Source: Gluconacetobacter asukensis | Lineage (GTDB): Bacteria; Pseudomonadota; Alphaproteobacteria; Acetobacterales; Acetobacteraceae | DNA: 64,000 nucleotides | Direction of reading: 5' to 3' | Assembly: GCF_014174375.1 (NCBI RefSeq) | Contig: NZ_JABEQE010000007.1 | Span: 124,001 to 188,000, forward strand | Shown here: positions 1 through 64,000 of the stretch, piece after piece | Layout of the letters: each line of letters opens with the position of its first letter | How positions within the stretch are numbered: the stretch's first letter is position 1 | Position numbers and translations under genes: made by a program | Notes under the pieces: generated by a model | What the model saw: only the letters and a program-made list of their open reading frames with translations | The model's database searches: none | What the model was told of the DNA's origin: nothing

Positions 1-1294
1 ATGCGGCGTGGCGCAGCGGGCAGGCCCGCTGGCGGATGTGGGCGTCGAAATCCTCGCGGAACAGCTTGAGGCCGCTGGCCAGCGGGGCCATGGCGCCCGG
101 TGCGTGCGCGCAGAAGGTGCGGCCCATGGGGCCGAGCATGCGGGCATGGTCGTGCAGCCGGTCCAGATCCTCGGGTTCGCCGGTGCCGTTCTCGATCGCA
201 TTCAGCAGGCGCTCGACCCATGGCAGCCCGTCGCGGCAGGGCGTGCACCAGCCGCAGGATTCCTGGGCGAAGAAATGTTCCAGATTATGCAGCATGCCGA
301 CTGGGCAGGTCCGGTCGTCCAGCAGGATGGCCAGGCCGGTGCCCAGCCGGCTGCCGGCCTTTTCCACGGCGCCATAGTCCATCGGTATGTCGATCTGTCC
401 GACGTCGAGGAATGCGGTGGAGGCGCCGCCGGGCAGCAGCGCGCGCAGCCGGTAGCCGTCGCGCATGCCGCCGGCATGGTCCTCGACGATCTCGCGCAGG
501 GGTGTGCCCATCGGCAGTTCCCACGCGCCGGGCCGGCGCACGCGGCCGCTGACGCCGTAGAGCTTGGTGCCGCTATCCGGGCCTAGGCCGAGCGAGACGA
601 ACCATTCCGCGCCGTTGGTGACGATGTGCGGCAGGTTGCAGAGCGTCTCGACATTGTTGACGACGCTGGGGGCGCCCCACAGGCCACCGACCTGCGGGAA
701 GGGCGGCTTGCTGCGCGGCTGCGCCCGGCGGCCTTCCAGCGCGGTCAGCAGCGCGGTTTCCTCGCCGCAGATATAGCGGCCGCCGCTGGCGTGGACGTGG
801 ATTTCGAACCCGAAGCCGGAGCCCAGGATGTTCTCGCCCAGCCATCCGACCTGCCTGGCTTCCGCGATTGCGCGGTTCAGCCGCTCCAGCGCCAGATGAT
901 ATTCGCCGCGCAGGAAGATCACGCCGTGGCCGGCCTGGATGGCGTAGCCGGCGATGATCATGCCTTCGATCAGTTGCAGAGGATTGCCTTCCAGAAGCAT
1001 TCGGTCCTTGAAAGTACCGGGCTCCATCTCGTCGGCGTTGGCGATCAGGTATTTGCGGCGGGTGGCGGCGGGGTCCTTAGGTACGAAGCTCCATTTCTGG
1101 CCGGTACCGAAGCCCGCCCCGCCGCGGCCGCGCAGTTTCGATGCGGTTACCATGTCGATCACCGCGTCCGGCGTCATGTCGCGCAGGGTGCGGCGGACTG
1201 CCTGCCAGCCGCCGGCGCGGCCATAGGCGGCGCAATCGGGCGGGCCGTCGGGCAGGCCGATCATGGCGGTGAGGGGGCGGTCGGAGATGGTCAT
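1..1294 (-). CDS. nuoF: NADH-quinone oxidoreductase subunit F (3' end cut by window edge)
   Basis: NADH-binding, FMN-carrying subunit of the peripheral arm of respiratory complex I; it takes electrons from NADH and passes them to the iron-sulfur chain. The translated minus strand shows the glycine-rich nucleotide motif GRGGAGF near residues 56-62 and the 4Fe-4S motif ESCGWCTPC with C347, C350 and C353, plus a fourth cysteine at C395 (FCAHAPG). It ends in the usual FREDFDAHI tail, so only a few residues are lost past position 1. The ATG at 1294 overlaps the nuoE stop in an ATGA junction, implying translational coupling. Upstream genes are nuoE, nuoCD, nuoB and nuoA; the rest of the operon should continue outside the window. 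I am confident of the identity; only the exact C-terminus is unseen. Confidence 0.95.
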   Translation of the reverse strand, partial: MTISDRPLTAMIGLPDGPPDCAAYGRAGGWQAVRRTLRDMTPDAVIDMVTASKLRGRGGAGFGTGQKWSFVPKDPAATRRKYLIANADEMEPGTFKDRMLLEGNPLQLIEGMIIAGYAIQAGHGVIFLRGEYHLALERLNRAIAEARQVGWLGENILGSGFGFEIHVHASGGRYICGEETALLTALEGRRAQPRSKPPFPQVGGLWGAPSVVNNVETLCNLPHIVTNGAEWFVSLGLGPDSGTKLYGVSGRVRRPGAWELPMGTPLREIVEDHAGGMRDGYRLRALLPGGASTAFLDVGQIDIPMDYGAVEKAGSRLGTGLAILLDDRTCPVGMLHNLEHFFAQESCGWCTPCRDGLPWVERLLNAIENGTGEPEDLDRLHDHARMLGPMGRTFCAHAPGAMAPLASGLKLFREDFDAHIRQRACPLRHAA

Positions 1295-1785
1295 GGCGTG
1301 GGGGCCCGCAGGGTGTCGGCCAGTTGCTCCGCCGTCTCGGCATTCAGGTCGCCATGCAGGGTCCGGTCCACCAGCATGGCCGGTGCGTGGTCGCAATGGC
1401 CGAGGCAGACGATCGGCAGCAGCGTGACCGCGCCATCCGCCGTGGTTTCGCCCGGCCGGATGCCCAGCCGGGCTTGCAGGCGCGCGCAGACCGCATCGCG
1501 GCCCATGATCCAGCAGGAGACGCTGTCGCACAGCAGGATGACGTGCCGCCCGACCGGGCGGCGGAAGATCAGGTTGAAATAGGTGGCGATACCGTCGAGA
1601 TCGGCTGGCGACATGCCGAGCAGGGATGCAGTTTCGGCCAGATGTGCGTCGCTGACCCAGCCGAAATGGTCCTGCACCATCGTCAGCGCGGAGACCGAGG
1701 CTGCGCGGGGCCGGTGCTCGGCCTGGGCGAGATCGGTGATCCGGGTCCGTAATGCGGGGGGGAGCGGGGCGTCAGCGGTCGACAT
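1291..1785 (-). CDS. nuoE: NADH-quinone oxidoreductase subunit E
   Basis: Thioredoxin-like subunit of complex I that binds a 2Fe-2S cluster next to the FMN of NuoF. The 164-residue protein has the expected four ligands in the pattern C86-x4-C91 and C127-x3-C131 (CDSVSC and CLGHC), and the helical N-terminal domain typical of the family ([13 protein letters not shown]). Its length is normal. The start at 1785 overlaps the end of nuoCD by 14 bases and the stop overlaps nuoF by 4 bases, so the three genes form one tightly coupled unit. Confidence 0.95.
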
Positions 1786-3553
1786 CGGCCATCACGAAAT
1801 CGATGCTGCCGATGATGGCGATCAGGTCGGCGATCATGGCGCCGCGGCTGATCAGCGGGATCATCTGCAGATGGGGGAAAGAGGGGGTACGGATGCGTGT
1901 GCGGTAGGACATCGTGCCGCCGTCGCTGATCAGGTGATACTGGTTGAGCCCCTTGGTGGCCTCGACGCAGCCGCGTGCCTCGCCGGGCGGAATCACCGGG
2001 CCCCAGCTCACGTTCAGGAAATGATGGATCAGGGTTTCGATGTCGTGCATCGTCCGCGCCCTGGGCGGCGGGGTGGTGAGCGGATGGTCCGCCTTGATCG
2101 GGCCGGCGGGCATGTTGTCGACGCATTGGCGGACGATGCGCAGGCTCTGGCGAATTTCGGCGATGTGTACCACCACGCGGTCGTAGCAATCGCCGTTCGT
2201 GGCCGTCGGGATATCGAATTCGAGCTGGTCGTAGCAGGCATAGGGCGCGCGGCGGCGGTAATCCCATTCCAGCCCGCAGGCACGCAGGCCGGGGCCGGTG
2301 ACGCCCCATTCGATCGCCTCGCGCAGCGTGTAGGCGCCGACGCCCTTTGTGCGCGCGCGGAAAATGCCGTTGCGCATCACCATTTTCTCGTATTCGTCGA
2401 GGCGTTTCGGCAGATAGTCGAGAAAGGTGCGGATCAGCCCGTCCCAGCCGGTCGGCAGATCCATCGCGACGCCGCCGATACGGAAGAAGGCCGGATGCAT
2501 GCGAAAGCCGCAGATGGCTTCGATGATCTCGAACACCCGCTCGCGGTCGGTGAACATGTAGAATACGGGCGAAAGCTGGCCGACATCCTGGCTCATGGTG
2601 CCGTAGAACACCAGGTGGCTGGCGATGCGGAACAGTTCCGCCAGCATCACGCGGATCATCTGCGCCCGGGGGGGCACCTGAATGCCCGCCAGCGTTTCCA
2701 CTGCCATGACGTAAGGGAAATTGTTCATCACGCCGCCCAGATAATCGACGCGATCGGTGTAGGGGATGTAGCTGTGCCAGGATTGGCGCTCGCCCATTTT
2801 CTCGGCGCCGCGATGGTGAAAGCCGATATCGGGCACGGCATCGACGATGCGTTCGCCCTCCAGTTGCAGCACGATGCGGAACACGCCGTGCACGCTGGGA
2901 TGGTTGGGGCCGAGATTGAGGAACATGAAATCGGTGTTCGCCGAATGGCGCCGCATGCCCCACTGGCCGGGATCGAAACGCAGGGCTTCCTGCTCGCGCT
3001 TCTCCTGGTCCTCGGTCAGGCTGTAGGGCGGCATTTCCGTGGCGCGGGCGTAATGGTCCTTGCGCAGCGGGTGGCCGACCCATGTTGGCGGCGTCAGGAT
3101 ACGGCGCTGGAACGGGTGCCCGTCGAAGACGATGCCGAACAGGTCCCAGGCCTCGCATTCGTACCAGTTCGCGTTCGGCCACAGGTCGGTGATGGTGGGG
3201 GCGTGCGGGCGGTCTTCCGGCAGCGGCACCTTCACGCGCAGTTCGTCGCCGGCGTCGGCGAAGGAGAGCAGGTGATAGACCAGGGTGAAGGCGGATGCGG
3301 GCTGGTCGCCGCGATGCGTGCGCTCGCGCTCGTCGACCACCGTCAGGTCGAAGAGCATACGGAGGGCTGTGTCCGGTTGTTTCAGGCGGGCGAGGGCATC
3401 ATGCACATCCTGCCGCGCGATCCAGACCGTCGGCACGCCGTCGCGTGTTGCTTCGATGGTCAGGATTGCTGGCGTGGGGGCGTGTGTCAGCTGCGCGAAC
3501 ATGGTGTCGGGCGCGCGAAGATCGGCCGGCCGGGGTGGGGTGGCCACGATCAT
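1772..3553 (-). CDS. nuoCD: NADH-quinone oxidoreductase subunit C/D fusion
   Basis: Single 593-residue protein combining the NuoC (about residues 30-190) and NuoD (about 200-593) subunits of complex I. NuoC signatures include [18 protein letters not shown] and LTPPTW; NuoD signatures include [11 protein letters not shown] and [12 protein letters not shown], with the quinone-site histidines retained. NuoD lines the quinone pocket with NuoB. The fused form is the arrangement of the E. coli-type nuo operon; many alphaproteobacteria have separate nuoC and nuoD. The ATG at 3553 follows the nuoB stop by 12 bases. The proline-rich first 12 residues are unusual, and a downstream start (Met18) cannot be excluded. 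Confidence 0.95.
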
Positions 3554-3565
3554 CGTCGCCTCCGT

Positions 3566-4207
3566 TCAGAGCGCGTCGGGGGAGCGGAGGTCGCGCGCCG
3601 CACGGCGCACGTCGCGCTTGGCGTCGCGCATGCTGGGTGGTGTGACGCGTTCGATGCCTTGCGGGCCGACCATCCAGCTCAGCGGGCGCCGTTGGGTGCC
3701 GATGGCGTTCTGCAACAGCATCAGCCCTTCCAGCAGCGCGTCGGGGCGCGGCGGGCAGCCGGGCACGTAGACATCGACCGGCAGGAAGGAATCCACGCCT
3801 TGCACCACGCTGTAGATGTCGTACATGCCGCCTGAATTGGCGCAGGAACCCATCGAGATGACCCAGCGTGGCTCCAGCATCTGATCGTAGAGATACTTGA
3901 TGATCGGAGCCATTTTTACGAACACGGTGCCGGAGATGACGATCAGGTCGGCCTCGCGCGGGGTGGCGCGCAGCACTTCAGACCCGAAACGGGCGATGTC
4001 GTATTTGCTGGTGAAGGCCGTCGCCATTTCGACGTAGCAGCAGGAGAGGCCGAAATTGAACGGCCAGATCGAATTCTTCTGGCCCCAGGACACGAAATCC
4101 TGCAGGCGGCCCATGACCAGGTTGCGACGGACCGTCTCGGTCACGGTCGGGTTCTCCGGTCGCGCGGAGGCCGGGGCGGCCGAGGCCGAGGTCAGGGACC
4201 AGCGCAT
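3566..4207 (-). CDS. nuoB: NADH-quinone oxidoreductase subunit B
   Basis: Complex I subunit carrying the terminal 4Fe-4S cluster N2, which reduces quinone. The 213-residue product has tandem cysteines C56-C57 in [12 protein letters not shown]122 in MGSCANSGG and C151 in VPGCPPRP, the full N2 ligand set. I chose the ATG at 4207, two bases past the nuoA stop, giving a normal-length protein. A longer open frame reaches to 4612, but that extension lies over nuoA and is not NuoB-like. The Ser/Ala/Pro-rich first 20 residues are a variable tail seen in this family. Confidence 0.95.
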
Positions 4208-4209
4208 GC

Positions 4210-4626
4210 CTATGATACCTTTCGGGTCAGACGCTGCGTGGGGCCCCATTCCAGGCCCCCGCTGCGCCACAGATAGGCCAGTGCGATACCGAGGAAGATC
4301 GTGAACAGAAGTACTGCGCCGTAGCCTTGCCACCCGGCCTGCCGCACGATCGGAGCCCATGAGAACAGGAAGACCGCCTCGGCATCGAAGATCACGAAGA
4401 ACACGGCGATCAGATAATATTGCACCGGCAGGCGCAGATGGGCCGAGCCCACGGGCAGGATGCCGGATTCGAACGGCAGGTTCATCGACGCGCCACGGGC
4501 GGGGCCGACACGCCGGTTGCCGGTGACGGAAGCCAGGGCCAGCATCGCCGACAGCAGGGCTGCGATGGCGATGGCATAGAGCATCAGGGGATGCAGCGCG
4601 CAGAAGCTCCACATGGACAACACCAT
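4210..4626 (-). CDS. nuoA: NADH-quinone oxidoreductase subunit A
   Basis: Small membrane subunit of complex I. The 138-residue product has three predicted transmembrane segments (about 14-34, 68-88 and 100-120), and the conserved [12 protein letters not shown] loop and [12 protein letters not shown] motif that contact the quinone-site region. It is the first gene of the nuo run seen here. The start is uncertain: ATG at 4626 or the in-frame ATG at 4614 (MWSFCALHP); neither has a strong Shine-Dalgarno. Only 67 bases separate it from the end of the upstream efflux gene on the same strand, so the nuo promoter is either in that short gap or inside the preceding gene. Confidence 0.9.
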
Positions 4627-4693
4627 CGGGTTGTCGCGGCAGAACGTGTGCCGCGGATGCCGGGTTGCAGGGTGGGAAATCTTTGCCGAATAT

Positions 4694-6118
4694 TTAACGG
4701 TCTTGTGGAGTGCGCCAGCCGTTCGCCTGCCATCCGCCGCCCATGGCGCGTACGAGGTCGATCCCTGCCACCAGGCGGCGGGTGGTGATGGTGATCATGT
4801 CCTGGCGTGCCTGTAGCTCTGCGGTCTGGGCGATGACGACCTGGAGATAATCCACTGCGCCTTCGCGATACTGGATGCTTGCCAACTGGTTGGTTCGGGC
4901 GGCGGCGGAGACGGCCTCCTCCTGTCGTGCGGAGGCGTCAGCCAGGTGGTTGAGCAGGGCGAGCTGGTCTTCGACCTCGCGGAAGGCGTTGAGTGTGGTC
5001 TGGCGGTCATTCGCCGCGGCTTCGGCATAGGCGGCGTGCATGGCCGCCAGGTCGGCGAAGCGGCGGCCGCCGTCGAAAACGGCCAGCGTTGCCAGTGCCG
5101 GGCCGAGGGCCCACACGCCCGTCCCGGCCGATAGCAGCATGCCCGTTGTCGTTGCCGACCCGCCCGATGCGCCGAGGGTGATGGTGGGGAAGAAGGCCGC
5201 GCGTGCGATGCCGATCCGCGCGTTCGCCGCCGCCATGCGCCGCTCGGCGGCGGCGACGTCCGGGCGGCGTTGCAGCAGGGCGGATGGGGCTGTGACGGGA
5301 ATGACCGGCACGGGGTCCGTGGCGCTGGTCGGGGGGAGGGAGAACAGGGACGGTTCCTCGCCGATCAGCACGGCGATGGCGTGTTCGGTCAGGGCGCGAT
5401 CGGCCACCTGCTGGTCCAGTTGGGATTGGACCGAGGCCAGTTGGGTGCGGGCGCGGCCGACATCGAGTTCGCTTGCTGCGCCGCCGGTAAAGCGGGTGGT
5501 CGTCAGGTCCAGCGCCGCCTGATAGGCGGCAATCGTGCGGCGCAGGACGTCGATCCGTGCGTCCAGCCCGCGAAGCTGGAAATAATCCTCGCCCAGTTCG
5601 GCTTCCAGGCTGAGGCGCATGGCGGCGAGATCGGCGGCGCTGGCCTGGGCCTCGGACCGTGCTGCGGCAACGAGGTTGCGGATGCGGCCCCAGAGATCGG
5701 GCTCCCACGAAATGGTGCCGCCGGCGGCGTAGGTGCGATAATCGAAACGATTGCCGGTCTGGGCGAATACGGCGCGTTCGCGCTCGGCGCTGGAGGAGGC
5801 GTCGATCTGGGGAAAGAATTCGGCCCGCGCGCGCCGCACCAGGGCGCGGGCCTGGTCGTATCGCGCCACCGCCGCCGCAAGTTGGGGACTGTTATGTTCG
5901 ATCCGGGCTTCCAGCGCGTTCAGCCTGTCGTCCGCCATGATTGTCCACCAGTTCGGGCGGCCGGCCGTGTCTGCCGGTTGTGCCGGGGTCCAGGGGCCGC
6001 TTTCCTTGAAGGCCGGGAGGGTAGGAGGAGCGGGTTTGTGGTAGTCGGGCGCCAGGTTGCAGGCAGAAAGCAGCGTCAAGGTGAGAAGCAGGGCTCTGCC
6101 CCGGGAATCAGGTGCCAT
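4694..6118 (-). CDS. RND efflux outer-membrane lipoprotein (NodT/OprM family)
   Basis: Outer-membrane exit channel of a tripartite efflux pump. The 474-residue protein begins with a lipoprotein signal ending in LLSAC (lipidated Cys20), followed by the family motif NLAPDYHKPAPP and the two repeated TolC-type domains. LLQRRPDVAAAERRMAAANA and EDYFQLRGLDARI are typical of the NodT group. Its ATG at 6118 overlaps the adaptor stop by 11 bases, so it is the third gene of the pump operon. Substrate cannot be read from the sequence. Confidence 0.92.
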   Translation of the reverse strand: MAPDSRGRALLLTLTLLSACNLAPDYHKPAPPTLPAFKESGPWTPAQPADTAGRPNWWTIMADDRLNALEARIEHNSPQLAAAVARYDQARALVRRARAEFFPQIDASSSAERERAVFAQTGNRFDYRTYAAGGTISWEPDLWGRIRNLVAAARSEAQASAADLAAMRLSLEAELGEDYFQLRGLDARIDVLRRTIAAYQAALDLTTTRFTGGAASELDVGRARTQLASVQSQLDQQVADRALTEHAIAVLIGEEPSLFSLPPTSATDPVPVIPVTAPSALLQRRPDVAAAERRMAAANARIGIARAAFFPTITLGASGGSATTTGMLLSAGTGVWALGPALATLAVFDGGRRFADLAAMHAAYAEAAANDRQTTLNAFREVEDQLALLNHLADASARQEEAVSAAARTNQLASIQYREGAVDYLQVVIAQTAELQARQDMITITTRRLVAGIDLVRAMGGGWQANGWRTPQDR

Positions 6119-7299
6119 GCGTGGTGTCCTGCGGCCGGACTTCGTCGCCGTCGCGCAGATCGTCCCTGGGATTGTCGATGACGGCGCTTTGCGGTGGCAG
6201 ACCCGTGACCTCCAGCTCGGTGCCGAAATCGGTCACGATGGTGATGGGCTGGATCTTTACATGGTGGCTGGAATCCATCGTCGCGACAGTGGTGCCGTCG
6301 CGCCGGAACAGCAGGCTGCTGGCGGGCACGCGGACGGGGGAGGATGCGGTGCCGGCAGTGGCATCGGTGCCGGGGAAGGTGAAGGCGATCTGGGCATAGG
6401 CGCCCGGTTTCAGCAGGTTTTCGCCATTGTCGTAGACAAGCTGCACCAGCATGGCCCCGGATTGGGGATCGACGGCGTTCGATGAGCGGATGAGGTGGGC
6501 CTGGAAGGTGCGGCCGGGGTAATCGGGTACCGTGAAAGCGACCACCATGCCGTCCTGTATCCGGGCGGCATAGGATTGGGGCACGCTGACATAGAGGCGC
6601 AGCCTGGCGACATCGGAAACAGTGAAGAGCGGCTGGGCCGCCGAGGTGCCGGCGACGATCAAGGCGCCGATATCGGTGGCGCGGCTGGTCACGATGCCGG
6701 TGAACGGCGCCATGATGTGTTTGAAGCCAGAGAGGGTTTCCAGCCGCTCCACCTCGGCCGCTGCCTCGTGGCGCGTGGCCTCGCTAGCGGCGAAATTGCC
6801 CCTTCGTTCGTCGGTTTCCTGCTGGGACACCGCGTTCTGCGCATTGAGGCGGTCCCAGCGGCGGGTGGTGATGCGGGCGAGGTCGCGCTGGGCGGTGCGG
6901 GTTGCCAGTGCGGCGCGGGCGGCGGCGAGTTGCTGGTCCACGTCGGGCGTGTCGATGTCCGCCAGCAACTGGCCCTGCTGCACCTTTTGCCCGATATCGA
7001 CATACCAGCGGCGCAGATAGCCGTTGGTCCGGGCGTAGACGGGCGCGCTGTACCAGGCTTGCAACCGTCCGGGCAGGACCAGCCTGTCGGGTGCCATGCC
7101 GCCCGGATGGACGATGGTCACCGTCGGGATTGTGGCGGCCAGTGTTTCCGCATGAAGCTGGTGGCGGGCATGCAGGCGCAACAGCGTGCCCGCCACCAGG
7201 ACCAGCGCGAATAGCGACGCGGCGATCAGGACGAACCGGCCGAGCCGGGGGGATGGTCTGTCGCCTTGTGTCTGTGTCTCCGTCTGTGTCGGGGCGGGG

Positions 7300-7307
<8 letters not shown>
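6108..7307 (-). CDS. RND efflux periplasmic adaptor (membrane fusion protein)
   Basis: Links the inner-membrane pump to the outer-membrane channel. The protein has one N-terminal membrane anchor (RFVLIAASLFALVLVAG), then the biotinyl-lipoyl-like half motif (QGQLLADIDTPDVDQQL), an alpha-helical hairpin, the beta-barrel entry IMAPFTGIVTSRATDIGALI and a C-terminal membrane-proximal domain. I chose ATG 7307 (MPDPAPTQ), which overlaps the pump stop by 8 bases; an in-frame ATG at 7322 would add MKHPP. It sits between the pump and channel genes and is probably coupled to both. Confidence 0.9.
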
Positions 7308-10470
<3,163 letters not shown>

Positions 10471-10935
10471 GACCGCGCGGTGCGGGCGTGCGGCCGATCC
10501 GGTGGAAGTGCCTCGCAGGGTGTCCTCTCCGGCGCGTGCCCTTTCCCGGCAACGCGCCGCCCGCTAGTCCTCCGGTCCTGCATCAAGCGGCATCTTTCCA
10601 TGGTCCGGCGTAAGGAAGCTTGGCATGTGGGCATGGTTGCCCGCCAACAGTTGATATAGCTGCCGGCGGCAGAGGAAAGTTCGTCAATTGCGAGCGATCA
10701 CGATGAATTTTACAGGCGGTTTGAAGAGTCGCCTGCGGCGGAATGAGGAAAGGAGCGTGCTACCGTCTGGTCCGCATCGCAGGTGCCTTAGAACGGTCGG
10801 CATGATCGCACTTTTATGGAAGAACGCATGGATAAGGACGGCGTATGGGATTCGGCACGCGTGCGGAGACCGGCCGTCGTCGACCCGGGTCATGCATGAT
10901 GAAAATGACGATGTGGGGCGAGGGCCTGTGCACCT
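10471..10935. other. Gap upstream of the RND operon
   Basis: 465 bases with no convincing gene; short open frames here have no ribosome site or family resemblance. It must hold the promoter of the pump operon (transcribed leftward). A 13-base odd palindrome CTGCCGGCGGCAG lies at 10660-10672 and could be an operator or chance in GC-rich DNA. Confidence 0.4.
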
Positions 10936-11475
10936 TCATTTTGAGCGGATGACGGCGCGTGATTCCTGATTTTCGGTGTCCACGCTGATACGTTGGTAAA
11001 CCGCCAGAGACAGGACGACGATCGTTGCTGTCACGAGAAGCCCGATGGGATAGAAAATCTGCTGGATATGTTCCCTGCTGACTTCGAAGACTGACACCAG
11101 ACCCTCGATGAAAACGGCGATGATGATCGTTGTGATGAATTTTGTGAGGCTCAGGCGCGCTTCGAGAGGCGAGACCTTGACGCGGCTTTGAATGACTTCC
11201 TCTTCCATGAAATATTTTGCCACGTCGAATACGGCGATGGCGATAACGACATAGCTGATGGCAAGAAGAAGGGCGTCGCGTCCTTCGTGCCAGGAGGTCA
11301 GCAGCGTAAACAGCAGATTGAATACACCGTAGAAGATGAGTCCCAGGGACAGGATCATCAGCATGACACTTGCAGTACCGAAGGCGGCGCGGGAAACTTT
11401 CTTTAATGTGCCTTCGTAGGTGATCGACATTTCCTGACCCGACCTTGTTGGGATGATCTGCATCATCATGCTCAA
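10936..11475 (-). CDS. Hypothetical four-helix membrane protein
   Basis: A 179-residue protein with four hydrophobic segments (about 35-60, 70-90, 112-132 and 142-162) and an acidic patch (MEEEVIQSRVKVSPLEARLSL) between helices 2 and 3. I do not recognise a family with certainty; the size and topology recall PsiE-like small membrane proteins. The start at 11475 lies in an ATG-rich stretch; an alternative start at 11430 (MSITYEGTLKK) has AGGA directly next to it, too close to be an ideal ribosome site. It stands alone between the efflux operon and a hydrolase on the other strand. Confidence 0.7.
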   Translation of the reverse strand: MSMMMQIIPTRSGQEMSITYEGTLKKVSRAAFGTASVMLMILSLGLIFYGVFNLLFTLLTSWHEGRDALLLAISYVVIAIAVFDVAKYFMEEEVIQSRVKVSPLEARLSLTKFITTIIIAVFIEGLVSVFEVSREHIQQIFYPIGLLVTATIVVLSLAVYQRISVDTENQESRAVIRSK

Positions 11476-11653
11476 TGATGAATCGACGGCTGGATGTTAA
11501 CCGGCTCTTCCTGGTCGTTTCCGCTGGCCTTCACATGTGGGAAGCGCCCCCTTGGCACGCGCCAGACTTCAACGCCGCATATGGCCGACAGTTCGACCTT
11601 GCATGCATCGGGGGCGTTGAGCGCCCGCTGGGCGGACGCGCGTGGCGGTCGGT

Positions 11654-11755
11654 ATGACCGTCTGGCCGCGCCAGCTTCTCATGACGCTGGCGATGCGAAC
11701 GATCATCCGCTGGATCGCAAGAGCGTTCATATCGTTATTCTGGCGGGCGCCGTGA
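11654..11755 (+). CDS. Possible 33-residue hydrophobic, arginine-rich peptide
   Basis: Short open frame starting MTVWPRQLLMTLAMR and ending FISLFWRAP. It would be a single amphipathic or membrane-inserted helix with basic residues at both ends. The ribosome site is weak. It lies in the otherwise empty 318-base gap between the four-helix protein and the hydrolase. Included because it resembles in size and character the small ORF at 18522-18623; it may be chance. Confidence 0.22.
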   Translation: MTVWPRQLLMTLAMRTIIRWIARAFISLFWRAP

Positions 11756-11793
11756 ACAGGTCTTCCGGCCCTTGATATCGGGGAGTTCCTATC

Positions 11794-12831
11794 ATGTCCT
11801 GCATGCCTTTGCGCAATCGGGGGCGCCGCCGCTTTCTCGGCTTTGCGGCCCTTTCCACCGCTGCGTTCGATCTGGGTATGTTCGGTCGCCCTGCGCGTGC
11901 GGCGACGCGATCGGCCAGTCGGCCGGCGGCTATGTCTGCTCTACCGGCGCCTCGGCAGATCGATGCCGGCCCCTTGTCCGTCGGCTATGTCGAAATGGGG
12001 CCGGCGGATGGCCCCGTTGTCATGCTGCTGCACGGCTGGCCCTATGACATCCACAGTTTTGCGGAAGTCGCGCCCATGCTCGCCGCAGATGGTTATCGCG
12101 TGGTCGTCCCGTATTTGCGCGGATATGGTACGACTATATTCCGTTCGGCGGCCACGCCTCGGAACGCGCAGCAGGCAGCCCTTGCGACCGATGCCATTGC
12201 GCTGATGGATGCGCTGGCTATTCGCAGGGCGATCTTCGCCGGGTTCGACTGGGGAGCCAGGACAGCGGACTGTGTTGCCGCCCTGTGGCCGGAGCGGTGC
12301 ATCGGACTGGTCTCGGTCAGCGGCTATCTGATCGGCAGCCAGAGGGCCAACGCAGTGCCGTTGGCGCCGAAGGCCGAACTATCCTGGTGGTATCAATTCT
12401 ATTTCGCGACCGAGCGCGGGCGGCTGGGCTATGCCCGCAACACGAAGGACTTCAACCGGCTGATCTGGCAGCTTGCTTCCCCGAGATGGAATTTCGACGA
12501 CGCGACCTACGATCGTTCGGCCCGTGCCTTCGAGAATCCAGACCATGTTGCCGTCGTGATTCATAATTATCGCTGGCGTCTCGGCCTTGCGGAAGGGGAG
12601 GCGCGCTATGATGCGATCGAGACCCGGCTTGCGGCCTTTCCGTCCATTACCGTGCCCGCCATCACGATGGAAGGGGATGCCAACGGCGCGCCGCACCCGG
12701 CGCCCGAGACCTATCGGGCGCGCTTCGCCGGGCGCTACGCACACCGCCTGATCTCGGGTGGGGTCGGCCATAATCTGCCGCAGGAGGCACCAGCTTCCTT
12801 CGCGGATGCCATTCGTGCGGTTGCAGCGTGA
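11794..12831 (+). CDS. Tat-exported alpha/beta hydrolase, epoxide hydrolase-like
   Basis: A 345-residue hydrolase with a twin-arginine signal (RRRFLGFAALSTAAF, residues 11-25) ending near ARA, so it should act in the periplasm. The fold has the oxyanion motif HGWP (80-83), a nucleophile elbow GFDWGA with Asp152 and a C-terminal catalytic His326 (GVGHNLPQE). An Asp nucleophile is the pattern of epoxide hydrolases and haloalkane dehalogenases rather than esterases. A ribosome site GGGGAG precedes the ATG. Neighbours do not suggest a pathway, and the substrate is unknown. Confidence 0.85.
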   Translation: MSCMPLRNRGRRRFLGFAALSTAAFDLGMFGRPARAATRSASRPAAMSALPAPRQIDAGPLSVGYVEMGPADGPVVMLLHGWPYDIHSFAEVAPMLAADGYRVVVPYLRGYGTTIFRSAATPRNAQQAALATDAIALMDALAIRRAIFAGFDWGARTADCVAALWPERCIGLVSVSGYLIGSQRANAVPLAPKAELSWWYQFYFATERGRLGYARNTKDFNRLIWQLASPRWNFDDATYDRSARAFENPDHVAVVIHNYRWRLGLAEGEARYDAIETRLAAFPSITVPAITMEGDANGAPHPAPETYRARFAGRYAHRLISGGVGHNLPQEAPASFADAIRAVAA

Positions 12832-12911
12832 CAATGCGCACGACATCCGAAAGGATCATGCGCCGACAGGCATGGTCTCCCGGGCCAGGGTGCGGCCAGA
12901 GCCTGGAGCCC

Positions 12912-12945
12912 GGAATCTTCCGCCATGCGAGAGGAAAGATTCTGG
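12912..12945. terminator. Possible bidirectional hairpin
   Basis: Arms GAATCTTCC and GGAAAGATTC (one bulged base) separated by 11 bases, in the short gap between the convergent hydrolase and export-lipoprotein genes. There is no U-tract, so termination is only suggested by position. Confidence 0.3.
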
Positions 12946-12976
12946 CGTTCCAGGGCCTGTTGTCACCGATGGTGCA

Positions 12977-13567
12977 TCAGAAGTGTCGTTCGTAAACCTT
13001 GATGACATCATCAGGCTTTACGTAATCCTGCGGTTCGATGCGGCCGACCACCGCGCCGCCTGGCTCCTGACGGACGACATAGGCGTAGTCCTGGAACGCG
13101 CGGTAGGAGAACCCTCCGGCGGCCGCTACAGCCTTCAGCATGGTCATGCCAGGCTGATAGGCGAACTGTCCGCCATGTTCGACCTCGCCGATGACTGAAA
13201 CCGGGCGGTATTCCACGACCTGCACGGTCACCTTCGCGTTGCTGAGAATATGCTGGTCCTTGAGTGTCGTGGCGACACTCTGGCCAAGCTCCCCGGCTGT
13301 CAGCCCCTCGGCCTTGACCATGCCGATCAGCGGAAAGGCGATGCTTCCGTCGACGGGCACGCGTGCATCGGTCTGGAACTGATTTTCACCGAACGTCGAG
13401 ATATTGATCCGGTCGCCGACGCCGATCGTGTAGCTCGCCGGATCATACCGGGGGATTGGTGTCAGATCACTTCCAGGTGCGCACCCGGCGAGCCATGCCC
13501 CCGTGAGCATGAGCGGGAAGCCGAGTCTTGCGGTACGAACACCAAAAGTATGATGGAGCGGCGACAT
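12977..13567 (-). CDS. Polysaccharide export lipoprotein (Wza/GumB family)
   Basis: Outer-membrane component that lets exopolysaccharide leave the cell. The 196-residue protein has a lipoprotein signal ending LAGC (Cys29), the Poly_export domain (YTIGVGDRINISTFGENQFQTDARVPVDGSIAFPL, in segments) and one SLBB-type domain (VSVIGEVEHGGQFAYQPGMTMLKAVAAAGGF, in segments). It is shorter than E. coli Wza and similar in size to GumB. It is the last gene of the leftward unit polymerase-barrel-export. Confidence 0.9.
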   Translation of the reverse strand: MSPLHHTFGVRTARLGFPLMLTGAWLAGCAPGSDLTPIPRYDPASYTIGVGDRINISTFGENQFQTDARVPVDGSIAFPLIGMVKAEGLTAGELGQSVATTLKDQHILSNAKVTVQVVEYRPVSVIGEVEHGGQFAYQPGMTMLKAVAAAGGFSYRAFQDYAYVVRQEPGGAVVGRIEPQDYVKPDDVIKVYERHF

Positions 13568-13612
13568 GTCGGAACTTCCCTGCTGAGGTTGGTTGGTAAT
13601 GATCGTGTCAGG

Positions 13613-14929
13613 TCACAGATTCAGATCCACCCGTATCATGACGGTGTTGACGGTAAATTTTCCTGTCGTACCCAGGACGTTCTGATTGGAGATTGCGTAA
13701 TCGAGGTTCAGGCTGAGGTGTCGGCTGACGAGCCATTGAGCCGAAAGCCCCCCACCGAAGATGGTCTGGCTACCGCCGGACTGGGTCAGGATGCTGCCGA
13801 CAAGGTGTGTCGGCGTGTTTTGGTATTCTCCTTTCTGAAAAGTGAAATACCCGGACAGGAGGACGTCGCGCCGGTATTGGTGGGTGAGGCCGAGTTGCAC
13901 GTTTGTGTAGGTGAAGCCGGCCACGTTTTCGAAGGCGCTGTCCTCGATCCCGTGCTGGACGTCCAACTGAAGGCGTGTCAGGCGGGTGGGTGCCCACCTG
14001 GCCTGGGCTTCCACGATCGGCGTGGCGTAATCGGGATAGGCGGCATTGCGGTAGAAACGGCGCTGATATCCGGCCATGACGCGCAGGTCGACCAGGTGGA
14101 CGGCGTTGTAATCGATTCCTGCCAGGAGCGCCAACCCGTTGGAATCGCGGCCCGGATAGCCGGCGAGCCCATGCGTATAGCGGATTTCGGTTCCGCGCAG
14201 CATGACCAGCGCGCTGGCTGCTTCCGTCCAGCGGTAGCGGCCCGTGAGGCTTTCGACGATCACCGCCCGATTCCGATAGGTCTGGGGGACGGCAATGCCG
14301 ATTGCCGAGGGGAGCCGGGCACTTTGATCGAACGCGAAATTCGTAATGTTCGCTTCCGGAATCAAGGAAAAGCGTCCATCGCGCGCCATCGTATAGCTCA
14401 GCGCCGCTCGGTCGACCTGGTATTTGACGGGTTGGATCGTCGCGAAGCTGCCGATCGTGTTGGGCACCTGGACCAGGCTGAGATGGGAATAGTCGAAGCC
14501 CAGCCTGTCATTGGCGATATCGTGGTATCCGCCGATCGCTGCCGTCCAGGTTGTCTGGTTCTGGGACCCCTGGCTGGGATAACGGAGGTCGGAGACCGAG
14601 GCGTTGGTATAGAGACGGTCCGCCGACCAGTCCGACGTCAGGCCGATCTGCGCCATGGTCGATATGATCGCGCTCTGCACGCCGCCCGGCAAACGATTGG
14701 CATTGTCGATATAGCCGACGCCCTCGTTCAGGTCCCCATTCAGCTTGAACCCGCCGAGATGCAGCCCCTGCGGCTGGAATTCCTTGCTGAGCCGGAGCTG
14801 TTCCTCATCGACCCAGATTTCGCCGACGCCCCGCCCGATCTCGGGAAAATACTGGCTCAGCACCTGTGCGGACGCATGAGCCGGAAAGAACGGCGCGGCG
14901 CAGGCGAAGGCGCCCACGAGACGGTACAT
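13613..14929 (-). CDS. Outer-membrane beta-barrel protein of the exopolysaccharide locus
   Basis: A 438-residue protein with a signal peptide (MYRLVGAFACAAPFFPAHASA) followed by alternating beta-strand sequence ending in the outer-membrane C-terminal signature MIRVDLNL. It resembles the beta-barrel porin-like proteins that accompany polysaccharide export genes in alphaproteobacteria. It may form or stabilise an exit pore together with the export lipoprotein encoded 45 bases downstream. The start is uncertain: ATG 14929, or GTG 14986 that overlaps the stop of the upstream polymerase (GTGA junction) and would add 19 residues. Function is inferred from context. Confidence 0.75.
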   Translation of the reverse strand: MYRLVGAFACAAPFFPAHASAQVLSQYFPEIGRGVGEIWVDEEQLRLSKEFQPQGLHLGGFKLNGDLNEGVGYIDNANRLPGGVQSAIISTMAQIGLTSDWSADRLYTNASVSDLRYPSQGSQNQTTWTAAIGGYHDIANDRLGFDYSHLSLVQVPNTIGSFATIQPVKYQVDRAALSYTMARDGRFSLIPEANITNFAFDQSARLPSAIGIAVPQTYRNRAVIVESLTGRYRWTEAASALVMLRGTEIRYTHGLAGYPGRDSNGLALLAGIDYNAVHLVDLRVMAGYQRRFYRNAAYPDYATPIVEAQARWAPTRLTRLQLDVQHGIEDSAFENVAGFTYTNVQLGLTHQYRRDVLLSGYFTFQKGEYQNTPTHLVGSILTQSGGSQTIFGGGLSAQWLVSRHLSLNLDYAISNQNVLGTTGKFTVNTVMIRVDLNL

Positions 14930-14982
14930 GCCCGTTCTGCGCGCTGATCGGTCTGGCCCGTGCGTGACGGGAAATCGTATTG

Positions 14983-16476
14983 TCACTGTGTGATCACCCA
15001 CGAGTGCTGGAGGGGGCGGTCCCGCATGTCCGTCCCGCCCTCGGGCTGACGTCGTGCGGTCGGAGGAAAAAGGCGGGCGGGTGCCTTGCTGGCCTGCGCG
15101 CGTTCCGCCCGGGCGATGCCGGAAATCAGCAGTGCAAGAAAGACGAAGAAAGTGGCGGAGGTGATCGTCGGGCCGGAAAGGCATGCGGAGACCAGGTAGC
15201 TCACGATGATCGCGCTGGCCCCGTTCACAAGCTGGATGTCCTGAAGTTTGCGGTCCATCTTTCCCAACGACCTGACGCGGGACACAAGGCGCCATCCAAA
15301 CCATATGAGGCCAAGCATGCCAGGGACGCCGATAGCCGCCAGCAGGCCGGGAACAAGGCTGGACGAACGGTTGCTGCCCCAGCCGACGCCGAAGCCGAAC
15401 GTGTCCAATGCCGCCTGCAGGCTGTCGAGATCGGTGGAGCTGCGCTCATTATAGGATTCGCTGCCCTGCTTGTTCGTCACGCTGTCGAAGATCGTGTTGA
15501 GACTGGTCAGGAGGTCGGGGACCATGACAGTCACAAGGACTGCCAGCAGGACACTGAGGAGCAGGAATTGGATGGCTCGCCGCCTGATGATGGGCAGGAA
15601 CCGTTTCGCATGGATTGTGAGACCCATGATGACCACGATCAGAGCCCCGATTCCCACGGAGACAATCCCGGTCGCTGATGTGGAAAGCAGAACGCCGGCG
15701 ATGGCGACGGCCAAAGTAATTCTGACCAGTGTGCCCGGAAAATCATTGAGGATCAGCCATCCTGAGCAGAAGGCGCCAGCCGCCATGTAGCTGCCAAACG
15801 CAGATGGTTCGGAGAAAGTTGCATTGATCCGTGGAAGAGAACCGATGGTTTGTTCCGTAAGGATCGACCATCCGGGGTTCGAATAGAGTATGTCGGAGGG
15901 AAAAGGAACATGCGCGACATGACTGGCGAACTGCCAGACGCCGAAACCGAAGGCGATCAGGATGCTCGCAAAATAGGTGCGCAGGATGCCGACAGGATGA
16001 AAGGGATGCCCCGCCGGCCCTTGCCGCGTTGCATATAGCGCGACCATTACGAAAAGAACGATGTTCAGAAGAAGGTAAAGATCCTGATTGAGGTTGGACA
16101 AAGTCGGAGCGAGGGGAGTGATGACGAAGGGAGGCGTGGATTTTTGCGGCCAGACATAGGCTCGCCCCTCAAAGAGCCGAGGGCTTAGCCAGGATGTCAG
16201 GATTGCCCACCCCGCGATGCCGATAAGGGGAGCGGCGAGCGGCCAGACCCGCGCGCGACCGGGATAGCGGGCACCGAGCAGGAATTGCGTGCTGATATAG
16301 GCAACCATTGTCATGGCCGGCAGTATGCTCGGGGCGATGCCGAAGCTGCCGATCGTGATCGCGGCGCTGGCCTCGAAGATCCCCGTGATGACCATGAGCT
16401 GGATAAGTCGCTCCGGACGGGTGGCCCATATAAGGCATAGAGGCGCCAGGACCAGGAAGAAAAACGTGATGCCCAC
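14983..16476 (-). CDS. Polysaccharide polymerase-like membrane protein (Wzy/O-antigen ligase type)
   Basis: A 497-residue integral membrane protein with about ten or more hydrophobic helices and a large periplasmic loop in the second half (about 320-365), the topology of Wzy polymerases and O-antigen ligases. A short motif NATFSEPSAFGSYMA matches the loop region seen in GumE-like polymerases. It heads the leftward unit with the barrel and export lipoprotein. It would join repeat units on the periplasmic face after flipping. Polymerase versus ligase cannot be settled from sequence alone; the context favours polymerase. Confidence 0.8.
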   Translation of the reverse strand: MGITFFFLVLAPLCLIWATRPERLIQLMVITGIFEASAAITIGSFGIAPSILPAMTMVAYISTQFLLGARYPGRARVWPLAAPLIGIAGWAILTSWLSPRLFEGRAYVWPQKSTPPFVITPLAPTLSNLNQDLYLLLNIVLFVMVALYATRQGPAGHPFHPVGILRTYFASILIAFGFGVWQFASHVAHVPFPSDILYSNPGWSILTEQTIGSLPRINATFSEPSAFGSYMAAGAFCSGWLILNDFPGTLVRITLAVAIAGVLLSTSATGIVSVGIGALIVVIMGLTIHAKRFLPIIRRRAIQFLLLSVLLAVLVTVMVPDLLTSLNTIFDSVTNKQGSESYNERSSTDLDSLQAALDTFGFGVGWGSNRSSSLVPGLLAAIGVPGMLGLIWFGWRLVSRVRSLGKMDRKLQDIQLVNGASAIIVSYLVSACLSGPTITSATFFVFLALLISGIARAERAQASKAPARLFPPTARRQPEGGTDMRDRPLQHSWVITQ

Positions 16477-16706
16477 GAGACTCCCCTCCCGCCGCTTTTA
16501 TGCGGCGTTATGTGTTGGACGCCCGAGCGTACCGGGATCGAAAAGATGGACGGAATGCGTTGGATGTATTAATCATCATCTACGTCCGAACGCAGATCAA
16601 GTTTCTTTTTAGGCATGTATCTGCCTCCCGGAAGCGGGACGGGGGACAACCTCTGATCGGCGGCGACGTTGCCTCGCAAGGAACCGGCTTTGTCCAAGGA
16701 GGCACC

Positions 16707-17576
16707 ATGACCAGGTCCATTTCAGCGATCGTCGAAAGACTGCGGCAGCGTATCGTCCCCGCCATGGCGGGCGGTTTTGTCATGTTGGGTATCGGCTGGG
16801 CTGGTCTCTGGGGGGCCTCGTTCGGGGCTTCTCCAGGTGATATGATCGACCTCAAGGGCCGCACTTTGATCTTTGACGAGGAATTTGACCGTCTCAGCGT
16901 CTCGCCGCACGGTCCCGACACGGTCTGGAGCGCGCATACGCCATGGGGGGGCGATTTCGGTGATGCCGGCTTCCGCGACAAGGAACCGGGTTTACCGTTC
17001 AGCGTTCGAGACGGAATCCTTCGGATCGAGATGCGGAAAGCGGCGGACGGCAAATGGCAGTCGGGTCTTCTGTCATCCTCGCCTGGTTACGGTCGCGGCT
17101 TTACCGCGCCTTATGGCTATTTCGAGATGCGGGCACGTCTGCCCGCCGGGGATGGGGTGTGGCCCGCCTTCTGGCTTGATGAGCTGACGCCGGCGGGGTC
17201 TGGAAAACATTCTCTGGAAGTCGATATCATCGAGCATTACGGTCGTTTTCCCGCGGCCTATAATACGACTGTCACGGAATGGAATCCGAAGAACAGCCAT
17301 GAAAACCATTCGCAGATGCATATCCAGCCCGTGCCGAGTGGGAGCCTTTCGCAGGCATTCCACACTTACGGCGCGGAAGTGACGCCGCAATGGGTTATTT
17401 TTTATTTCGACCGTCGTGAGATCTGGCGTACGCCTGCGCCGTCGCGCCCGCTTGGGGGGCTCGATGTGCTCGTCGATCTGGGGCTGGGTGGCGGCTGGCC
17501 GATCGACAAGGCGCCTAGCCCGGCAATAATGGAAGTTGATTACATCCGCGTTTATCAGAGCAGGAAGGCACCATGA
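16707..17576 (+). CDS. Glycoside hydrolase family 16 protein, membrane-anchored or secreted
   Basis: A 289-residue enzyme with an N-terminal hydrophobic segment (about 18-40; uncleaved anchor or signal) and a GH16 jelly-roll domain. The catalytic motif EVDIIE is present (Glu171 nucleophile, Asp173, Glu176 acid/base), with the usual YGYFEMRARLP and GVWPAFWL strands. GH16 enzymes cut or transfer beta-1,3/1,4 glucans and galactans. I chose ATG 16707 for its strong AAGGAGG site; the longer frame from 16500 covers the divergent promoter. It probably trims or releases the polysaccharide made by the surrounding genes. The 230-base gap upstream is shared with the polymerase promoter. Confidence 0.9.
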   Translation: MTRSISAIVERLRQRIVPAMAGGFVMLGIGWAGLWGASFGASPGDMIDLKGRTLIFDEEFDRLSVSPHGPDTVWSAHTPWGGDFGDAGFRDKEPGLPFSVRDGILRIEMRKAADGKWQSGLLSSSPGYGRGFTAPYGYFEMRARLPAGDGVWPAFWLDELTPAGSGKHSLEVDIIEHYGRFPAAYNTTVTEWNPKNSHENHSQMHIQPVPSGSLSQAFHTYGAEVTPQWVIFYFDRREIWRTPAPSRPLGGLDVLVDLGLGGGWPIDKAPSPAIMEVDYIRVYQSRKAP

Positions 17577-17596
17577 CGTTACGGGAGGGAGAAGCG

Positions 17597-18472
17597 ATGA
17601 AGATTGTCATCGGTATTGCCACGGCCGGCCGGGCATCCGTCCTTGCCGAAACCCTTCATGATCTCAAATACCAGACCCGCCAGCCCGATGAAGTGGTGGT
17701 CTGCGCGCCGTCGGAAGAGGATATTCTGGGTGCCGCGGAGGCGTTTCCCGGGGTGCGCCTGATGACCGGCCCGCGCGGACTGACGCGACAGCGCAATGCA
17801 ATCATTGCCGCTGTTCCCGATGCTGAAATCGTGATGTTCTTCGATGACGATTTCCTTGCAGATGCGCATTATCTCGAGGCGGTCGAGACGCATATGGAAG
17901 CGAACGATCGTACGGTCGTCGTGACCGGGGCCGTTCTCGCCGATGGGATCAAGGGACCGGGCCTTGGTGTCGCCGAGGGCCGGGCCATTCTGGCGGCATG
18001 CGCGCAAAGGAACGGCCCGGGGGCGCCCGAGTCTGTCTTTACCGGATATGGCTGTAACATGGCGCTTCGTCTGGCGCCCATGCGGGCTTTCGGCCTTTCG
18101 TTCGACGAGCGTCTGCCGCTCTATGGATGGCAGGAAGATGTGGATCTGTCGCGTCGGCTTGCCGCCTACGGTGAGATATTGCTTCTGCCAGGCGCGCAAG
18201 GTGTTCATCTGGGCGTAAAGCGCGGTCGCAGTTCCGGGATTAAGCTGGGATATTCGCAGGTTGCCAATCCGCTTTATATCGCGGCTAAGGGGGAGGGGTA
18301 TCCCCGCACCCGCGCCTGGGAGCATATTATCCGCAATCTGCTCTCGAACATCGCGAAGGCTCTGCGTCCCGAACCCTATATAGACAGACGTGGTCGCCTC
18401 GTGGGAAATATGCTTGCTTTCTTCGATCTCGTGCGCGGACGGATGACGCCGGAGCGGGCAGCAACCTTATGA
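17597..18472 (+). CDS. Glycosyltransferase family 2
   Basis: A 291-residue GT-A fold enzyme: KIVIGIATAGRASVLAETL nucleotide-binding start, acidic DxD-type motif FFDDDF, and a C-terminal YGWQEDVDLSRRL element typical of family 2 (ED acid motif). It would add one sugar to the lipid-linked repeat unit on the cytoplasmic face. ATG 17597 has a GGGAGGGAGAAG ribosome site; an in-frame ATG at 17573 overlaps the GH16 stop and would add eight residues. Co-transcribed with the GH16 gene. Confidence 0.88.
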   Translation: MKIVIGIATAGRASVLAETLHDLKYQTRQPDEVVVCAPSEEDILGAAEAFPGVRLMTGPRGLTRQRNAIIAAVPDAEIVMFFDDDFLADAHYLEAVETHMEANDRTVVVTGAVLADGIKGPGLGVAEGRAILAACAQRNGPGAPESVFTGYGCNMALRLAPMRAFGLSFDERLPLYGWQEDVDLSRRLAAYGEILLLPGAQGVHLGVKRGRSSGIKLGYSQVANPLYIAAKGEGYPRTRAWEHIIRNLLSNIAKALRPEPYIDRRGRLVGNMLAFFDLVRGRMTPERAATL

Positions 18473-18521
18473 TATACGATTTTCTTTGACACGCTTATCT
18501 CCGGGATGGCCGCGCACAAGC

Positions 18522-18623
18522 ATGATCCAGACAATTCTTGCCGCCATTGGCGCCTATATTGCGCTCAGTTTCCCGATCGCCCTGCTGATCGGCCGCTGGA
18601 TCAGGATTTCACGGAGGAAATGA
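18522..18623 (+). CDS. Possible 33-residue single-helix membrane peptide
   Basis: Starts MIQTILAAIGAYIALSFPIALLIGRW and ends IRISRRK. A hydrophobic helix of about 22 residues is followed by a basic tail, which fits a small inner-membrane protein with its C-terminus in the cytoplasm. It follows the GT2 gene by 49 bases on the same strand. No strong ribosome site, but the codon use and composition are gene-like. Confidence 0.4.
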   Translation: MIQTILAAIGAYIALSFPIALLIGRWIRISRRK

Positions 18624-18772
18624 CAGCGGATCGAAGATACCTCTTTTCAGGCCGCTGACGGAGCCTGGGCCGCCGACGATCGGGCGCGGATGTCCTGGGC
18701 TTTGTGGCGGCCGGCTCCCCGTCGTGCGACGTCTCGACAGGGAATACCATGCAGGACATGAAACTAGGCGAG

Positions 18773-18803
18773 CCGCTCGCCGGCAGGCCGGTCTTGCGAG
18801 CGG
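18773..18803. terminator. Hairpin between convergent genes
   Basis: Perfect 8-base arms CCGCTCGC and GCGAGCGG with an inner CCGG/CCGG pair in the 15-base loop, located between the rightward GT2 unit and the leftward regulator. Position and stability fit a bidirectional terminator although a U-tract is absent. Confidence 0.45.
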
Positions 18804-18810
18804 TCCCTTG

Positions 18811-20808
18811 TCATTCCGGAAGGCCTGTCAGGCGCAGCGCGGCTGCGAGTTTCGCGCGGGCTCCGGCGGGCAGGTAGGGATGGGCCGCCATGACACGCCG
18901 GATCGTGAGGGTGGGGTCGAGTGCGGAAAGCCGGGCCAGGATGTCGGCGCGTTCGGTGCTATTCTCCTCGGTGGTGAGTGCCACGAGATGATACACGAGG
19001 GCCGATGGAAGCTGTGGATAGAGGGCAGCGACCATCCGTCCGATCTTGCTGGCTTCCTTGGGCAGATCGACCAGAAACAGATAGAGCGCCGCGCAGGGGT
19101 CCATCGCCACGCTGAGCGGTTGGGCATTTCCTGATATGCGATAATGGCTCAGAAGCTCGCGGGCCGCTTCCTGCTGGCCGTTTACCAAGGCCAGCAGGGC
19201 CTGGAGTGTCCGGTATGGGGCGAACCAGGCCTGATCGGGGCCTTCGTTGGTGATCCTGAACGCGGATAGAAGCGCGTCGGCCGTATCCGCGTAGCCGGGA
19301 ATATGACAATAGACGAAAGCGAGCAGGAAATTGCGGCTGATATTGTGCTGCGAAAGAGTGGCCGCATGCTGCGCGGCTGCCAGGGCACGCGCCACCCCCG
19401 CCGGGTAGTCGCCCTGGAGAAACGCGCCGGCGCGTGTCATCTCCATTACGGCGCGCGCAATAGCGACGAGCGGCAGGGTCGGACCCAGCCATTCCGCGAA
19501 TTTGAGAAGGGTTTCAGCTTCGTGCAATGCGTGCTGGTTGGCTTGCAGCAGCGTGACCAGCGCCCGGGCTGCCAGTTGATCCGGGGCCAGGGTCTGAATA
19601 CTGCGCTTGAGGAGGGTCCTGGCATGGCGGAGGATGATAGCCCATTGCGCCGACAATACCGCCCGGGCGAGCAGGGGCACGGCGAGGCCGGGATTCTGCC
19701 TGGCATCCGATGGCAAGGCGGCGCGCACTGTCCAGATCATCTCGCCGCCGTTCTGCACGTCGATCAGCCGCAGCAGCAGAACGGAATATTCCTGCGGGCC
19801 TTCGGCACCGGAATGCAGGATACCCGTGCACAGAAAATCAACGTTCTTGCTTCGAAGGTTCTCGATCCAGTCAGGCGCTGCATGCGTGCCCTCGGGAGAG
19901 GGGCCCGGGATAACAAGCGTAAAGGCATCGGACCCGACGAACAGCACGTTGAGCTGGCTCCCGAGTTCGTCCGCCAGCGCCGTCAAAGACGGCTCTTTCG
20001 TTTCAATCGGTATCAGGGCAAGGCTGAGGGAGCGTACTGTGGGCGACGGGACGGGGGGCGCAGGTTCGCCTTCCGCTTTCTGCGGGTGTGAGCCGCTCTC
20101 GGGTGGATCGGACAGGCGACGCAAGGTTTCGAGTGCCGGCGCCGCCTCCTTCCAGGGGAAATGGCTGGAAGGCAGCGGGGAATTTGGTGGGGGATGGAAC
20201 TGGCCCGTCCGTGTGTTCGGGGGGGAGGTGTCGGGAGCGCTTTCGATGGGCGGGGGACCTTTCCAGCTGAATGATGATATGGGGGGGAGGCTGCTGCCTG
20301 GATCGTTCGGGGGCGCCTGTTCGGATTTCATGAGGCGCTGGACGTGACGAGAAAACCGTGCGCGCTGGGTCTGAAGCCAGAGGTCGAAGGCCGGGTCGAT
20401 ACCGTTCAGGTCCAGAAACAAAATTTCCTCCGGTTCGACTGTGTGGTCCAGCGCATCCAGGCAGCCGGCGTAGATTTCTTCGATATCCACCGATGTCAGG
20501 TCTGGCTTGAGCGTCAATGTATGGCGCCCGATGTCGATAATCTCGGTGCCGAAAGGCTGAAGCACGTCGAGCAGGCGATGGATCTCCTGCCGCAGGGAGG
20601 CACGTGCGAGATCGGTCGGACGTTTGCTCCACAGAAGTTCGGTCAGGCGTTGCCGCATGACGGGCTTGCGGTTGGACAGGGCGAGAATGGCCAGCAATCC
20701 GCGTGTTCTTCGGGCGCCCGCGGGAAGGACGTTCTTTCCCGTCGCGGTCGTGGCGACCATCTGCCCGATCAGTCGAATATTTAGGATGTTTGCCCCCGGC
20801 CCCGGCAC
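18811..20808 (-). CDS. SARP-type transcriptional regulator with TPR-like C-terminal region
   Basis: A 665-residue protein whose first 110 residues match the winged-helix DNA-binding domain of SARP/OmpR-type activators (LNIRLIGQMVA, RRTRGLLAILALS, LTELLWSKRP, ASLRQEIHRLLDVL). A bacterial-activator-like helical segment follows, then a low-complexity Pro/Ser-rich linker (about 165-245) and a long alpha-helical C-terminal half resembling tetratricopeptide repeats with a sensor-like middle domain (SLALIPIETKEPSLTALADELGSQL, in segments). It lies between the two arms of the exopolysaccharide locus and is the obvious candidate regulator for it. The linker and large C-terminus set it apart from short SARPs. 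Confidence 0.8.
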   Translation of the reverse strand: MPGPGANILNIRLIGQMVATTATGKNVLPAGARRTRGLLAILALSNRKPVMRQRLTELLWSKRPTDLARASLRQEIHRLLDVLQPFGTEIIDIGRHTLTLKPDLTSVDIEEIYAGCLDALDHTVEPEEILFLDLNGIDPAFDLWLQTQRARFSRHVQRLMKSEQAPPNDPGSSLPPISSFSWKGPPPIESAPDTSPPNTRTGQFHPPPNSPLPSSHFPWKEAAPALETLRRLSDPPESGSHPQKAEGEPAPPVPSPTVRSLSLALIPIETKEPSLTALADELGSQLNVLFVGSDAFTLVIPGPSPEGTHAAPDWIENLRSKNVDFLCTGILHSGAEGPQEYSVLLLRLIDVQNGGEMIWTVRAALPSDARQNPGLAVPLLARAVLSAQWAIILRHARTLLKRSIQTLAPDQLAARALVTLLQANQHALHEAETLLKFAEWLGPTLPLVAIARAVMEMTRAGAFLQGDYPAGVARALAAAQHAATLSQHNISRNFLLAFVYCHIPGYADTADALLSAFRITNEGPDQAWFAPYRTLQALLALVNGQQEAARELLSHYRISGNAQPLSVAMDPCAALYLFLVDLPKEASKIGRMVAALYPQLPSALVYHLVALTTEENSTERADILARLSALDPTLTIRRVMAAHPYLPAGARAKLAAALRLTGLPE

Positions 20809-20814
20809 GTCACG

Positions 20815-21081
20815 CTAACTCCCCGCTCGTGATGGGCAGCGTGTGTCGCCAACTCGTATCCCGATCGGATACGAAAAACGAACGGTCGTCGTTCCGGCTT
20901 CCTTCTTGTGCGCGAGGATCAGAATGAGGCTGTGCTCCGGAGTCAGGACAAACGCATACGTTCCGTGCTCCGGAGCGTCTCCGGATCGGTCGAGAGTGGC
21001 ATTGAGATCGTGGAGAAGAGAACGACCTTCCAACTGTTCGATTGTCTGAATATATGCGCCGGTGCGTTCTGTCCCCGTCAA
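20815..21081 (-). CDS. Doubtful 88-residue ORF upstream of the SARP gene
   Basis: Open frame starting at a TTG codon, ending six bases before the regulator start. The composition looks protein-like (HGTYAFVLTPEHSLILILAHKK), but there is no ribosome site and I recognise no family. It could be a real small partner of the regulator or a chance frame in its promoter region. Confidence 0.3.
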   Translation of the reverse strand: MTGTERTGAYIQTIEQLEGRSLLHDLNATLDRSGDAPEHGTYAFVLTPEHSLILILAHKKEAGTTTVRFSYPIGIRVGDTRCPSRAGS

Positions 21082-21422
21082 ATAACAATGGCGTTAGAAG
21101 GACATCCGCCGGATCGGCCCGGCGCAGTCCCGGGGATGCCGACATCGACAGTCCGGCATGAACTTCCGCCGTCTTTTCAAGCTTGTCGCCCCGCATCGCT
21201 TTCTCCCCTGTTTTAGCGTTGTTCCTGCTTCGTGCGTCGTTTCACGATCAGTCCTGCGTGAGGCCACACTCCTTGACCGAGGAAAAGAATCACGACGCTT
21301 TATTGCTGTGCGCATCCGTTCGCTGCCCAGCACGAAGAACAACACCGGACGGGAGAGGAAGACACCGCAAGAAATAAACGCGCGGCAACATAAGAAGTAC
21401 CAAGATCTATCGTTCCACGGAG

Positions 21423-21440
21423 TAACGAAATATTACGTTA
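21423..21440. promoter_or_regulatory. 18-base near-palindrome, candidate operator
   Basis: TAACGAAATATTACGTTA matches its own reverse complement at 16 of 18 positions. It is in the AT-rich leader about 370 bases before the sugar transferase start. The binding protein is unknown. Confidence 0.45.
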
Positions 21441-21651
21441 AAAATGGCAAATTTATGCGTTAAATCGCTTTCTCCGCTTGACGACGATTCTTTGTGTCTA
21501 GAACGAAACGCTCGCAATTATGTGATCGGTAATTTATGCAACCTGAAAAGACGGCGAAGCTGATTTGACGAAGAAATATAAGAATTTCAATGGGGAATCC
21601 ATATTTTCACATGTAAATAACGGTGGATCTGGATAATAATTACTTTCGTCA

Positions 21652-21807
21652 ATGATTAAAAACACATTATGGGCTGCTTTTATTATTGCGCCGTGCTCGT
21701 CTGCACAGGCAACGTTCCGATCATATCAGGGAGGTAGCAATCTGATCGGGATCATGCCGGTTCAACTTGCCTGTCAGCTTCATTCTTCGCAGATGACGAG
21801 GTGCTAG
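21652..21807 (+). CDS. Possible 51-residue secreted or leader peptide
   Basis: Open frame starting MIKNTLWAAFIIAPCSSAQA, which looks like a signal peptide with an AxA-type cleavage site, followed by about 30 residues. It ends one base before the sugar-transferase ATG. There is no clear ribosome site upstream, so it could be an untranslated coincidence. If translated, it would couple with the transferase gene. Confidence 0.28.
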   Translation: MIKNTLWAAFIIAPCSSAQATFRSYQGGSNLIGIMPVQLACQLHSSQMTRC

Positions 21808-21808
21808 T

Positions 21809-22540
21809 ATGTCTGGTCTGCAACAAGAAAAATTCATGGGGACCGCCTTTGTCGCGGATGATGCGACGGTTGTTGTCCCCTATGTCGGGCTTATCGGCGG
21901 GCAAGTCGCCAGGCCCGAAAACGCCGCGCCGATCCGCGATCCGCGCAAACGCATGATGGATGTCGTGGTCGCGGGGACGATGCTGTTCTTCGCGTTGCCT
22001 GTCATGCTGGTGATCGCCGTGCTGGTTCGTCGTGACGGCGGAGCGGCCCTGTTCGGTCATAGCCGGATCGGGGAGAACGGGCGAAGCTTCCGCTGCCTCA
22101 AGTTCAGAAGCATGGTTTCCAACGCGGACCAGGTCCTGAAGGATCTTCTGGAGCGGGACGAGGCCGCACGCAGGGAGTGGGTAGAGACCCAGAAGCTGCG
22201 TCGTGATCCACGCATCACGCCCCTGGGCCGCTTTCTGCGCGCCACAAGTCTGGACGAGCTTCCGCAGTTGCTGAACATCCTGCGCGGTGACATGAGCCTG
22301 GTCGGGCCGCGCCCGATCATCCAGGCCGAGGTCGAGCGCTATGGCGACAATATCACCTATTATTATGCGACCCGACCGGGCCTGACGGGACTCTGGCAGG
22401 TCAGCGGGCGCAGCAATACCAGCTACGCACGGCGTGTGGCGCTGGATAGTGCCTATGTCCGCCACTGGACGTTCTGGAAGGACGTCGTGATTCTCCTGAA
22501 AACGATTCCCGCCGTGCTGCGGCACGACGGTGCGCAATAG
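21809..22540 (+). CDS. Undecaprenyl-phosphate sugar-1-phosphate transferase (priming glycosyltransferase, short ExoY-like form)
   Basis: Starts the repeat unit by moving a sugar-1-phosphate from a nucleotide sugar to undecaprenyl phosphate. The 243-residue protein has one membrane segment (about 52-74) and the bacterial sugar transferase domain: KFRSM, the RRDPRITPLGRFLRATSLDELPQ region, and LVGPRP, and the C-terminal GLTGLWQVSGR. It lacks the four extra N-terminal helices of the WbaP/GumD type, so it is the short form. Ribosome site GAGG. First gene of a rightward run reaching at least 29980. Confidence 0.92.
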   Translation: MSGLQQEKFMGTAFVADDATVVVPYVGLIGGQVARPENAAPIRDPRKRMMDVVVAGTMLFFALPVMLVIAVLVRRDGGAALFGHSRIGENGRSFRCLKFRSMVSNADQVLKDLLERDEAARREWVETQKLRRDPRITPLGRFLRATSLDELPQLLNILRGDMSLVGPRPIIQAEVERYGDNITYYYATRPGLTGLWQVSGRSNTSYARRVALDSAYVRHWTFWKDVVILLKTIPAVLRHDGAQ

Positions 22541-22548
22541 GCCCCGCC

Positions 22549-24780
22549 ATGACAATGCTGTCCGTCCGCGACGAATCATTCGTCGGTCCGCCGCCCGTGC
22601 CGCTTGCGGCAACGGCGGCGGAGCATGTGCCGCTGGGAAATGCGCTGGTCATCGTTCGGCGTCGGAAATGGACTGTCCTGCTGATTACAGCCGGGCTGTT
22701 CATTCCCATGGCGGGCGTGATCCTCTCCATCCCGCGCTATTACGAAACCCAGTCCTCGCTCCTTGTCGATACGGGAAAGACGGAGTTCACCGATCTTCAG
22801 GCTCATGGCGGCGCCGTCAGCGGCGACACGCTCATGATTCACACTCAGACCGACATTCTCCTGTCGAGGGACATGGCTGGAAAGGTGGTCGACCGTATCG
22901 ATCTCGTCCATCGGCCTGAGCTTCAGAAGATCATCTATCCGTCTGCGCCGTCACCCGGGCCGTGGGGGGTGATGGATGTTGTCCGTCACCGGTTGGGCCT
23001 CGATCCCGCGCCCCCCAAGCCGCTCTCGCGCACCGAGCAGCGTCAGGTTGCGATTGACTGGCTGCTGCGGCATGTGACGGTCGGGAATGACGGCCGCTCG
23101 TACACGATCGCGGTCAGCGCCAAGACGAACGATGCGGCGTTGAGTGCGAGGATCGCGAATGCGTACGCCGCCACCTATCTGGACTTCATGCGTGATCTCA
23201 AGATCACGACTGTTGCCCATGCCCATGAGTGGCTGAACGAGCAGATCGGCGCGCTTCAGTCGCGTGTGGCCGAGGCGGAAGGGCGCGTCGAAGAGTTTCG
23301 CCGGGCGCATGGCCTGGTCCTGAGTCAGGAAGTTTCCCGCGATGGGGATCAGACGACGCTGACGGGACGCCGAATGAGCCGCGTCGACATCGCGCTGACG
23401 GAAGCTTCCAACAAGCTCGCCGAGCAGCAGAGCATCTATGACCAGGTGCAGGCAGCGCGGCGCGGCGGATCGCTGGGGGCGTTGCCCGCCGTGGTGGCGT
23501 CTCCGCTCGTCCAGCAGATTTCGGGCGAACTGGCGCAGCTGGAAAAGCAGCGGGCTGATCTGCAGACGACGGACATGTCGGAAAGCCCGCGTCTACGCCA
23601 GCTTAATTCTGCGATCGCGGGGCTTCGTGCCCAGCTTGGAGCGGAGGAGAGCCATATTGCCGGCAGCCTGCGCGCGCAGCTCGATGCGACACGCGCGGAG
23701 GTCGCGACGCTGGAGGCGCGGGTGCGTGATCTCAAGGGCGCTGTCGCGGGTGAGAACGTGGCCGAGGTGCAACTGCGTCAGCTCGTCAGTGAGGCGGAGG
23801 CGGCGCAGGCGGTCTATCGCGATTACCTGACCCGGTTTGAGCAGACATCCGCCCAGGCGGCGATGCAGGAGCCGGATGCCGTACTCATCTCGTACGCGCA
23901 GGCGCCTCTCGCGCCGTCGGGTCCGCATCGGGGACAATTGATTGGCGCGGCCGGCCTCCTTTCGCTCGCGGTGGGCTGCTTCGGTACAATCCTGCTCGAA
24001 CGGCTGAGGCCCGGCGTGCGCACGCTGGAGCAGCTTGAACAGAGGACGACATTGTTTCCGCTCGGTGTTGTTCCCTTCGCGGGGCGTGAGCGCCGGCCTC
24101 TGCTGGAATACCGGACATCGTCCTATACGCTTTCGGTCGATCATATCTGCAACATGCTGCGTCATGGCGACGAGCGGTTTCGCGCGCAGGTCGTGCTGGT
24201 GACGTCCGCCCTGCCGGGAGAGGGCAAGACGTTCCTTTCCGTCGCCCTCGCCGCGAGCACGGCGCGCAGCCAGGCGCGGGCGCTTATCATTGATGCGGAT
24301 ATCCGCCGCAACCAGGTCGGCCTGTCGATCCGTCCCACCTTCCGCCCTCCCCAGGGTGAAGGCCCGGGTGCGTCCCGCCTGCCGGGGCTTACGCGGGACA
24401 TCATGCAGAATGTCGACCTGATCACGCTGCGGGGCGCGCGCTCCAACGGGAGTGGGCGGTATCTGCTCGATCTGAAGCAGCTTGCGGCGATCATCGCGGA
24501 AGCGCGGACGCTCTACGATCTGATCCTGATCGATATGCCGCCCGCCCTGGTCATTCCGGATGCCGCATCTGCCGGACGATTGGTGGATGGCGCGGTCATC
24601 GCCGTGCGGTGGCAGCGGACCGAGATGGATGCCGTGCTGACGACCATGCGGCGGCTCCACGCGTGCGGCGTGCGCGTGCTGGGTGGGATTCTGACCCAGG
24701 CGGACATGAACGACCTCGGGCGGGACAGCGGCATGCATGCCTATCTGGCGCAGGATCTGCACGGCTATGACAATGCATGA
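22549..24780 (+). CDS. Exopolysaccharide co-polymerase / BY-kinase-like chain-length regulator (Wzc/GumC type)
   Basis: A 743-residue inner-membrane protein with N-terminal Wzz domain, helix near 45-62, a long coiled-coil periplasmic region (about 215-440), second helix near 464-483 and a cytoplasmic P-loop domain. That domain has Walker A LPGEGKTF (about 554-561), Walker A' IIDADIRR (about 578-585) and Walker B LILIDMPP (about 657). The C-terminus ends HAYLAQDLHGYDNA with only two tyrosines, not the usual tyrosine cluster, so classical autophosphorylation control looks weakened. It likely sets chain length with the polymerase and export lipoprotein. Overlaps the next gene by 14 bases. Confidence 0.9.
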   Translation: MTMLSVRDESFVGPPPVPLAATAAEHVPLGNALVIVRRRKWTVLLITAGLFIPMAGVILSIPRYYETQSSLLVDTGKTEFTDLQAHGGAVSGDTLMIHTQTDILLSRDMAGKVVDRIDLVHRPELQKIIYPSAPSPGPWGVMDVVRHRLGLDPAPPKPLSRTEQRQVAIDWLLRHVTVGNDGRSYTIAVSAKTNDAALSARIANAYAATYLDFMRDLKITTVAHAHEWLNEQIGALQSRVAEAEGRVEEFRRAHGLVLSQEVSRDGDQTTLTGRRMSRVDIALTEASNKLAEQQSIYDQVQAARRGGSLGALPAVVASPLVQQISGELAQLEKQRADLQTTDMSESPRLRQLNSAIAGLRAQLGAEESHIAGSLRAQLDATRAEVATLEARVRDLKGAVAGENVAEVQLRQLVSEAEAAQAVYRDYLTRFEQTSAQAAMQEPDAVLISYAQAPLAPSGPHRGQLIGAAGLLSLAVGCFGTILLERLRPGVRTLEQLEQRTTLFPLGVVPFAGRERRPLLEYRTSSYTLSVDHICNMLRHGDERFRAQVVLVTSALPGEGKTFLSVALAASTARSQARALIIDADIRRNQVGLSIRPTFRPPQGEGPGASRLPGLTRDIMQNVDLITLRGARSNGSGRYLLDLKQLAAIIAEARTLYDLILIDMPPALVIPDAASAGRLVDGAVIAVRWQRTEMDAVLTTMRRLHACGVRVLGGILTQADMNDLGRDSGMHAYLAQDLHGYDNA

Positions 24781-25915
24781 GGCGCGGGAGTTCCCCGTTT
24801 ATCTGAACGGCCGTTTCCTGAAGCAGACGCTGAGCGGCGTTCAGCGTTTCGCGACCGAAATTTCCGCCGGGCTTGTGCGGCAGGGGGTGATTTCGGAAAT
24901 CGTCGTCCCGCCTGCCGGCAAGGAGGGAGGGGATCGGGGGGCGAGCCGTTTCGGGAATGTCCGGATCAGGAAATTCGGCGCCGGGGGAGGGCATCTGTGG
25001 GAGCAGGCCATGCTCCCGTGGGCGACGTCCGGCGGTCTTCTGGTCAATCTCGGCAATACCGCCCCGCTTCTGGCGCGCCGGCAGATCGTCGTGATCCATG
25101 ATTGCGGCTGGGCAAGCGTGCCGGAGGCCTATTCCGCGCGTTTCCGGACAATTTACCGCGTGATGCAGGCCGGGCTGGTCGCGAGGGGGGTGAGGATCGT
25201 CACGGTGTCGGAATTCGCCCGGGGCGAGATCATGCACCATCTGGGTGCGCGGGCGGAGCAGATTTCCGTCATTCCGGAGGGCGGGGACCATGTCCGGGCC
25301 GTTCCGGCCGATGCCACGGTTCTGGCCGCGAATGATCTGTCGCCCGGGCGCTATGTGCTCGTGGTCGGCAATCTTGTTGCGCACAAGAATCTGCGTGTTC
25401 TCGCGAAGCTCGGCGAGGCGCTGGCGGCACGCGGCCTGGTGCTTGCCATTGTGGGGGCACGACGGGACGGGATCTTCCAGCAGCAGGGCGGTGAGGATAT
25501 GCCACGGGTCGCCCGCTATCTGGGCCGGGTATCCGACGGCGCCCTGCGCGCGCTGTACGAGCATGCCGCCTGCTTTGTGTTTCCTTCGCGCTACGAGGGG
25601 TTCGGGTTGCCCGCGGTGGAGGCGATGGCCTGTGCCTGTCCGGTCGTCGCGAGCGATATTCCGGTCCTGCGGGAAGTCTGCGGCGAGGCTGCGCTGTTCG
25701 CAGATCCGTTCTCCCAGGATGCCTTCGTGCGTCAGGTCATGCGTGTCCTCGACGAGGATGGACTGGCCGGCCGGCTTCGCGAAGCCGGGGCGGTGCGTCT
25801 GCTGCGCTACAATTGGGCGCAGGCCAGTGCCGCGATGGCCGGCATTATCGCTGCCGCCCTGCACGCCGTTCCCACCCCTGTTCGCCGTCCCTCCAGCATG
25901 GAGCCGTCCAGATGA
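24767..25915 (+). CDS. Glycosyltransferase family 4 (first of three)
   Basis: A 382-residue GT-B enzyme. N-terminal half: VYLNGRFLKQTLSGVQRFA; C-terminal half: YVLVVGNLVAHKNLRVL donor-site start and FPSRYEGFGLPAVEAMACACPVV, the family 4 EX7E region. ATG 24767 lies inside the end of the co-polymerase gene. It probably adds one of the backbone sugars from a nucleotide donor; which one is not readable. Confidence 0.9.
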   Translation: MTMHEAREFPVYLNGRFLKQTLSGVQRFATEISAGLVRQGVISEIVVPPAGKEGGDRGASRFGNVRIRKFGAGGGHLWEQAMLPWATSGGLLVNLGNTAPLLARRQIVVIHDCGWASVPEAYSARFRTIYRVMQAGLVARGVRIVTVSEFARGEIMHHLGARAEQISVIPEGGDHVRAVPADATVLAANDLSPGRYVLVVGNLVAHKNLRVLAKLGEALAARGLVLAIVGARRDGIFQQQGGEDMPRVARYLGRVSDGALRALYEHAACFVFPSRYEGFGLPAVEAMACACPVVASDIPVLREVCGEAALFADPFSQDAFVRQVMRVLDEDGLAGRLREAGAVRLLRYNWAQASAAMAGIIAAALHAVPTPVRRPSSMEPSR

Positions 25916-27210
25916 TGCGCAATTCGCATGTCGTACCGGCGCAGGGAGGGAGCGGAGCGAAGGAGCAGCCCCCCAGGATTGCCGTCATCCATGAGTGGCT
26001 GGAGAAGTATGCCGGGTCGGAACGTGTTCTGGAGCAGGTCCTGCTCTGCTATCCTTCGGCGGATGTCTTCGTGGTCGCGGATTTTATGCCGGAGAAGCAG
26101 AGGGGTTTTCTGAAGGGGCATGTTGTCCGGACCTCCTTTATCCAGAAACTTCCTTTTGCAAAACGCCATTTCCGAAAGTTTCTCGGTCTGATGCCGCTGG
26201 CTGTCGAGCAATTCGACCTGACCGGCTACGACCTCGTGATTTCCAGCCATCATGCGGTTGCGAAAGGCATCATTACAGGGCCGGACCAGCTTCATATCAG
26301 CTATGTCCATAGTCCGATGCGCTATGCCTGGGACCTTCAGGCGCGCTATCTCGAGGAACGTGGGCTGCGGTGGGGTGCGATGGGTCTTTACACGCGGTGG
26401 CTTCTCCATCGGCTTCGGAACTGGGATGCGCGTTCGGCCTCCGGGGTGGATCTGTTTGTTGCCAATTCGCGCTATATCGCCCGGCGCGTGCAGAAGACCT
26501 GGCGCCGGGAGGCTCTGGTTCTCAATCCGCCTGTTGCCGTAGAGAAATTTCGTCTTTCGTCCGAAAGGCAGGATTTCTATCTCGTCGTCTCACGCTTCGT
26601 TCCTTACAAGCGGATCGACCTGATCGCCGAGGCGTTCAGCAGGATGCCCGACCGCAGGCTCGTCATCGTTGGGGAAGGTGAGGGCGATGCGGCGATCAGG
26701 GCTGCTGCCGCGGGTTGCGCGAATATCGAGATCCGCAAACCCGTGCGGATCGACGAGCTTATCGCGCTGATGGGACAGGCACGTGCTTTCGTCTTTGCCG
26801 CAGCCGAGGATTTCGGCATCGTTATGGCCGAGGCGCAGGCCTGTGGCACGCCAGTCATCGCCTACGGCGTGGGAGGAGCCTGCGATATCGTGATCGGTGC
26901 AGATGAAACTGATCCCACCGGTCTGCTGTTTCCCGAACAGACGGCGGAGGCGATTGTCGCGGCCGTGCGGACGTTCGAGGAGAATCGCCATCGTATCCAT
27001 TCCGAAACGTGTCGCGCCAACGCCATGCGTTTTTCGGAGGAGGAATTCCGTCGACGTTTCATGGAAATCGTCGACGAAGCCATGGCTGCGCGCTCTTGTC
27101 AGCCGTCCGGCACGACGGACAGGGTCAGGATGGTGCGGGATGCGGGGAATATCATGGCGGATTGCTCGAGTGAGTCGCAGCGTCACGGTATGAAAGATGA
27201 AGTGTTATGA
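25912..27210 (+). CDS. Glycosyltransferase family 4 (second), WbaZ-like
   Basis: A 432-residue GT-B enzyme resembling WbaZ-type mannosyltransferases: IAVIHEWLEKYAGSERVLEQ near the start, YVHSPMRYAWDL in the acceptor domain, VVSRFVPYKRIDLIAEAF and AAAEDFGIVMAEAQACGTPVIAY in the donor domain. With ManC in the same locus, a GDP-mannose donor is plausible. Its ATG overlaps the previous stop in an ATGA junction and its stop overlaps the next gene by 4 bases. Confidence 0.88.
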   Translation: MMRNSHVVPAQGGSGAKEQPPRIAVIHEWLEKYAGSERVLEQVLLCYPSADVFVVADFMPEKQRGFLKGHVVRTSFIQKLPFAKRHFRKFLGLMPLAVEQFDLTGYDLVISSHHAVAKGIITGPDQLHISYVHSPMRYAWDLQARYLEERGLRWGAMGLYTRWLLHRLRNWDARSASGVDLFVANSRYIARRVQKTWRREALVLNPPVAVEKFRLSSERQDFYLVVSRFVPYKRIDLIAEAFSRMPDRRLVIVGEGEGDAAIRAAAAGCANIEIRKPVRIDELIALMGQARAFVFAAAEDFGIVMAEAQACGTPVIAYGVGGACDIVIGADETDPTGLLFPEQTAEAIVAAVRTFEENRHRIHSETCRANAMRFSEEEFRRRFMEIVDEAMAARSCQPSGTTDRVRMVRDAGNIMADCSSESQRHGMKDEVL

Positions 27211-28409
27211 ATGCTTTTTATGAATACCGTAAAACGATCATTCATCTGTCGAAGCATTGCGGCCGCGCCAATGGCAACGTGCATGTTGCCGTTGATCTGG
27301 CGTGCGAGCAGGCCCGAGCCGGGCATAGCGTCTATTTCTGCAGCGGGGGCGGCACATTTGTCGGGCTGCTGGAGCGCGAAGGCGTTCACCACGTGATGCT
27401 GCCGCAGGACCAGAAGAAGCCTCTCGCGATGTTGCGCAGTGCGGTGGCGTTGACGCGGCTGTGCCGCACCATTCGGGCGGACATCATCCATGCCCATATG
27501 ATGGGTGGTGCCCTGATCGGCGCCATCGCGTCTCGTCTCGCTTCCGTTCCGTTGGTGACGACGGTTCACAATTCCTTCGACCGGCATTCGGTTCTGATGC
27601 GCATGGGGGGCAGAATTGTCGCCGTCAGCGAGGCCGAGCGGCAGGCGCTTGTCAAACGCGGGTTTCCGCCGGAGCGGACGCGCGTGGTGTGGAATGCGCC
27701 GGTCGGGTCCGCCAGGCATGATGCGGTATCCGTGGAAGGCGAAGCCGGGATCGTGCCGACATTGCGTCATCCCAACATCACGCTGATCTGCGGTCTTCAT
27801 GCGCGCAAGGGGGTTGCCGACGTTATTGAAGCTGCGGCGCATCTTCTGCCGTCAATGCCCGAGTGGACCGTCTATATCGCCGGGGAAGGCCCCGATCGGG
27901 CGGACCTGGAAGCGCGGGTCGTGGCGTGCGGCCTGTCGGAACGGGTCATCTTCCTGGGTTATGTGGATACTCCCCAGCTGCTCTATAGTCAGGCCGATAT
28001 TTTTGTCCTCGCGTCCTATGCTGATCCCGGTAGCCTGACGATTGGCGAGGCCCGTGCCGCCGGTTGCGCCATCGTTGCGACATCGGTCGGTGGAACGTCC
28101 GAGATGCTGGAGTTCGGAGCTGCTGGGCGCCTGGTTCCACCGGGGCAGCCTGGTATTCTCGCGCAGGCACTTGGCGAAATCATGCGCGATCCCGACCGGC
28201 GGGCGGCGATGAGACAAGCCGCGCGTCGGGGCGCCGAGATCTTCGATGTCAAGCGGTTGGTACCGGACTATATGAGTGTCTACGAAGAAATCATCGTCAG
28301 GCGTCGCGCAGGGCAGGGAGCGTCTCGTGGCGTCCTTGTTTCGGAACATGACGCAGCCGTCAGCCCCCGTTCTGCGAGCGGACAGCAGGGGGATGCATGT
28401 CTGAGATAG
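27207..28409 (+). CDS. Glycosyltransferase family 4 (third)
   Basis: A 400-residue GT-B enzyme: HLSKHCGRANGNVHVAVDLA at the N-terminus, the RADIIHAHMMGGALIGA acceptor region, and GLHARKGVADVIEAA with SYADPGSLTIGEARAAGCAIVAT in the donor domain. The EX7E glutamate pair is partly changed (DPGSLTIGEA), a common variant. Overlaps the flippase gene by 13 bases, so the four genes from the co-polymerase onward are translationally chained. Confidence 0.88.
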   Translation: MNAFYEYRKTIIHLSKHCGRANGNVHVAVDLACEQARAGHSVYFCSGGGTFVGLLEREGVHHVMLPQDQKKPLAMLRSAVALTRLCRTIRADIIHAHMMGGALIGAIASRLASVPLVTTVHNSFDRHSVLMRMGGRIVAVSEAERQALVKRGFPPERTRVVWNAPVGSARHDAVSVEGEAGIVPTLRHPNITLICGLHARKGVADVIEAAAHLLPSMPEWTVYIAGEGPDRADLEARVVACGLSERVIFLGYVDTPQLLYSQADIFVLASYADPGSLTIGEARAAGCAIVATSVGGTSEMLEFGAAGRLVPPGQPGILAQALGEIMRDPDRRAAMRQAARRGAEIFDVKRLVPDYMSVYEEIIVRRRAGQGASRGVLVSEHDAAVSPRSASGQQGDACLR

Positions 28410-29980
28410 CGAAGCCGGCCAATATCGGTGCGCGCGCGGCGACCGGCGCGGCGCTGATGGTCGTCGCCCGATTGGTGACGCGGTTCATTGATCTCGCAAG
28501 CATGCTGGTTCTGACGCGCATCCTGCTGCCGGCCGATTTCGGGCTGGTGGCGATCGCCGCAAGCTTGTGCGCCTTGATGGAATCGGTTCTGGATCTGCCG
28601 ATCAATCAGGCCTTGCTGCGTCTGCCGGTCATCGAGCGCGTGCATTACGATACGGCCTTTACGATCGGTCTGATCCGCGGTGCCGTCCTTATGGCCATCC
28701 TTATGGCCAGTGCGCTGCCTGCCGCGCATTTCTACAATGATGCACGCCTGCTCCCGCTTATATGCGTTCTTGGACTGAGTCCCTTCATGCGCGGCCTCGT
28801 GAGCCCACGCATGGCCGCGTTCCAGAAGCAGCTCAGTTTCTGGCGCGACTTTGCCATCGAGCTCTCCGGTAAAGGCATCAGCTTCGTCCTCGGGACGGTG
28901 ATTGCGCTCCTTACGCACAGCTATTGGGCCATTGCGCTCAATACAGTGATGTATTCCGGCGCCATTATGATGCAGTCATACTGTTTTGCGCCATACCGCC
29001 CGCGGCTGAGCCTGCGCGAGAGGCATGTCTTTATAGACTTCGCCGGGTGGATGACGATGGCGCAGATCGTCAGCGCGCTCAACTGGCAGTTTGAACGCCT
29101 GCTGTTGGGCAAGGTGGTGAGCCGGACCTCTCTCGGCCTGTTCGCGACCGCAGGCGACATCACGAACATCCCCTTCTTCGCGCTGTTCGGTCCGATGGCG
29201 CGCCCCCTGTTGGCGGCGTTCTCTCATCTAGGGGATGATAAGGAGCGACTGGCGGCCAGCTACCAGAAGGCGTCGGCTGCCATGGCGACGATCGGGTTGC
29301 CGCTGCTGATTGGCGAGAGTCTGGTCGCGGACAGTACGGTCCGTGTCGTCGTTGGCCCGGCCTGGTCGGGGGCGGCTCCGATGGTCCGCTGGCTGGCCCT
29401 GAGCCTGACGCCCGCCGTGTTCACCCTCGCCACTCTGCCGCTGCTGATGGCGTTCGGTCGGACAAAGACCGTCCTGATGCGCAATCTTCTCGAATTCGGC
29501 GTCAAATTTCCTCTGGTAATCATCGGCGTCCTGTGGGCGGGGTTCTCGGGCGTTATCGCTGCGCGTTTCGTGTCGGAACTCGCCGCGGACATATTCGGTC
29601 TCTTCCTGGTGCGTGGCCTGATCGGCCTTGGCGTCTGGCGGCAGATTCTGGAGTGGAAATTCAGCGTCGGGGCGTCCCTGTTCATGGTGCTTGCGGTTGA
29701 AATGCTGAAATGGCTGCTGCCGCCTGTCGATACGTTTGAGCATGCCGCTGTTGACCTGACCGCCTGCGGCATCGGTGGTGCGGTTGCATACACAGGTTCC
29801 CTTTTCATGTTCTGGTCCATGTCTGGTCGGCCTGATGGTATCGAGCAACTGGTCTTCGATCGTGGCCATCGGGCCTTGTCCGCGATAAAAGGAAAGAGTG
29901 TCGGCATCTTTCGTAAGCCGGTGACGTTTCCTGTTAATCAGATCGTCGTCGAGTCCGTCTCGCAGGACTCCTTTCACTGA
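28397..29980 (+). CDS. Lipid-linked oligosaccharide flippase (Wzx-type, MATE-like superfamily)
   Basis: A 527-residue membrane protein with about 12 or more helices, beginning GAALMVVARLVTRFIDLASMLVLTRIL, the classic Polysacc_synt start. It should flip the finished repeat unit across the inner membrane for the polymerase encoded at 14983-16476. Last gene of the translationally overlapping run; 203 bases separate it from the next gene. The last 60 residues are a cytoplasmic tail. Confidence 0.88.
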   Translation: MSEIAKPANIGARAATGAALMVVARLVTRFIDLASMLVLTRILLPADFGLVAIAASLCALMESVLDLPINQALLRLPVIERVHYDTAFTIGLIRGAVLMAILMASALPAAHFYNDARLLPLICVLGLSPFMRGLVSPRMAAFQKQLSFWRDFAIELSGKGISFVLGTVIALLTHSYWAIALNTVMYSGAIMMQSYCFAPYRPRLSLRERHVFIDFAGWMTMAQIVSALNWQFERLLLGKVVSRTSLGLFATAGDITNIPFFALFGPMARPLLAAFSHLGDDKERLAASYQKASAAMATIGLPLLIGESLVADSTVRVVVGPAWSGAAPMVRWLALSLTPAVFTLATLPLLMAFGRTKTVLMRNLLEFGVKFPLVIIGVLWAGFSGVIAARFVSELAADIFGLFLVRGLIGLGVWRQILEWKFSVGASLFMVLAVEMLKWLLPPVDTFEHAAVDLTACGIGGAVAYTGSLFMFWSMSGRPDGIEQLVFDRGHRALSAIKGKSVGIFRKPVTFPVNQIVVESVSQDSFH

Positions 29981-30183
29981 AGATTTATCGGAGCCCGGAC
30001 AGAAATCGCGGTCATGGACGTCGAAGGAACGAGATCGCCCAGAAGTCGGGTTCGTTGAGCGGTTCTTGTTTTATCCTGAGTGTTGCCAAAGCGTATTGTC
30101 ATTGGGTTGGCCGGCGTGGCGCGTGTCGTCATGTTATTGTTTCAGAAAATGCCTTCGGTGATCTCCTTCAGGAGTCAGAGCCC

Positions 30184-31275
30184 ATGGGAACTGAAGAATC
30201 CATGCGAATCGAAAAGAAGGCCGAGCGTGTGGCGAAGAGCTGTGTCTGCTACACGACAGATATGTCCTATCTGTTCCCGAGTTTCGTCAGTGCGCTGCAG
30301 GCGCGCCGGTTCACGCGGCGTGATCTGGCGGATATTGTCATTGTCGCGTTTGGAATTGACTCTGTAGCCGAAGCAATATTCGCCGAGGCTTGCGCACGCG
30401 CCGATATCGTGTTCATGAGCCGAAGCGAGGCCGATATTCGGGGCGCCCCGGCCATGCTGGCGCGTCTGTTTCTGTCGGAGCTTCTTCCGCGACAATATGA
30501 TTATTTTCTCTACGTGGATGGTGATACCCAGATCTGCGGTCCGCTGGATGATCTGTTGCTGAAGCCCGTTCCGTACGGAATGTTCTACGGCGCTCCCGAT
30601 CCGATGACATTTGCGCGGGACGACACGGATCGGCAGAGCCGCACCATTGCGGCGCATCTTGCATCGCTCGGCCTGTCATCGGCCGATGCATGCCGGTATT
30701 TCAATTCCGGCGTGATCTATGCCGAGCGTTGGGGTTGGGCGCGCATCGGAGCGGAGGCATGGAGGATTTTTTCCAGCCAGCCGGCGGTGTCTCGTTTTCC
30801 CGACCAGGATGTTCTGAACCTCGTCGGCCTGCCGCATTGCCTTTCCATGTCGCTGTCGTGGAATTTTCCGGTCTTTATGAACAATATCCGTGTATCTTCC
30901 ATGATCAGGCCGCGGATCGTTCATTACATGGCACGACCCAAGCCGTGGGAGGGCACGTTTCCGCCCTGGAATGCCGAAACCTCGGCGGTGTATGGCGAGG
31001 TCGCGCGGGCTTTCCCGAAAACGGCGCGATATTGGCGCAGGCTGAAACGTGCCACGTGGCTGCGCCATCACCTCCATCAGCGTTACAAGCGTGTGCATGC
31101 GCTGGTCACATGGGGATTCGGCGCGAAGAGGCGGCGTATCCTGGCTTATGAGTACGGCTTGAAGCGGGATGAGGCTATTCAGGGGCCGCCCGGTCGGGAT
31201 GTGGGGGCGGTCCAGTCTGTCCTGAGGCCTTCCGTCGGGGCTTTTTTTGAGGCCAGTGAGGAGACCGTAGGATGA
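30184..31275 (+). CDS. Glycosyltransferase family 8-like protein
   Basis: A 363-residue GT-A enzyme. The metal-binding DxD appears as YVDGDTQICGPLDDLL, with the RYFNSGVIYAER and FPDQDVLNLV signatures of family 8, and an HYMARPKPW element near the C-terminus. These enzymes often use UDP-glucose or UDP-galactose. I chose ATG 30184, which has a GGAG site 11 bases upstream; a frame from 30055 would add 43 unlikely residues. It has its own 5' gap, so may be separately transcribed. Confidence 0.82.
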   Translation: MGTEESMRIEKKAERVAKSCVCYTTDMSYLFPSFVSALQARRFTRRDLADIVIVAFGIDSVAEAIFAEACARADIVFMSRSEADIRGAPAMLARLFLSELLPRQYDYFLYVDGDTQICGPLDDLLLKPVPYGMFYGAPDPMTFARDDTDRQSRTIAAHLASLGLSSADACRYFNSGVIYAERWGWARIGAEAWRIFSSQPAVSRFPDQDVLNLVGLPHCLSMSLSWNFPVFMNNIRVSSMIRPRIVHYMARPKPWEGTFPPWNAETSAVYGEVARAFPKTARYWRRLKRATWLRHHLHQRYKRVHALVTWGFGAKRRRILAYEYGLKRDEAIQGPPGRDVGAVQSVLRPSVGAFFEASEETVG

Positions 31276-31318
31276 TGGCGGAGGCAGGCTGCCATGCACG
31301 GGCGAGGCGTATGGTCGG

Positions 31319-31370
31319 ATGAATCCGTAACGGCGAAGTTATTATAATAGAGACGAAACAAAGTTATTGA
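31319..31370 (+). promoter_or_regulatory. Candidate promoter upstream of manC
   Basis: A perfect TATAAT hexamer at 31343-31348 lies in an AT-rich patch, with a poor -35 (TGAATC at 31320). AAGTTATT occurs twice, at 31337 and 31361, flanking the hexamer. The gap 31276-31565 otherwise holds no gene. Confidence 0.4.
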
Positions 31371-31565
31371 ACGGTATGTCATTGTCTTTGGCTGACACTC
31401 GGCATGGCATGTGTTACCTGCTATTCATACGATTTCGTCGTGGTCTGTCCGGGCGGCATAGCCAGTTTGCCGGGAGGTGCTGCGGCGGCAGGAGCCGGAG
31501 CCATGCGGCGAGAGGGGCCGGGGGCGACATGATTTTGCAGGCAAGTAGAGCAGAAGGACCATGCC

Positions 31566-33029
31566 ATGTCTGACACCACTCTTCCGATGATTGGCACCAA
31601 GGCTGCCAGCACGACCAGGATCGTGCCGGTCATTCTGTCCGGTGGAACAGGCAGCCGGTTGTGGCCGCTGTCGCGGGCCAGCTACCCGAAGCAGCTCTGG
31701 TCGCTGGTCGGATCCCGGACGATGCTGCAGGAAACGGCCCGACGCGGGATTGGCGCGATGTTCGACGCGCCGATCGTGATCTGCAACAACGACCATCGCT
31801 TCCTGATCGCCGAGCAACTGTGCGAGGCCGGGATCGAGAATGCGCGAATCGTGCTGGAGCCCGCAGGCCGCAACTCCGCGCCCGCCATCGCCGCGGCCGC
31901 CCTGCTGGCTGCCGAAAGCGACCCGGATGCCGTGCTATGGATCATGGCCGCCGACGCTGTCATCACCCGGCCGGAAACGCTTGAACAGCTTCTGCCCGCC
32001 GCCGCCGCCGCCGCGCAGCGCGGCCATATTGTTGTCTTTGGCATGCAGCCGACGCGGCCGGAAACCGGGTATGGCTATATCGAGGCCGGCAAGCCGCTGT
32101 CGCGACTGCCTGAGGCCAGCATGGTTGCCGGCTTCATCGAGAAACCGGATGCGGCAACCGCCGCCGAACTGGTGGCGTCGGGCAAATATATGTGGAATTC
32201 GGGCATGTTTGTCTTTACCGCCCGCACGCTGCTCAAGGAAATGGAAACCCATGCCCCGGTGGTGCTGGCGCCGGTCCGGCAGGCTGTGGAGCGCCGCACC
32301 AGTGATCTGATCTTCCAGCGTCTCGATCCTGCCTCTTTCCTTTCGACGCCGGATATATCCTTCGATTATGCCGTCATGGAGCATACCGACCAGGCCGCGG
32401 TCATTGCCGGCGATTTCGGGTGGACCGACATCGGCAGCTGGGACGCGCTGTGGGATATCGGTGAGAAAGATGCCGACGGCAATGTGACGCAGGGTCACGT
32501 CTGCCTGGAATCGGTCCATGGCAGCTATGTTCGTTCGGACGAGATCCTGACCGCCGTTGTGGGCGTGGACGACGTCGTCGTGGTCGCGACCCGGGATGCC
32601 GTTCTGGTCACGCAGCGGAGCCGGGCGCAGGATGTCAAGAAGATCGTCGCCCGCCTGCAGGCCCAGGGCCGGAAGGAAGCCGAAGCCCATAATCGCTGCT
32701 ATCGCCCGTGGGGATTCTACGAGAGCCTGATCCAGGACACGCGCTTCCAGGTGAAGCGCATTGTCGTGATGCCCGGCGAGAAGCTGTCGCTGCAGAAGCA
32801 TTACCATCGCGCCGAACATTGGGTCGTCGTCAGTGGTGTGGCATTGGTGACGCGCGATGCCGAGCAGATCACTGTCCATGAGAACGAGAGCATCTACCTG
32901 CCGCAGGAATGCACCCACCGGATGGAAAATCCGGGCAGGATTCCGCTGGTGCTGATCGAGATCCAGACCGGGTCCTATCTGGGCGAGGATGATATCGTCC
33001 GCTTCGAGGATACTTACAACCGGACTTGA
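31566..33029 (+). CDS. manC: Mannose-1-phosphate guanylyltransferase / mannose-6-phosphate isomerase, bifunctional
   Basis: Makes GDP-mannose for polysaccharide synthesis. The 487-residue protein has the pyrophosphorylase domain first (ILSGGTGSRLWPLSR, residues 23-37; YPKQ), the FIEKPDAATA signature, and a C-terminal type II isomerase cupin (PGEKLSLQKHYHRAEHWVVV, in segments) with metal-binding histidines. This two-domain layout equals AlgA/XanB. It supports mannose in the repeat unit. The reading frame starts at the second of two nearby ATGs (31566), after an AGAAGGA site. Confidence 0.93.
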   Translation: MSDTTLPMIGTKAASTTRIVPVILSGGTGSRLWPLSRASYPKQLWSLVGSRTMLQETARRGIGAMFDAPIVICNNDHRFLIAEQLCEAGIENARIVLEPAGRNSAPAIAAAALLAAESDPDAVLWIMAADAVITRPETLEQLLPAAAAAAQRGHIVVFGMQPTRPETGYGYIEAGKPLSRLPEASMVAGFIEKPDAATAAELVASGKYMWNSGMFVFTARTLLKEMETHAPVVLAPVRQAVERRTSDLIFQRLDPASFLSTPDISFDYAVMEHTDQAAVIAGDFGWTDIGSWDALWDIGEKDADGNVTQGHVCLESVHGSYVRSDEILTAVVGVDDVVVVATRDAVLVTQRSRAQDVKKIVARLQAQGRKEAEAHNRCYRPWGFYESLIQDTRFQVKRIVVMPGEKLSLQKHYHRAEHWVVVSGVALVTRDAEQITVHENESIYLPQECTHRMENPGRIPLVLIEIQTGSYLGEDDIVRFEDTYNRT

Positions 33030-33113
33030 GGATCATCAGGCGATTGTAAAGGGCTCATCGGGGGCCAGAATCACGCGCGGATTGCAGGCCGCGAGACAGT
33101 TCGAGGCTGGGAC

Positions 33114-34121
33114 ATGACAAATCGATCCCGTTTTCTGGTTACCGGTGGGGCGGGTTATGTGGGCAGCCATGTCGTCGCTGCCTTGCGGGACGCGGGGCAT
33201 GATGTGCTGGTCTTCGACAATCTGCGTACCGGCCATCGGGAGTCGGTTCCCGATGACGTGACATTTGTCGAAGGGGACCTGGCGGACCGCGCCATGGTCG
33301 ATACGATCCTGGCCAGCGGCCCGTGGGATGGGGTGTTGCATTTCGCGGCGCTGTCGCTGGTTGGCGAAAGCATGCAGCACCCTTTACGCTACATGGAAGC
33401 CAATGCGGGACTGGGCTTTACCTTGATCGACGCCTGTATCCGCCATGGCGTGAAACGCTTCGTTTTCTCCTCGACCGCCGCCCTGTTCGGCCAGACCGAT
33501 GATGCGCTGATTACCGAGGAGACGCCGATCATTCCCGGCTCTCCCTACGGCGAAAGCAAGCACATGGTCGAGCGGGCGCTGCTCTGGGCCGACCGGATTC
33601 ATGGATTGCGCAGTGCATGCCTGCGCTATTTCAATGCTGCGGGGGCTGATCCGGATGGGCGGATCGGTGAGGACCATCGCCCCGAAACACATCTGATCCC
33701 GCTGGTGATCGATGCGGCGCTGGGGCGCAGGGACGCGCTGCAGTTGTTCGGCGACGATTATCCGACGCCGGACGGAACCTGCATCCGCGACTATATCCAT
33801 GTCACGGACCTGGCCCATGCCCATCTGGCGGCGCTGGACGCCATCCGGGATCGCAGTGTGGTCTATAATGTCGGCACCGGGTTCGGTCATTCGAACATGG
33901 AGGTGATCCGCAGCGTCGAGCGTGTGACCGGACGCGTGGTCCCCTGGCATCTGGCCCCCCGTCGCCCGGGGGACCCGGCCCGGCTGGTCGCCGGGGCCGA
34001 GCGACTGCGGCGGGAAACCGGCTGGACGCCGCGTTTCGTAACGCTCGACGAGATTGTCGAGACGGCCTATCGCTGGCGTCTGGCCCATCCCGATGGTTAT
34101 GGTCCTGTTGGCGGCGTATAA
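33114..34121 (+). CDS. galE: UDP-glucose 4-epimerase
   Basis: Interconverts UDP-glucose and UDP-galactose. A 335-residue extended short-chain dehydrogenase: NAD motif GGAGYVG (11-17), catalytic Tyr145 and Lys149 in SPYGESK, Ser/Thr at SSTAALFG, and the GalE-type YFNAAGADPDGRIGE and DGTCIRDYIHVTDLA segments. It lies 84 bases after manC and probably feeds the same polysaccharide. A related epimerase of another UDP-hexose is possible but the motifs are standard GalE. Confidence 0.9.
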   Translation: MTNRSRFLVTGGAGYVGSHVVAALRDAGHDVLVFDNLRTGHRESVPDDVTFVEGDLADRAMVDTILASGPWDGVLHFAALSLVGESMQHPLRYMEANAGLGFTLIDACIRHGVKRFVFSSTAALFGQTDDALITEETPIIPGSPYGESKHMVERALLWADRIHGLRSACLRYFNAAGADPDGRIGEDHRPETHLIPLVIDAALGRRDALQLFGDDYPTPDGTCIRDYIHVTDLAHAHLAALDAIRDRSVVYNVGTGFGHSNMEVIRSVERVTGRVVPWHLAPRRPGDPARLVAGAERLRRETGWTPRFVTLDEIVETAYRWRLAHPDGYGPVGGV

Positions 34122-34157
34122 TCTGTGCGGCGCGGATGGGGGTGAAAGGGAGACGGC

Positions 34158-34364
34158 ATGAAACTGAGCGCGCGCAACCAGATCAAGGGCACGGTCACGG
34201 CTGTGACCAAAGGCCAGACCACCGGGCATGTGACGATCGATATCGGCGCAGGTGTCGTGATCACCTCGGCCATCACCAACGAAGCGATCGACGATCTTGC
34301 CCTGGCCGTGGGCGACGAAGCCTATGCCGTCATCAAGGCATCGGACGTGATGGTGGGCAAATAG
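34158..34364 (+). CDS. mop: Molbindin (TOBE-domain molybdate-binding protein)
   Basis: A 68-residue single TOBE (Mop) domain: LSARNQIKGTVTAVTKGQTTGHVTIDIG...AVIKASDVMVGK. Such proteins form hexamers that bind and store molybdate in the cytoplasm. A GGGAGACGGC stretch precedes the ATG. It sits at the end of the polysaccharide run with no obvious link to it; a molybdoenzyme with cofactor genes lies 13 kb away at 47675-52409. Confidence 0.88.
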   Translation: MKLSARNQIKGTVTAVTKGQTTGHVTIDIGAGVVITSAITNEAIDDLALAVGDEAYAVIKASDVMVGK

Positions 34365-34384
34365 AGCGCGGCGCGTCTGCCGGC

Positions 34385-36457
34385 CTATCCCCACATGCCG
34401 CGCAGCCGCGCGGCCATGTCGATGCGGACATGTTTTGCGGCGTCCTGGCGCTTCTCGTCCTCCGGCGTGACGAGCGGCCATGCGCGCGTTTCGAAGAGCG
34501 GCAGCATCTCACGGTCGATGAAGCGGGTTCGCGCGGCATAGACATGGCGGTCGCCCATCCCGTGCTGCCCGCGAACATGGAAGCGCAGCGGCACGATCAG
34601 GTCGAGGGAATCCTTTGCCCGCGTCATGGCGACATAGAGCAGGCGGCGTTCCTCGTCGATTTCCTCGGTCTCGCCGGTGCCGAGATCGGAAGGGATGCAG
34701 CCATCGACGGTGTTGAGCACGAAGACGCTCTTCCATTCCTGCCCCTTGGCGGAATGGATGGTGGAGAGAATCAGGTAATCCTCATCGAGCAGCGGCACGC
34801 CGGCCTGATCTGAGGTTGCGTCCGGCGGGTCCAGCGTCAGGTCGGTCAGGAACCGCTCGCGGGAGGGGTAGCCGCCCGCGATCTGCTCCAATTGCAGCAG
34901 GTCGGCCAGGCGGGTGGTTGCGTCTTCGTGCAGCCGTTCGAGATGCGGCTCGTACCAATGGCGGATCAGGCCGATTTCGGACGGCCAGCCGACGGAGCGG
35001 TTGCTCAGGCCGTGCATCGTCTCCACAAAACCGGCCCAGCCTTCGCCCGCATGGGCCGGCGCCTTGGCCTGCATCAGGGCGGCGATTGGGTCTACTGCGT
35101 CCTGCATGGCGTCGAGCACCCGTCGGGCTGAAGTCGGGCCGACGGCCGGCAGCAATTGCATCACCCGGAATCCGGCCATCCGGTCGCGCGGATTTTCCGC
35201 GAAACGGAGCATGGCCAGCATGTCCTTGACATGCGCGCTGTCGAGGAATTTCAGGCCGCCGAACTTCACGAACGGGATGTTGCGCCGTGTCAGTTCGACT
35301 TCCAGCGACCCGCTATGGTGCGAGGTCCGGAACAGCACCGCCTGCTGCTTCAGCACCGTACCCTGTTCCCGGTCTTCCAGCACGCGTTCGACGATATAGC
35401 GGGCCTGGTCGGCATCGTCCTTCACGCAGACCAGGCGGGGCAGGGCGTCGGATTCCCGGTCGGTCCAGAGATTCTTGGCAAAACGTTCGGATGCCTGCCC
35501 GATCACCGCGTTGGCGGCGGCGAGGATCGGCTGGCTGGAGCGGTAGTTCCGGTCGAGCGTCAGGACGGTGGCCGGGGTGGGAAAAGCGGATGGGAAGTCG
35601 AGGATGTTGCGCACCGTCGCGGCCCGGAAGGCATAGATGCTCTGGGCATCATCACCGACGACGGTCATGCCTGTGCCATCGGGCTTCATGCCCAGCAGGA
35701 TCGTGGCCTGCAAGCGGTTGGTATCCTGGTATTCGTCGACCAGCACATGGTCCCATGTGCCGCCGATTTCGGCCGCCAGCACCGGATCGCCCATCATCTG
35801 CGCCCAGACCAGCAGCAGATCGTCATAATCCAGCACGTTCTGGGCCTGCTTGGCCGCCACGTAGGCGCCGAACAGGGTTTTAAGCTGTTCCTGCCAGCTT
35901 GCGCACCATGGGTAATGTTTCAGCAGCACGTCGCCCAGCGGTTGCTCGGCGTTGACCACGCGGGAGTAGATCGCCAGGCAGGTATTCTTGGTCGGGAAGC
36001 GGCTTTCGGTCTTGGAAAAACCCAGTTCGTGCCGGACCAGGTTCATCAGGTCGGCGGAATCCTCGCGGTCATGGATCGAAAAGGCCGGGTCCATCCCGAG
36101 CTGTTCGGCATGGTTGCGGATGAGCCGCGCGCCGATGCCGTGGAACGTGCCGGTCCAGGTCAGGGCGTCGGCCATCGCGCCTGCCTTGTCGCCCAGCACC
36201 TGGGCGCAGATATGCTCCACCCGCCGCGCCATCTCGGCACTGGCCCGGCGCGAGAAGGTCATCAGCAGGATGCGGCGGGGATCGGCGCCGTTGACGATCA
36301 GATGCGCGACGCGGTGGGCCAGCGTGTTGGTCTTGCCCGAGCCGGCCCCGGCGATGACCAGCAGGGGGGCAGCGGGAGATGCCGCGCCATGCGCGACTCC
36401 GTGCGTTACGGCGGCCCGTTGCGCGTCATTCAGCCTGTCGAGATATCCGTCGCCCAC
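34385..36457 (-). CDS. UvrD/Rep-family ATP-dependent DNA helicase
   Basis: Superfamily 1A 3'-5' helicase of 690 residues. Motifs in order: Q-motif LNDAQRAAV, Walker A GAGSGKT (about 37-43), TFSRRASAEM, DEYQDTN, VGDDAQSIYAFRAA (a variant of QSIYxWRGA), and TIHSAKGQEWKSVFV. The C-terminal VAMTRAKDSLDL element is present. It is a little shorter than UvrD/PcrA. It diverges from imuA and shares the promoter gap that holds a LexA-type box, so it may be SOS-induced, as uvrD is in E. coli. Confidence 0.88.
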   Translation of the reverse strand: MGDGYLDRLNDAQRAAVTHGVAHGAASPAAPLLVIAGAGSGKTNTLAHRVAHLIVNGADPRRILLMTFSRRASAEMARRVEHICAQVLGDKAGAMADALTWTGTFHGIGARLIRNHAEQLGMDPAFSIHDREDSADLMNLVRHELGFSKTESRFPTKNTCLAIYSRVVNAEQPLGDVLLKHYPWCASWQEQLKTLFGAYVAAKQAQNVLDYDDLLLVWAQMMGDPVLAAEIGGTWDHVLVDEYQDTNRLQATILLGMKPDGTGMTVVGDDAQSIYAFRAATVRNILDFPSAFPTPATVLTLDRNYRSSQPILAAANAVIGQASERFAKNLWTDRESDALPRLVCVKDDADQARYIVERVLEDREQGTVLKQQAVLFRTSHHSGSLEVELTRRNIPFVKFGGLKFLDSAHVKDMLAMLRFAENPRDRMAGFRVMQLLPAVGPTSARRVLDAMQDAVDPIAALMQAKAPAHAGEGWAGFVETMHGLSNRSVGWPSEIGLIRHWYEPHLERLHEDATTRLADLLQLEQIAGGYPSRERFLTDLTLDPPDATSDQAGVPLLDEDYLILSTIHSAKGQEWKSVFVLNTVDGCIPSDLGTGETEEIDEERRLLYVAMTRAKDSLDLIVPLRFHVRGQHGMGDRHVYAARTRFIDREMLPLFETRAWPLVTPEDEKRQDAAKHVRIDMAARLRGMWG

Positions 36458-36529
36458 GATTGCTCCCGTAACCCACTGGAAATGAGGGTGTTCCCTGATG
36501 AATGTCTACAGTTTCCGCCATGGCGCGGC

Positions 36530-36551
36530 GCGGATCAAATGCGGATCAAAT
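36530..36551. repeat. Tandem 11-base duplication
   Basis: GCGGATCAAAT occurs twice head-to-tail in the gap between the helicase and imuA. It may be a recent slippage event or part of the helicase promoter. Confidence 0.6.
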
Positions 36552-36574
36552 GTCGTGGGCCGTTTCGAAAATCG

Positions 36575-36610
36575 TTGACGCCTGTCCCGGATATGGAACA
36601 AATAGAGAAC
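36575..36610 (+). promoter_or_regulatory. SOS (LexA) box and promoter of imuA-imuB-dnaE2
   Basis: GAAC at 36596-36599 and GAAC at 36607-36610 are separated by exactly seven bases, the alphaproteobacterial LexA operator (GAAC-N7-GAAC, equal to GTTC-N7-GTTC on the other strand). A -35 TTGACG at 36575-36580 with a 17-base spacer places a weak -10 (ACAAAT, 36598-36603) inside the box, so bound LexA would block RNA polymerase. The box is 43 bases upstream of the chosen imuA start and 139 bases from the helicase start. Confidence 0.75.
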
Positions 36611-36653
36611 ATAATTGCCTGCCCGCCGGTTGGGAAGCCCCGGTCGGGATAGC

Positions 36654-37466
36654 ATGGATGGACTGTCTTGCCGCATGCCCGCACCCGAACCCCGTCCCGC
36701 GCTGGAGGTGCTGCGGGAGCAGATCAGCCGCCTGGAAGGCCGGGCCGGGCGCAGGCGGGCGGTCCTGCCGTTCGGCCTGGCGGAGATCGACAGCCGCCTG
36801 CCGGGCGGCGGGTTGGCGCTGGGGGCGCTGCATGAGGTGGCGGGCGGTGGATGCGACGCCCAGCACGCTGCGGCCGCCGGCCAGTTTTCGGCCGGGATCG
36901 CGGCCCGGACGCGGGGCAGGGTGCTGTGGATCGTCAGCCGCCAGGATGTCTTCGCGCCGGCCCTGATGCAGGTGGGGCTGTCGGGGCGGCGGGTCATCTA
37001 TGTCGAGGCCGGATCGGAGGTCGATGTGCTGGCCTGTTTCGAAGAGGGGCTGCGGCATGGCGGCCTGGGGGCAGTGGTGGCCGAAGTGACGCGGCTGTCG
37101 ATGACGGCCTCGCGCCGCCTGCAACTGGCCGCCGAGACATCGGGCACGCTGGGCATCGCGATCCGGCGGTGGCGGCGCCCGACCGGGGCGGCCGATTTCG
37201 GCCAGCCGACGGCCAGCGTCACACGCTGGCGGGTATCGGTTCTGTCATCGGTTGGCCTGCCGGTGCCGGGTGTGGGGCGGCCGCGCTGGAGGCTGGAGCT
37301 GATTCGGGCACGGGCTGGGGACGAAGCCGTTTTTGACGTGGAGGCCTGCGATGGAGAAGGGAGGCTTGCCCAAGACGCGCCTGTCGCGGATCGTCTCGCT
37401 CTACCTGCCATTCTGGCCGACGGAGCGGGTCCGGAAGAGGTTGGGCGCCGGCGCGCCCGCGCCTGA
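36654..37466 (+). CDS. imuA: ImuA, SOS mutagenesis RecA-like protein
   Basis: RecA/SulA-related accessory of the ImuB-DnaE2 mutasome. Key segments: VLPFGLAEIDSRLPGGGLALGALHEV, a P-loop position without a canonical GKT, VLWIVSRQDVFAPALMQVGL, and a C-terminal [12 protein letters not shown]. The start is ATG 36654 or ATG 36675; the frame opens further upstream, over the LexA box. The last 116 bases overlap the imuB coding region in a different frame, an unusually long overlap. Confidence 0.88.
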   Translation: MDGLSCRMPAPEPRPALEVLREQISRLEGRAGRRRAVLPFGLAEIDSRLPGGGLALGALHEVAGGGCDAQHAAAAGQFSAGIAARTRGRVLWIVSRQDVFAPALMQVGLSGRRVIYVEAGSEVDVLACFEEGLRHGGLGAVVAEVTRLSMTASRRLQLAAETSGTLGIAIRRWRRPTGAADFGQPTASVTRWRVSVLSSVGLPVPGVGRPRWRLELIRARAGDEAVFDVEACDGEGRLAQDAPVADRLALPAILADGAGPEEVGRRRARA

Positions 37467-38904
37467 CGCGGCGCTGGCGCTGGTTGGCCGCGAGGGGCGG
37501 CGGCGGGTTGTGCTCTCGGTCGATCTTGCTGCCCGCAAGGCGGGAGTGCGTCCTGGCACGCCGGTGGCCAAGGCGCAGGCGCTCCATCCCGACCTGACCA
37601 TCATGGATGCCGATCCGCAGGGTGACCGTGCGGGGCTGGAAAAGCTGGCCTTGTGGTTTCAGCACCGCATTGCCCCCATCGTGGCTGCCGACCCGCCGGA
37701 TGGCATCGTGCTGGACACCAGTGGGGCCGATCACCTGCATGGTGGCGAGCAGGCCATGCTGGCAGCGATGGTCCAGCGGCTGCGCGATACCGGGATCACC
37801 GCCAAGGCCGTTGTGGCCGAGACGCTGGGGGCCGCCCATGCGCTGGCGCGTTATGGTCGGGCGCGGATGCTGGTCGTGCCGCCCGGCGGGGTGGTGGCCG
37901 CGATTGCGGATCTGCCTGTCGCGGCCCTGCGCCTGCCCGAGGGCATTGTCGATGGGCTGCATGCGCTGGGCGTGTCGCGCATCGGTCCGCTTGCCGCCAT
38001 GCCGCGCGCGCCGCTGGCCCTGCGGTTCGGCCCGGATGTTGCGCGCAGGCTGGACCAGGCGTTCGGGCGTGTGGCCGAGGCCATTGTCCCTGTGCGCCCC
38101 GTTGAATCGGTGGAGGTCTGCCGGAATTTTGCCGAGCCGATCGGGGCCGCCGAAACGATCGCCCGCATGATCGGCACGCTGGTACCCCCGCTCTGCCAGT
38201 TGCTGGAAGAACGTGGGCTGGGCGGCCGGTGTTTCGACCTGCTGCTGTACCGGGTGGACGATCGTGCCGAAGCGATCCGGGTTGCTACCGCCCAGCCGGT
38301 GCGGGACGCCAGGCGATTGATCCGGCTGCTCTGCGAGAAGATCGAGACCATCGATCCTGGTTTCGGGATCGAGCGCATGGTGCTGGCGGCCTCGCGGGCC
38401 GAGACGATGGGCGCGCGCCAGGCCCTGTCGCTGCTGGGCGAGGCGGATGAGCCCGACATTTCTGGCCTGATCGACATTCTGTCCAATCGTGTCGGCATGC
38501 AGGCGCTGTATCGCTGCGCGCCGGTCGAAAGCGATATTCCGGAACGCTCCTTCTGCCGCGTACCTGCCCTGGCGCCGGACGACGCGCGGGACTGGCCGGA
38601 TCACTGGCCGCGCCCGACGCGCCTGCTGCCCCGGCCCGAGCCCGTGCAGGCCATGGCCGAACTGCCCGACCAGCCGCCGGTCTTCTTCATCTGGCGCGGT
38701 GTGCGGCGGAAGGTGAAATGTGCCGACGGGCCGGAACGGGTGTTTGGCGAATGGTGGAAGGGGGATGCCGAACTGACCACGGCGCGCGATTATTTCCGGG
38801 TGGAGGATACGTCCGGAGAGCGGTTCTGGATCTATCGTGCCGGTGACGGGGAACATGGCGAGACCGGGTCGCAGGGCTGGTTCCTGCATGGGATCTTCGG
38901 ATGA
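37351..38904 (+). CDS. imuB: ImuB, catalytically inactive Y-family polymerase homologue
   Basis: A 517-residue Y-family-like protein that links DnaE2 to the beta clamp in damage-induced mutagenesis. It begins [23 protein letters not shown], where active polymerases carry the first catalytic Asp-x-Asp. At the second site it reads [12 protein letters not shown] in place of SxDE, so it is probably non-catalytic, as known for ImuB. The C-terminal half contains the ImuB-C domain ([32 protein letters not shown]). ATG 37351 has a GGAGG site; the upstream in-frame TTG is less likely. The stop overlaps dnaE2 (ATGA). Confidence 0.9.
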
Positions 38905-41900
38905 GCCGTTACGCCGAATTGCAGGTGACGAGCTATTTTTCCTTCCTGCGCGGGGTGTCCTCGCCGGCCGACCTGTTCCAGCGGGCGAAGGCGCTGGGGA
39001 TCGAGGCCCTGGGGCTCTGCGACCGGAATACGTTGGCGGGCATGGTGCAGGCCCATGTGGCGGCGAAGGAAGCCGGGGTCCGGCTGGTCGTCGGCTGTCG
39101 CCTGGATCTGGCCGATTTTTCGCCTGTACTGGTCTATCCGATCGATCGGGCCGCCTATGGTCGCCTGTGCCGCCTGCTGACCATCGGCAAGGCGCGGGCC
39201 GGGAAGGGCAGGTGCCATCTGCTGTGGGAAGATCTGGTCGCATGGGGGGAGGGGTTGATCGTCCTCATGGTCCCGGATGGGGCCGATGAGATGTGTGCGG
39301 TGCGTTTGCGTATGCTGAAGGAAGCGTTTCGTGATCGTGCCTATATGGTGCTGACGCTGCGGCGGCGGCCCAATGATCAGATGCGGTTGTATGAGCTGGC
39401 CGGTCTGGCGCATCAGGCCCGGGTGGCGACCGTGGTGACCAATGATGTGCTGTTCCATACTCACGACCGGCGCATCCTGCAGGATGTCGTGACCTGCATC
39501 CGGCATAATACCACCATCGATGAGGCCGGCTTCGCGCGCGAGCGCCATGCCGACCGTTATCCCAAGCCGCCTCATGAGATGGCGCGCCTGTTCGCCCGCT
39601 ATCCGGAGGCGATCGGCCGTACGATCGAGATCATGGAACGCTGCACATTCAGCCTCGATGACCTTGCCTATCAATATCCCGACGAGGTGTCGGTGCCGGG
39701 CCAGACGCCGCAGCAGGCGCTGGAGGAATTGACGTGGGAAGGGGCCCAAAAATTCTATCCCGAAGGCATTCCCGATACGGTCAGGCAAAGCCTGAAGCAT
39801 GAGCTGGCCCTGATAGGGCGCATGAACTACGCGCCCTATTTCCTGACCGTGAACAGCATCGTCCGTTATGCCCGTTCCGAGGACATTCTGTGCCAGGGGC
39901 GGGGATCGGCGGCCAATAGTGCGGTCTGCTATGTGCTGGGTATCACCGCCATCGACCCAGCGCGTAATAATTTGCTGTTTGAGCGGTTTGTCTCCGAGGC
40001 ACGGGGCGAACCGCCCGATATCGATGTCGATTTCGAGCATGCCAGGCGCGAGCAGGTGATCCAGTGGGTCTACGGCCATTATGGCCGCGATCGTGCGGCC
40101 CTGACGGCCGTGGTGATCCGCTATCGTGCCAAGGGGGCGTTGCGCGATGTCGGCCGGGTCATGGGGCTGCCCGAGGATCTGATCCGCACGCTGTCGGGTC
40201 AGATCTGGGGCTGGTCGAAGAATGCGGACCCTGAACAGTTCAGGGATACCGGCATCGACCTGTCCGACCGGCGCATCCGGCTGACGCTGGATCTGGCATG
40301 CTGCCTGATCGGCGTGCCGCGCCATCTGTCGCAGCATCCGGGTGGTTTCGTGCTGACCCATGACCGGCTGGACGAGCTGGTGCCGGTTGAGCCGGCGGCG
40401 ATGCAGGACCGCCAGATCATCGAGTGGGACAAGGACGATATCGATGTTCTGAAATTCATGAAGGTCGATTGCCTTGCATTGGGCATGCTGACCTGCATGA
40501 AGAAGGGGCTCGATCTGCTGGCCGACTGTAAAGGGGAGCATTTCACGCTTGCCACGATTCCGGCCGAGGACCCTGATACGTACGACATGATCCGCAAGGC
40601 GGATACGATCGGGGTGTTCCAGATCGAATCCCGCGCGCAGATGTCCATGTTGCCGCGCCTGAAGCCGCGCGAATTCTATGATCTGGTGATCGAGGTTGCC
40701 ATCGTGCGTCCCGGCCCGATCCAGGGGGATATGGTCCATCCTTATCTGCGGCGGCGGGAAGGGATCGAGAAGGAAGACTATCCAACCCCGGAACTGGAGA
40801 AGGTGCTGAAAAAGACCCTGGGTATCCCCCTGTTTCAGGAACAGGCGATGCAGGTGGCAATGGTTTGCGCCGATTTCACCGCCAGCGAGGCCGATCAACT
40901 CCGGCGCGCGATGGCCACCTTCAAGAATACCGGCACGATCGGCAGGTTCCAGACCAAGCTGGTCGAAGGCATGAAGGCGAATGGCTATGCGCCCGAATTC
41001 GCCGAACGGATCTACCAGCAGTTGGAGGGATTCGGGTCGTATGGATTCCCGGAGAGCCATGCGGCGAGTTTCGCAATCCTTGCCTATTCGTCATCCTGGA
41101 TGAAATGCAGGCATCCCGATGTGTTCCTGGCCTCGTTGCTCAATTCCCAGCCGATGGGGTTTTATGCGCCGGCCCAATTGGTGCGGGATGCGCGTGAGCA
41201 TGGGGTCGAGGTGCGGCCGGTTTGCGTCAATGTCTCGCGCTGGGACAGCACGCTGGAAGGGCCGGCGACGGAAGGGGGGCGTTTTGCCGTCCGGCTGGGC
41301 ATGAGCCTGGTCAAGGGGCTGACCGACAAGGATGCGGCCTGCATTGTAGGCGCCCGTGGGGTCAGGCCCTTTGCGTCTGTCGATGATCTGTGGCGCAGGG
41401 CCGGGGTGAGGGTGGCGGCGCTGACGCATCTGGCCGAAGCGGATGCGTTCCGGCCCAGTCTTGGCCTGCCGCGGCGTGAGGCGCTGTGGGCGATCAAGGC
41501 GCTGCGTGACGAGCCTCTGCCGCTGTTCGCGGCGGCCTCTGTTGGGCGGGAGGCGGAGGAACCTGCCGTGTGGCTGCAGCCCATGCGGGAGGGGGCCGAG
41601 GTGACGCGGGATTACAACCGGATCGGTTTGACCCTGCGTGACCACCCCGTTGCCTTTCTGCGCGATGATCTGCACGGGATGGGGATCGTGCCCTGCCGGC
41701 AGGCCATCGAGGCCAGGGATGGCAGGCGGTTGACGGCGGCCGGTCTGGTGCTGGTGCGCCAGCGGCCCGGCTCGGCCGAGGGCGTGGTATTCCTGACGCT
41801 GGAAGATGAAACCAGTGCGTTGAACGTCATCATATGGCGCGACCTGTTCGAAAAATATCGCAGCCGGGTCATGTCGGGGCAGATGCTTGCAGTCATGGGC

Positions 41901-42065
41901 AGCGTGCAGAAGGAAGGGGGTGTCGTGCATCTCGTCGCACGCGAGATCACGGATCTTTCCGACCTTCTGGCCGATGTGGGCAACCGGGGGGCGGGTGGAG
42001 ACGATGGGGCAGGCGGCAGGGAGAGAACTGAAAGGGTTCTCGTAAAATCGAGAGATTTTCACTAA
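38901..42065 (+). CDS. dnaE2: Error-prone DNA polymerase DnaE2 (ImuC)
   Basis: Alpha-subunit-type DNA polymerase III used for SOS translesion synthesis and mutagenesis. The 1054-residue protein has an N-terminal PHP domain ([32 protein letters not shown]), the polymerase active-site strand [10 protein letters not shown], the fingers region with [29 protein letters not shown], and a C-terminal OB fold ([23 protein letters not shown], in segments). Length and domain order match DnaE2, shorter than replicative DnaE1. Last gene of the LexA-controlled cassette. Confidence 0.93.
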
Positions 42066-42086
42066 AGGTGGCGCCTGCCCATACGG

Positions 42087-42266
42087 TCAGAAAGGGGAAG
42101 GGCCGCCTGCCTCCGGGTCCGGCTCCTGTTCGTCGATCGCCAGGATGGCCTCTTCCCTGCTGGAGAAGGGACCTGCCAGAAGGATGGTGGTGCCATCCAT
42201 GATGTACCATCCGTTTTCACGAGGGGCGACGGGATCACTCCCGTCGTCAAGGTAGACTGCGATCAT
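42087..42266 (-). CDS. Small acidic protein of 59 residues, unknown function
   Basis: Starts MIAVYLDDGSDPVAPREN and ends GGPSPF, with an acidic tail (DEQEPDPEAGG). A GGAGG ribosome site lies five bases before the ATG, and the product has a sensible alternation of hydrophobic and charged residues, so I think it is real. It follows the DUF2934 gene by 96 bases on the same strand and faces the end of dnaE2. No family recognised. Confidence 0.6.
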   Translation of the reverse strand: MIAVYLDDGSDPVAPRENGWYIMDGTTILLAGPFSSREEAILAIDEQEPDPEAGGPSPF

Positions 42267-42362
42267 TCGAGCCTCCCATGGGTGACCTGTTCGGAACCTG
42301 ACGGCAGGATATTCTGCCGGGGATTGGACCGCGCGCAGCAGAAATCCTGTGTCGCTTGCGTG

Positions 42363-42698
42363 TCAGCTCTGGTCCTTCAGGGCCTTTTCCTCGTCCTGCC
42401 GGGTTGCGAAGGGCGTTTCCCGCTTGTTGTCCAGTTCGTTCATGTAGCCGCCCGGATTGCCCAGATTCTCTTCCAGCCAGGCTTCCTCGATGGGCTGGCC
42501 GTTGGCGTCGAGGGGAACGGGGGGCTCCACCGGGATCTGCCCGGCATCGGCATTGAGTTCCATCCCGATCAGGTCGGCGGCGGCTTCCTTGTAGGCCTCG
42601 GGGCCGGAAGCGGGCTTTCCGTCGGCGACCCACATCTCTTTCGCCTTGGCGAGAATGCGTGCGTCTCTTTCGGGGGAGGATTCCAGGGGGTTTTCCAT
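42363..42698 (-). CDS. DUF2934-like small protein
   Basis: A 111-residue protein. Residues about 11-46 (RDARILAKAKEMWVADGKPASG, in segments) resemble DUF2934, a short helical domain common in small stress-associated proteins. The remainder is proline- and acid-rich and probably disordered. It lies downstream of the encapsulin terminator on the same strand; the ribosome site before its ATG is AGGATAATTGGA. Role unknown. Confidence 0.6.
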   Translation of the reverse strand: MENPLESSPERDARILAKAKEMWVADGKPASGPEAYKEAAADLIGMELNADAGQIPVEPPVPLDANGQPIEEAWLEENLGNPGGYMNELDNKRETPFATRQDEEKALKDQS

Positions 42699-42794
42699 TC
42701 CAATTATCCTCGTAAAGGCCTGTGATGGGGCTGGCTGGTCCGGCGCGGTGCGGCTGGCTCCTGTGGGATAAAACGCTCCATGCCGGTGTCCGTT

Positions 42795-42818
42795 GCCCGC
42801 GCCCGTTCGGGCGCGGGC
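42795..42818 (-). terminator. Strong hairpin after the encapsulin gene
   Basis: Perfect 11-base stem (arms CCCGCGCCCG and CGGGCGCGGG plus a flanking G-C pair) with a two-base loop, starting six bases past the encapsulin stop. No U-tract, but stability and position fit a terminator or a 3' RNA stabiliser. Confidence 0.65.
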
Positions 42819-42824
42819 GGGCGA

Positions 42825-43640
42825 TCAGGCGGGGGGCCGTTCGGGCTGATCGAGGGCGACGGTCGCCTCGCTGGTCAGGACGCGGAAGACGAAGCTTTCC
42901 TGCAGGTACAATTCGACCGTATCCGCCGAGTGGGACAGATAACCGATCGAAAAATCCTGTCCGATATCCAGCGCCAAGTCGCCGCCGCGCATCGAGACGA
43001 CGAATGCGCCCTCGATGGCCGGTGCCCAGATGATCTTTCCGTCGATCATGCTTTCGATATGCTTGCAGACAGGATAGCCGTCATCGTCGCCGCCGCTGAC
43101 ATTGGCGAAGGCCTGGGCGCCGAGGACCACCGAATACGGGCCGTTCACGCCGGCCAGGCGCAACGCGTTCAGGGCGTCGGCGATGGCATGCGGGTAGTCC
43201 CTGGCCTGGGCGGGGAGCTTGAGATGGGCGTTCGACGTGCCGTTGCGGATGCCGGGGATGCAAGCCGCCGCATAGCCGTCAAAGATCGCGCGGTCTTCGG
43301 CGAAGGCGATCTGCTTCGCCGCGTCCTTGACGGGCTGCCAGTCGGAATCCAGCGATCCGCGCTCGACGGCGTCGATTTCCGTGCGCGACAGCGTGAAGGG
43401 GACGCGCAGTTCCACCAGCGGCAGGACCTCGCGTCGCAGGGCACGGATGCCGTTGCCGGGCGCATCGATCAGGGTGCCGCGCCCGGTGCCGATGCCTGCG
43501 AATGCGGTCCCCTTCGGTTCCGAGGTGTCGACGACGCGGCGGCCGGCCAGGTGGCGGCGAATGGTGCGTGAGGCCTCTTCCTCGATCTGCGCCCAGGCCG
43601 CGCTGGAGATGGGGGCTAGATGTCTGTGGAGATTGTTCAT
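42825..43640 (-). CDS. Encapsulin shell protein (family 1, linocin M18-like)
   Basis: Self-assembling HK97-fold protein that forms a nanocompartment. The 271 residues match the usual family 1 length (about 265), with N-terminal LAPISSAAWAQIEEEASRTI, the AGRRVVDTSEPKG region, REVLPLVELRVPFTLSR and a C-terminal DIGQDFSIGYLSHSADTVELYLQESFVFRV. The start lies one base beyond the DyP stop, and its ribosome site (AAGGAAGG) is inside the last codons of the peroxidase. This fixes cargo and shell expression together. The shell is predicted to hold the DyP peroxidase through its C-terminal tag. Confidence 0.92.
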   Translation of the reverse strand: MNNLHRHLAPISSAAWAQIEEEASRTIRRHLAGRRVVDTSEPKGTAFAGIGTGRGTLIDAPGNGIRALRREVLPLVELRVPFTLSRTEIDAVERGSLDSDWQPVKDAAKQIAFAEDRAIFDGYAAACIPGIRNGTSNAHLKLPAQARDYPHAIADALNALRLAGVNGPYSVVLGAQAFANVSGGDDDGYPVCKHIESMIDGKIIWAPAIEGAFVVSMRGGDLALDIGQDFSIGYLSHSADTVELYLQESFVFRVLTSEATVALDQPERPPA

Positions 43641-43641
43641 G

Positions 43642-44748
43642 TCAGATTTCCTTCCTTAAGGAGCCGATACCCAGCGAGCCGTCATGCGAGCCTGTGCCGT
43701 GCTGATCGGGGGAGGAGGCAGGGAGGGGGGGCTGGTCGTCCGGGTTGGACGCCTCGGGGGCTTCGGCGTCCATGTCCGGCGCGTTATCCAGGAACTCGGC
43801 AGTGGGAATGAAGAACAGGGCCCCGGTCACGGCCGTGCTGACATCGAGGAGCCGGTCGTAATTGCCGGGCGGCTTGCCGATGAACATGTTCTGCAGCATC
43901 TGTTCGGTGCGCGCGGGGGAGCGCGCATAGCCAATGAAATAGGTGCCGAATTCACCCTTGCTCACTTCGCCGAAGGGCATGTTGTCGCGCACGATCTGCA
44001 GTTGCTGCCCGTTCTCCTCGATATTGGTGAGGACGTTATGGGCATAGCTGGGCTTGGCCGCGTCGGCGAGTTCGATGTCCGATACTTTGCGGCGGCCGAT
44101 GATATGTTCCTGCACCTCGGTCGGGATGGCATCCCATTTCTTGAGGTCGTGCAGGTATTTCTGGACGATGACATAGCTGCCACCGGCAAAGGCGGGGTCT
44201 TCGTCGCCGACGATGGCCGCGTCGGTCGCGACCTGACCGGAGGGGTTTTCGGTGCCGTCCACGAATCCGAGCAGGTCGCGTTCGTCGAAATATTTGAATC
44301 CGTGGACTTCATCCACGACCTTGCCAGCGCCCGCCAGCCGGGAGACGATGGAAGCCGCGAGTTCGAAGCAGAGATCCATCCTGGTTGCGCGGATATGGAA
44401 GAGCAGGTCGCCCGGCGTGGCGGGGGCGTGATGCGCGCCCCGGATTTCCTGGAACGGATGCAGGTCCCGGGGGCGCGGGGTGCCGAAGAGTTGATCCCAG
44501 GCGTTCGAACCGATGCCGGTGATGCAGCTTAACCTCCCATCGGGGACCCGGAATCCGACACCGCGCACGAGAGAGGAGAGATCTCCCAGAAGATCGCGGA
44601 CCTGCGCGTTGATCGAAGGGTTCTCGCTTAATGTTGCAACAAGAAAAATTGCTGCCTGGGTCAGCTTCGTACCAACGGGTTGCGGTGTGGCCAACGGACT
44701 GAAACTCCCTGCGGACGGGCTCGTATAACGATCACGGACGTTCAGCAT
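43642..44748 (-). CDS. DyP-type heme peroxidase with encapsulin-targeting peptide
   Basis: Dye-decolourising peroxidase of 368 residues, cargo of the adjacent encapsulin. Family motif GFVDGTENP has the distal Asp164; proximal heme ligand His237 lies in YAHNVLTNIEENG, and Arg254 is in IVRDNMPFG. After the catalytic domain (to about 325) a Pro/Ser/Asp-rich linker leads to a C-terminal tag, GSLGIGSLR at 357-365, which matches the known encapsulin cargo-loading peptide. No signal peptide, so the compartment is cytoplasmic. Likely role: peroxide defence or oxidation of a trapped substrate. Confidence 0.93.
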   Translation of the reverse strand: MLNVRDRYTSPSAGSFSPLATPQPVGTKLTQAAIFLVATLSENPSINAQVRDLLGDLSSLVRGVGFRVPDGRLSCITGIGSNAWDQLFGTPRPRDLHPFQEIRGAHHAPATPGDLLFHIRATRMDLCFELAASIVSRLAGAGKVVDEVHGFKYFDERDLLGFVDGTENPSGQVATDAAIVGDEDPAFAGGSYVIVQKYLHDLKKWDAIPTEVQEHIIGRRKVSDIELADAAKPSYAHNVLTNIEENGQQLQIVRDNMPFGEVSKGEFGTYFIGYARSPARTEQMLQNMFIGKPPGNYDRLLDVSTAVTGALFFIPTAEFLDNAPDMDAEAPEASNPDDQPPLPASSPDQHGTGSHDGSLGIGSLRKEI

Positions 44749-45031
44749 AGGCAGATGACCGTTGATGACAAGATATCGGGATGGGCTAAATAACCAGAGC
44801 GATCACAAATCGCTCATCGTTATAACTGGTGTGCATAATACCATAAGCAAAAGGTCTTGGACGCCCCGCCCGCCGCGTGATCTAGCTGGGATGCTGGAAC
44901 ATCGTGGCAGGTCCTGCAGGACAAAATAACAGGCACGGCAGTCGCCCGTGGCGGGAAGACATCATCACGCTTCATTCCCGGAATCTGTCGCCTGACGCAG
45001 ACGCCGATGTCAGGCTTTTAGGAAGGTATAG
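44749..45031. promoter_or_regulatory. Divergent promoter region with 19-base palindrome
   Basis: 283 bases between the leftward peroxidase/encapsulin unit and the rightward oxidase operon. At 44797-44815 the arms GAGCGAT and ATCGCTC are perfectly complementary with a five-base spacer (CACAA), an operator-like site 49 bases from the peroxidase start. AT-rich elements that could be -10 boxes (CATAAT near 44834, TATAAC near 44822) lie just to its right. GGAAGG before cydA is a plausible ribosome site. Confidence 0.5.
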
Positions 45032-46462
45032 ATGCAGACCGCTGCCCTTGCGCTGATCCTGGCGCGCTTTCAGTTCGCCTTTACCGTGGGCGTTCATATC
45101 ATCTTCCCGGCCTTCTCCATCGGGCTGGCGGCCTATCTGGCCGTTCTGGAAGGGCTGTGGCTGAAGACCGGACGCCAAGTTTTTCTCGATCTGTATCGCT
45201 ACTGGATCAAGGCCTTTTCGATCGTCTTCAGCATGGGCGTCGTGTCCGGACTGGTCATGTCCTACGAATTCGGAACCAACTGGTCGGTCTTTTCGAGGAA
45301 GGCCGGGCCGATTACGGGTGTTCTTCTGTCCTACGAGGTCATGACGGCCTTCTTTCTGGAAGCAGGATTCCTCGGCGTCATGCTGTTCGGCATGAGCAAG
45401 GTCGGGCGCGGGCTGCATTTCGCCGCGACCTGCTGCGTTTCGGTGGGGACGCTGATTTCGATGACCTGGATCCTGGCATCGAATTCATGGATGCAGACCC
45501 CGCGCGGCTATACGATCGATCCGGCCACCGGGCGCTTCATGCCCGACGACTGGCTTGCCATCATCTTCAATCCGTCCTTTCCGTTCCGGCTGGTCCATAT
45601 GGGGCTGGCGGCGTTTCTCTCCGTCGCGTTCGCCGTGGGGGCGACCGGCGCGTGGCACATGCTGAAGGCGCGGCGGGCGGGGGCGATTGCGAGCGAGCCG
45701 GTCCGGGTGATGTTTTCCATGGCCATGTGGATGGCCGCGATCGTGGCGCCGCTGCAGATCCTGGCCGGTGATGCGCATGGGCTGAATACCCTGAAATATC
45801 AGCCCGTGAAGATCGCCGCGATGGAAGGCGACTGGGAGACCGAAGGACGGGCATCGGAGCTGCTGTTCGGCATTCCGAACATGAAGACGGAACGGACGGA
45901 TTATGCCGTGAAGGTGCCGCTTCTGGGCTCGCTGATCCTGACGCACAGTCTCGACGGCAAGGTGCCGGGGATGAAGGATTTCCCCCGTGACCAGCGGCCG
46001 CCATCGCCGATCATCTTCTTCTCGTTCCGCATCATGGTCGCGCTCGCCATGCTGATGGCGCTGGTGGGGTTCTGGTCGCTGTGGCTGCGCCGGACCAGCG
46101 CCCTGTTCACCAGCCCGGTCTTTCATCGTGTGGCGCTGTGCATGGCGCCTGCCGGCTTCATCGCGCTGCTGTGCGGCTGGATCACCACCGAGGTCGGGCG
46201 GCAGCCCTGGACGGTCTATGGTCTTCTGCGGACGGCCGAGAGTGTTTCGCCGATCGTCCTGTCCAGCATGGCGATGACGCTGGCGGCTTTCGTGGTGGTC
46301 TATGTGATCGTGTTCGGGTCTGGTCTGGTCATCCTGCTCCGCCTGCTGGGGCGTGCGCCGGAGGAAGGCGAGCATATTCCCAGCCCCGCGCACCCCGCCG
46401 ACGTGCTGGCGACGCATACGCATCCGGGGATCGCCGGCCCCATTCCCGATGAAGGAGCCTGA
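45032..46462 (+). CDS. cydA: Cytochrome bd-type quinol oxidase subunit I (CIO type)
   Basis: Quinol oxidase subunit carrying the hemes. The 476-residue protein has candidate heme ligands His22 (VGVHIIFPAFSIG), His189 (RLVHMGL) and Met335 (SFRIMVALAM), plus the quinol-site GRQPW motif. Its Q-loop is short (HGLNTLKYQPVKIAAMEGDWE, in segments), the mark of cyanide-insensitive oxidases rather than the long-loop E. coli CydA. About nine membrane helices. It heads a run of seven same-strand genes. Confidence 0.93.
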   Translation: MQTAALALILARFQFAFTVGVHIIFPAFSIGLAAYLAVLEGLWLKTGRQVFLDLYRYWIKAFSIVFSMGVVSGLVMSYEFGTNWSVFSRKAGPITGVLLSYEVMTAFFLEAGFLGVMLFGMSKVGRGLHFAATCCVSVGTLISMTWILASNSWMQTPRGYTIDPATGRFMPDDWLAIIFNPSFPFRLVHMGLAAFLSVAFAVGATGAWHMLKARRAGAIASEPVRVMFSMAMWMAAIVAPLQILAGDAHGLNTLKYQPVKIAAMEGDWETEGRASELLFGIPNMKTERTDYAVKVPLLGSLILTHSLDGKVPGMKDFPRDQRPPSPIIFFSFRIMVALAMLMALVGFWSLWLRRTSALFTSPVFHRVALCMAPAGFIALLCGWITTEVGRQPWTVYGLLRTAESVSPIVLSSMAMTLAAFVVVYVIVFGSGLVILLRLLGRAPEEGEHIPSPAHPADVLATHTHPGIAGPIPDEGA

Positions 46463-46465
46463 GCC

Positions 46466-47485
46466 ATGATGGATTTCGCGTATTGGCTCCCGATCGTGTG
46501 GGCCGTCATCCTGGTCGCCGCGATTACGATCTACGTCATTCTCGACGGGTTCGACCTGGGGATCGGGATGCTGTTCGCGCTGGAACGCGACCAGGGGCGG
46601 CGGGATGTGATGGTCAATACGATCGCGCCCGTGTGGGATGGCAACGAGACGTGGATGGTTCTGGGTGGCGCCGTGCTTTACGGCGTCTTTCCTGGGGCTT
46701 ACGCCACGCTTCTGCCGGCCTTCTACCTGCCGATCGTGCTGATGCTGCTGGCCCTGATCTTTCGTGGCGTGGCGTTCGAATTCCGCATCATGACGCGGGA
46801 TACCGCGCGTGAGGGGCTGTGGGAGATCGCTTTCATGGCCGGGTCCGGCATCGCCGCGTTCAGCCAGGGAGCGATCCTGGGCGGGGTGATCCAGGGCATT
46901 GCCGTGACCGACGGCGCCTTTAGCGGCGGCGCGTTCGACTGGCTGACGCCTTTCAGTGTTCTGTGCGGGGTGGCGGTCATGTGTGGATACGCGCTGCTTG
47001 GCGCGACCTGGCTGGTGTGGCGGACAACCGGCGTGCTGGAGGCATCCTGCCGCAAATGGGGTCGGTGGCTGGCTGTCGGATTGTTTCTTGGCATCGTGGC
47101 GGTCAGTCTGTGGACGCCGCTGCTGCATGCGCCCTATCTGCGGCGCTGGACCGACTGGCCGAATATCCTCTTCGTCGCGCCGGTGCCGGTGCTGGTCGTC
47201 GTGCTGGGGGTTTTGCTCGCCACGGGATTGCGTCGCGGCCATTCGCGGGTGCCGTTCCTGTGTGCGCTCGGCTGGTTTTTCCTGTGTCTCTCCGGTCTCG
47301 GGATTACGGTCTGGCCGTATGCCGTGCCGCCCAGCCTGACGCTGTGGGATGTGTCGTCGCCGCCGTCGAGCCAGTTCTTCCAGCTTGTCGGCACCGCCAT
47401 CCTGCTGCCGATCATCCTGACCTACACGATTTATTCCTACCGTGTGTTCCGCGGGAAAGTGACGGAAGCCGATGGCTATCACTGA
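46466..47485 (+). CDS. cydB: Cytochrome bd-type quinol oxidase subunit II
   Basis: Integral membrane partner of CydA, 339 residues with about nine helices. It opens with WAVILVAAITIYVILDGFDLGIGMLFA, the family signature, and has APVWDGNETWMVLGGAVLYGVFP. Starts three bases after cydA. Its last 14 bases overlap the next small gene. Confidence 0.93.
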   Translation: MMDFAYWLPIVWAVILVAAITIYVILDGFDLGIGMLFALERDQGRRDVMVNTIAPVWDGNETWMVLGGAVLYGVFPGAYATLLPAFYLPIVLMLLALIFRGVAFEFRIMTRDTAREGLWEIAFMAGSGIAAFSQGAILGGVIQGIAVTDGAFSGGAFDWLTPFSVLCGVAVMCGYALLGATWLVWRTTGVLEASCRKWGRWLAVGLFLGIVAVSLWTPLLHAPYLRRWTDWPNILFVAPVPVLVVVLGVLLATGLRRGHSRVPFLCALGWFFLCLSGLGITVWPYAVPPSLTLWDVSSPPSSQFFQLVGTAILLPIILTYTIYSYRVFRGKVTEADGYH

Positions 47486-47621
47486 GATCGTCAAGGGCAA
47501 TGGAGACGATGCGCCGAAGCGCTTTGGTGTGCGGATCGGGTGGTTCGTTGCCATCTGGGCGTTCAGCACGGTGGTGTTTTTTGTGGTGGCGTCTCTGCTG
47601 CACCTGCTTGTTCCCAAATAA
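47472..47621 (+). CDS. DUF2474-type small oxidase-associated membrane protein
   Basis: A 49-residue single-helix protein: MAITEIVKGNGDDAPKRFG, then VRIGWFVAIWAFSTVVFFV and a short tail ending LLVPK. The R-x-GWFVxIW-x-xS pattern matches DUF2474, small proteins regularly found after CIO-type cydAB and thought to play a part like CydX. Starts within the end of cydB, with GGAA before it, so it is translationally coupled. Confidence 0.82.
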   Translation: MAITEIVKGNGDDAPKRFGVRIGWFVAIWAFSTVVFFVVASLLHLLVPK

Positions 47622-47674
47622 CAGGGCGGCTCTTCGAATTTTCGACTGACAGCAGAAGTTCTGGACCTGGTTCG

Positions 47675-48124
47675 ATGATTTTTGACTTTGAGAGTGACTT
47701 CGCGGGCTCGCTGCGCTGTATCCCGATGATCGCACGGCAGAAGCTCGATATCGCCGGCATAAAACTGAGCCTGCGGCAATGGAGCCGTTTCTCCCGCGAA
47801 GAGCGGGGGCAGCTTGCCGATCTGCCGTGCGAGACGAAAGCGGAACAGGGGGCGTATCGGGCGCTGGTCCTGCATCTGATTGCGGTGCGGACCGATGAGC
47901 CGCCACGCCCGCTTGTCACGAATGGCTTTGACGACTGGCGGGAGGCCGACCGGATGCCTGAGGCCGTGCGGACGCAGGCCGAGGCGGATGGCGTGGCGCC
48001 CCCGACGCCGGAACAATGGGCCATGTTGACACCGCTGCAGCGTTTTGCGCTGATCAAGCTCGCGCGCTCGCAGCATGAGAACGAGAATTTCGTGCCGGCC
48101 ATGAGAGAATTCGGCGTCCTGTGA
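47675..48124 (+). CDS. Nitrate-reductase-associated (NarM-like) protein
   Basis: A 149-residue soluble protein matching the nitrate-reductase-associated family: MIFDFESDF, LRCIPMIARQKLDIAGIKLSL, W-x-x-F, and the C-terminal WAMLTPLQRFALIKLARSQHENENFVPAM. In cyanobacteria NarM is needed for active nitrate reductase NarB. Here no nitrate reductase is visible; the gene directly precedes an FdhF-like molybdopterin enzyme, so it is probably a maturation or accessory factor for that enzyme. I chose ATG 47675; a longer frame from 47540 overlaps the DUF2474 gene. Confidence 0.8.
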   Translation: MIFDFESDFAGSLRCIPMIARQKLDIAGIKLSLRQWSRFSREERGQLADLPCETKAEQGAYRALVLHLIAVRTDEPPRPLVTNGFDDWREADRMPEAVRTQAEADGVAPPTPEQWAMLTPLQRFALIKLARSQHENENFVPAMREFGVL

Positions 48125-48167
48125 CGGACGAGCGTATTCCCGGAAGCGGCCTTGGGAGGTTAATGTC

Positions 48168-50471
48168 ATGAGCAAAGAAAAACCGTCCGAGTTCAAGCCC
48201 TATCATCATCCGGCCGGCGGCTGGGGGGCGGCAGGCGCGACCGCGAAAGTGCTGATGGAGCAGAGCGTGCTCGTCAAAGGGTCGCGCGGGCTGCTGGCCA
48301 TGAACCAGCCGGGCGGCTTCAAATGCCCGAGCTGCGCGTTTCCGGACCCGGATCATCGCAAGACTCTGGAGTTCTGCGAGAACGGCGCCAAGGCGCTGGC
48401 GCATGAAGCGACGAAGGCGCGCGTGACGCGCGAATTCTTCGCGAAATACACCGTCACCGAACTGATGGAGAAGAGCGACTACTGGCTGGAGATGCAGGGG
48501 CGCCTGACCGAGCCGATGCGCTATGATGCCACGACCGACAAATATGTGCCCGTCGCGTGGGATGATGCCTTTGCGATGATCGGGCGCCATCTGCAGGCGC
48601 TGGACAGCCCGCATCAGGCGGAATTCTATACATCGGGGCGCACGGCCAACGAGACCGCGTTCCTCTATTCGATCTTCGTCCGGGAGTTCGGCACCAATAA
48701 TTTCCCCGACTGCTCGAATATGTGCCACGAGCCGACCAGCCGTGGGCTGCCGGCGTCGATCGGGATCGGCAAGGGCACGATCGTCATGTCGGATTTCGAC
48801 CATGCCGAGGCGATCTTTGTCATCGGGCAGAATACGGGCACCAATTCGCCGCGCATGATGACCAACCTGGTGGAGGCGAGAAAGCGCGGTGTGCCGATCG
48901 TGCTGATCAACCCGATGCCGGAACGCGCCCTGATCCGCTTTACGGAGCCGCAGGATGTGCTCCAGATGGCGACGTTCGGCTCCACTCCGATTTCCAGCGA
49001 ATTCGTCCATGTGCGGATTGGTGGGGATCTGGCCATCTTCAAGGGGATGATGCGGGCGCTCTTCGAGGCCGAGGAGCAGGGCGAGCGGGTGCTCGACATG
49101 GATTTCATCCAGCAGCACACGGCTGGTCTGGATGCGTTGCGTGACGACGTGATGGGCTGTTCGTGGGCCGATATCACCCGGATCTCGGGCGTGTCGGAGG
49201 GGCAGATCCGGCGGATCGCGGAGATCTATAAAAGGTCCAAGGCGACGATCATCTGCTATGGGATGGGCCTGACGCAGCATCAGGAAGGGTCGCGCCTGTT
49301 GCAGCAGGTGGCGAATCTGCTGCTGTTGCGTGGCAATTTTGGCAAGCCTGGTGCAGGCATTGCGCCGATCCGCGGGCATTCGAACGTGCAGGGCGACCGC
49401 ACCGTCGGCATCGACGAGAAGCCGACGCAGCGTTACCTGGATCGGGTCCGCGATGCGTTCGGCTTTGAGCCGCCGCGCACGCATGGTCACCATGTGCTTG
49501 AGGCGCTGGAGGCCATGGAAGCCGGCACCGCCAAGGTCTTTATCGGCATGGGCGGGAATTTCATCCGGGCGGTTCCGGACACCGATCGCTCCTATGACGC
49601 GATGCGGAAGCTTAACCTGACCGTCGGCATCGCGACCAAGCTCAATCGCGGGCATCTGGTGCATGGCAAGGATGCCCTGCTCCTGCCGGTGGTGGCACGG
49701 TCGGAGATTATTCGCACGGAAGCAGGTGAGCAGTTCGTGACCATCGAGGATGCGATGGCGAATGTGACGGCTTCGCGTGGCGTATTCGAGCCCGTCACCG
49801 AGCATGTGCGGCCGGAGACGGAGATCGTGTGCCGGATGGCCATAGCCACGTTGCCGCATTCGAAGACGCCGTGGGCGCGCTATATGGTCGATTATACGCC
49901 GATCCGTGACAAGATCGCCGAAGTCTATCCGGAGATCTATTCGGATTTTTCGGAGAAGATCAAGAATCCGAGGGGCTTTCACCTCGACATTCCGCCGCGT
50001 CGGCTCGTATGGCAGACGCCGAACGACAAGGCGAATTTTCTCGTGCTGCCGGGGCTGGAGGTGAATGTTCCGGTTGAGGATGCTGCGATGCTGCGTCTGG
50101 CGACGATCCGGTCGCATGATCAGTACAACACGACCATCTACAGCAATAGCGACCGCTATCGCGGTGTCTACAACAACCGGCTCGTGATCTTCATGAACAA
50201 GGAGGACATGAAGGATCGCGGGCTGGAAAACGGCACGGTGATCGGGCTGGAAACCTATAGCGATGACGGGTTCCGGCGTTATGTCGATGGGTTGACCGTG
50301 ATCGACTATCCGATGTCGCGTGGTGCCATTGCGGGCTATTATCCGGAACTCAATCCGCTGCTGCCGCTCGATTATTTCGACGAGATCAGCGGAACGCCGG
50401 CGGCCAAGTCCATTCCTGTCAAGGTGGTGGAGAGTGTTGCGTCGGCAGCGCCGATCAGGATTGCCGGGTAA
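48168..50471 (+). CDS. FdhF-like molybdopterin oxidoreductase alpha subunit (YdeP/Fdh4A type)
   Basis: A 767-residue Mo-bis-MGD enzyme. Near the N-terminus, CPSCAFPDPDH and EFCENGAK give C53, C56 and C70, fitting an atypical iron-sulfur site. NMCHEPTSRG supplies Cys186 as the likely Mo ligand, equivalent to selenocysteine in E. coli FdhH. Further motifs: VIGQNTGTNSPRM, GNFGKPGAGIAPIRGHSNVQGDR and the C-terminal cofactor-binding MNKEDMKDRGLENG. Members include YdeP and the fourth formate dehydrogenase of Methylorubrum extorquens. With fdhD next door, a sulfurated formate dehydrogenase is likely, but the substrate is not proven. No signal peptide. GGGAGG ribosome site. Confidence 0.88.
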   Translation: MSKEKPSEFKPYHHPAGGWGAAGATAKVLMEQSVLVKGSRGLLAMNQPGGFKCPSCAFPDPDHRKTLEFCENGAKALAHEATKARVTREFFAKYTVTELMEKSDYWLEMQGRLTEPMRYDATTDKYVPVAWDDAFAMIGRHLQALDSPHQAEFYTSGRTANETAFLYSIFVREFGTNNFPDCSNMCHEPTSRGLPASIGIGKGTIVMSDFDHAEAIFVIGQNTGTNSPRMMTNLVEARKRGVPIVLINPMPERALIRFTEPQDVLQMATFGSTPISSEFVHVRIGGDLAIFKGMMRALFEAEEQGERVLDMDFIQQHTAGLDALRDDVMGCSWADITRISGVSEGQIRRIAEIYKRSKATIICYGMGLTQHQEGSRLLQQVANLLLLRGNFGKPGAGIAPIRGHSNVQGDRTVGIDEKPTQRYLDRVRDAFGFEPPRTHGHHVLEALEAMEAGTAKVFIGMGGNFIRAVPDTDRSYDAMRKLNLTVGIATKLNRGHLVHGKDALLLPVVARSEIIRTEAGEQFVTIEDAMANVTASRGVFEPVTEHVRPETEIVCRMAIATLPHSKTPWARYMVDYTPIRDKIAEVYPEIYSDFSEKIKNPRGFHLDIPPRRLVWQTPNDKANFLVLPGLEVNVPVEDAAMLRLATIRSHDQYNTTIYSNSDRYRGVYNNRLVIFMNKEDMKDRGLENGTVIGLETYSDDGFRRYVDGLTVIDYPMSRGAIAGYYPELNPLLPLDYFDEISGTPAAKSIPVKVVESVASAAPIRIAG

Positions 50472-50510
50472 CCGTCAATCGCGGGCCTGTGGGTGGATGA
50501 GAGTCTCTTG

Positions 50511-51569
50511 ATGGACACAGATGCGTCGCTTGTGGACCGGCTCGGGCGCCCGATGCGGGATCTGCGGATCTCGGTGATGGATCGGTGCAATTTCCGGTGT
50601 CCGTACTGCATGCCGGAGGCGACCTATCATGAGGGATTTCGCTTTCTGGCGCCGCGTGAGCGGCTGGATTTCGACGAGATCGAGCGTGTCGCACGGGTTG
50701 CGGCAGGGCTGGGCGTGACCAAGCTGCGCCTGACGGGGGGCGAGCCGCTGCTACGCCCCGGCCTGCCTGAACTGGTCGCGCGGCTGGTGCGGGTGCCGGG
50801 CATCGAGGATGTCGCGCTGACCACCAATGGTGTGCTGCTGGCACGGTCGGCCGCTGTTCTTCGTGCGGCGGGCCTGCATCGTGTGACGGTGAGCCTCGAT
50901 AGTCTCGATGCGGCTGTGTTTGCCCAGATGAGTGGCGGGCGCGCGAAATTGTCGACTGTGCTTGACGGGATCGAGGCCGCGCGGGCGGCTGGATTTCCGG
51001 GCGGGATGAAGATCAATAGTGTCATCCAGCGGGGCGTGAACGATTCCGGTATTCTGGATCTGGCGGCGCGTTTTCGCGGCACGGATATTGTGCTGCGCTT
51101 TATCGAATATATGGATGTGGGAACCCGTAATGGCTGGGAGCGCGCCGATGTCGTGCCCTCGCGCGAAATATTGGCGCGGATCGATGCGCACTGGCCGTTG
51201 ATTCCTCTGTCGCCGAATTATCGCGGCGAGGTGGCGCGGCGCTATCGCTATGTCGATGGGGAAGGCGAGGTGGGGTTCGTTTCCTCGGTCAGTGCGCCAT
51301 TTTGCGGGGATTGTTCGCGCGCGCGGCTTTCTTCCGACGGAAAGCTCTATACCTGCCTCTTTGCGGCCGAGGGGACGGATTTGCGGGCGATCCTGCGTGA
51401 GGATGACACCGTGCAGGGCGATAGGAAGCTGCGCGCTACGTTGTCGGGTATCTGGCATGGCCGTGCGGATCGCTACAGTGAAGAGCGTGCGATTCCGCGC
51501 GGGTGCAGCGCCGTGAAGGGAAAGGCCCCGGCGGCGGAGAAAATCGAAATGCATTATATCGGAGGCTGA
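50511..51569 (+). CDS. moaA: GTP 3',8-cyclase MoaA
   Basis: Radical SAM enzyme that starts molybdopterin synthesis from GTP. The 352-residue protein has the SAM cluster motif CNFRCPYC (C26, C30, C33), GGEPLLR, and the C-terminal cluster ligands C265, C268 and C282 (CGDC and YTCL). The C-terminus ends HYIGG, the normal MoaA tail with its GG. A GTG at 50493 could add six residues. Its place here implies dedicated cofactor supply for the adjoining molybdoenzyme. Confidence 0.93.
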   Translation: MDTDASLVDRLGRPMRDLRISVMDRCNFRCPYCMPEATYHEGFRFLAPRERLDFDEIERVARVAAGLGVTKLRLTGGEPLLRPGLPELVARLVRVPGIEDVALTTNGVLLARSAAVLRAAGLHRVTVSLDSLDAAVFAQMSGGRAKLSTVLDGIEAARAAGFPGGMKINSVIQRGVNDSGILDLAARFRGTDIVLRFIEYMDVGTRNGWERADVVPSREILARIDAHWPLIPLSPNYRGEVARRYRYVDGEGEVGFVSSVSAPFCGDCSRARLSSDGKLYTCLFAAEGTDLRAILREDDTVQGDRKLRATLSGIWHGRADRYSEERAIPRGCSAVKGKAPAAEKIEMHYIGG

Positions 51570-51605
51570 ACGGCCGGTGCGGCCGGTTCTGGTAAGGTTA
51601 GCGGG

Positions 51606-52409
51606 ATGCCCTCTCTCTTTCACCGATTGCGCGTTACATCCCTGGGCCAACCTGACAGGGCGTTCGACCTGAATGTGGCCGATGAGGTGCCGGTCCGGCT
51701 GATCTTCAACGGGATCTTCTCCTATGGCGTCATGATGATGACGCCGGAGGATCTGGAAGATTTTGCAGTCGGTTACTGCCTGACGGAACAGATTGTCGGC
51801 ACGTCGGCGCAGATCCGATCGGTCGTGGTCGTGGAGACGGATGATGGCCTGACAGTGGATGTCTCGATCGCCGGAGATGCGTTGACGTCGCTGATCAGGC
51901 GCGGGCCGCGGACCCAGACCGGGCATTCGAGCTGCGGGATCTGCGGCAGCGATGCGGTGCCGTCCTGTGATGCCATCGGGGTGCCGGTATTGGGGCCGGG
52001 CCCGGTGGTTTCGACCGAGGCAGTGCAGCTTGCATTGAACGCGCTTGGTGAATGGCAGACGCTGAATGCGGCGACGCGGATGGTGCATGCGGCCGCCTGG
52101 GCCGATCGCGACGGTCGTATCCTGATGATTCGTGAGGATGTGGGGCGGCATAACGCGCTCGATAAGCTGATTGGCGCGCGGGCGCGCGGCGCCGAAGAAA
52201 CGGGCGAGGGGTTTTGTCTTCTGACCAGCCGCTATTCGTTTGAAATGGCCCTCAAGACGTTGCGGAGCGGGATCGCGATCGTCGTGGCGGTCTCGGCCCC
52301 GACCTACCGGGCTTGTCGGCTTGCTGAAACGATGAAACAGACATTGATCGCCATTGCGCGACGTGATGGGCAGGTTCTGTTCTGCGGCGGGGAGCGGCTT
52401 GTGCAATAA
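51606..52409 (+). CDS. fdhD: Formate dehydrogenase accessory sulfurtransferase FdhD
   Basis: Transfers sulfur to the Mo cofactor of formate dehydrogenases, a step needed for activity. The 267-residue protein has the functional C110-G-I-C113 motif (HSSCGICG), YGVMMMTPEDLEDFAVGYCLTE, and REDVGRHNALDKLIG. Its presence argues that the FdhF-like enzyme is a formate-dehydrogenase-type, sulfurated enzyme. Thirty-six bases after moaA. Confidence 0.93.
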   Translation: MPSLFHRLRVTSLGQPDRAFDLNVADEVPVRLIFNGIFSYGVMMMTPEDLEDFAVGYCLTEQIVGTSAQIRSVVVVETDDGLTVDVSIAGDALTSLIRRGPRTQTGHSSCGICGSDAVPSCDAIGVPVLGPGPVVSTEAVQLALNALGEWQTLNAATRMVHAAAWADRDGRILMIREDVGRHNALDKLIGARARGAEETGEGFCLLTSRYSFEMALKTLRSGIAIVVAVSAPTYRACRLAETMKQTLIAIARRDGQVLFCGGERLVQ

Positions 52410-52469
52410 GTGGGCGCCGGGCGGCAGGGTGGCGTACGGCGGCGTCGGTTGTGAATGAGAAGACGATAA

Positions 52470-53381
52470 ATGTTTCTGAGGCAGCTTCATTATCTTCGGG
52501 AAATCGACAGGCTGCGGAGTTTTTCGAAGGCCGCGGACGCGTGCAACGTTTCGCAGCCCGCGCTTTCACGCGCCATCAGGCAATTGGAAGACGAGCTTGG
52601 GGTCGTTATTATCGATCGCAAGAAGAAAGTCTTCGGGCTGACGGCTGAGGGTGCGCGCATACTGAAATGGGCGCATGATATCCTGCGCAGCGTGTCGGAG
52701 ATGCGGAATGAAGTTTCGCTGTCGCGGCAGGAGCTGGTGGGGTCGGTCAAGATTGGCGTCATCCCGACCGCCGTGCATATCGTTCCGATCCTCCTGGAAG
52801 CAATCAAGGAGAAGATCGGCGATTTTTCGAGCGATGTTGCCGTTCTTCCGAATGCGGACATTATCGAGAGGCTTGCCAGCAAGCAGCTTGATATCGGGAT
52901 CATGTATTATGACCAGTGCCCGCAGGCGCAGGCTTTTACGGTCCGGGCCCTTTATGCGGAAGAGCAGGTTCTGGCCGGTACCACGGCGTATGTCTTTCCC
53001 GACCAGGGGGAAATCAGTTGGGAGGAGGCCGCGACATTTCCGCTCGCCTTGCTCAGTCGCGGTATGCGCTGTCGCCAATTGGTGGATATCGGGTTTCAGA
53101 CTGCCGGGGTTGAGCCGATCATTCGTCTGGAGACCGCGTCATTGGAACTGATCCATGCCGAAATCATGCGTGGTGCCATGGTGACCATCCTGCCGCTATC
53201 CTCCTTTCCGCTACGGGTGCCGCCGGCCGGTCGCCTGCAGATGCGCCGGCTTGCCGGTTTTTCGCCGGGCGCGATCGGGTTGGTGAGGTTGAGCGAACAG
53301 CCGCCTTCGCCTTTCGTCGCGCGTGTCTGGACGGTCGCCCTGGAAACGGATTTTCGAGAGCAGCTTGGCAGTCTGTGCTGA
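52470..53381 (+). CDS. LysR-family transcriptional regulator
   Basis: A 303-residue regulator with N-terminal helix-turn-helix (MFLRQLHYLREIDRLRSFSKAADACNVSQPALSRAIRQLE, in segments) and a periplasmic-binding-like effector domain (VGSVKIGVIPTAVHIVPILL). It follows fdhD by 60 bases on the same strand. LysR proteins of this kind (FdsR) control formate dehydrogenase operons elsewhere, so it may sense formate or its metabolites and autoregulate the operon. That link is inference. Confidence 0.85.
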   Translation: MFLRQLHYLREIDRLRSFSKAADACNVSQPALSRAIRQLEDELGVVIIDRKKKVFGLTAEGARILKWAHDILRSVSEMRNEVSLSRQELVGSVKIGVIPTAVHIVPILLEAIKEKIGDFSSDVAVLPNADIIERLASKQLDIGIMYYDQCPQAQAFTVRALYAEEQVLAGTTAYVFPDQGEISWEEAATFPLALLSRGMRCRQLVDIGFQTAGVEPIIRLETASLELIHAEIMRGAMVTILPLSSFPLRVPPAGRLQMRRLAGFSPGAIGLVRLSEQPPSPFVARVWTVALETDFREQLGSLC

Positions 53382-53458
53382 TGGTATGTCAAAGCGCAAC
53401 AATATGGTTGCGCCTGGACGTCTGCGATAATAGGGTTTGAGCAACTGGGAGGTTGCTC

Positions 53459-53950
53459 ATGGAGACGGACAGGATCGAAAAGACGGTCGTGCTGAAGGCG
53501 GCGCACGACCGTGTATGGCGCGCGATCACGGATTCCACCCGTTTCGGCCGGTGGTTTGGCGTGGAGATCGATGGTCCCTTTATCGCGGGGCAGGAGGCGA
53601 TCGGGCGGATCGTCCCCACCCAGGTTGACCCGGATGTCGCCCGCATGCAGGAACCGTATCGCGGTACCCCCTGGCGTGTTCACGTCGAGCGGATCGAGCC
53701 TATGCGGCTGTTTTCGTTTCGTTGGCACCCATATGCCATCGATCCGGCCCATGATTATGCCGCCGAGCCGATGACGCTGGTCACGTTTGCACTCGAGGAG
53801 GTCGAGGGGGGCATCCGGCTTACCATTACGGAGACGGGTTTCGACCGGTTGCCGCTTGCCCGGCGGGCGGAGGCGATCAAGGCGAATGATGGTGGCTGGG
53901 CGCATCAGGCCAGGTTGGTGGAGAGATATCTCGCCCTGGGAGACGAGTGA
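53459..53950 (+). CDS. SRPBCC/AHSA1-family protein
   Basis: A 163-residue START-like domain: TVVLKAAHDRVWRAITDSTRFGRWFGVEI, then VERIEPMRLFSFRWHPY and LTITETGFDRLP. Such proteins bind small hydrophobic ligands in a helix-grip cavity. The GGGAGG ribosome site selects ATG 53459. It lies 69 bases before an ArsR-type regulator; these two families are commonly paired, though normally with the regulator first. Confidence 0.82.
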   Translation: METDRIEKTVVLKAAHDRVWRAITDSTRFGRWFGVEIDGPFIAGQEAIGRIVPTQVDPDVARMQEPYRGTPWRVHVERIEPMRLFSFRWHPYAIDPAHDYAAEPMTLVTFALEEVEGGIRLTITETGFDRLPLARRAEAIKANDGGWAHQARLVERYLALGDE

Positions 53951-54019
53951 GGCTCTGTTTGAAAAACAGGATTGCCCGGCAGGGGTGATTTTACAAATGG
54001 CCCCAAAGAAAGCGCGCTG

Positions 54020-54373
54020 ATGGAAAGCGGATATTGTTCGGACAGTCTGCAATCAGCGGTGCAGATTTTTGCGGCTCTGGGCGATCCGGTCCGCCTGTCG
54101 ATTGTCGCGCGACTGAGCGAAAACGGGCCGCTGCCCACCGTCCAGTTGAAGGACGGCACGGGGGGAATCACGCGTCAGGGTATCAACAGGCATCTGCGCG
54201 TGCTGGAAGATGCCGGGCTGGTGGAAAGCGCGCGGGTTGGCCAGGTTCGGCAATGGCAGTTACGGGCGCAACAGATCGCGATCATCCGCGAGCATCTCGA
54301 CCGGCTGTCGGCAGTGTGGGATGCCCGTATCGAAGGGCTTCGGGCGTTTGTCGAGGACGGCGATGAGCGATAA
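54020..54373 (+). CDS. ArsR-family transcriptional regulator
   Basis: A 117-residue winged-helix repressor: ALGDPVRLSIVARLSENGPLPTVQL, GINRHLRVLEDAGLVESARVGQVRQWQL. It lacks the cysteine pair of metal sensors, which fits the non-metal subgroup partnered with AHSA1 proteins. ATG 54020 gives the normal length; a longer frame from 53972 is unlikely. Confidence 0.82.
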   Translation: MESGYCSDSLQSAVQIFAALGDPVRLSIVARLSENGPLPTVQLKDGTGGITRQGINRHLRVLEDAGLVESARVGQVRQWQLRAQQIAIIREHLDRLSAVWDARIEGLRAFVEDGDER

Positions 54374-54404
54374 GGGGGCCTTCTCTTCGGAAACCGCCTG
54401 ACCG

Positions 54405-54584
54405 TCAGGCAATGAGGCTGTCGGTCACGATCTTGCCGCTCATGCCGTCGGTGATGCCGAGGTCGGTGACATGCGGCCCCGGATTGCAGGCGAGGCTGGC
54501 GCCGATCACCAGTTCGGGGTGGTATTTCCCGATGGGGCGGCATGGGTCGTAACGGGCGCGGGCTGGGTCGTGGGTGTCTGGCAT
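54405..54584 (-). CDS. Doubtful 59-residue ORF, possibly a gene remnant
   Basis: Reads MPDTHDPARARYDPCRPIGK, then a protein-like stretch (YHPELVIGASLACNPG, VTDLGITDGMSGKIVTDSLIA). The second half looks like real coding sequence, but I recognise no family. It overlaps the next candidate in another frame. Together they could be a single gene broken by a frameshift, or two small overlapping genes. Confidence 0.3.
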   Translation of the reverse strand: MPDTHDPARARYDPCRPIGKYHPELVIGASLACNPGPHVTDLGITDGMSGKIVTDSLIA

Positions 54585-54697
54585 GTGGCGGCCTTGTGCG
54601 TCGCCTTATGCTGCGTGGATGCGGTAAACGCCGGACCGCCACCGGTCCCGATGATGGAAACGGAGACTGTCAATAGAAGAACAGATCGTCCGACCAT
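54506..54697 (-). CDS. Possible 63-residue secreted peptide
   Basis: Starts MVGRSVLLLTVSVSIIG, a signal-peptide-like segment, then a Thr/His/Ala-rich tail ending NW. AGGAAAGAA lies directly before the ATG. It faces the LysR gene at 54930 across a 232-base gap holding a small palindrome, the classic layout of a LysR target. Composition of the tail is low complexity, so confidence is limited. Confidence 0.35.
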   Translation of the reverse strand: MVGRSVLLLTVSVSIIGTGGGPAFTASTQHKATHKAATCQTPTTQPAPVTTHAAPSGNTTPNW

Positions 54698-54744
54698 TTC
54701 TTTCCTGGCAGCATTGGCTTGTATTCCCTGGATCTTGCAATGTC

Positions 54745-54758
54745 AGAACGATAGTTCT
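54745..54758. promoter_or_regulatory. Small palindrome in divergent gap
   Basis: AGAAC and GTTCT arms around GATA, within the region between the minus-strand short ORFs and the LysR gene. TGTCAGA occurs at 54741 and again about 29 bases on. Candidate LysR binding site only. Confidence 0.3.
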
Positions 54759-54929
54759 CAATGTTGTCAGAGATAAATATTGCGATGATGCATCTTGTGG
54801 CGGAGAGTTTAATTTTTGTTCCTCAACGTTCTTGAGGACGGATTGCCGCGGATCGCATCGAAGAGGCCGTGATGCTGGCCCTGGTCCGGCCATGCCGTTA
54901 TCTTCGACAGGAATTCACAGATCGGAGCG

Positions 54930-55844
54930 ATGATGGATAACCGTGCGGGAGAGATGCTGGTCTTTGTCCGGGTCGCGGAGTCCGGTAGCTTCTCCGAAGC
55001 GGCGCGGCAGCTTCTGATGACGCCATCGACGGTCAGCAAGCTGATCGCGCGCATGGAAGATCGCCTTGGCGTGCGGTTGGTCGAGCGGTCGACGCGGCGG
55101 CTGTCGCTGACCGACGAAGGGCGTCTCTTCCATGAGCGGAGTGGTGCCCTGTTGGCGGAACTGGACGATATCGAGCGCGAGGTCGGTCAGGGCGGCAAGG
55201 GGGCCAGTGGCACGATCCGCGTCAATGCGTCGGTGGCATTCGGTGTGCTGGGGATCGAGCCGCTGTTGCCCGCGTTCTGGGAAACCTACCCGAACATGGT
55301 GGTCGATCTGTCGCTGTCGGACGAGATTGTCGATCTTTATCTTGATCGTGCCGATATCGCGTTCCGCGTGGGTCCGCTCGCGGATAGCAGCCTGCTTGCG
55401 CGCAGAATCGGGGTCGCACGCCGGAAGATCGTCGCCGCCCCGGCCTATCTTGAACGTCATGGCACACCGGTCACGATCGGAGATCTCGACCGGCATAACT
55501 GCCTTGGGTTCAATTTTCGGCGTGCGGCCCCGATCTGGCCGCTGAAGGATGGCGGACGGATCGTCGATCGGATGGTGGGTGGAAATCTGCTGGCCAATAA
55601 TGGCGAAACCGTACGGCGGCTGGCGCTGGCCGGAATGGGGCTGGCCCGTCTGGGCGATTACCATGTGCGGGAGGATATCCGCCACGGCCGGCTGATCGAA
55701 GTGCTGGACCAGGCCGGCCATGGCGACGAGGAAGAGGTCCATGCGCTCTATCCGGGTGGACAGCGCATGCCGCAGCGCATTCGGCTGTTTCTCGATTTCA
55801 TGATTCCGCGTTTGCAGATCTTCATGCGGAACGACCCTGCGTGA
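54930..55844 (+). CDS. LysR-family transcriptional regulator (second)
   Basis: A 304-residue regulator of the common one-component type: MLVFVRVAESGSFSEAARQLLMTPSTVSKLIARMEDRLG (in segments) gives the helix-turn-helix, followed by a LysR substrate domain (VDLSLSDEIVDLYLDRADIAFRVG). GGAG precedes the ATG. It converges on the mdaB-like gene, 24 bases away, and may regulate it or the short ORFs on its other side. Confidence 0.88.
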   Translation: MMDNRAGEMLVFVRVAESGSFSEAARQLLMTPSTVSKLIARMEDRLGVRLVERSTRRLSLTDEGRLFHERSGALLAELDDIEREVGQGGKGASGTIRVNASVAFGVLGIEPLLPAFWETYPNMVVDLSLSDEIVDLYLDRADIAFRVGPLADSSLLARRIGVARRKIVAAPAYLERHGTPVTIGDLDRHNCLGFNFRRAAPIWPLKDGGRIVDRMVGGNLLANNGETVRRLALAGMGLARLGDYHVREDIRHGRLIEVLDQAGHGDEEEVHALYPGGQRMPQRIRLFLDFMIPRLQIFMRNDPA

Positions 55845-55868
55845 AACGTGGGGTTGCCGTCCGAGCGC

Positions 55869-56462
55869 TCAGGCCCCGCCGAACGCCAGGGTCTCCGCAA
55901 GATGTTGACGATAGCGGCGCGTGGTCGTGTCGATTGCGGGGGCCTTCATGACGTCCGAGGCCAGGAAAGTCGGCAGGGGCGACATGGCGAGGAACTGATT
56001 GGCCTTGTGGAAAGGAAAATAGACGGCATCGACGCCCTTGCCTTCGAAGAACTGAGCGGGGGCGACGAAGGCCTCTTCCGGCGCATTCCAAGTCAGGGAC
56101 AGCATGTAATGCTTGCCGTGCAGCAGGCCGCCTGAGCCGTATTTGCGTTCCGGGTGCGCCCGGCTGCGGCCATCGTTTGCGTAAAGCGCGCCATGGCCGG
56201 CGGTGAAGACCTCATCCATGTATTTCTTGACGATCCATGGTGCGCCCATCCACCAGCCGGGCATCTGGTAGATGACCAGATCGGCCCACAGGAAATTCTG
56301 GACTTCCTCCTGGATGTCGTAGCCGGAATCGATTTTCGTCTGGCGGATGGCGAAGCCGGCGTTCGACAATGCCTCGACCGCCACCTCATGGAGCGTATCG
56401 TTCAGACGTCCGTGCGAATGTGCGAAAACCTTCCCGCCATTCAGAAGGAGGATATTTTTCAT
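55869..56462 (-). CDS. mdaB: NAD(P)H:quinone reductase, MdaB-like flavodoxin-fold protein
   Basis: A 197-residue FAD/FMN reductase: KNILLLNGGKVFAHSHGRLNDTL, then WADLVIYQMPGWWMGAPWIVKKYMDEVFTAGHG, the hallmark of the MdaB/DT-diaphorase-like family, and YMLSLTWNAPEEAF. It reduces quinones by two electrons, protecting from redox cycling. Confidence 0.88.
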   Translation of the reverse strand: MKNILLLNGGKVFAHSHGRLNDTLHEVAVEALSNAGFAIRQTKIDSGYDIQEEVQNFLWADLVIYQMPGWWMGAPWIVKKYMDEVFTAGHGALYANDGRSRAHPERKYGSGGLLHGKHYMLSLTWNAPEEAFVAPAQFFEGKGVDAVYFPFHKANQFLAMSPLPTFLASDVMKAPAIDTTTRRYRQHLAETLAFGGA

Positions 56463-56532
56463 GCTCGGTTATCCTGTGGATGGTTTCAGGAGCGGATGAT
56501 CGGGAAAAGGGGGCTGGAGGATGCCGCGACGG

Positions 56533-56952
56533 TCAGGGTGCGCCTTCCAGCAGAGTCTTTGCGTGCATGAGGGCCGTCGTATAAGCGGCGTGATACCGTG
56601 CGGCCGCGTCTGCTTCACTCAGGCCCACAGGCACGAACCGGCTGCCCCAGCTTATGATGCAGCGGTGGGGGCCGTGTTCGGCGACGGCGACCTGGCCGAC
56701 ATAGTGTTCGACCGGGTCTGGCCCGCTGATATAGGCGTAGGAATACACGCGTTTTCGATCGTCGAAGCGGATCAGGCGTTCCACGATGGTTGTGTCTTCT
56801 GCAACGGTCAGGCGCCGGACGCGCCCGCCCTCTTCCAGCGTGCTGGTCCGGATCATCGGTATCCACAGTGGAAGGTTGTCAAAGCCGCCGAGCAGGGCCC
56901 AGGCTGCGTCGGCGCTGACCGCGACGTCCATCTGGCTGACGATTTCGACCAT
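56533..56952 (-). CDS. SRPBCC (polyketide cyclase-like) protein
   Basis: A 139-residue START-like domain protein: VEIVSQMDVAVSADAAWALLGGFDNLPLWIPMI, RRLTVAEDTTIVERLIRFDD. ATG 56952 has a GGGGAG ribosome site; a frame from 56991 adds 13 basic residues without one. Ligand unknown. It lies upstream of the mdaB-like gene on the same strand. Confidence 0.8.
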   Translation of the reverse strand: MVEIVSQMDVAVSADAAWALLGGFDNLPLWIPMIRTSTLEEGGRVRRLTVAEDTTIVERLIRFDDRKRVYSYAYISGPDPVEHYVGQVAVAEHGPHRCIISWGSRFVPVGLSEADAAARYHAAYTTALMHAKTLLEGAP

Positions 56953-57094
56953 ACATGTTTCTCCCCTGTTCCGCCGGATGGGGCACCGCACATAAACGGC
57001 TCCCGGTTTCCTGCACGTACAGGGCGCCTTTGGACGGGGCTATGGCCCCTGTCGTCACAACGCTTGTGAACGAAATTCAGGAATGGCCCGCAGG

Positions 57095-57247
57095 CTAGGG
57101 TCTCGGGGGGCGCACGCTGCTGCTTCTGGGCGCCGAGCGGCGGCCCAGCGTCAGCCCGTCCTTGTCCTTGATCTCGTCATCCAGCGTCTTCTTGTCGATC
57201 GCCTTATCAAGTATCCGGCCCGCATTTCCCAACAGGCCCTGGACCAT
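57095..57247 (-). CDS. Possible 50-residue protein downstream of the FUSC exporter
   Basis: MVQGLLGNAGRILDKAIDKK followed by an acidic and then a basic Arg/Ser/Pro tail. It begins 14 bases after the exporter stop on the same strand but lacks a clear ribosome site. The amphipathic first half is gene-like. Confidence 0.35.
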   Translation of the reverse strand: MVQGLLGNAGRILDKAIDKKTLDDEIKDKDGLTLGRRSAPRSSSVRPPRP

Positions 57248-57261
57248 CCGGCGCGGTAGGT

Positions 57262-59262
57262 TCAGTGCGGCCGCCTGAGGAACAGCAGCATTTCGCGCAG
57301 ATGGTCGCCGGTGGACGATGGGGCGGACAGCAGGTCTGAAAAATGCCGCAGGGCTGTCTGGTAGGTCTGTGCGGTCGGGGCTGGAGTGTGGTCCGTCGTG
57401 CGTTCGAGCCAGCTTGTGCTGGCGATGCCGGCCTGCTGGCGCAGGTGGAAGAGGATTTCCGTGCAGATCTTCAGGTTTTCCGAACGGCGGAGGCCTTCGA
57501 GGCTGGTCTGCTGGCAGAGGATCTCGGCTTTGTTGGACGTGGTTCCGGCCGCGCGCCGCGCCTGCTCGGTTTCGTCGCGGGTGCCGTCGCCGCTGGTGGC
57601 AAGCGCGGCATAGCGGAGATTGGCCAGGAAGGCGCGGCTGACCAGGGTGGGGAGCGAGGCCGTGGATTTTTCCGGCCACAGCAGAAGACAGGCGGCCATG
57701 CCGACCAGGCTGCCGATGATGTTGTTTTCGGCGCGGGCAAAGCCGAGCCACCAGCCGGTGTCGGAGCCAACGAGGTCGGTGACCAGGACGAAAAGCTGGG
57801 TCATGAAGGTGACGCATAGCGTGTAATTGACGCTGCGCAGCGCGATGGTGGTGGCCGATAGCGGGAAAATGAGGAGCAGAACCAGCCATTTTGGACACAG
57901 CGTGCCTGCGATGGCGGCGAGGATGCCGCCGGCGACGCTGCCGGCGACGCGCTCGATGGTGCGGGAGAGGGTGGTGCTCCTGCCCGGTTGGGTGACGACG
58001 ACGACAGCCATCATCGCCCAGTAAGCATAGGGCAGGTGGAAGGCGAGCGTCATGCCGAAGGCGGCCAGAACCGCCACGGAAAGGCGTGCGGCGTGACGGA
58101 TGAAGATCGGGCTGAGTGGTTGCGACGGCGTGGCAAGGGCGGATGGCGTGGTGCCGCGTCGGGACTGGTCCTTGCCCTGCCAGGCGGTTTGCAGGTCGGT
58201 CAGGGCAGCGGCATTCCAGGCGGCGGCGCGAGTTGACAGGGTTTGAGGGTGGGTGCCGAGGCGGCTGAGCGCGCGGATATAGGGGCCGATGCTGTCCGGG
58301 GCGTGGCGGCCGGGCGGGATGTCCCGCGCGATGCGGCGGAGGGCGGCGGCGGTGATGCGGATGACACGGGTGGTCTGGGGTGGCAGCGGGGCGGAGAACG
58401 CCGCATGTTCGAAGGCGATGAGGGTAACGAAGATGCGGTCGGCGGCCTCGACGGCGGGTAGAAGAGTGGTGCGGGCCGGGCTGAGTGGCGCATCACTGGA
58501 GAGTTTTTCGACCGACGAGCGGGCCTGTTCGATGCGGCGGCGGATGTCGCGGCGCCAGGCGCTGAGTTCCTTCTGCTGGGTGAGAAGGCTGGCTGTCTGA
58601 AGGTGCGGAAGGTTGAGCAGTCGGAAGGCCATACTGGCCTGTTCGCGAAACAGGGCGGCGCAGGCCTGTTTTTGCGGGGTGCTGGGGTCGACGGGCCAGG
58701 CCAGCAGGCAGATGAGCATGGCCCACAGGACGCCGAGGGAGAACAGGGCGGCGAGGGTGATGGCCCCCATCGGGGTCTGGGGATAACAGATGGCGACCAC
58801 GGCGACGATGGCAGCGAGGACGCTGACCTGGGTGGCGGCCGCCCCTCGGGCCCGGGCAAGCCCGCACAGGAAAACGCACAGACCCAGACCGACGAAGGCG
58901 GCGGCGGTGCTGTATCCCGCCAGGGCGGATATGGTGCCGGTGATGAACGCGCCGGCCAGGCCGAAGGATGTCAGGGCCCTGATCCTGCGGCGGAGAAGGC
59001 CGCCGGGGTCTGCAAGGCAAGTCCAGAAGGCGGCGAAGGCGGACCACGCCATGAGGGGCATGTTGAGATGCCAGGCGACCAACATGACGGTGCTGACGGC
59101 GACGCCGGCCCGTAAGCCCTCGCGGATGGCGATCTGTTCCGGCGCGATGGCAATGGCGCGCGCGCCCAGCCAGTGCGTGACGATAGAGGGCATCAGGCTG
59201 TGGGCCAGTGCTTTCAGAAAGCGTGGCTTGCGGGGAAGAGGGGGAAAGAGACTGTTTTTCAT
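57262..59262 (-). CDS. FUSC-family (aromatic acid exporter-like) membrane protein
   Basis: A 666-residue protein with two blocks of about five to six membrane helices (near 45-180 and 395-530) separated by a helical cytoplasmic region, the layout of AaeB/YccS-type FUSC proteins. Motifs: IREGLRAGVAVSTVMLVAWHLNMPLMAWSAFAAFWTCLADPGG in the first block (in segments) and YWAMMAVVVVTQPGRSTTLSRTIERVAGSVAGG in the second. These export aromatic carboxylic acids. ATG 59262 is preferred over 59286. No regulator or partner AaeA gene is visible. Confidence 0.82.
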   Translation of the reverse strand: MKNSLFPPLPRKPRFLKALAHSLMPSIVTHWLGARAIAIAPEQIAIREGLRAGVAVSTVMLVAWHLNMPLMAWSAFAAFWTCLADPGGLLRRRIRALTSFGLAGAFITGTISALAGYSTAAAFVGLGLCVFLCGLARARGAAATQVSVLAAIVAVVAICYPQTPMGAITLAALFSLGVLWAMLICLLAWPVDPSTPQKQACAALFREQASMAFRLLNLPHLQTASLLTQQKELSAWRRDIRRRIEQARSSVEKLSSDAPLSPARTTLLPAVEAADRIFVTLIAFEHAAFSAPLPPQTTRVIRITAAALRRIARDIPPGRHAPDSIGPYIRALSRLGTHPQTLSTRAAAWNAAALTDLQTAWQGKDQSRRGTTPSALATPSQPLSPIFIRHAARLSVAVLAAFGMTLAFHLPYAYWAMMAVVVVTQPGRSTTLSRTIERVAGSVAGGILAAIAGTLCPKWLVLLLIFPLSATTIALRSVNYTLCVTFMTQLFVLVTDLVGSDTGWWLGFARAENNIIGSLVGMAACLLLWPEKSTASLPTLVSRAFLANLRYAALATSGDGTRDETEQARRAAGTTSNKAEILCQQTSLEGLRRSENLKICTEILFHLRQQAGIASTSWLERTTDHTPAPTAQTYQTALRHFSDLLSAPSSTGDHLREMLLFLRRPH

Positions 59263-59376
59263 GGGCCGGCGCAGGAAGCAGGCCACGGATTATATAAAAG
59301 AATCCAGGAAAAGGGGAGGGTCCGTTCCGGACCCTCCCATGTCGAATGATGGTGCGTTGGTCGAGGGGATAGGCCC

Positions 59377-60138
59377 CTAGCGGATGTAATCCGGCTGTTC
59401 ACGATCCAGCTTGCGGCGCAGGGCGCGCCAGACCAGTTGGCCCTGATCCGGGTCGCTCTCGAACTGCGCACGGGTGCGCAGCAATTTATCCTCCGAGGGC
59501 AGATGCAGCGGGGCGCCCGTCGATTGCGCGGCGATCTGGATGCGGCACGCCTGTTCCAGATAGTAGGTACGATAGAACGCCTGGGCGACGCTCTCGCCGA
59601 CTGTCAGCAGGCCGTGATTCTGCAGGATCAGGCCGATATTGTCGCCGAGGTCGCGGACCAGCCGCTCGCGTTCGCTCAGATTGTCGTCCGCCGCGATGCC
59701 TTCGTAGGGATGAAAGCCGACGCGGCCGTGGAATTCGACATTGATCTGGTTGAGCGGCAGGATTCCATGCTGCTGCGCGGCCACGGTCATGCCTGCCAGC
59801 GTGTGGGTGTGCATGACGCAGGCGGCGTCGGGGCGGCTGCGATGAACGGCGGAATGGATCACGAAGCCGGCGGGGTTCACCGGCCAGCTCGTCGCCTGTT
59901 TCGGCAGGCCTTCGGCATCCACCACGACCAGCGAACTGGCCGTGATCTCTTCGAACAGCAATCCGTAAGGGTTGACCAGGAATGTGTGGCCGGGGCCTGG
60001 CAGGCGCACCGAAAGATGAGTGTAGACAAGATCCGTCATGTCGAACAGCGCGAGCAGCCGGTAGGCGGCAGCCAGGTCCTCGCGCAGTGACTGTTCGTCC
60101 TGTTCAGTCTGCGGAGTAGTGAGTGTGTCCGTAGTCAT
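59377..60138 (-). CDS. Class II aldolase/adducin family protein
   Basis: A 253-residue zinc-dependent aldolase-fold protein: [35 protein letters not shown], zinc-site His110 and His112 in [11 protein letters not shown], and His175 in [10 protein letters not shown]. Family members cleave sugar phosphates or act as decarboxylases on related acids. Its ATG overlaps the stop of the dioxygenase gene by four bases, so the two are coupled; it is the last gene of the leftward cluster. Confidence 0.88.
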
Positions 60139-61187
60139 GCGTGCTGCGTCTTTCGTTTGAAATGCCCGAATGTGGCGGTGCCGCGTGCGCCGGTCGGCAG
60201 CGCCAGTTCGCCCCGTTCGACCTTGCGGACCAGATATTGGTAGGTCTGCAGGGCCTGCGACCACATGTGATCGCCGATCTTGATGGCCTCGTATGCCTCG
60301 CCGCCCTTGTCGAAGGCAGGCAGGGGGCGGATCTGGGTATGGTAGTCGCAGGCATAGAATAATGGGAAGGAATAGCGTTCTTCCTTCACGCTGCGCACGC
60401 GGTGCGCGGTGGCGACAAAGGCACCGGCCGTCATGACTTCCAGCATGTCGCCGATATTGACCACGAATGCGCCGGGGATGGGCGGCGCGTCGATCCACTC
60501 CCCATTGCCGTTCATGACTTCCAGACCCGGCTGGTCGGCAAGCAGGATGGTGAAACATTCATAATCGGTATGGGCGCCGATGCCCGGCGCGTCCTGCGCC
60601 GCGCCGTCATGAGGATAATGGATCATCCGCAGCTTGGAAGGCGGGAATTGTGCCATGTCATCAAAGGCGTTTTCCGGCAGGCCCAGTGCCAGCGCGAAGC
60701 CTTGGAACAGCAGGCGCCCGAGGGTGAATACGGCGCGGTAATAGGCCTCGGCCCGTTCGCGGAACAACGGCAGGCCCGGCCAGTTGTTGGGGCCCAGCAG
60801 CGGCGTACCGGACAGCACCAGCGGGTTGTCGGCTGGAACCTCGAACCCGATATCGAATGCTTCCTTATGGTCCGGCCGGTCCTTGTTATAGACTTCCTCG
60901 CCCTCCGGCACGAAGCCTTTATGGGTCGCGGAGGTGCCGATATAATAGTCCATCTTGCGGTCCAGCGGCAGGGCGAAGAAATCCTTCGCCGCCGCGCGCA
61001 CGCCGTCGATCAGGTCCCGTGGCACATGATGGCCGGAGATGTAGAGGAAGCCTACATTGCGGGCGGCATCGCCCAGCCTGTCCGCCACTTCCTGCCTGTC
61101 GGCGGGATTGGCGGAATACAGGCCGGAAATATCGACGACCGGAATCGAGGTGAAGGTTTCCCGCCGGGTGGTTGCGTCTGTCGTCAT
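60135..61187 (-). CDS. 2-oxoglutarate/Fe(II) oxygenase, isopenicillin-N-synthase-like
   Basis: A 350-residue non-heme iron oxygenase with DIOX_N domain ([42 protein letters not shown], in segments) and jelly-roll core. Iron ligands His206, Asp208 (GAHTDYE) and His262 (ATAHRV) are present, and Arg271-x-Ser273 (RYS) is the 2-oxoglutarate-binding pair. Likely hydroxylates a small substrate. It starts one base after the TIM-barrel gene stop and overlaps the aldolase. Confidence 0.9.
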
Positions 61188-61188
61188 G

Positions 61189-62058
61189 TCAGATGTCTCC
61201 TGAGGCCAGGCTGTTCTGGCGCTGCTGGAATGCGTCGAAATGCCGGCGTTCGGTGTCCGCGATCCATCGGTTCAGAGCCCACAGATCGGCCACCGGCGCA
61301 TTGGTGAAGGGAAGTGTGTGCAGATAGCCGTCCGGGCCGCATTCCGGCGTCAGCGTCGTGACGGCGTAGCCGCGCCGGGCGTGTGCGGCCCACACCTGTG
61401 CCCAGACATGCTGATGGAAGGCGAGGGCTGCCGCATATTCCGGCGCGCCGGGATGCGGTACCTGCGGGCCCTGATCATAGCCGACCCGGGCCTGGAGGTG
61501 ATGGACGCGGTCGATGAAGGCGCTGAAATCGTCCAGCGGATCGTCCAGCAGCCGCTCGCAGGTGACGATCCAGTGGCTGATATCCAGCGTGAACTGCGCA
61601 TCCGGGCACTGGTTCAGGACGTCCAGCGCGATCCAGGGCGAGGAGAGGATGCGCGAGCGGTGTGTTTCGAACACGCAGCGCAGTCCCACCTGGCGCCCGA
61701 TCTCGTCTGCCTGGTTGATGAAATCCGCCTGCTGGGTGGCGCCCCAGCGGTCGTTGCCGCCCAGCACGTTGACGAAGCGGGGCTGCATGATGGCAGCGCG
61801 GTCAAGCGCGGCGCGTAGGTCGGCCAGATGGTCGGCCAGGGGGGCGCCCTGGCGGGGGATGACGCCGCCGCCGGTCAGGGCGATGGCGATATAGGGCACG
61901 CCCTCCTGGCGCAGAAGGCGGCCCTTGTCGGTCGCATCCTGCGCGTTGTCGGGGATGCGTGCCTCAATCCCGTCGAAGGTGGCGGCGCGCATCTCCTCGA
62001 TGATCTGCGGCCAGGCGCGGGTATCGCCCCACAGGGTCTTGAACAGTTCGAGGCGCAT
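61189..62058 (-). CDS. Sugar phosphate isomerase/epimerase-like TIM-barrel protein
   Basis: A 289-residue AP-endonuclease-2-fold barrel: [25 protein letters not shown] start, [37 protein letters not shown] and [10 protein letters not shown], which supply the acidic and histidine metal ligands usual for xylose-isomerase-like barrels. It is the second gene after the TonB receptor (22-base gap). Probably isomerises or cleaves the imported compound. Confidence 0.85.
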
Positions 62059-62080
62059 GGCGGCCGCCTTACCCTTGGGC

Positions 62081-64000
62081 CTAGAAATTATAGCGCAGGT
62101 CGCAGCCGACCCAGCGGGGCGTCTGGAGATACTGCACGCGGCTATTGTCGCTGCCGGTGAAGGAATAGGTGTTGCCGTGCTGGTTCAGCATGTTGTCGAC
62201 ATAGACCGCGGCCGTCCATTTGCCGGTCTTGGGCCCGACTTCCATCCGCAGGCCCATCGAGCTGATCTTGTTGGTCTTGCCGTTCGGGTCACCCAGCGCC
62301 ACCAGCATGTTGTCCTTCCACGTGTAGCTGGCCTGCAGGGTCACGCGATAGCGCGGTGTCACGTCGATGCCGTAGCGCGCGACCGCGCTCCACGAGAAGC
62401 GCGGTGCGAAGGGCAAGGCGGAGTGGGAATCCACATTGCCCAGCAGCGGCAGGCCGCCGATCGAGCTGACCGAACTGACGGTCTGTGCGTCGAGATAGGC
62501 GAAGGACCCGCGCAGGTCCAAGTTGGGCAGCAGGTCATGCAGCGTGCTGGACAGTTCGCCGCCGCGCGTCCGTGCCCGGGGGATGAGGCCGAGGCTGAGC
62601 GAGGTGATGTCGCGCGGCATCTCGGCCACGAACAGGGTCTGGCGGTTGTGGTATTCGTAGTCGAACAGCGAGCCTTCGATCTGCACCTTGTTGTTGAACA
62701 GGCTGGTCTTGGCGCCAATTTCGTAGGCGATCAGGTTTTCGGGGTGGACATAGTCCAGGGCCTGGGGGGCGGTGACAGGCGCCGCGAAGTAGGCGCCCGC
62801 CTTGTAGCCGTTGGAGATCGTGCCATAGACCAGTGTGCCGGGCAGGATCGTGTAGCGCAGGCCGACGCGGCCGGTCAGGCGCTCATATTCATGGTTCTGG
62901 TTGACGTAGGACAGGTGCGAACCCGCCATGCCGGTCACGGCGCCGGTATTGTCCAGCGTGCCACCGTCGAAGCCGCGTTCGTCATAGGACAGGCGGCCGG
63001 CGGCGATGAAATCCAGCCCCTTGATGATGTGTGTGACGGTGTTGATGTAGAGGCCGGTCGACAGGTTCTGCTGGACGAAATGATCGGTCAGGCTGGCGTT
63101 CGGCGAGTCCAGGATGAAGGAACGGTAGCTGGTATAGGCGCCGTTGATCTTGTCCCAGGACTCATAGACGCCGACCGTCAGGTTAAGGCGCTTGGCTAGG
63201 TTCATGTTCAGATGCATGTCGTGCGACTGGGCGATGGTCGTGTCGTTCCAGCGATAGTCGCCGACATTGACTGATTCGCCATCGTAATTGTCATAATCGT
63301 CGCGACGGTAGAAATCGATACCGGTGGCCGAGGTGAAGGTGCCGAAATCGAAGTTCCTGGTGTAGTTGATGCCGATGCCGCCGCCGTTTTCGTTGCGCGA
63401 GGCGCGGTTGTCGCCGACATTCACCGCATTGTATTTCGCATTCTGGCCGACGCCGATCGTGCGGTCCGGCAGGCCATTTACCGCGTCGCCATCCACATCC
63501 TGCGGCGAGACCGGGGTGCCTTTGTCGCGCGTGTAGTGGATGTTCAGCATCAGCGATGACTGGTCATCGATGACGAACTGGGTCAGGTTGCGCAGCGACA
63601 GGATATCCTGCGCGCCGTAACGCTGGCCGGTATGGATATCGTGCTGCCAGCCCTCGCCGTTGATGTAGCTGAAGGCGAAGCGGTTGAAGATGCGGTCGGT
63701 GATCGGCGTATTGATGGCGCCGCGTGCCGTGTTGGTGCCGTAGCTGCTGTAGCCCCAGTTCAGGTAGCCGCCGAAATGGCCCGTCGGCTTGATGGATTCG
63801 ATGTTCATGCTGCCGCCGGTCGTGCTGCGGCCATATTCGAAGCCCTGCGGGCCTTTCTCGACACTGACTGTCTGCACGTCGAACATCTGGCCGTTATACA
63901 GCACCGGATAGGGCGCGAAGACGCCGTCGATATAGATCCCGATCCCGCCCATGTTGGTGCCGATATAGTCGTCCAGCCCGATGCCTCGGATCGAGAAGAT
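62081..64000 (-). CDS. TonB-dependent outer-membrane receptor (5' end cut by window edge)
   Basis: About 640 residues visible. The plug domain is partly present at the right edge (FSIRGIGLDDYIG, IYIDGVFAPYP, VEKGPQGFEYGRSTTGG), followed by the 22-strand barrel and a C-terminal aromatic signature (WVGCDLRYNF). The signal peptide and TonB box lie beyond position 64000. It imports a large or scarce solute, and sits first in the cluster with three catabolic-type enzymes. Confidence 0.92.
   Translation of the reverse strand: MFSIRGIGLDDYIGTNMGGIGIYIDGVFAPYPVLYNGQMFDVQTVSVEKGPQGFEYGRSTTGGSMNIESIKPTGHFGGYLNWGYSSYGTNTARGAINTPITDRIFNRFAFSYINGEGWQHDIHTGQRYGAQDILSLRNLTQFVIDDQSSLMLNIHYTRDKGTPVSPQDVDGDAVNGLPDRTIGVGQNAKYNAVNVGDNRASRNENGGGIGINYTRNFDFGTFTSATGIDFYRRDDYDNYDGESVNVGDYRWNDTTIAQSHDMHLNMNLAKRLNLTVGVYESWDKINGAYTSYRSFILDSPNASLTDHFVQQNLSTGLYINTVTHIIKGLDFIAAGRLSYDERGFDGGTLDNTGAVTGMAGSHLSYVNQNHEYERLTGRVGLRYTILPGTLVYGTISNGYKAGAYFAAPVTAPQALDYVHPENLIAYEIGAKTSLFNNKVQIEGSLFDYEYHNRQTLFVAEMPRDITSLSLGLIPRARTRGGELSSTLHDLLPNLDLRGSFAYLDAQTVSSVSSIGGLPLLGNVDSHSALPFAPRFSWSAVARYGIDVTPRYRVTLQASYTWKDNMLVALGDPNGKTNKISSMGLRMEVGPKTGKWTAAVYVDNMLNQHGNTYSFTGSDNSRVQYLQTPRWVGCDLRYNF

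Follow-up and report, generated by a model that had tools for sequence, protein, structure and literature searches.

In Gluconacetobacter asukensis, a row of genes in the window analysed (the whole 64,000-nucleotide stretch of contig NZ_JABEQE010000007.1), together with a divergent pair to its left, is fairly likely to be a formate-response operon, in which a molybdoenzyme (FdhF) would oxidize formate, a NarM family protein would assist its maturation, a cytochrome bd oxidase would tolerate formate, and an encapsulated DyP-type peroxidase would act as a guard. This reading draws on the formate-type active site of FdhF, the formate induction of Pseudomonas putida enzymes, the recurrent pairing of cyd genes with fdhF and a survey of NarM clients; within it, we infer the substrate of FdhF, the action of NarM, the purpose of the oxidase and the regulation. 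The features of the locus are:

42825..43640, minus strand: family 1 encapsulin shell protein (PF04454, E 5e-95)
43642..44748, minus strand: DyP-type peroxidase (PF20628, PF04261)
44833..44863, plus strand: conserved upstream element GCATA-N5-ATA-N3-ARAARGTNTTGGACG, candidate regulator site (from alignment)
45032..46462, plus strand: cydA, cytochrome bd oxidase subunit I, probably CIO type (PF01654, E 3e-156)
46466..47485, plus strand: cydB, cytochrome bd oxidase subunit II (PF02322, E 4e-95)
47472..47621, plus strand: DUF2474 small subunit, CydX-like (PF10617, E 4e-7; PMC5322542)
47675..48124, plus strand: narM, nitrate-reductase-associated family (PF09655, E 2e-50; TIGR02664, 160.6 bits)
48168..50471, plus strand: fdhF, FdhF/YdeP-type bis-MGD oxidoreductase, probable formate dehydrogenase (TIGR01701, 908.8 bits)
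50511..51569 (alternative start GTG at 50493), plus strand: moaA, GTP 3',8-cyclase (TIGR02666, 365.9 bits)
51606..52409, plus strand: fdhD, formate dehydrogenase cofactor sulfurtransferase (TIGR00129, 160.3 bits)
52470..53381, plus strand: lysR, LysR-type regulator, probably of this operon (LysR domains)

The curated cut-offs are 110 bits for TIGR02664, 582 for TIGR01701, 284 for TIGR02666 and 141 for TIGR00129. Gene coordinates and profile matches bear out the preliminary description of cydA, cydB, the DUF2474 gene, narM, fdhF, moaA, fdhD and lysR as a row on one strand with gaps of at most 60 bases: from cydA to lysR the gaps are 3, -14, 53, 43, 39, 36 and 60 bases, the negative value being the overlap of the DUF2474 gene with cydB. 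That description was also right that no beta or gamma subunit of a formate dehydrogenase is encoded between cydA and lysR; the profile scan of the operon genes found none of the beta (Fe-S), gamma and diaphorase subunits of a canonical respiratory formate dehydrogenase (FDH-N/O) or an Fds enzyme. The locus extends further left than had been described, to the DyP and encapsulin genes that diverge from cydA. A second moaA above the cut-off is present elsewhere in the genome. No RNA element was matched by an Rfam search of positions 42000-55000, and a scan for sigma-70 promoters, with 2 matches versus 2.3 expected, is uninformative on internal promoters.

FdhF is a lone enzyme of the FdhF/YdeP type, in which the Pfam scan detected two molybdopterin domains and nothing else. 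C186, H187 and H404 are conserved in all 137 alignment rows, and the motif RGHSNVQG (R402-G-H404) is present in 12 of the 12 rows displayed; C186, H187, R402 and H404 presumably correspond to the active-site residues of E. coli FDH-H. These residues and the presence of fdhD in the operon favour the earlier assignment to a sulfurated type of formate dehydrogenase that lacks beta and gamma subunits, and FdhF is, judging from its sequence, a probable formate dehydrogenase. The sole conserved N-terminal cysteines are C53 (133/137), C56 (134/137) and C70 (136/137), which is short of the four-cysteine ligand set for one [4Fe-4S] cluster in bis-MGD enzymes. Position 60, considered as a fourth ligand, is D in 91, K in 26 and E in 11 of the 137 rows, and this variation leaves no clear candidate.

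CydA, the only match to PF01654 in the G. asukensis genome (476 amino acids, versus 514 and 522 for the E. coli subunits), probably forms a CIO-type cytochrome bd with CydB and the DUF2474 protein. The CIO-type cytochrome bd described from acetic acid bacteria (PMC5322542) likewise combines cydAB with a DUF2474 small subunit; the term "formate" is absent from the main text of that paper.

A close parallel in partners and response is reported from P. putida (PMC10308882), in which the YdeP-type formate dehydrogenases PP_0256 and PP_4596 are induced by formate, as is moaA (PP_4597), PP_0256 and fdhD share one transcript, and formate tolerance is lowered by deletion of PP_4596 or of PP_0256 with fdhD. 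Under formate, cioAB was overexpressed and was among the most significantly changed genes, and formate is cited there as an inhibitor of bacterial cytochrome c oxidases; the authors suggested that cioAB overexpression stems from the rise in pH that follows formate, which counts against formate itself as the inducer of the oxidase. PP_0256-fdhD and PP_4596-moaA belong to the same family as FdhF and have the same partners, no known further subunit and a co-responding cio oxidase, but the P. putida genes are scattered, whereas those of G. asukensis form a single row that also includes narM.

Relatives share the gene order, and a genome survey upheld the adjacency of narM and fdhF: of 14 NarM loci in Acetobacteraceae, counting that of the window, 13 have fdhF next to narM or one gene off, and cydA is present in 8. 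Pairing of cyd genes with fdhF recurs in stretches lacking NarM from Paracoccus denitrificans, Paracoccus sp. MA, Paraburkholderia (P. caribensis), Bosea, Bradyrhizobium and three further genomes; both Paracoccus loci also carry a transporter of the OFA (oxalate/formate) type and DyP-encapsulin. The pairing is rare overall, occurring in 3 of 80 YdeP-type enzyme regions versus approximately 0.26-0.52 expected by chance. No cydB was found beside narM-fdhF in the four Gluconobacter loci, G. morbifer aside, that offer enough sequence, or in the Asaia loci, and at three loci (L083, L085, L096) fdhF is whole and the cyd genes match only as fragments, which argues that the oxidase is dispensable to the formate dehydrogenase. 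On a tree of 175 rows, reduced to 146 by removing rows at least 97% alike (130 with full flanks on long stretches, L136 being excluded as a short stretch, and unknown states omitted), the minimum number of changes is 6 for NarM, 7 for the CIO-type oxidase and 9 for DyP or encapsulin. One row of this tree (L019_3979), a second Kozakia-type enzyme (45%), is labelled NarM-linked by distance alone.

The membership of the small protein in the NarM family, proposed earlier, is real: residues 2-146 align to positions 1-145 of TIGR02664, over the full length and above the cut-off. Its AlphaFold model is all-helical (pLDDT 91), and a Foldseek search against the PDB gave 15 matches, none with E <=0.001. 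The CxxC motif is absent from all 54 NarM sequences, and the recurrent cysteines and histidine (C15, 50/54; C52, 44/54; H134, 50/54) are each missing in some members, so the protein, small, helical and without conserved metal-ligand motifs, is read as a maturation factor rather than an electron carrier. Of the two roles that had been suggested, a general maturation factor fits the survey of loci, and an electron-transfer partner is not supported. NarM does adjoin catalytic subunits without obvious redox partners, as a small electron-transfer subunit of FdhF might; such a role is highly improbable in view of the missing motif, the helical model and three genomes of another family (f216) in which narM is divergent to fdhD with no molybdoenzyme found alongside.

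Nitrate reductase activity in Synechococcus requires narM. Cyanobacterial narB and narM are listed together in PMC13366656, and the G. asukensis protein is of the same family; its client here is apparently a YdeP-type formate dehydrogenase, FdhF being the sole PF01568 (bis-MGD) match found in the genome (G000), which leaves no nitrate reductase for NarM to serve. The earlier restriction of NarM to cyanobacterial nitrate reduction does not hold in the sequence data: among 80 NarM loci in Pseudomonadota and cyanobacteria, the closest molybdoenzyme belongs to the YdeP type at 52, to the Nas type at 17 and to the FdsA type at 4, with none at 7 (seven of the molybdoenzymes being verified by profile), with separate links to YdeP-type enzymes in a proteobacterial metagenome-assembled genome (L131) and a cyanobacterium (L136). 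No annotated molybdoenzyme lies within 8 kb of narM on an A. leguminum plasmid. A tie to nitrate reductase within the family was also considered and rejected on presence patterns: G002 and G014 encode PF01568 proteins in open frames of 1318 and 1359 amino acids, likened by size alone to the Nas fusion of L108, and lack NarM, whereas G000 and G035 have NarM and no PF01568 protein of that size, the three matches of G035 all being YdeP-type. Some enzymes of the FdhF type evidently do without NarM, since four congeners (G002, G003, G009, G012) have FdhF (68-69% identical) and fdhD with no NarM in the genome; G014, with FdhF 81% identical, also lacks it. Neighbouring genes in relatives include moeA, moaC, moaD, moaE and mobA-like genes. 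The distribution suggests that NarM may serve several molybdenum enzymes. In Methylorubrum extorquens, Fdh4A and Fdh4B are a large subunit and a small neighbouring protein. Both are mentioned in PMC10308882, which reports 59% identity between Fdh4A and the YdeP-type enzymes of P. putida, and this YdeP-type large subunit with its neighbour may be a parallel to FdhF with NarM. In the encapsulin region of the M. extorquens megaplasmid (L259), DyP and encapsulin alone matched among the queries.

The divergent DyP-encapsulin pair is part of the locus, preceding cydA in 14 of 28 cyd-linked loci, with the sequence of some of the remaining 14 stopping shortly past cydA. Besides its shell and peroxidase profiles, the pair has the DyP C-terminal sequence GSLGIGSLR, which resembles the encapsulin targeting motif GSLxIGSLK (PMC10960027), as in family 1 DyP encapsulins; a strict targeting-peptide pattern was found in 4 of 18 relatives' stretches (L022, L028, L077, L080) and not in the other 14. 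In the enterobacterial FDH-DyP-encapsulin-RpoH operon (PMC10960027, PMC12140327), an encapsulated DyP also adjoins a formate dehydrogenase, which is NAD-dependent according to a figure legend of PMC10960027, in contrast to the unrelated molybdenum enzyme and bd oxidase here; a Klebsiella aerogenes plasmid copy of that operon has a 29% match to an annotated NAD-type formate dehydrogenase. The conserved upstream element precedes cydA in 17 of the 28 cyd-linked loci by pattern scan; its TTGGAC (44857-44862) could serve as a -35 box, paired with GATCTA (44879-44884) as a weak -10. A LysR gene stands at the operon end in many relatives.

In the proposed response, FdhF would act as a cytoplasmic YdeP-type enzyme converting formate to CO2, with MoaA raising cofactor synthesis, FdhD sulfurating the Mo-bis-MGD cofactor, and NarM serving as a private chaperone that aids cofactor insertion into FdhF or stabilizes the apoenzyme, as a member of a maturation family common to cytoplasmic bis-MGD enzymes (assimilatory nitrate reductases, FdsA and YdeP-type formate dehydrogenases). 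CydAB-DUF2474, as a formate-tolerant bd quinol oxidase, would sustain respiration when formate inhibits heme-copper oxidases and would re-oxidize quinol ultimately produced from formate oxidation, and the encapsulated DyP would handle the peroxide component of that stress. LysR probably activates both divergent directions via the conserved upstream element.

FdhF might instead dock on the membrane or CydAB and itself reduce ubiquinone, so that FdhF and CydAB together would make a minimal formate oxidase lacking beta and gamma subunits. The same-strand proximity of fdhF and cydA (2 bases by annotation in Bosea, in a stretch with no annotated beta or gamma subunit; matched stretches separated by 45 bases in P. 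denitrificans and by 85-88 in P. caribensis) would suit such a direct chain, which is nevertheless unlikely, given that 77 of the 80 YdeP-type regions have no cyd neighbour, that many acetic acid bacteria have narM-fdhF without cyd, and that the Pfam scan detects only the two molybdopterin domains in FdhF. The fuller version, a two-enzyme FdhF-CydAB formate:oxygen chain with NarM as a general bis-MGD insertion chaperone and encapsulated DyP as a peroxide guard, stands on the same unlikely footing.

Fruit is a habitat of acetic acid bacteria, as would suit a module in which hydrolysis of plant cyanide would yield formate and ammonia, with the cyanide-insensitive oxidase shielding respiration and the formate dehydrogenase burning the formate. 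Cyanide induces cioAB of P. pseudoalcaligenes, and a cyanide-containing residue induces a formate dehydrogenase gene (PMC6368324), but no nitrilase or cyanide hydratase was found among the scanned operon genes or the incompletely annotated neighbourhoods of relatives, and P. putida responds to formate alone (PMC10308882), making a cyanide function quite unlikely. An oxidative or acid stress locus, with FdhF as another YdeP-like oxidoreductase (e.g., a chlorate or oxyanion reductase), would fit the link of E. coli YdeP to acid stress (PMC10308882), the co-occurrence of chlorite dismutase with YdeP-like genes (PMC9751292) and the nature of DyP-encapsulin as a stress system; it is very unlikely against the C-H-R active site of formate dehydrogenase kind, the fdhD gene of the operon, the OFA transporter close to the Paracoccus homologs and the function of the P. 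putida homologs in formate tolerance.

Read as a formate-response operon, the locus supplies a testable client of NarM beyond the assimilation of nitrate, and hints that a single maturation factor may be shared by cytoplasmic bis-MGD enzymes of three kinds. This reading also gives a physiological setting to the questions of which electron acceptor lone YdeP-type formate dehydrogenases use and why encapsulated DyP adjoins two unrelated kinds of formate dehydrogenase.

The eight genes that the preliminary description had placed in one order on one strand, no more than 60 bases apart (cydA, cydB, DUF2474, narM, fdhF, moaA, fdhD and lysR), are correctly observed and each is confirmed by profile, NarM reaching 160.6 bits with TIGR02664 (cut-off 110) and FdhF reaching 908.8 bits with TIGR01701, the FdhF/YdeP family (cut-off 582). 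The locus reaches further left than first described, to a DyP peroxidase and an encapsulin on the opposite strand:

42825-44748, minus strand: encapsulin and DyP peroxidase genes, divergent from the operon
44833-44863: 31-base element, ending 169 bases upstream of cydA
45032-53381, plus strand: operon, cydA to lysR
48318-48392: three-cysteine region of FdhF, residues ~51-75
53453-54373, plus strand: AHSA1-domain gene and ArsR-type regulator gene, after lysR

The translated DyP peroxidase has GSLGIGSLR near its C-terminus, resembling the encapsulin cargo targeting motif in the excerpted text of PMC10960027. Genome searches find a single cydA, that of this operon, as well as four heme-copper oxidase loci and, outside the operon, a second moaA.

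NarM is rare: with the own genome counted each time, 10 of 60 relatives have it, as do 3 of 385 genomes in the class and 6 of 398 in the phylum. An alignment scan of 84,980 species genomes gave 513 NarM relatives, the best 80 of which were analysed; these are biased towards acetic acid bacteria because they were ranked by similarity to the window protein, and the closest named ones are from Gluconacetobacter tumulicola, G. aggeris and G. takamatsuzukensis (95%, 94% and 93% identity). The nearest molybdoenzyme in the best 80 is YdeP-type in 52 loci, Nas-type (assimilatory-nitrate-reductase-like) in 17 and FdsA-type (formate dehydrogenase alpha subunit) in four, one of which (L135) is matched only in part where its contig ends; the seven loci with none in the fetched stretch are all cyanobacterial. 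Typing was by best tblastn match to eight references (three YdeP-type, four Nas-type and a single FdsA) that came from the window itself and from the surveyed loci, and agrees with an NCBIfam scan of nine neighbours, seven of this enzyme kind. The neighbours in L131 and L136 are YdeP-type above cut-off, and that in L120 is FdsA-like (922 bits for formate dehydrogenase alpha, cut-off 666). Those in L108, L112, L114 and L126 match TIGR01591 (formate dehydrogenase alpha) first or second, with the NasC, NasA and NapA profiles near and all below cut-off, so that "Nas-type" is our own label. The FdsA-type alpha subunit is a third kind of NarM neighbour. The Nas-like enzymes near NarM in L108 and L112 carry a fused CysJ-like flavoprotein (1327 and 1398 aa), and in L117 the large subunit of a nitrite reductase lies close by as well. 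In Steroidobacter and Peristeroidobacter (L120, L121, L123), fdhD and the FdsA-type subunit lie tail to tail with NarM.

The proposed survey of NarM-FdhF adjacency found fdhF adjoining narM or one gene away in 13 of 14 Acetobacteraceae loci, each taken with 19.5 kb and counting the locus described here, and cydA in eight of the 14. Only L030 departs from this: fdhD adjoins its NarM gene, and its genome yields no YdeP-type enzyme at E 1e-100. Across the best 80 of 513, cydB ends 168-229 bases upstream of narM in 28 loci, from Gluconacetobacter, Komagataeibacter, Acetobacter, Novacetimonas, Acidomonas, Brytella and Gluconobacter morbifer. Three loci (L083, L085, L096) have an intact fdhF and cyd genes matching only as fragments. 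The encapsulin and DyP genes accompany the operon in 14 of these 28 named cyd-linked loci, the AHSA1-domain and ArsR-type genes keep their place in the closest relatives, and further neighbours among the relatives are moeA, moaC, moaE and mobA-like genes; a Komagataeibacter plasmid has moaD together with moaE. The operon itself is plasmid-borne in several Komagataeibacter strains (L162, L067) and may therefore be mobile. On an Acetobacter pasteurianus plasmid (L159, 9001-9171) only a narM remnant (residues 1-57) is left, adjoining an IS3 element; the 18 kb stretch around it contains no YdeP-type fdhF.

Of the 28 named loci, 17 have the 31-base element ~105-200 bases upstream of cydA, and Komagataeibacter is not represented among these 17. 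A copy with three mismatches precedes a DyP gene located away from cydA in L067, and one more three-mismatch match, in L208, is without such placement. A LysR gene stands at the downstream end of the operon in many relatives; that the operon's own LysR controls both directions would be a guess.

FdhF is the sole match to PF01568 (bis-MGD binding domain) in the G. asukensis genome, so NarM has no known nitrate reductase to serve in this genome as assembled (99.74% complete). Seventeen further genomes were compared for NarM, PF01568 and YdeP-type content. One with NarM (G035) has molybdoenzymes of YdeP type only, seven (G001, G004, G006, G007, G010, G011, G021) have NarM together with a protein the size of the L108 Nas fusion, two (G002, G014) lack NarM yet have a protein of that size, and three (G008, G291, G369) show other combinations. 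In another family (f216, perhaps Burkholderiaceae), three genomes have narM and fdhD diverging from each other, and the query enzymes matched no molybdoenzyme next to narM. A strict need for NarM is disfavoured, because FdhF is kept in genomes without it, at 68-69% identity and with fdhD in G002, G003, G009 and G012, and at 81% identity in G014.

Of the two roles proposed earlier for NarM, that of electron-transfer partner has little to recommend it: CxxC occurs in none of 54 aligned sequences, and the recurrent residues C15 (50/54), C52 (44/54) and H134 (50/54) are each incompletely kept, which gives little basis for a carrier with heme or an Fe-S cluster. The AlphaFold model built from the same alignment (mean pLDDT 91.1) has ten helices and no solved structural relative at E 0.001. 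A putative chaperone is the better reading, and the guess of a general maturation factor is well placed; the neighbour survey fits it, and the client patterns and the divergent narM-fdhD pairs fit maturation close to the FdhD step.

In FdhF, C186, H187 and H404 are invariant across 137 YdeP-type rows, and R402 and H404 lie within RGHSNVQG, intact in the 12 rows displayed; we take this Cys-His-Arg set (C186, H187, R402/H404) to be that of formate dehydrogenases, as in E. coli FDH-H. The N-terminal Fe-S cysteines conserved in FdhF/YdeP rows are three (C53, C56, C70; CX2CX13C), not the usual four, and the cluster may thus be unusual. A first FastTree tree, with one L019 row counted as NarM-linked by distance only, placed the NarM-linked FdhF of acetic acid bacteria in a single 49-row clade, inside which some members without NarM (e.g. 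Paracoccus) are nested, and L131 and L136 as separate NarM links. In a tree rebuilt with cleaner labels, 42 of the 136 rows labelled for NarM have it, which takes at least 6 changes; the corresponding figures are 31 of 134 rows and 7 changes for CIO, and 20 of 132 rows and 9 changes for DyP or encapsulin.

Pairing of cyd with fdhF also occurs where NarM is absent. Among ten plasmid YdeP-type hits outside the acetic acid bacteria (H24-H26, H35, H37, H39, H52, H53, H71, H87), a non-random set picked by identity and genus, five carry cydA or cydAB no more than 8 kb away: Paracoccus sp. MA (partial cydA), P. denitrificans, P. caribensis, Bradyrhizobium sp. 184 and Bosea sp. F3-2, directly after fdhF in Bosea, P. 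denitrificans and P. caribensis. Pairing was found in 3 of 80 YdeP-type regions (L139, L174, L207; the class list supplied 20 regions and the phylum list 60, as a rule with no more than two to a genus and with some truncated at contig ends), against 0.26 or 0.52 expected with one or two cyd copies (P 0.002 or 0.016) under a rough model of 16.3 kb regions in 5 Mb genomes, and in none of 20 control regions with other FDH-like molybdoenzymes. The pairing is therefore probably real, yet not general.

According to the excerpted text of PMC10308882, levels of the Pseudomonas putida FdhF/YdeP family members PP_0256 and PP_4596 rise with formate, formate tolerance falls when PP_4596, or PP_0256 along with fdhD, is lost, and PP_0256 and fdhD share one transcript; with formate, cioA and cioB rank among the genes that change most significantly, moaA goes up and complex I down. 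The formate-induced set is scattered in P. putida, whereas the corresponding genes stand in one row here. The same excerpts state, citing their references 51 and 52, that bacterial cytochrome c oxidases are inhibited by formate, which gives a reason for a bd oxidase in the operon; the authors, for their part, suggest the pH rise after formate as the cause of the cioAB change.

DyP or encapsulin genes lie near YdeP-type enzymes in Paracoccus (two cases), L207, L225, L055 and Burkholderia pyrrocinia; a plasmid of the last (L256) holds YdeP-type and NAD-type formate dehydrogenases, DyP and encapsulin inside 13 kb. Five other DyP-encapsulin neighbourhoods have no YdeP-type enzyme within 13-21 kb. 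Excerpts of PMC10960027 and PMC12140327 describe a formate dehydrogenase gene upstream of the enterobacterial DyP-encapsulin operon, and in one K. aerogenes copy the matching stretch resembles an NAD-type enzyme (29%). The same peroxidase compartment beside two unrelated formate dehydrogenases is at most suggestive.

Among the literature matches listed, with most subscription journals outside the full-text scope, none links NarM to a formate dehydrogenase, and YdeP/FdhF appears together with the cyanide-insensitive oxidase or CioAB only in the excerpts of PMC10308882, as expression data. The parts of this operon are already known; what is new is the way they are combined and how wide a range of neighbours NarM has.
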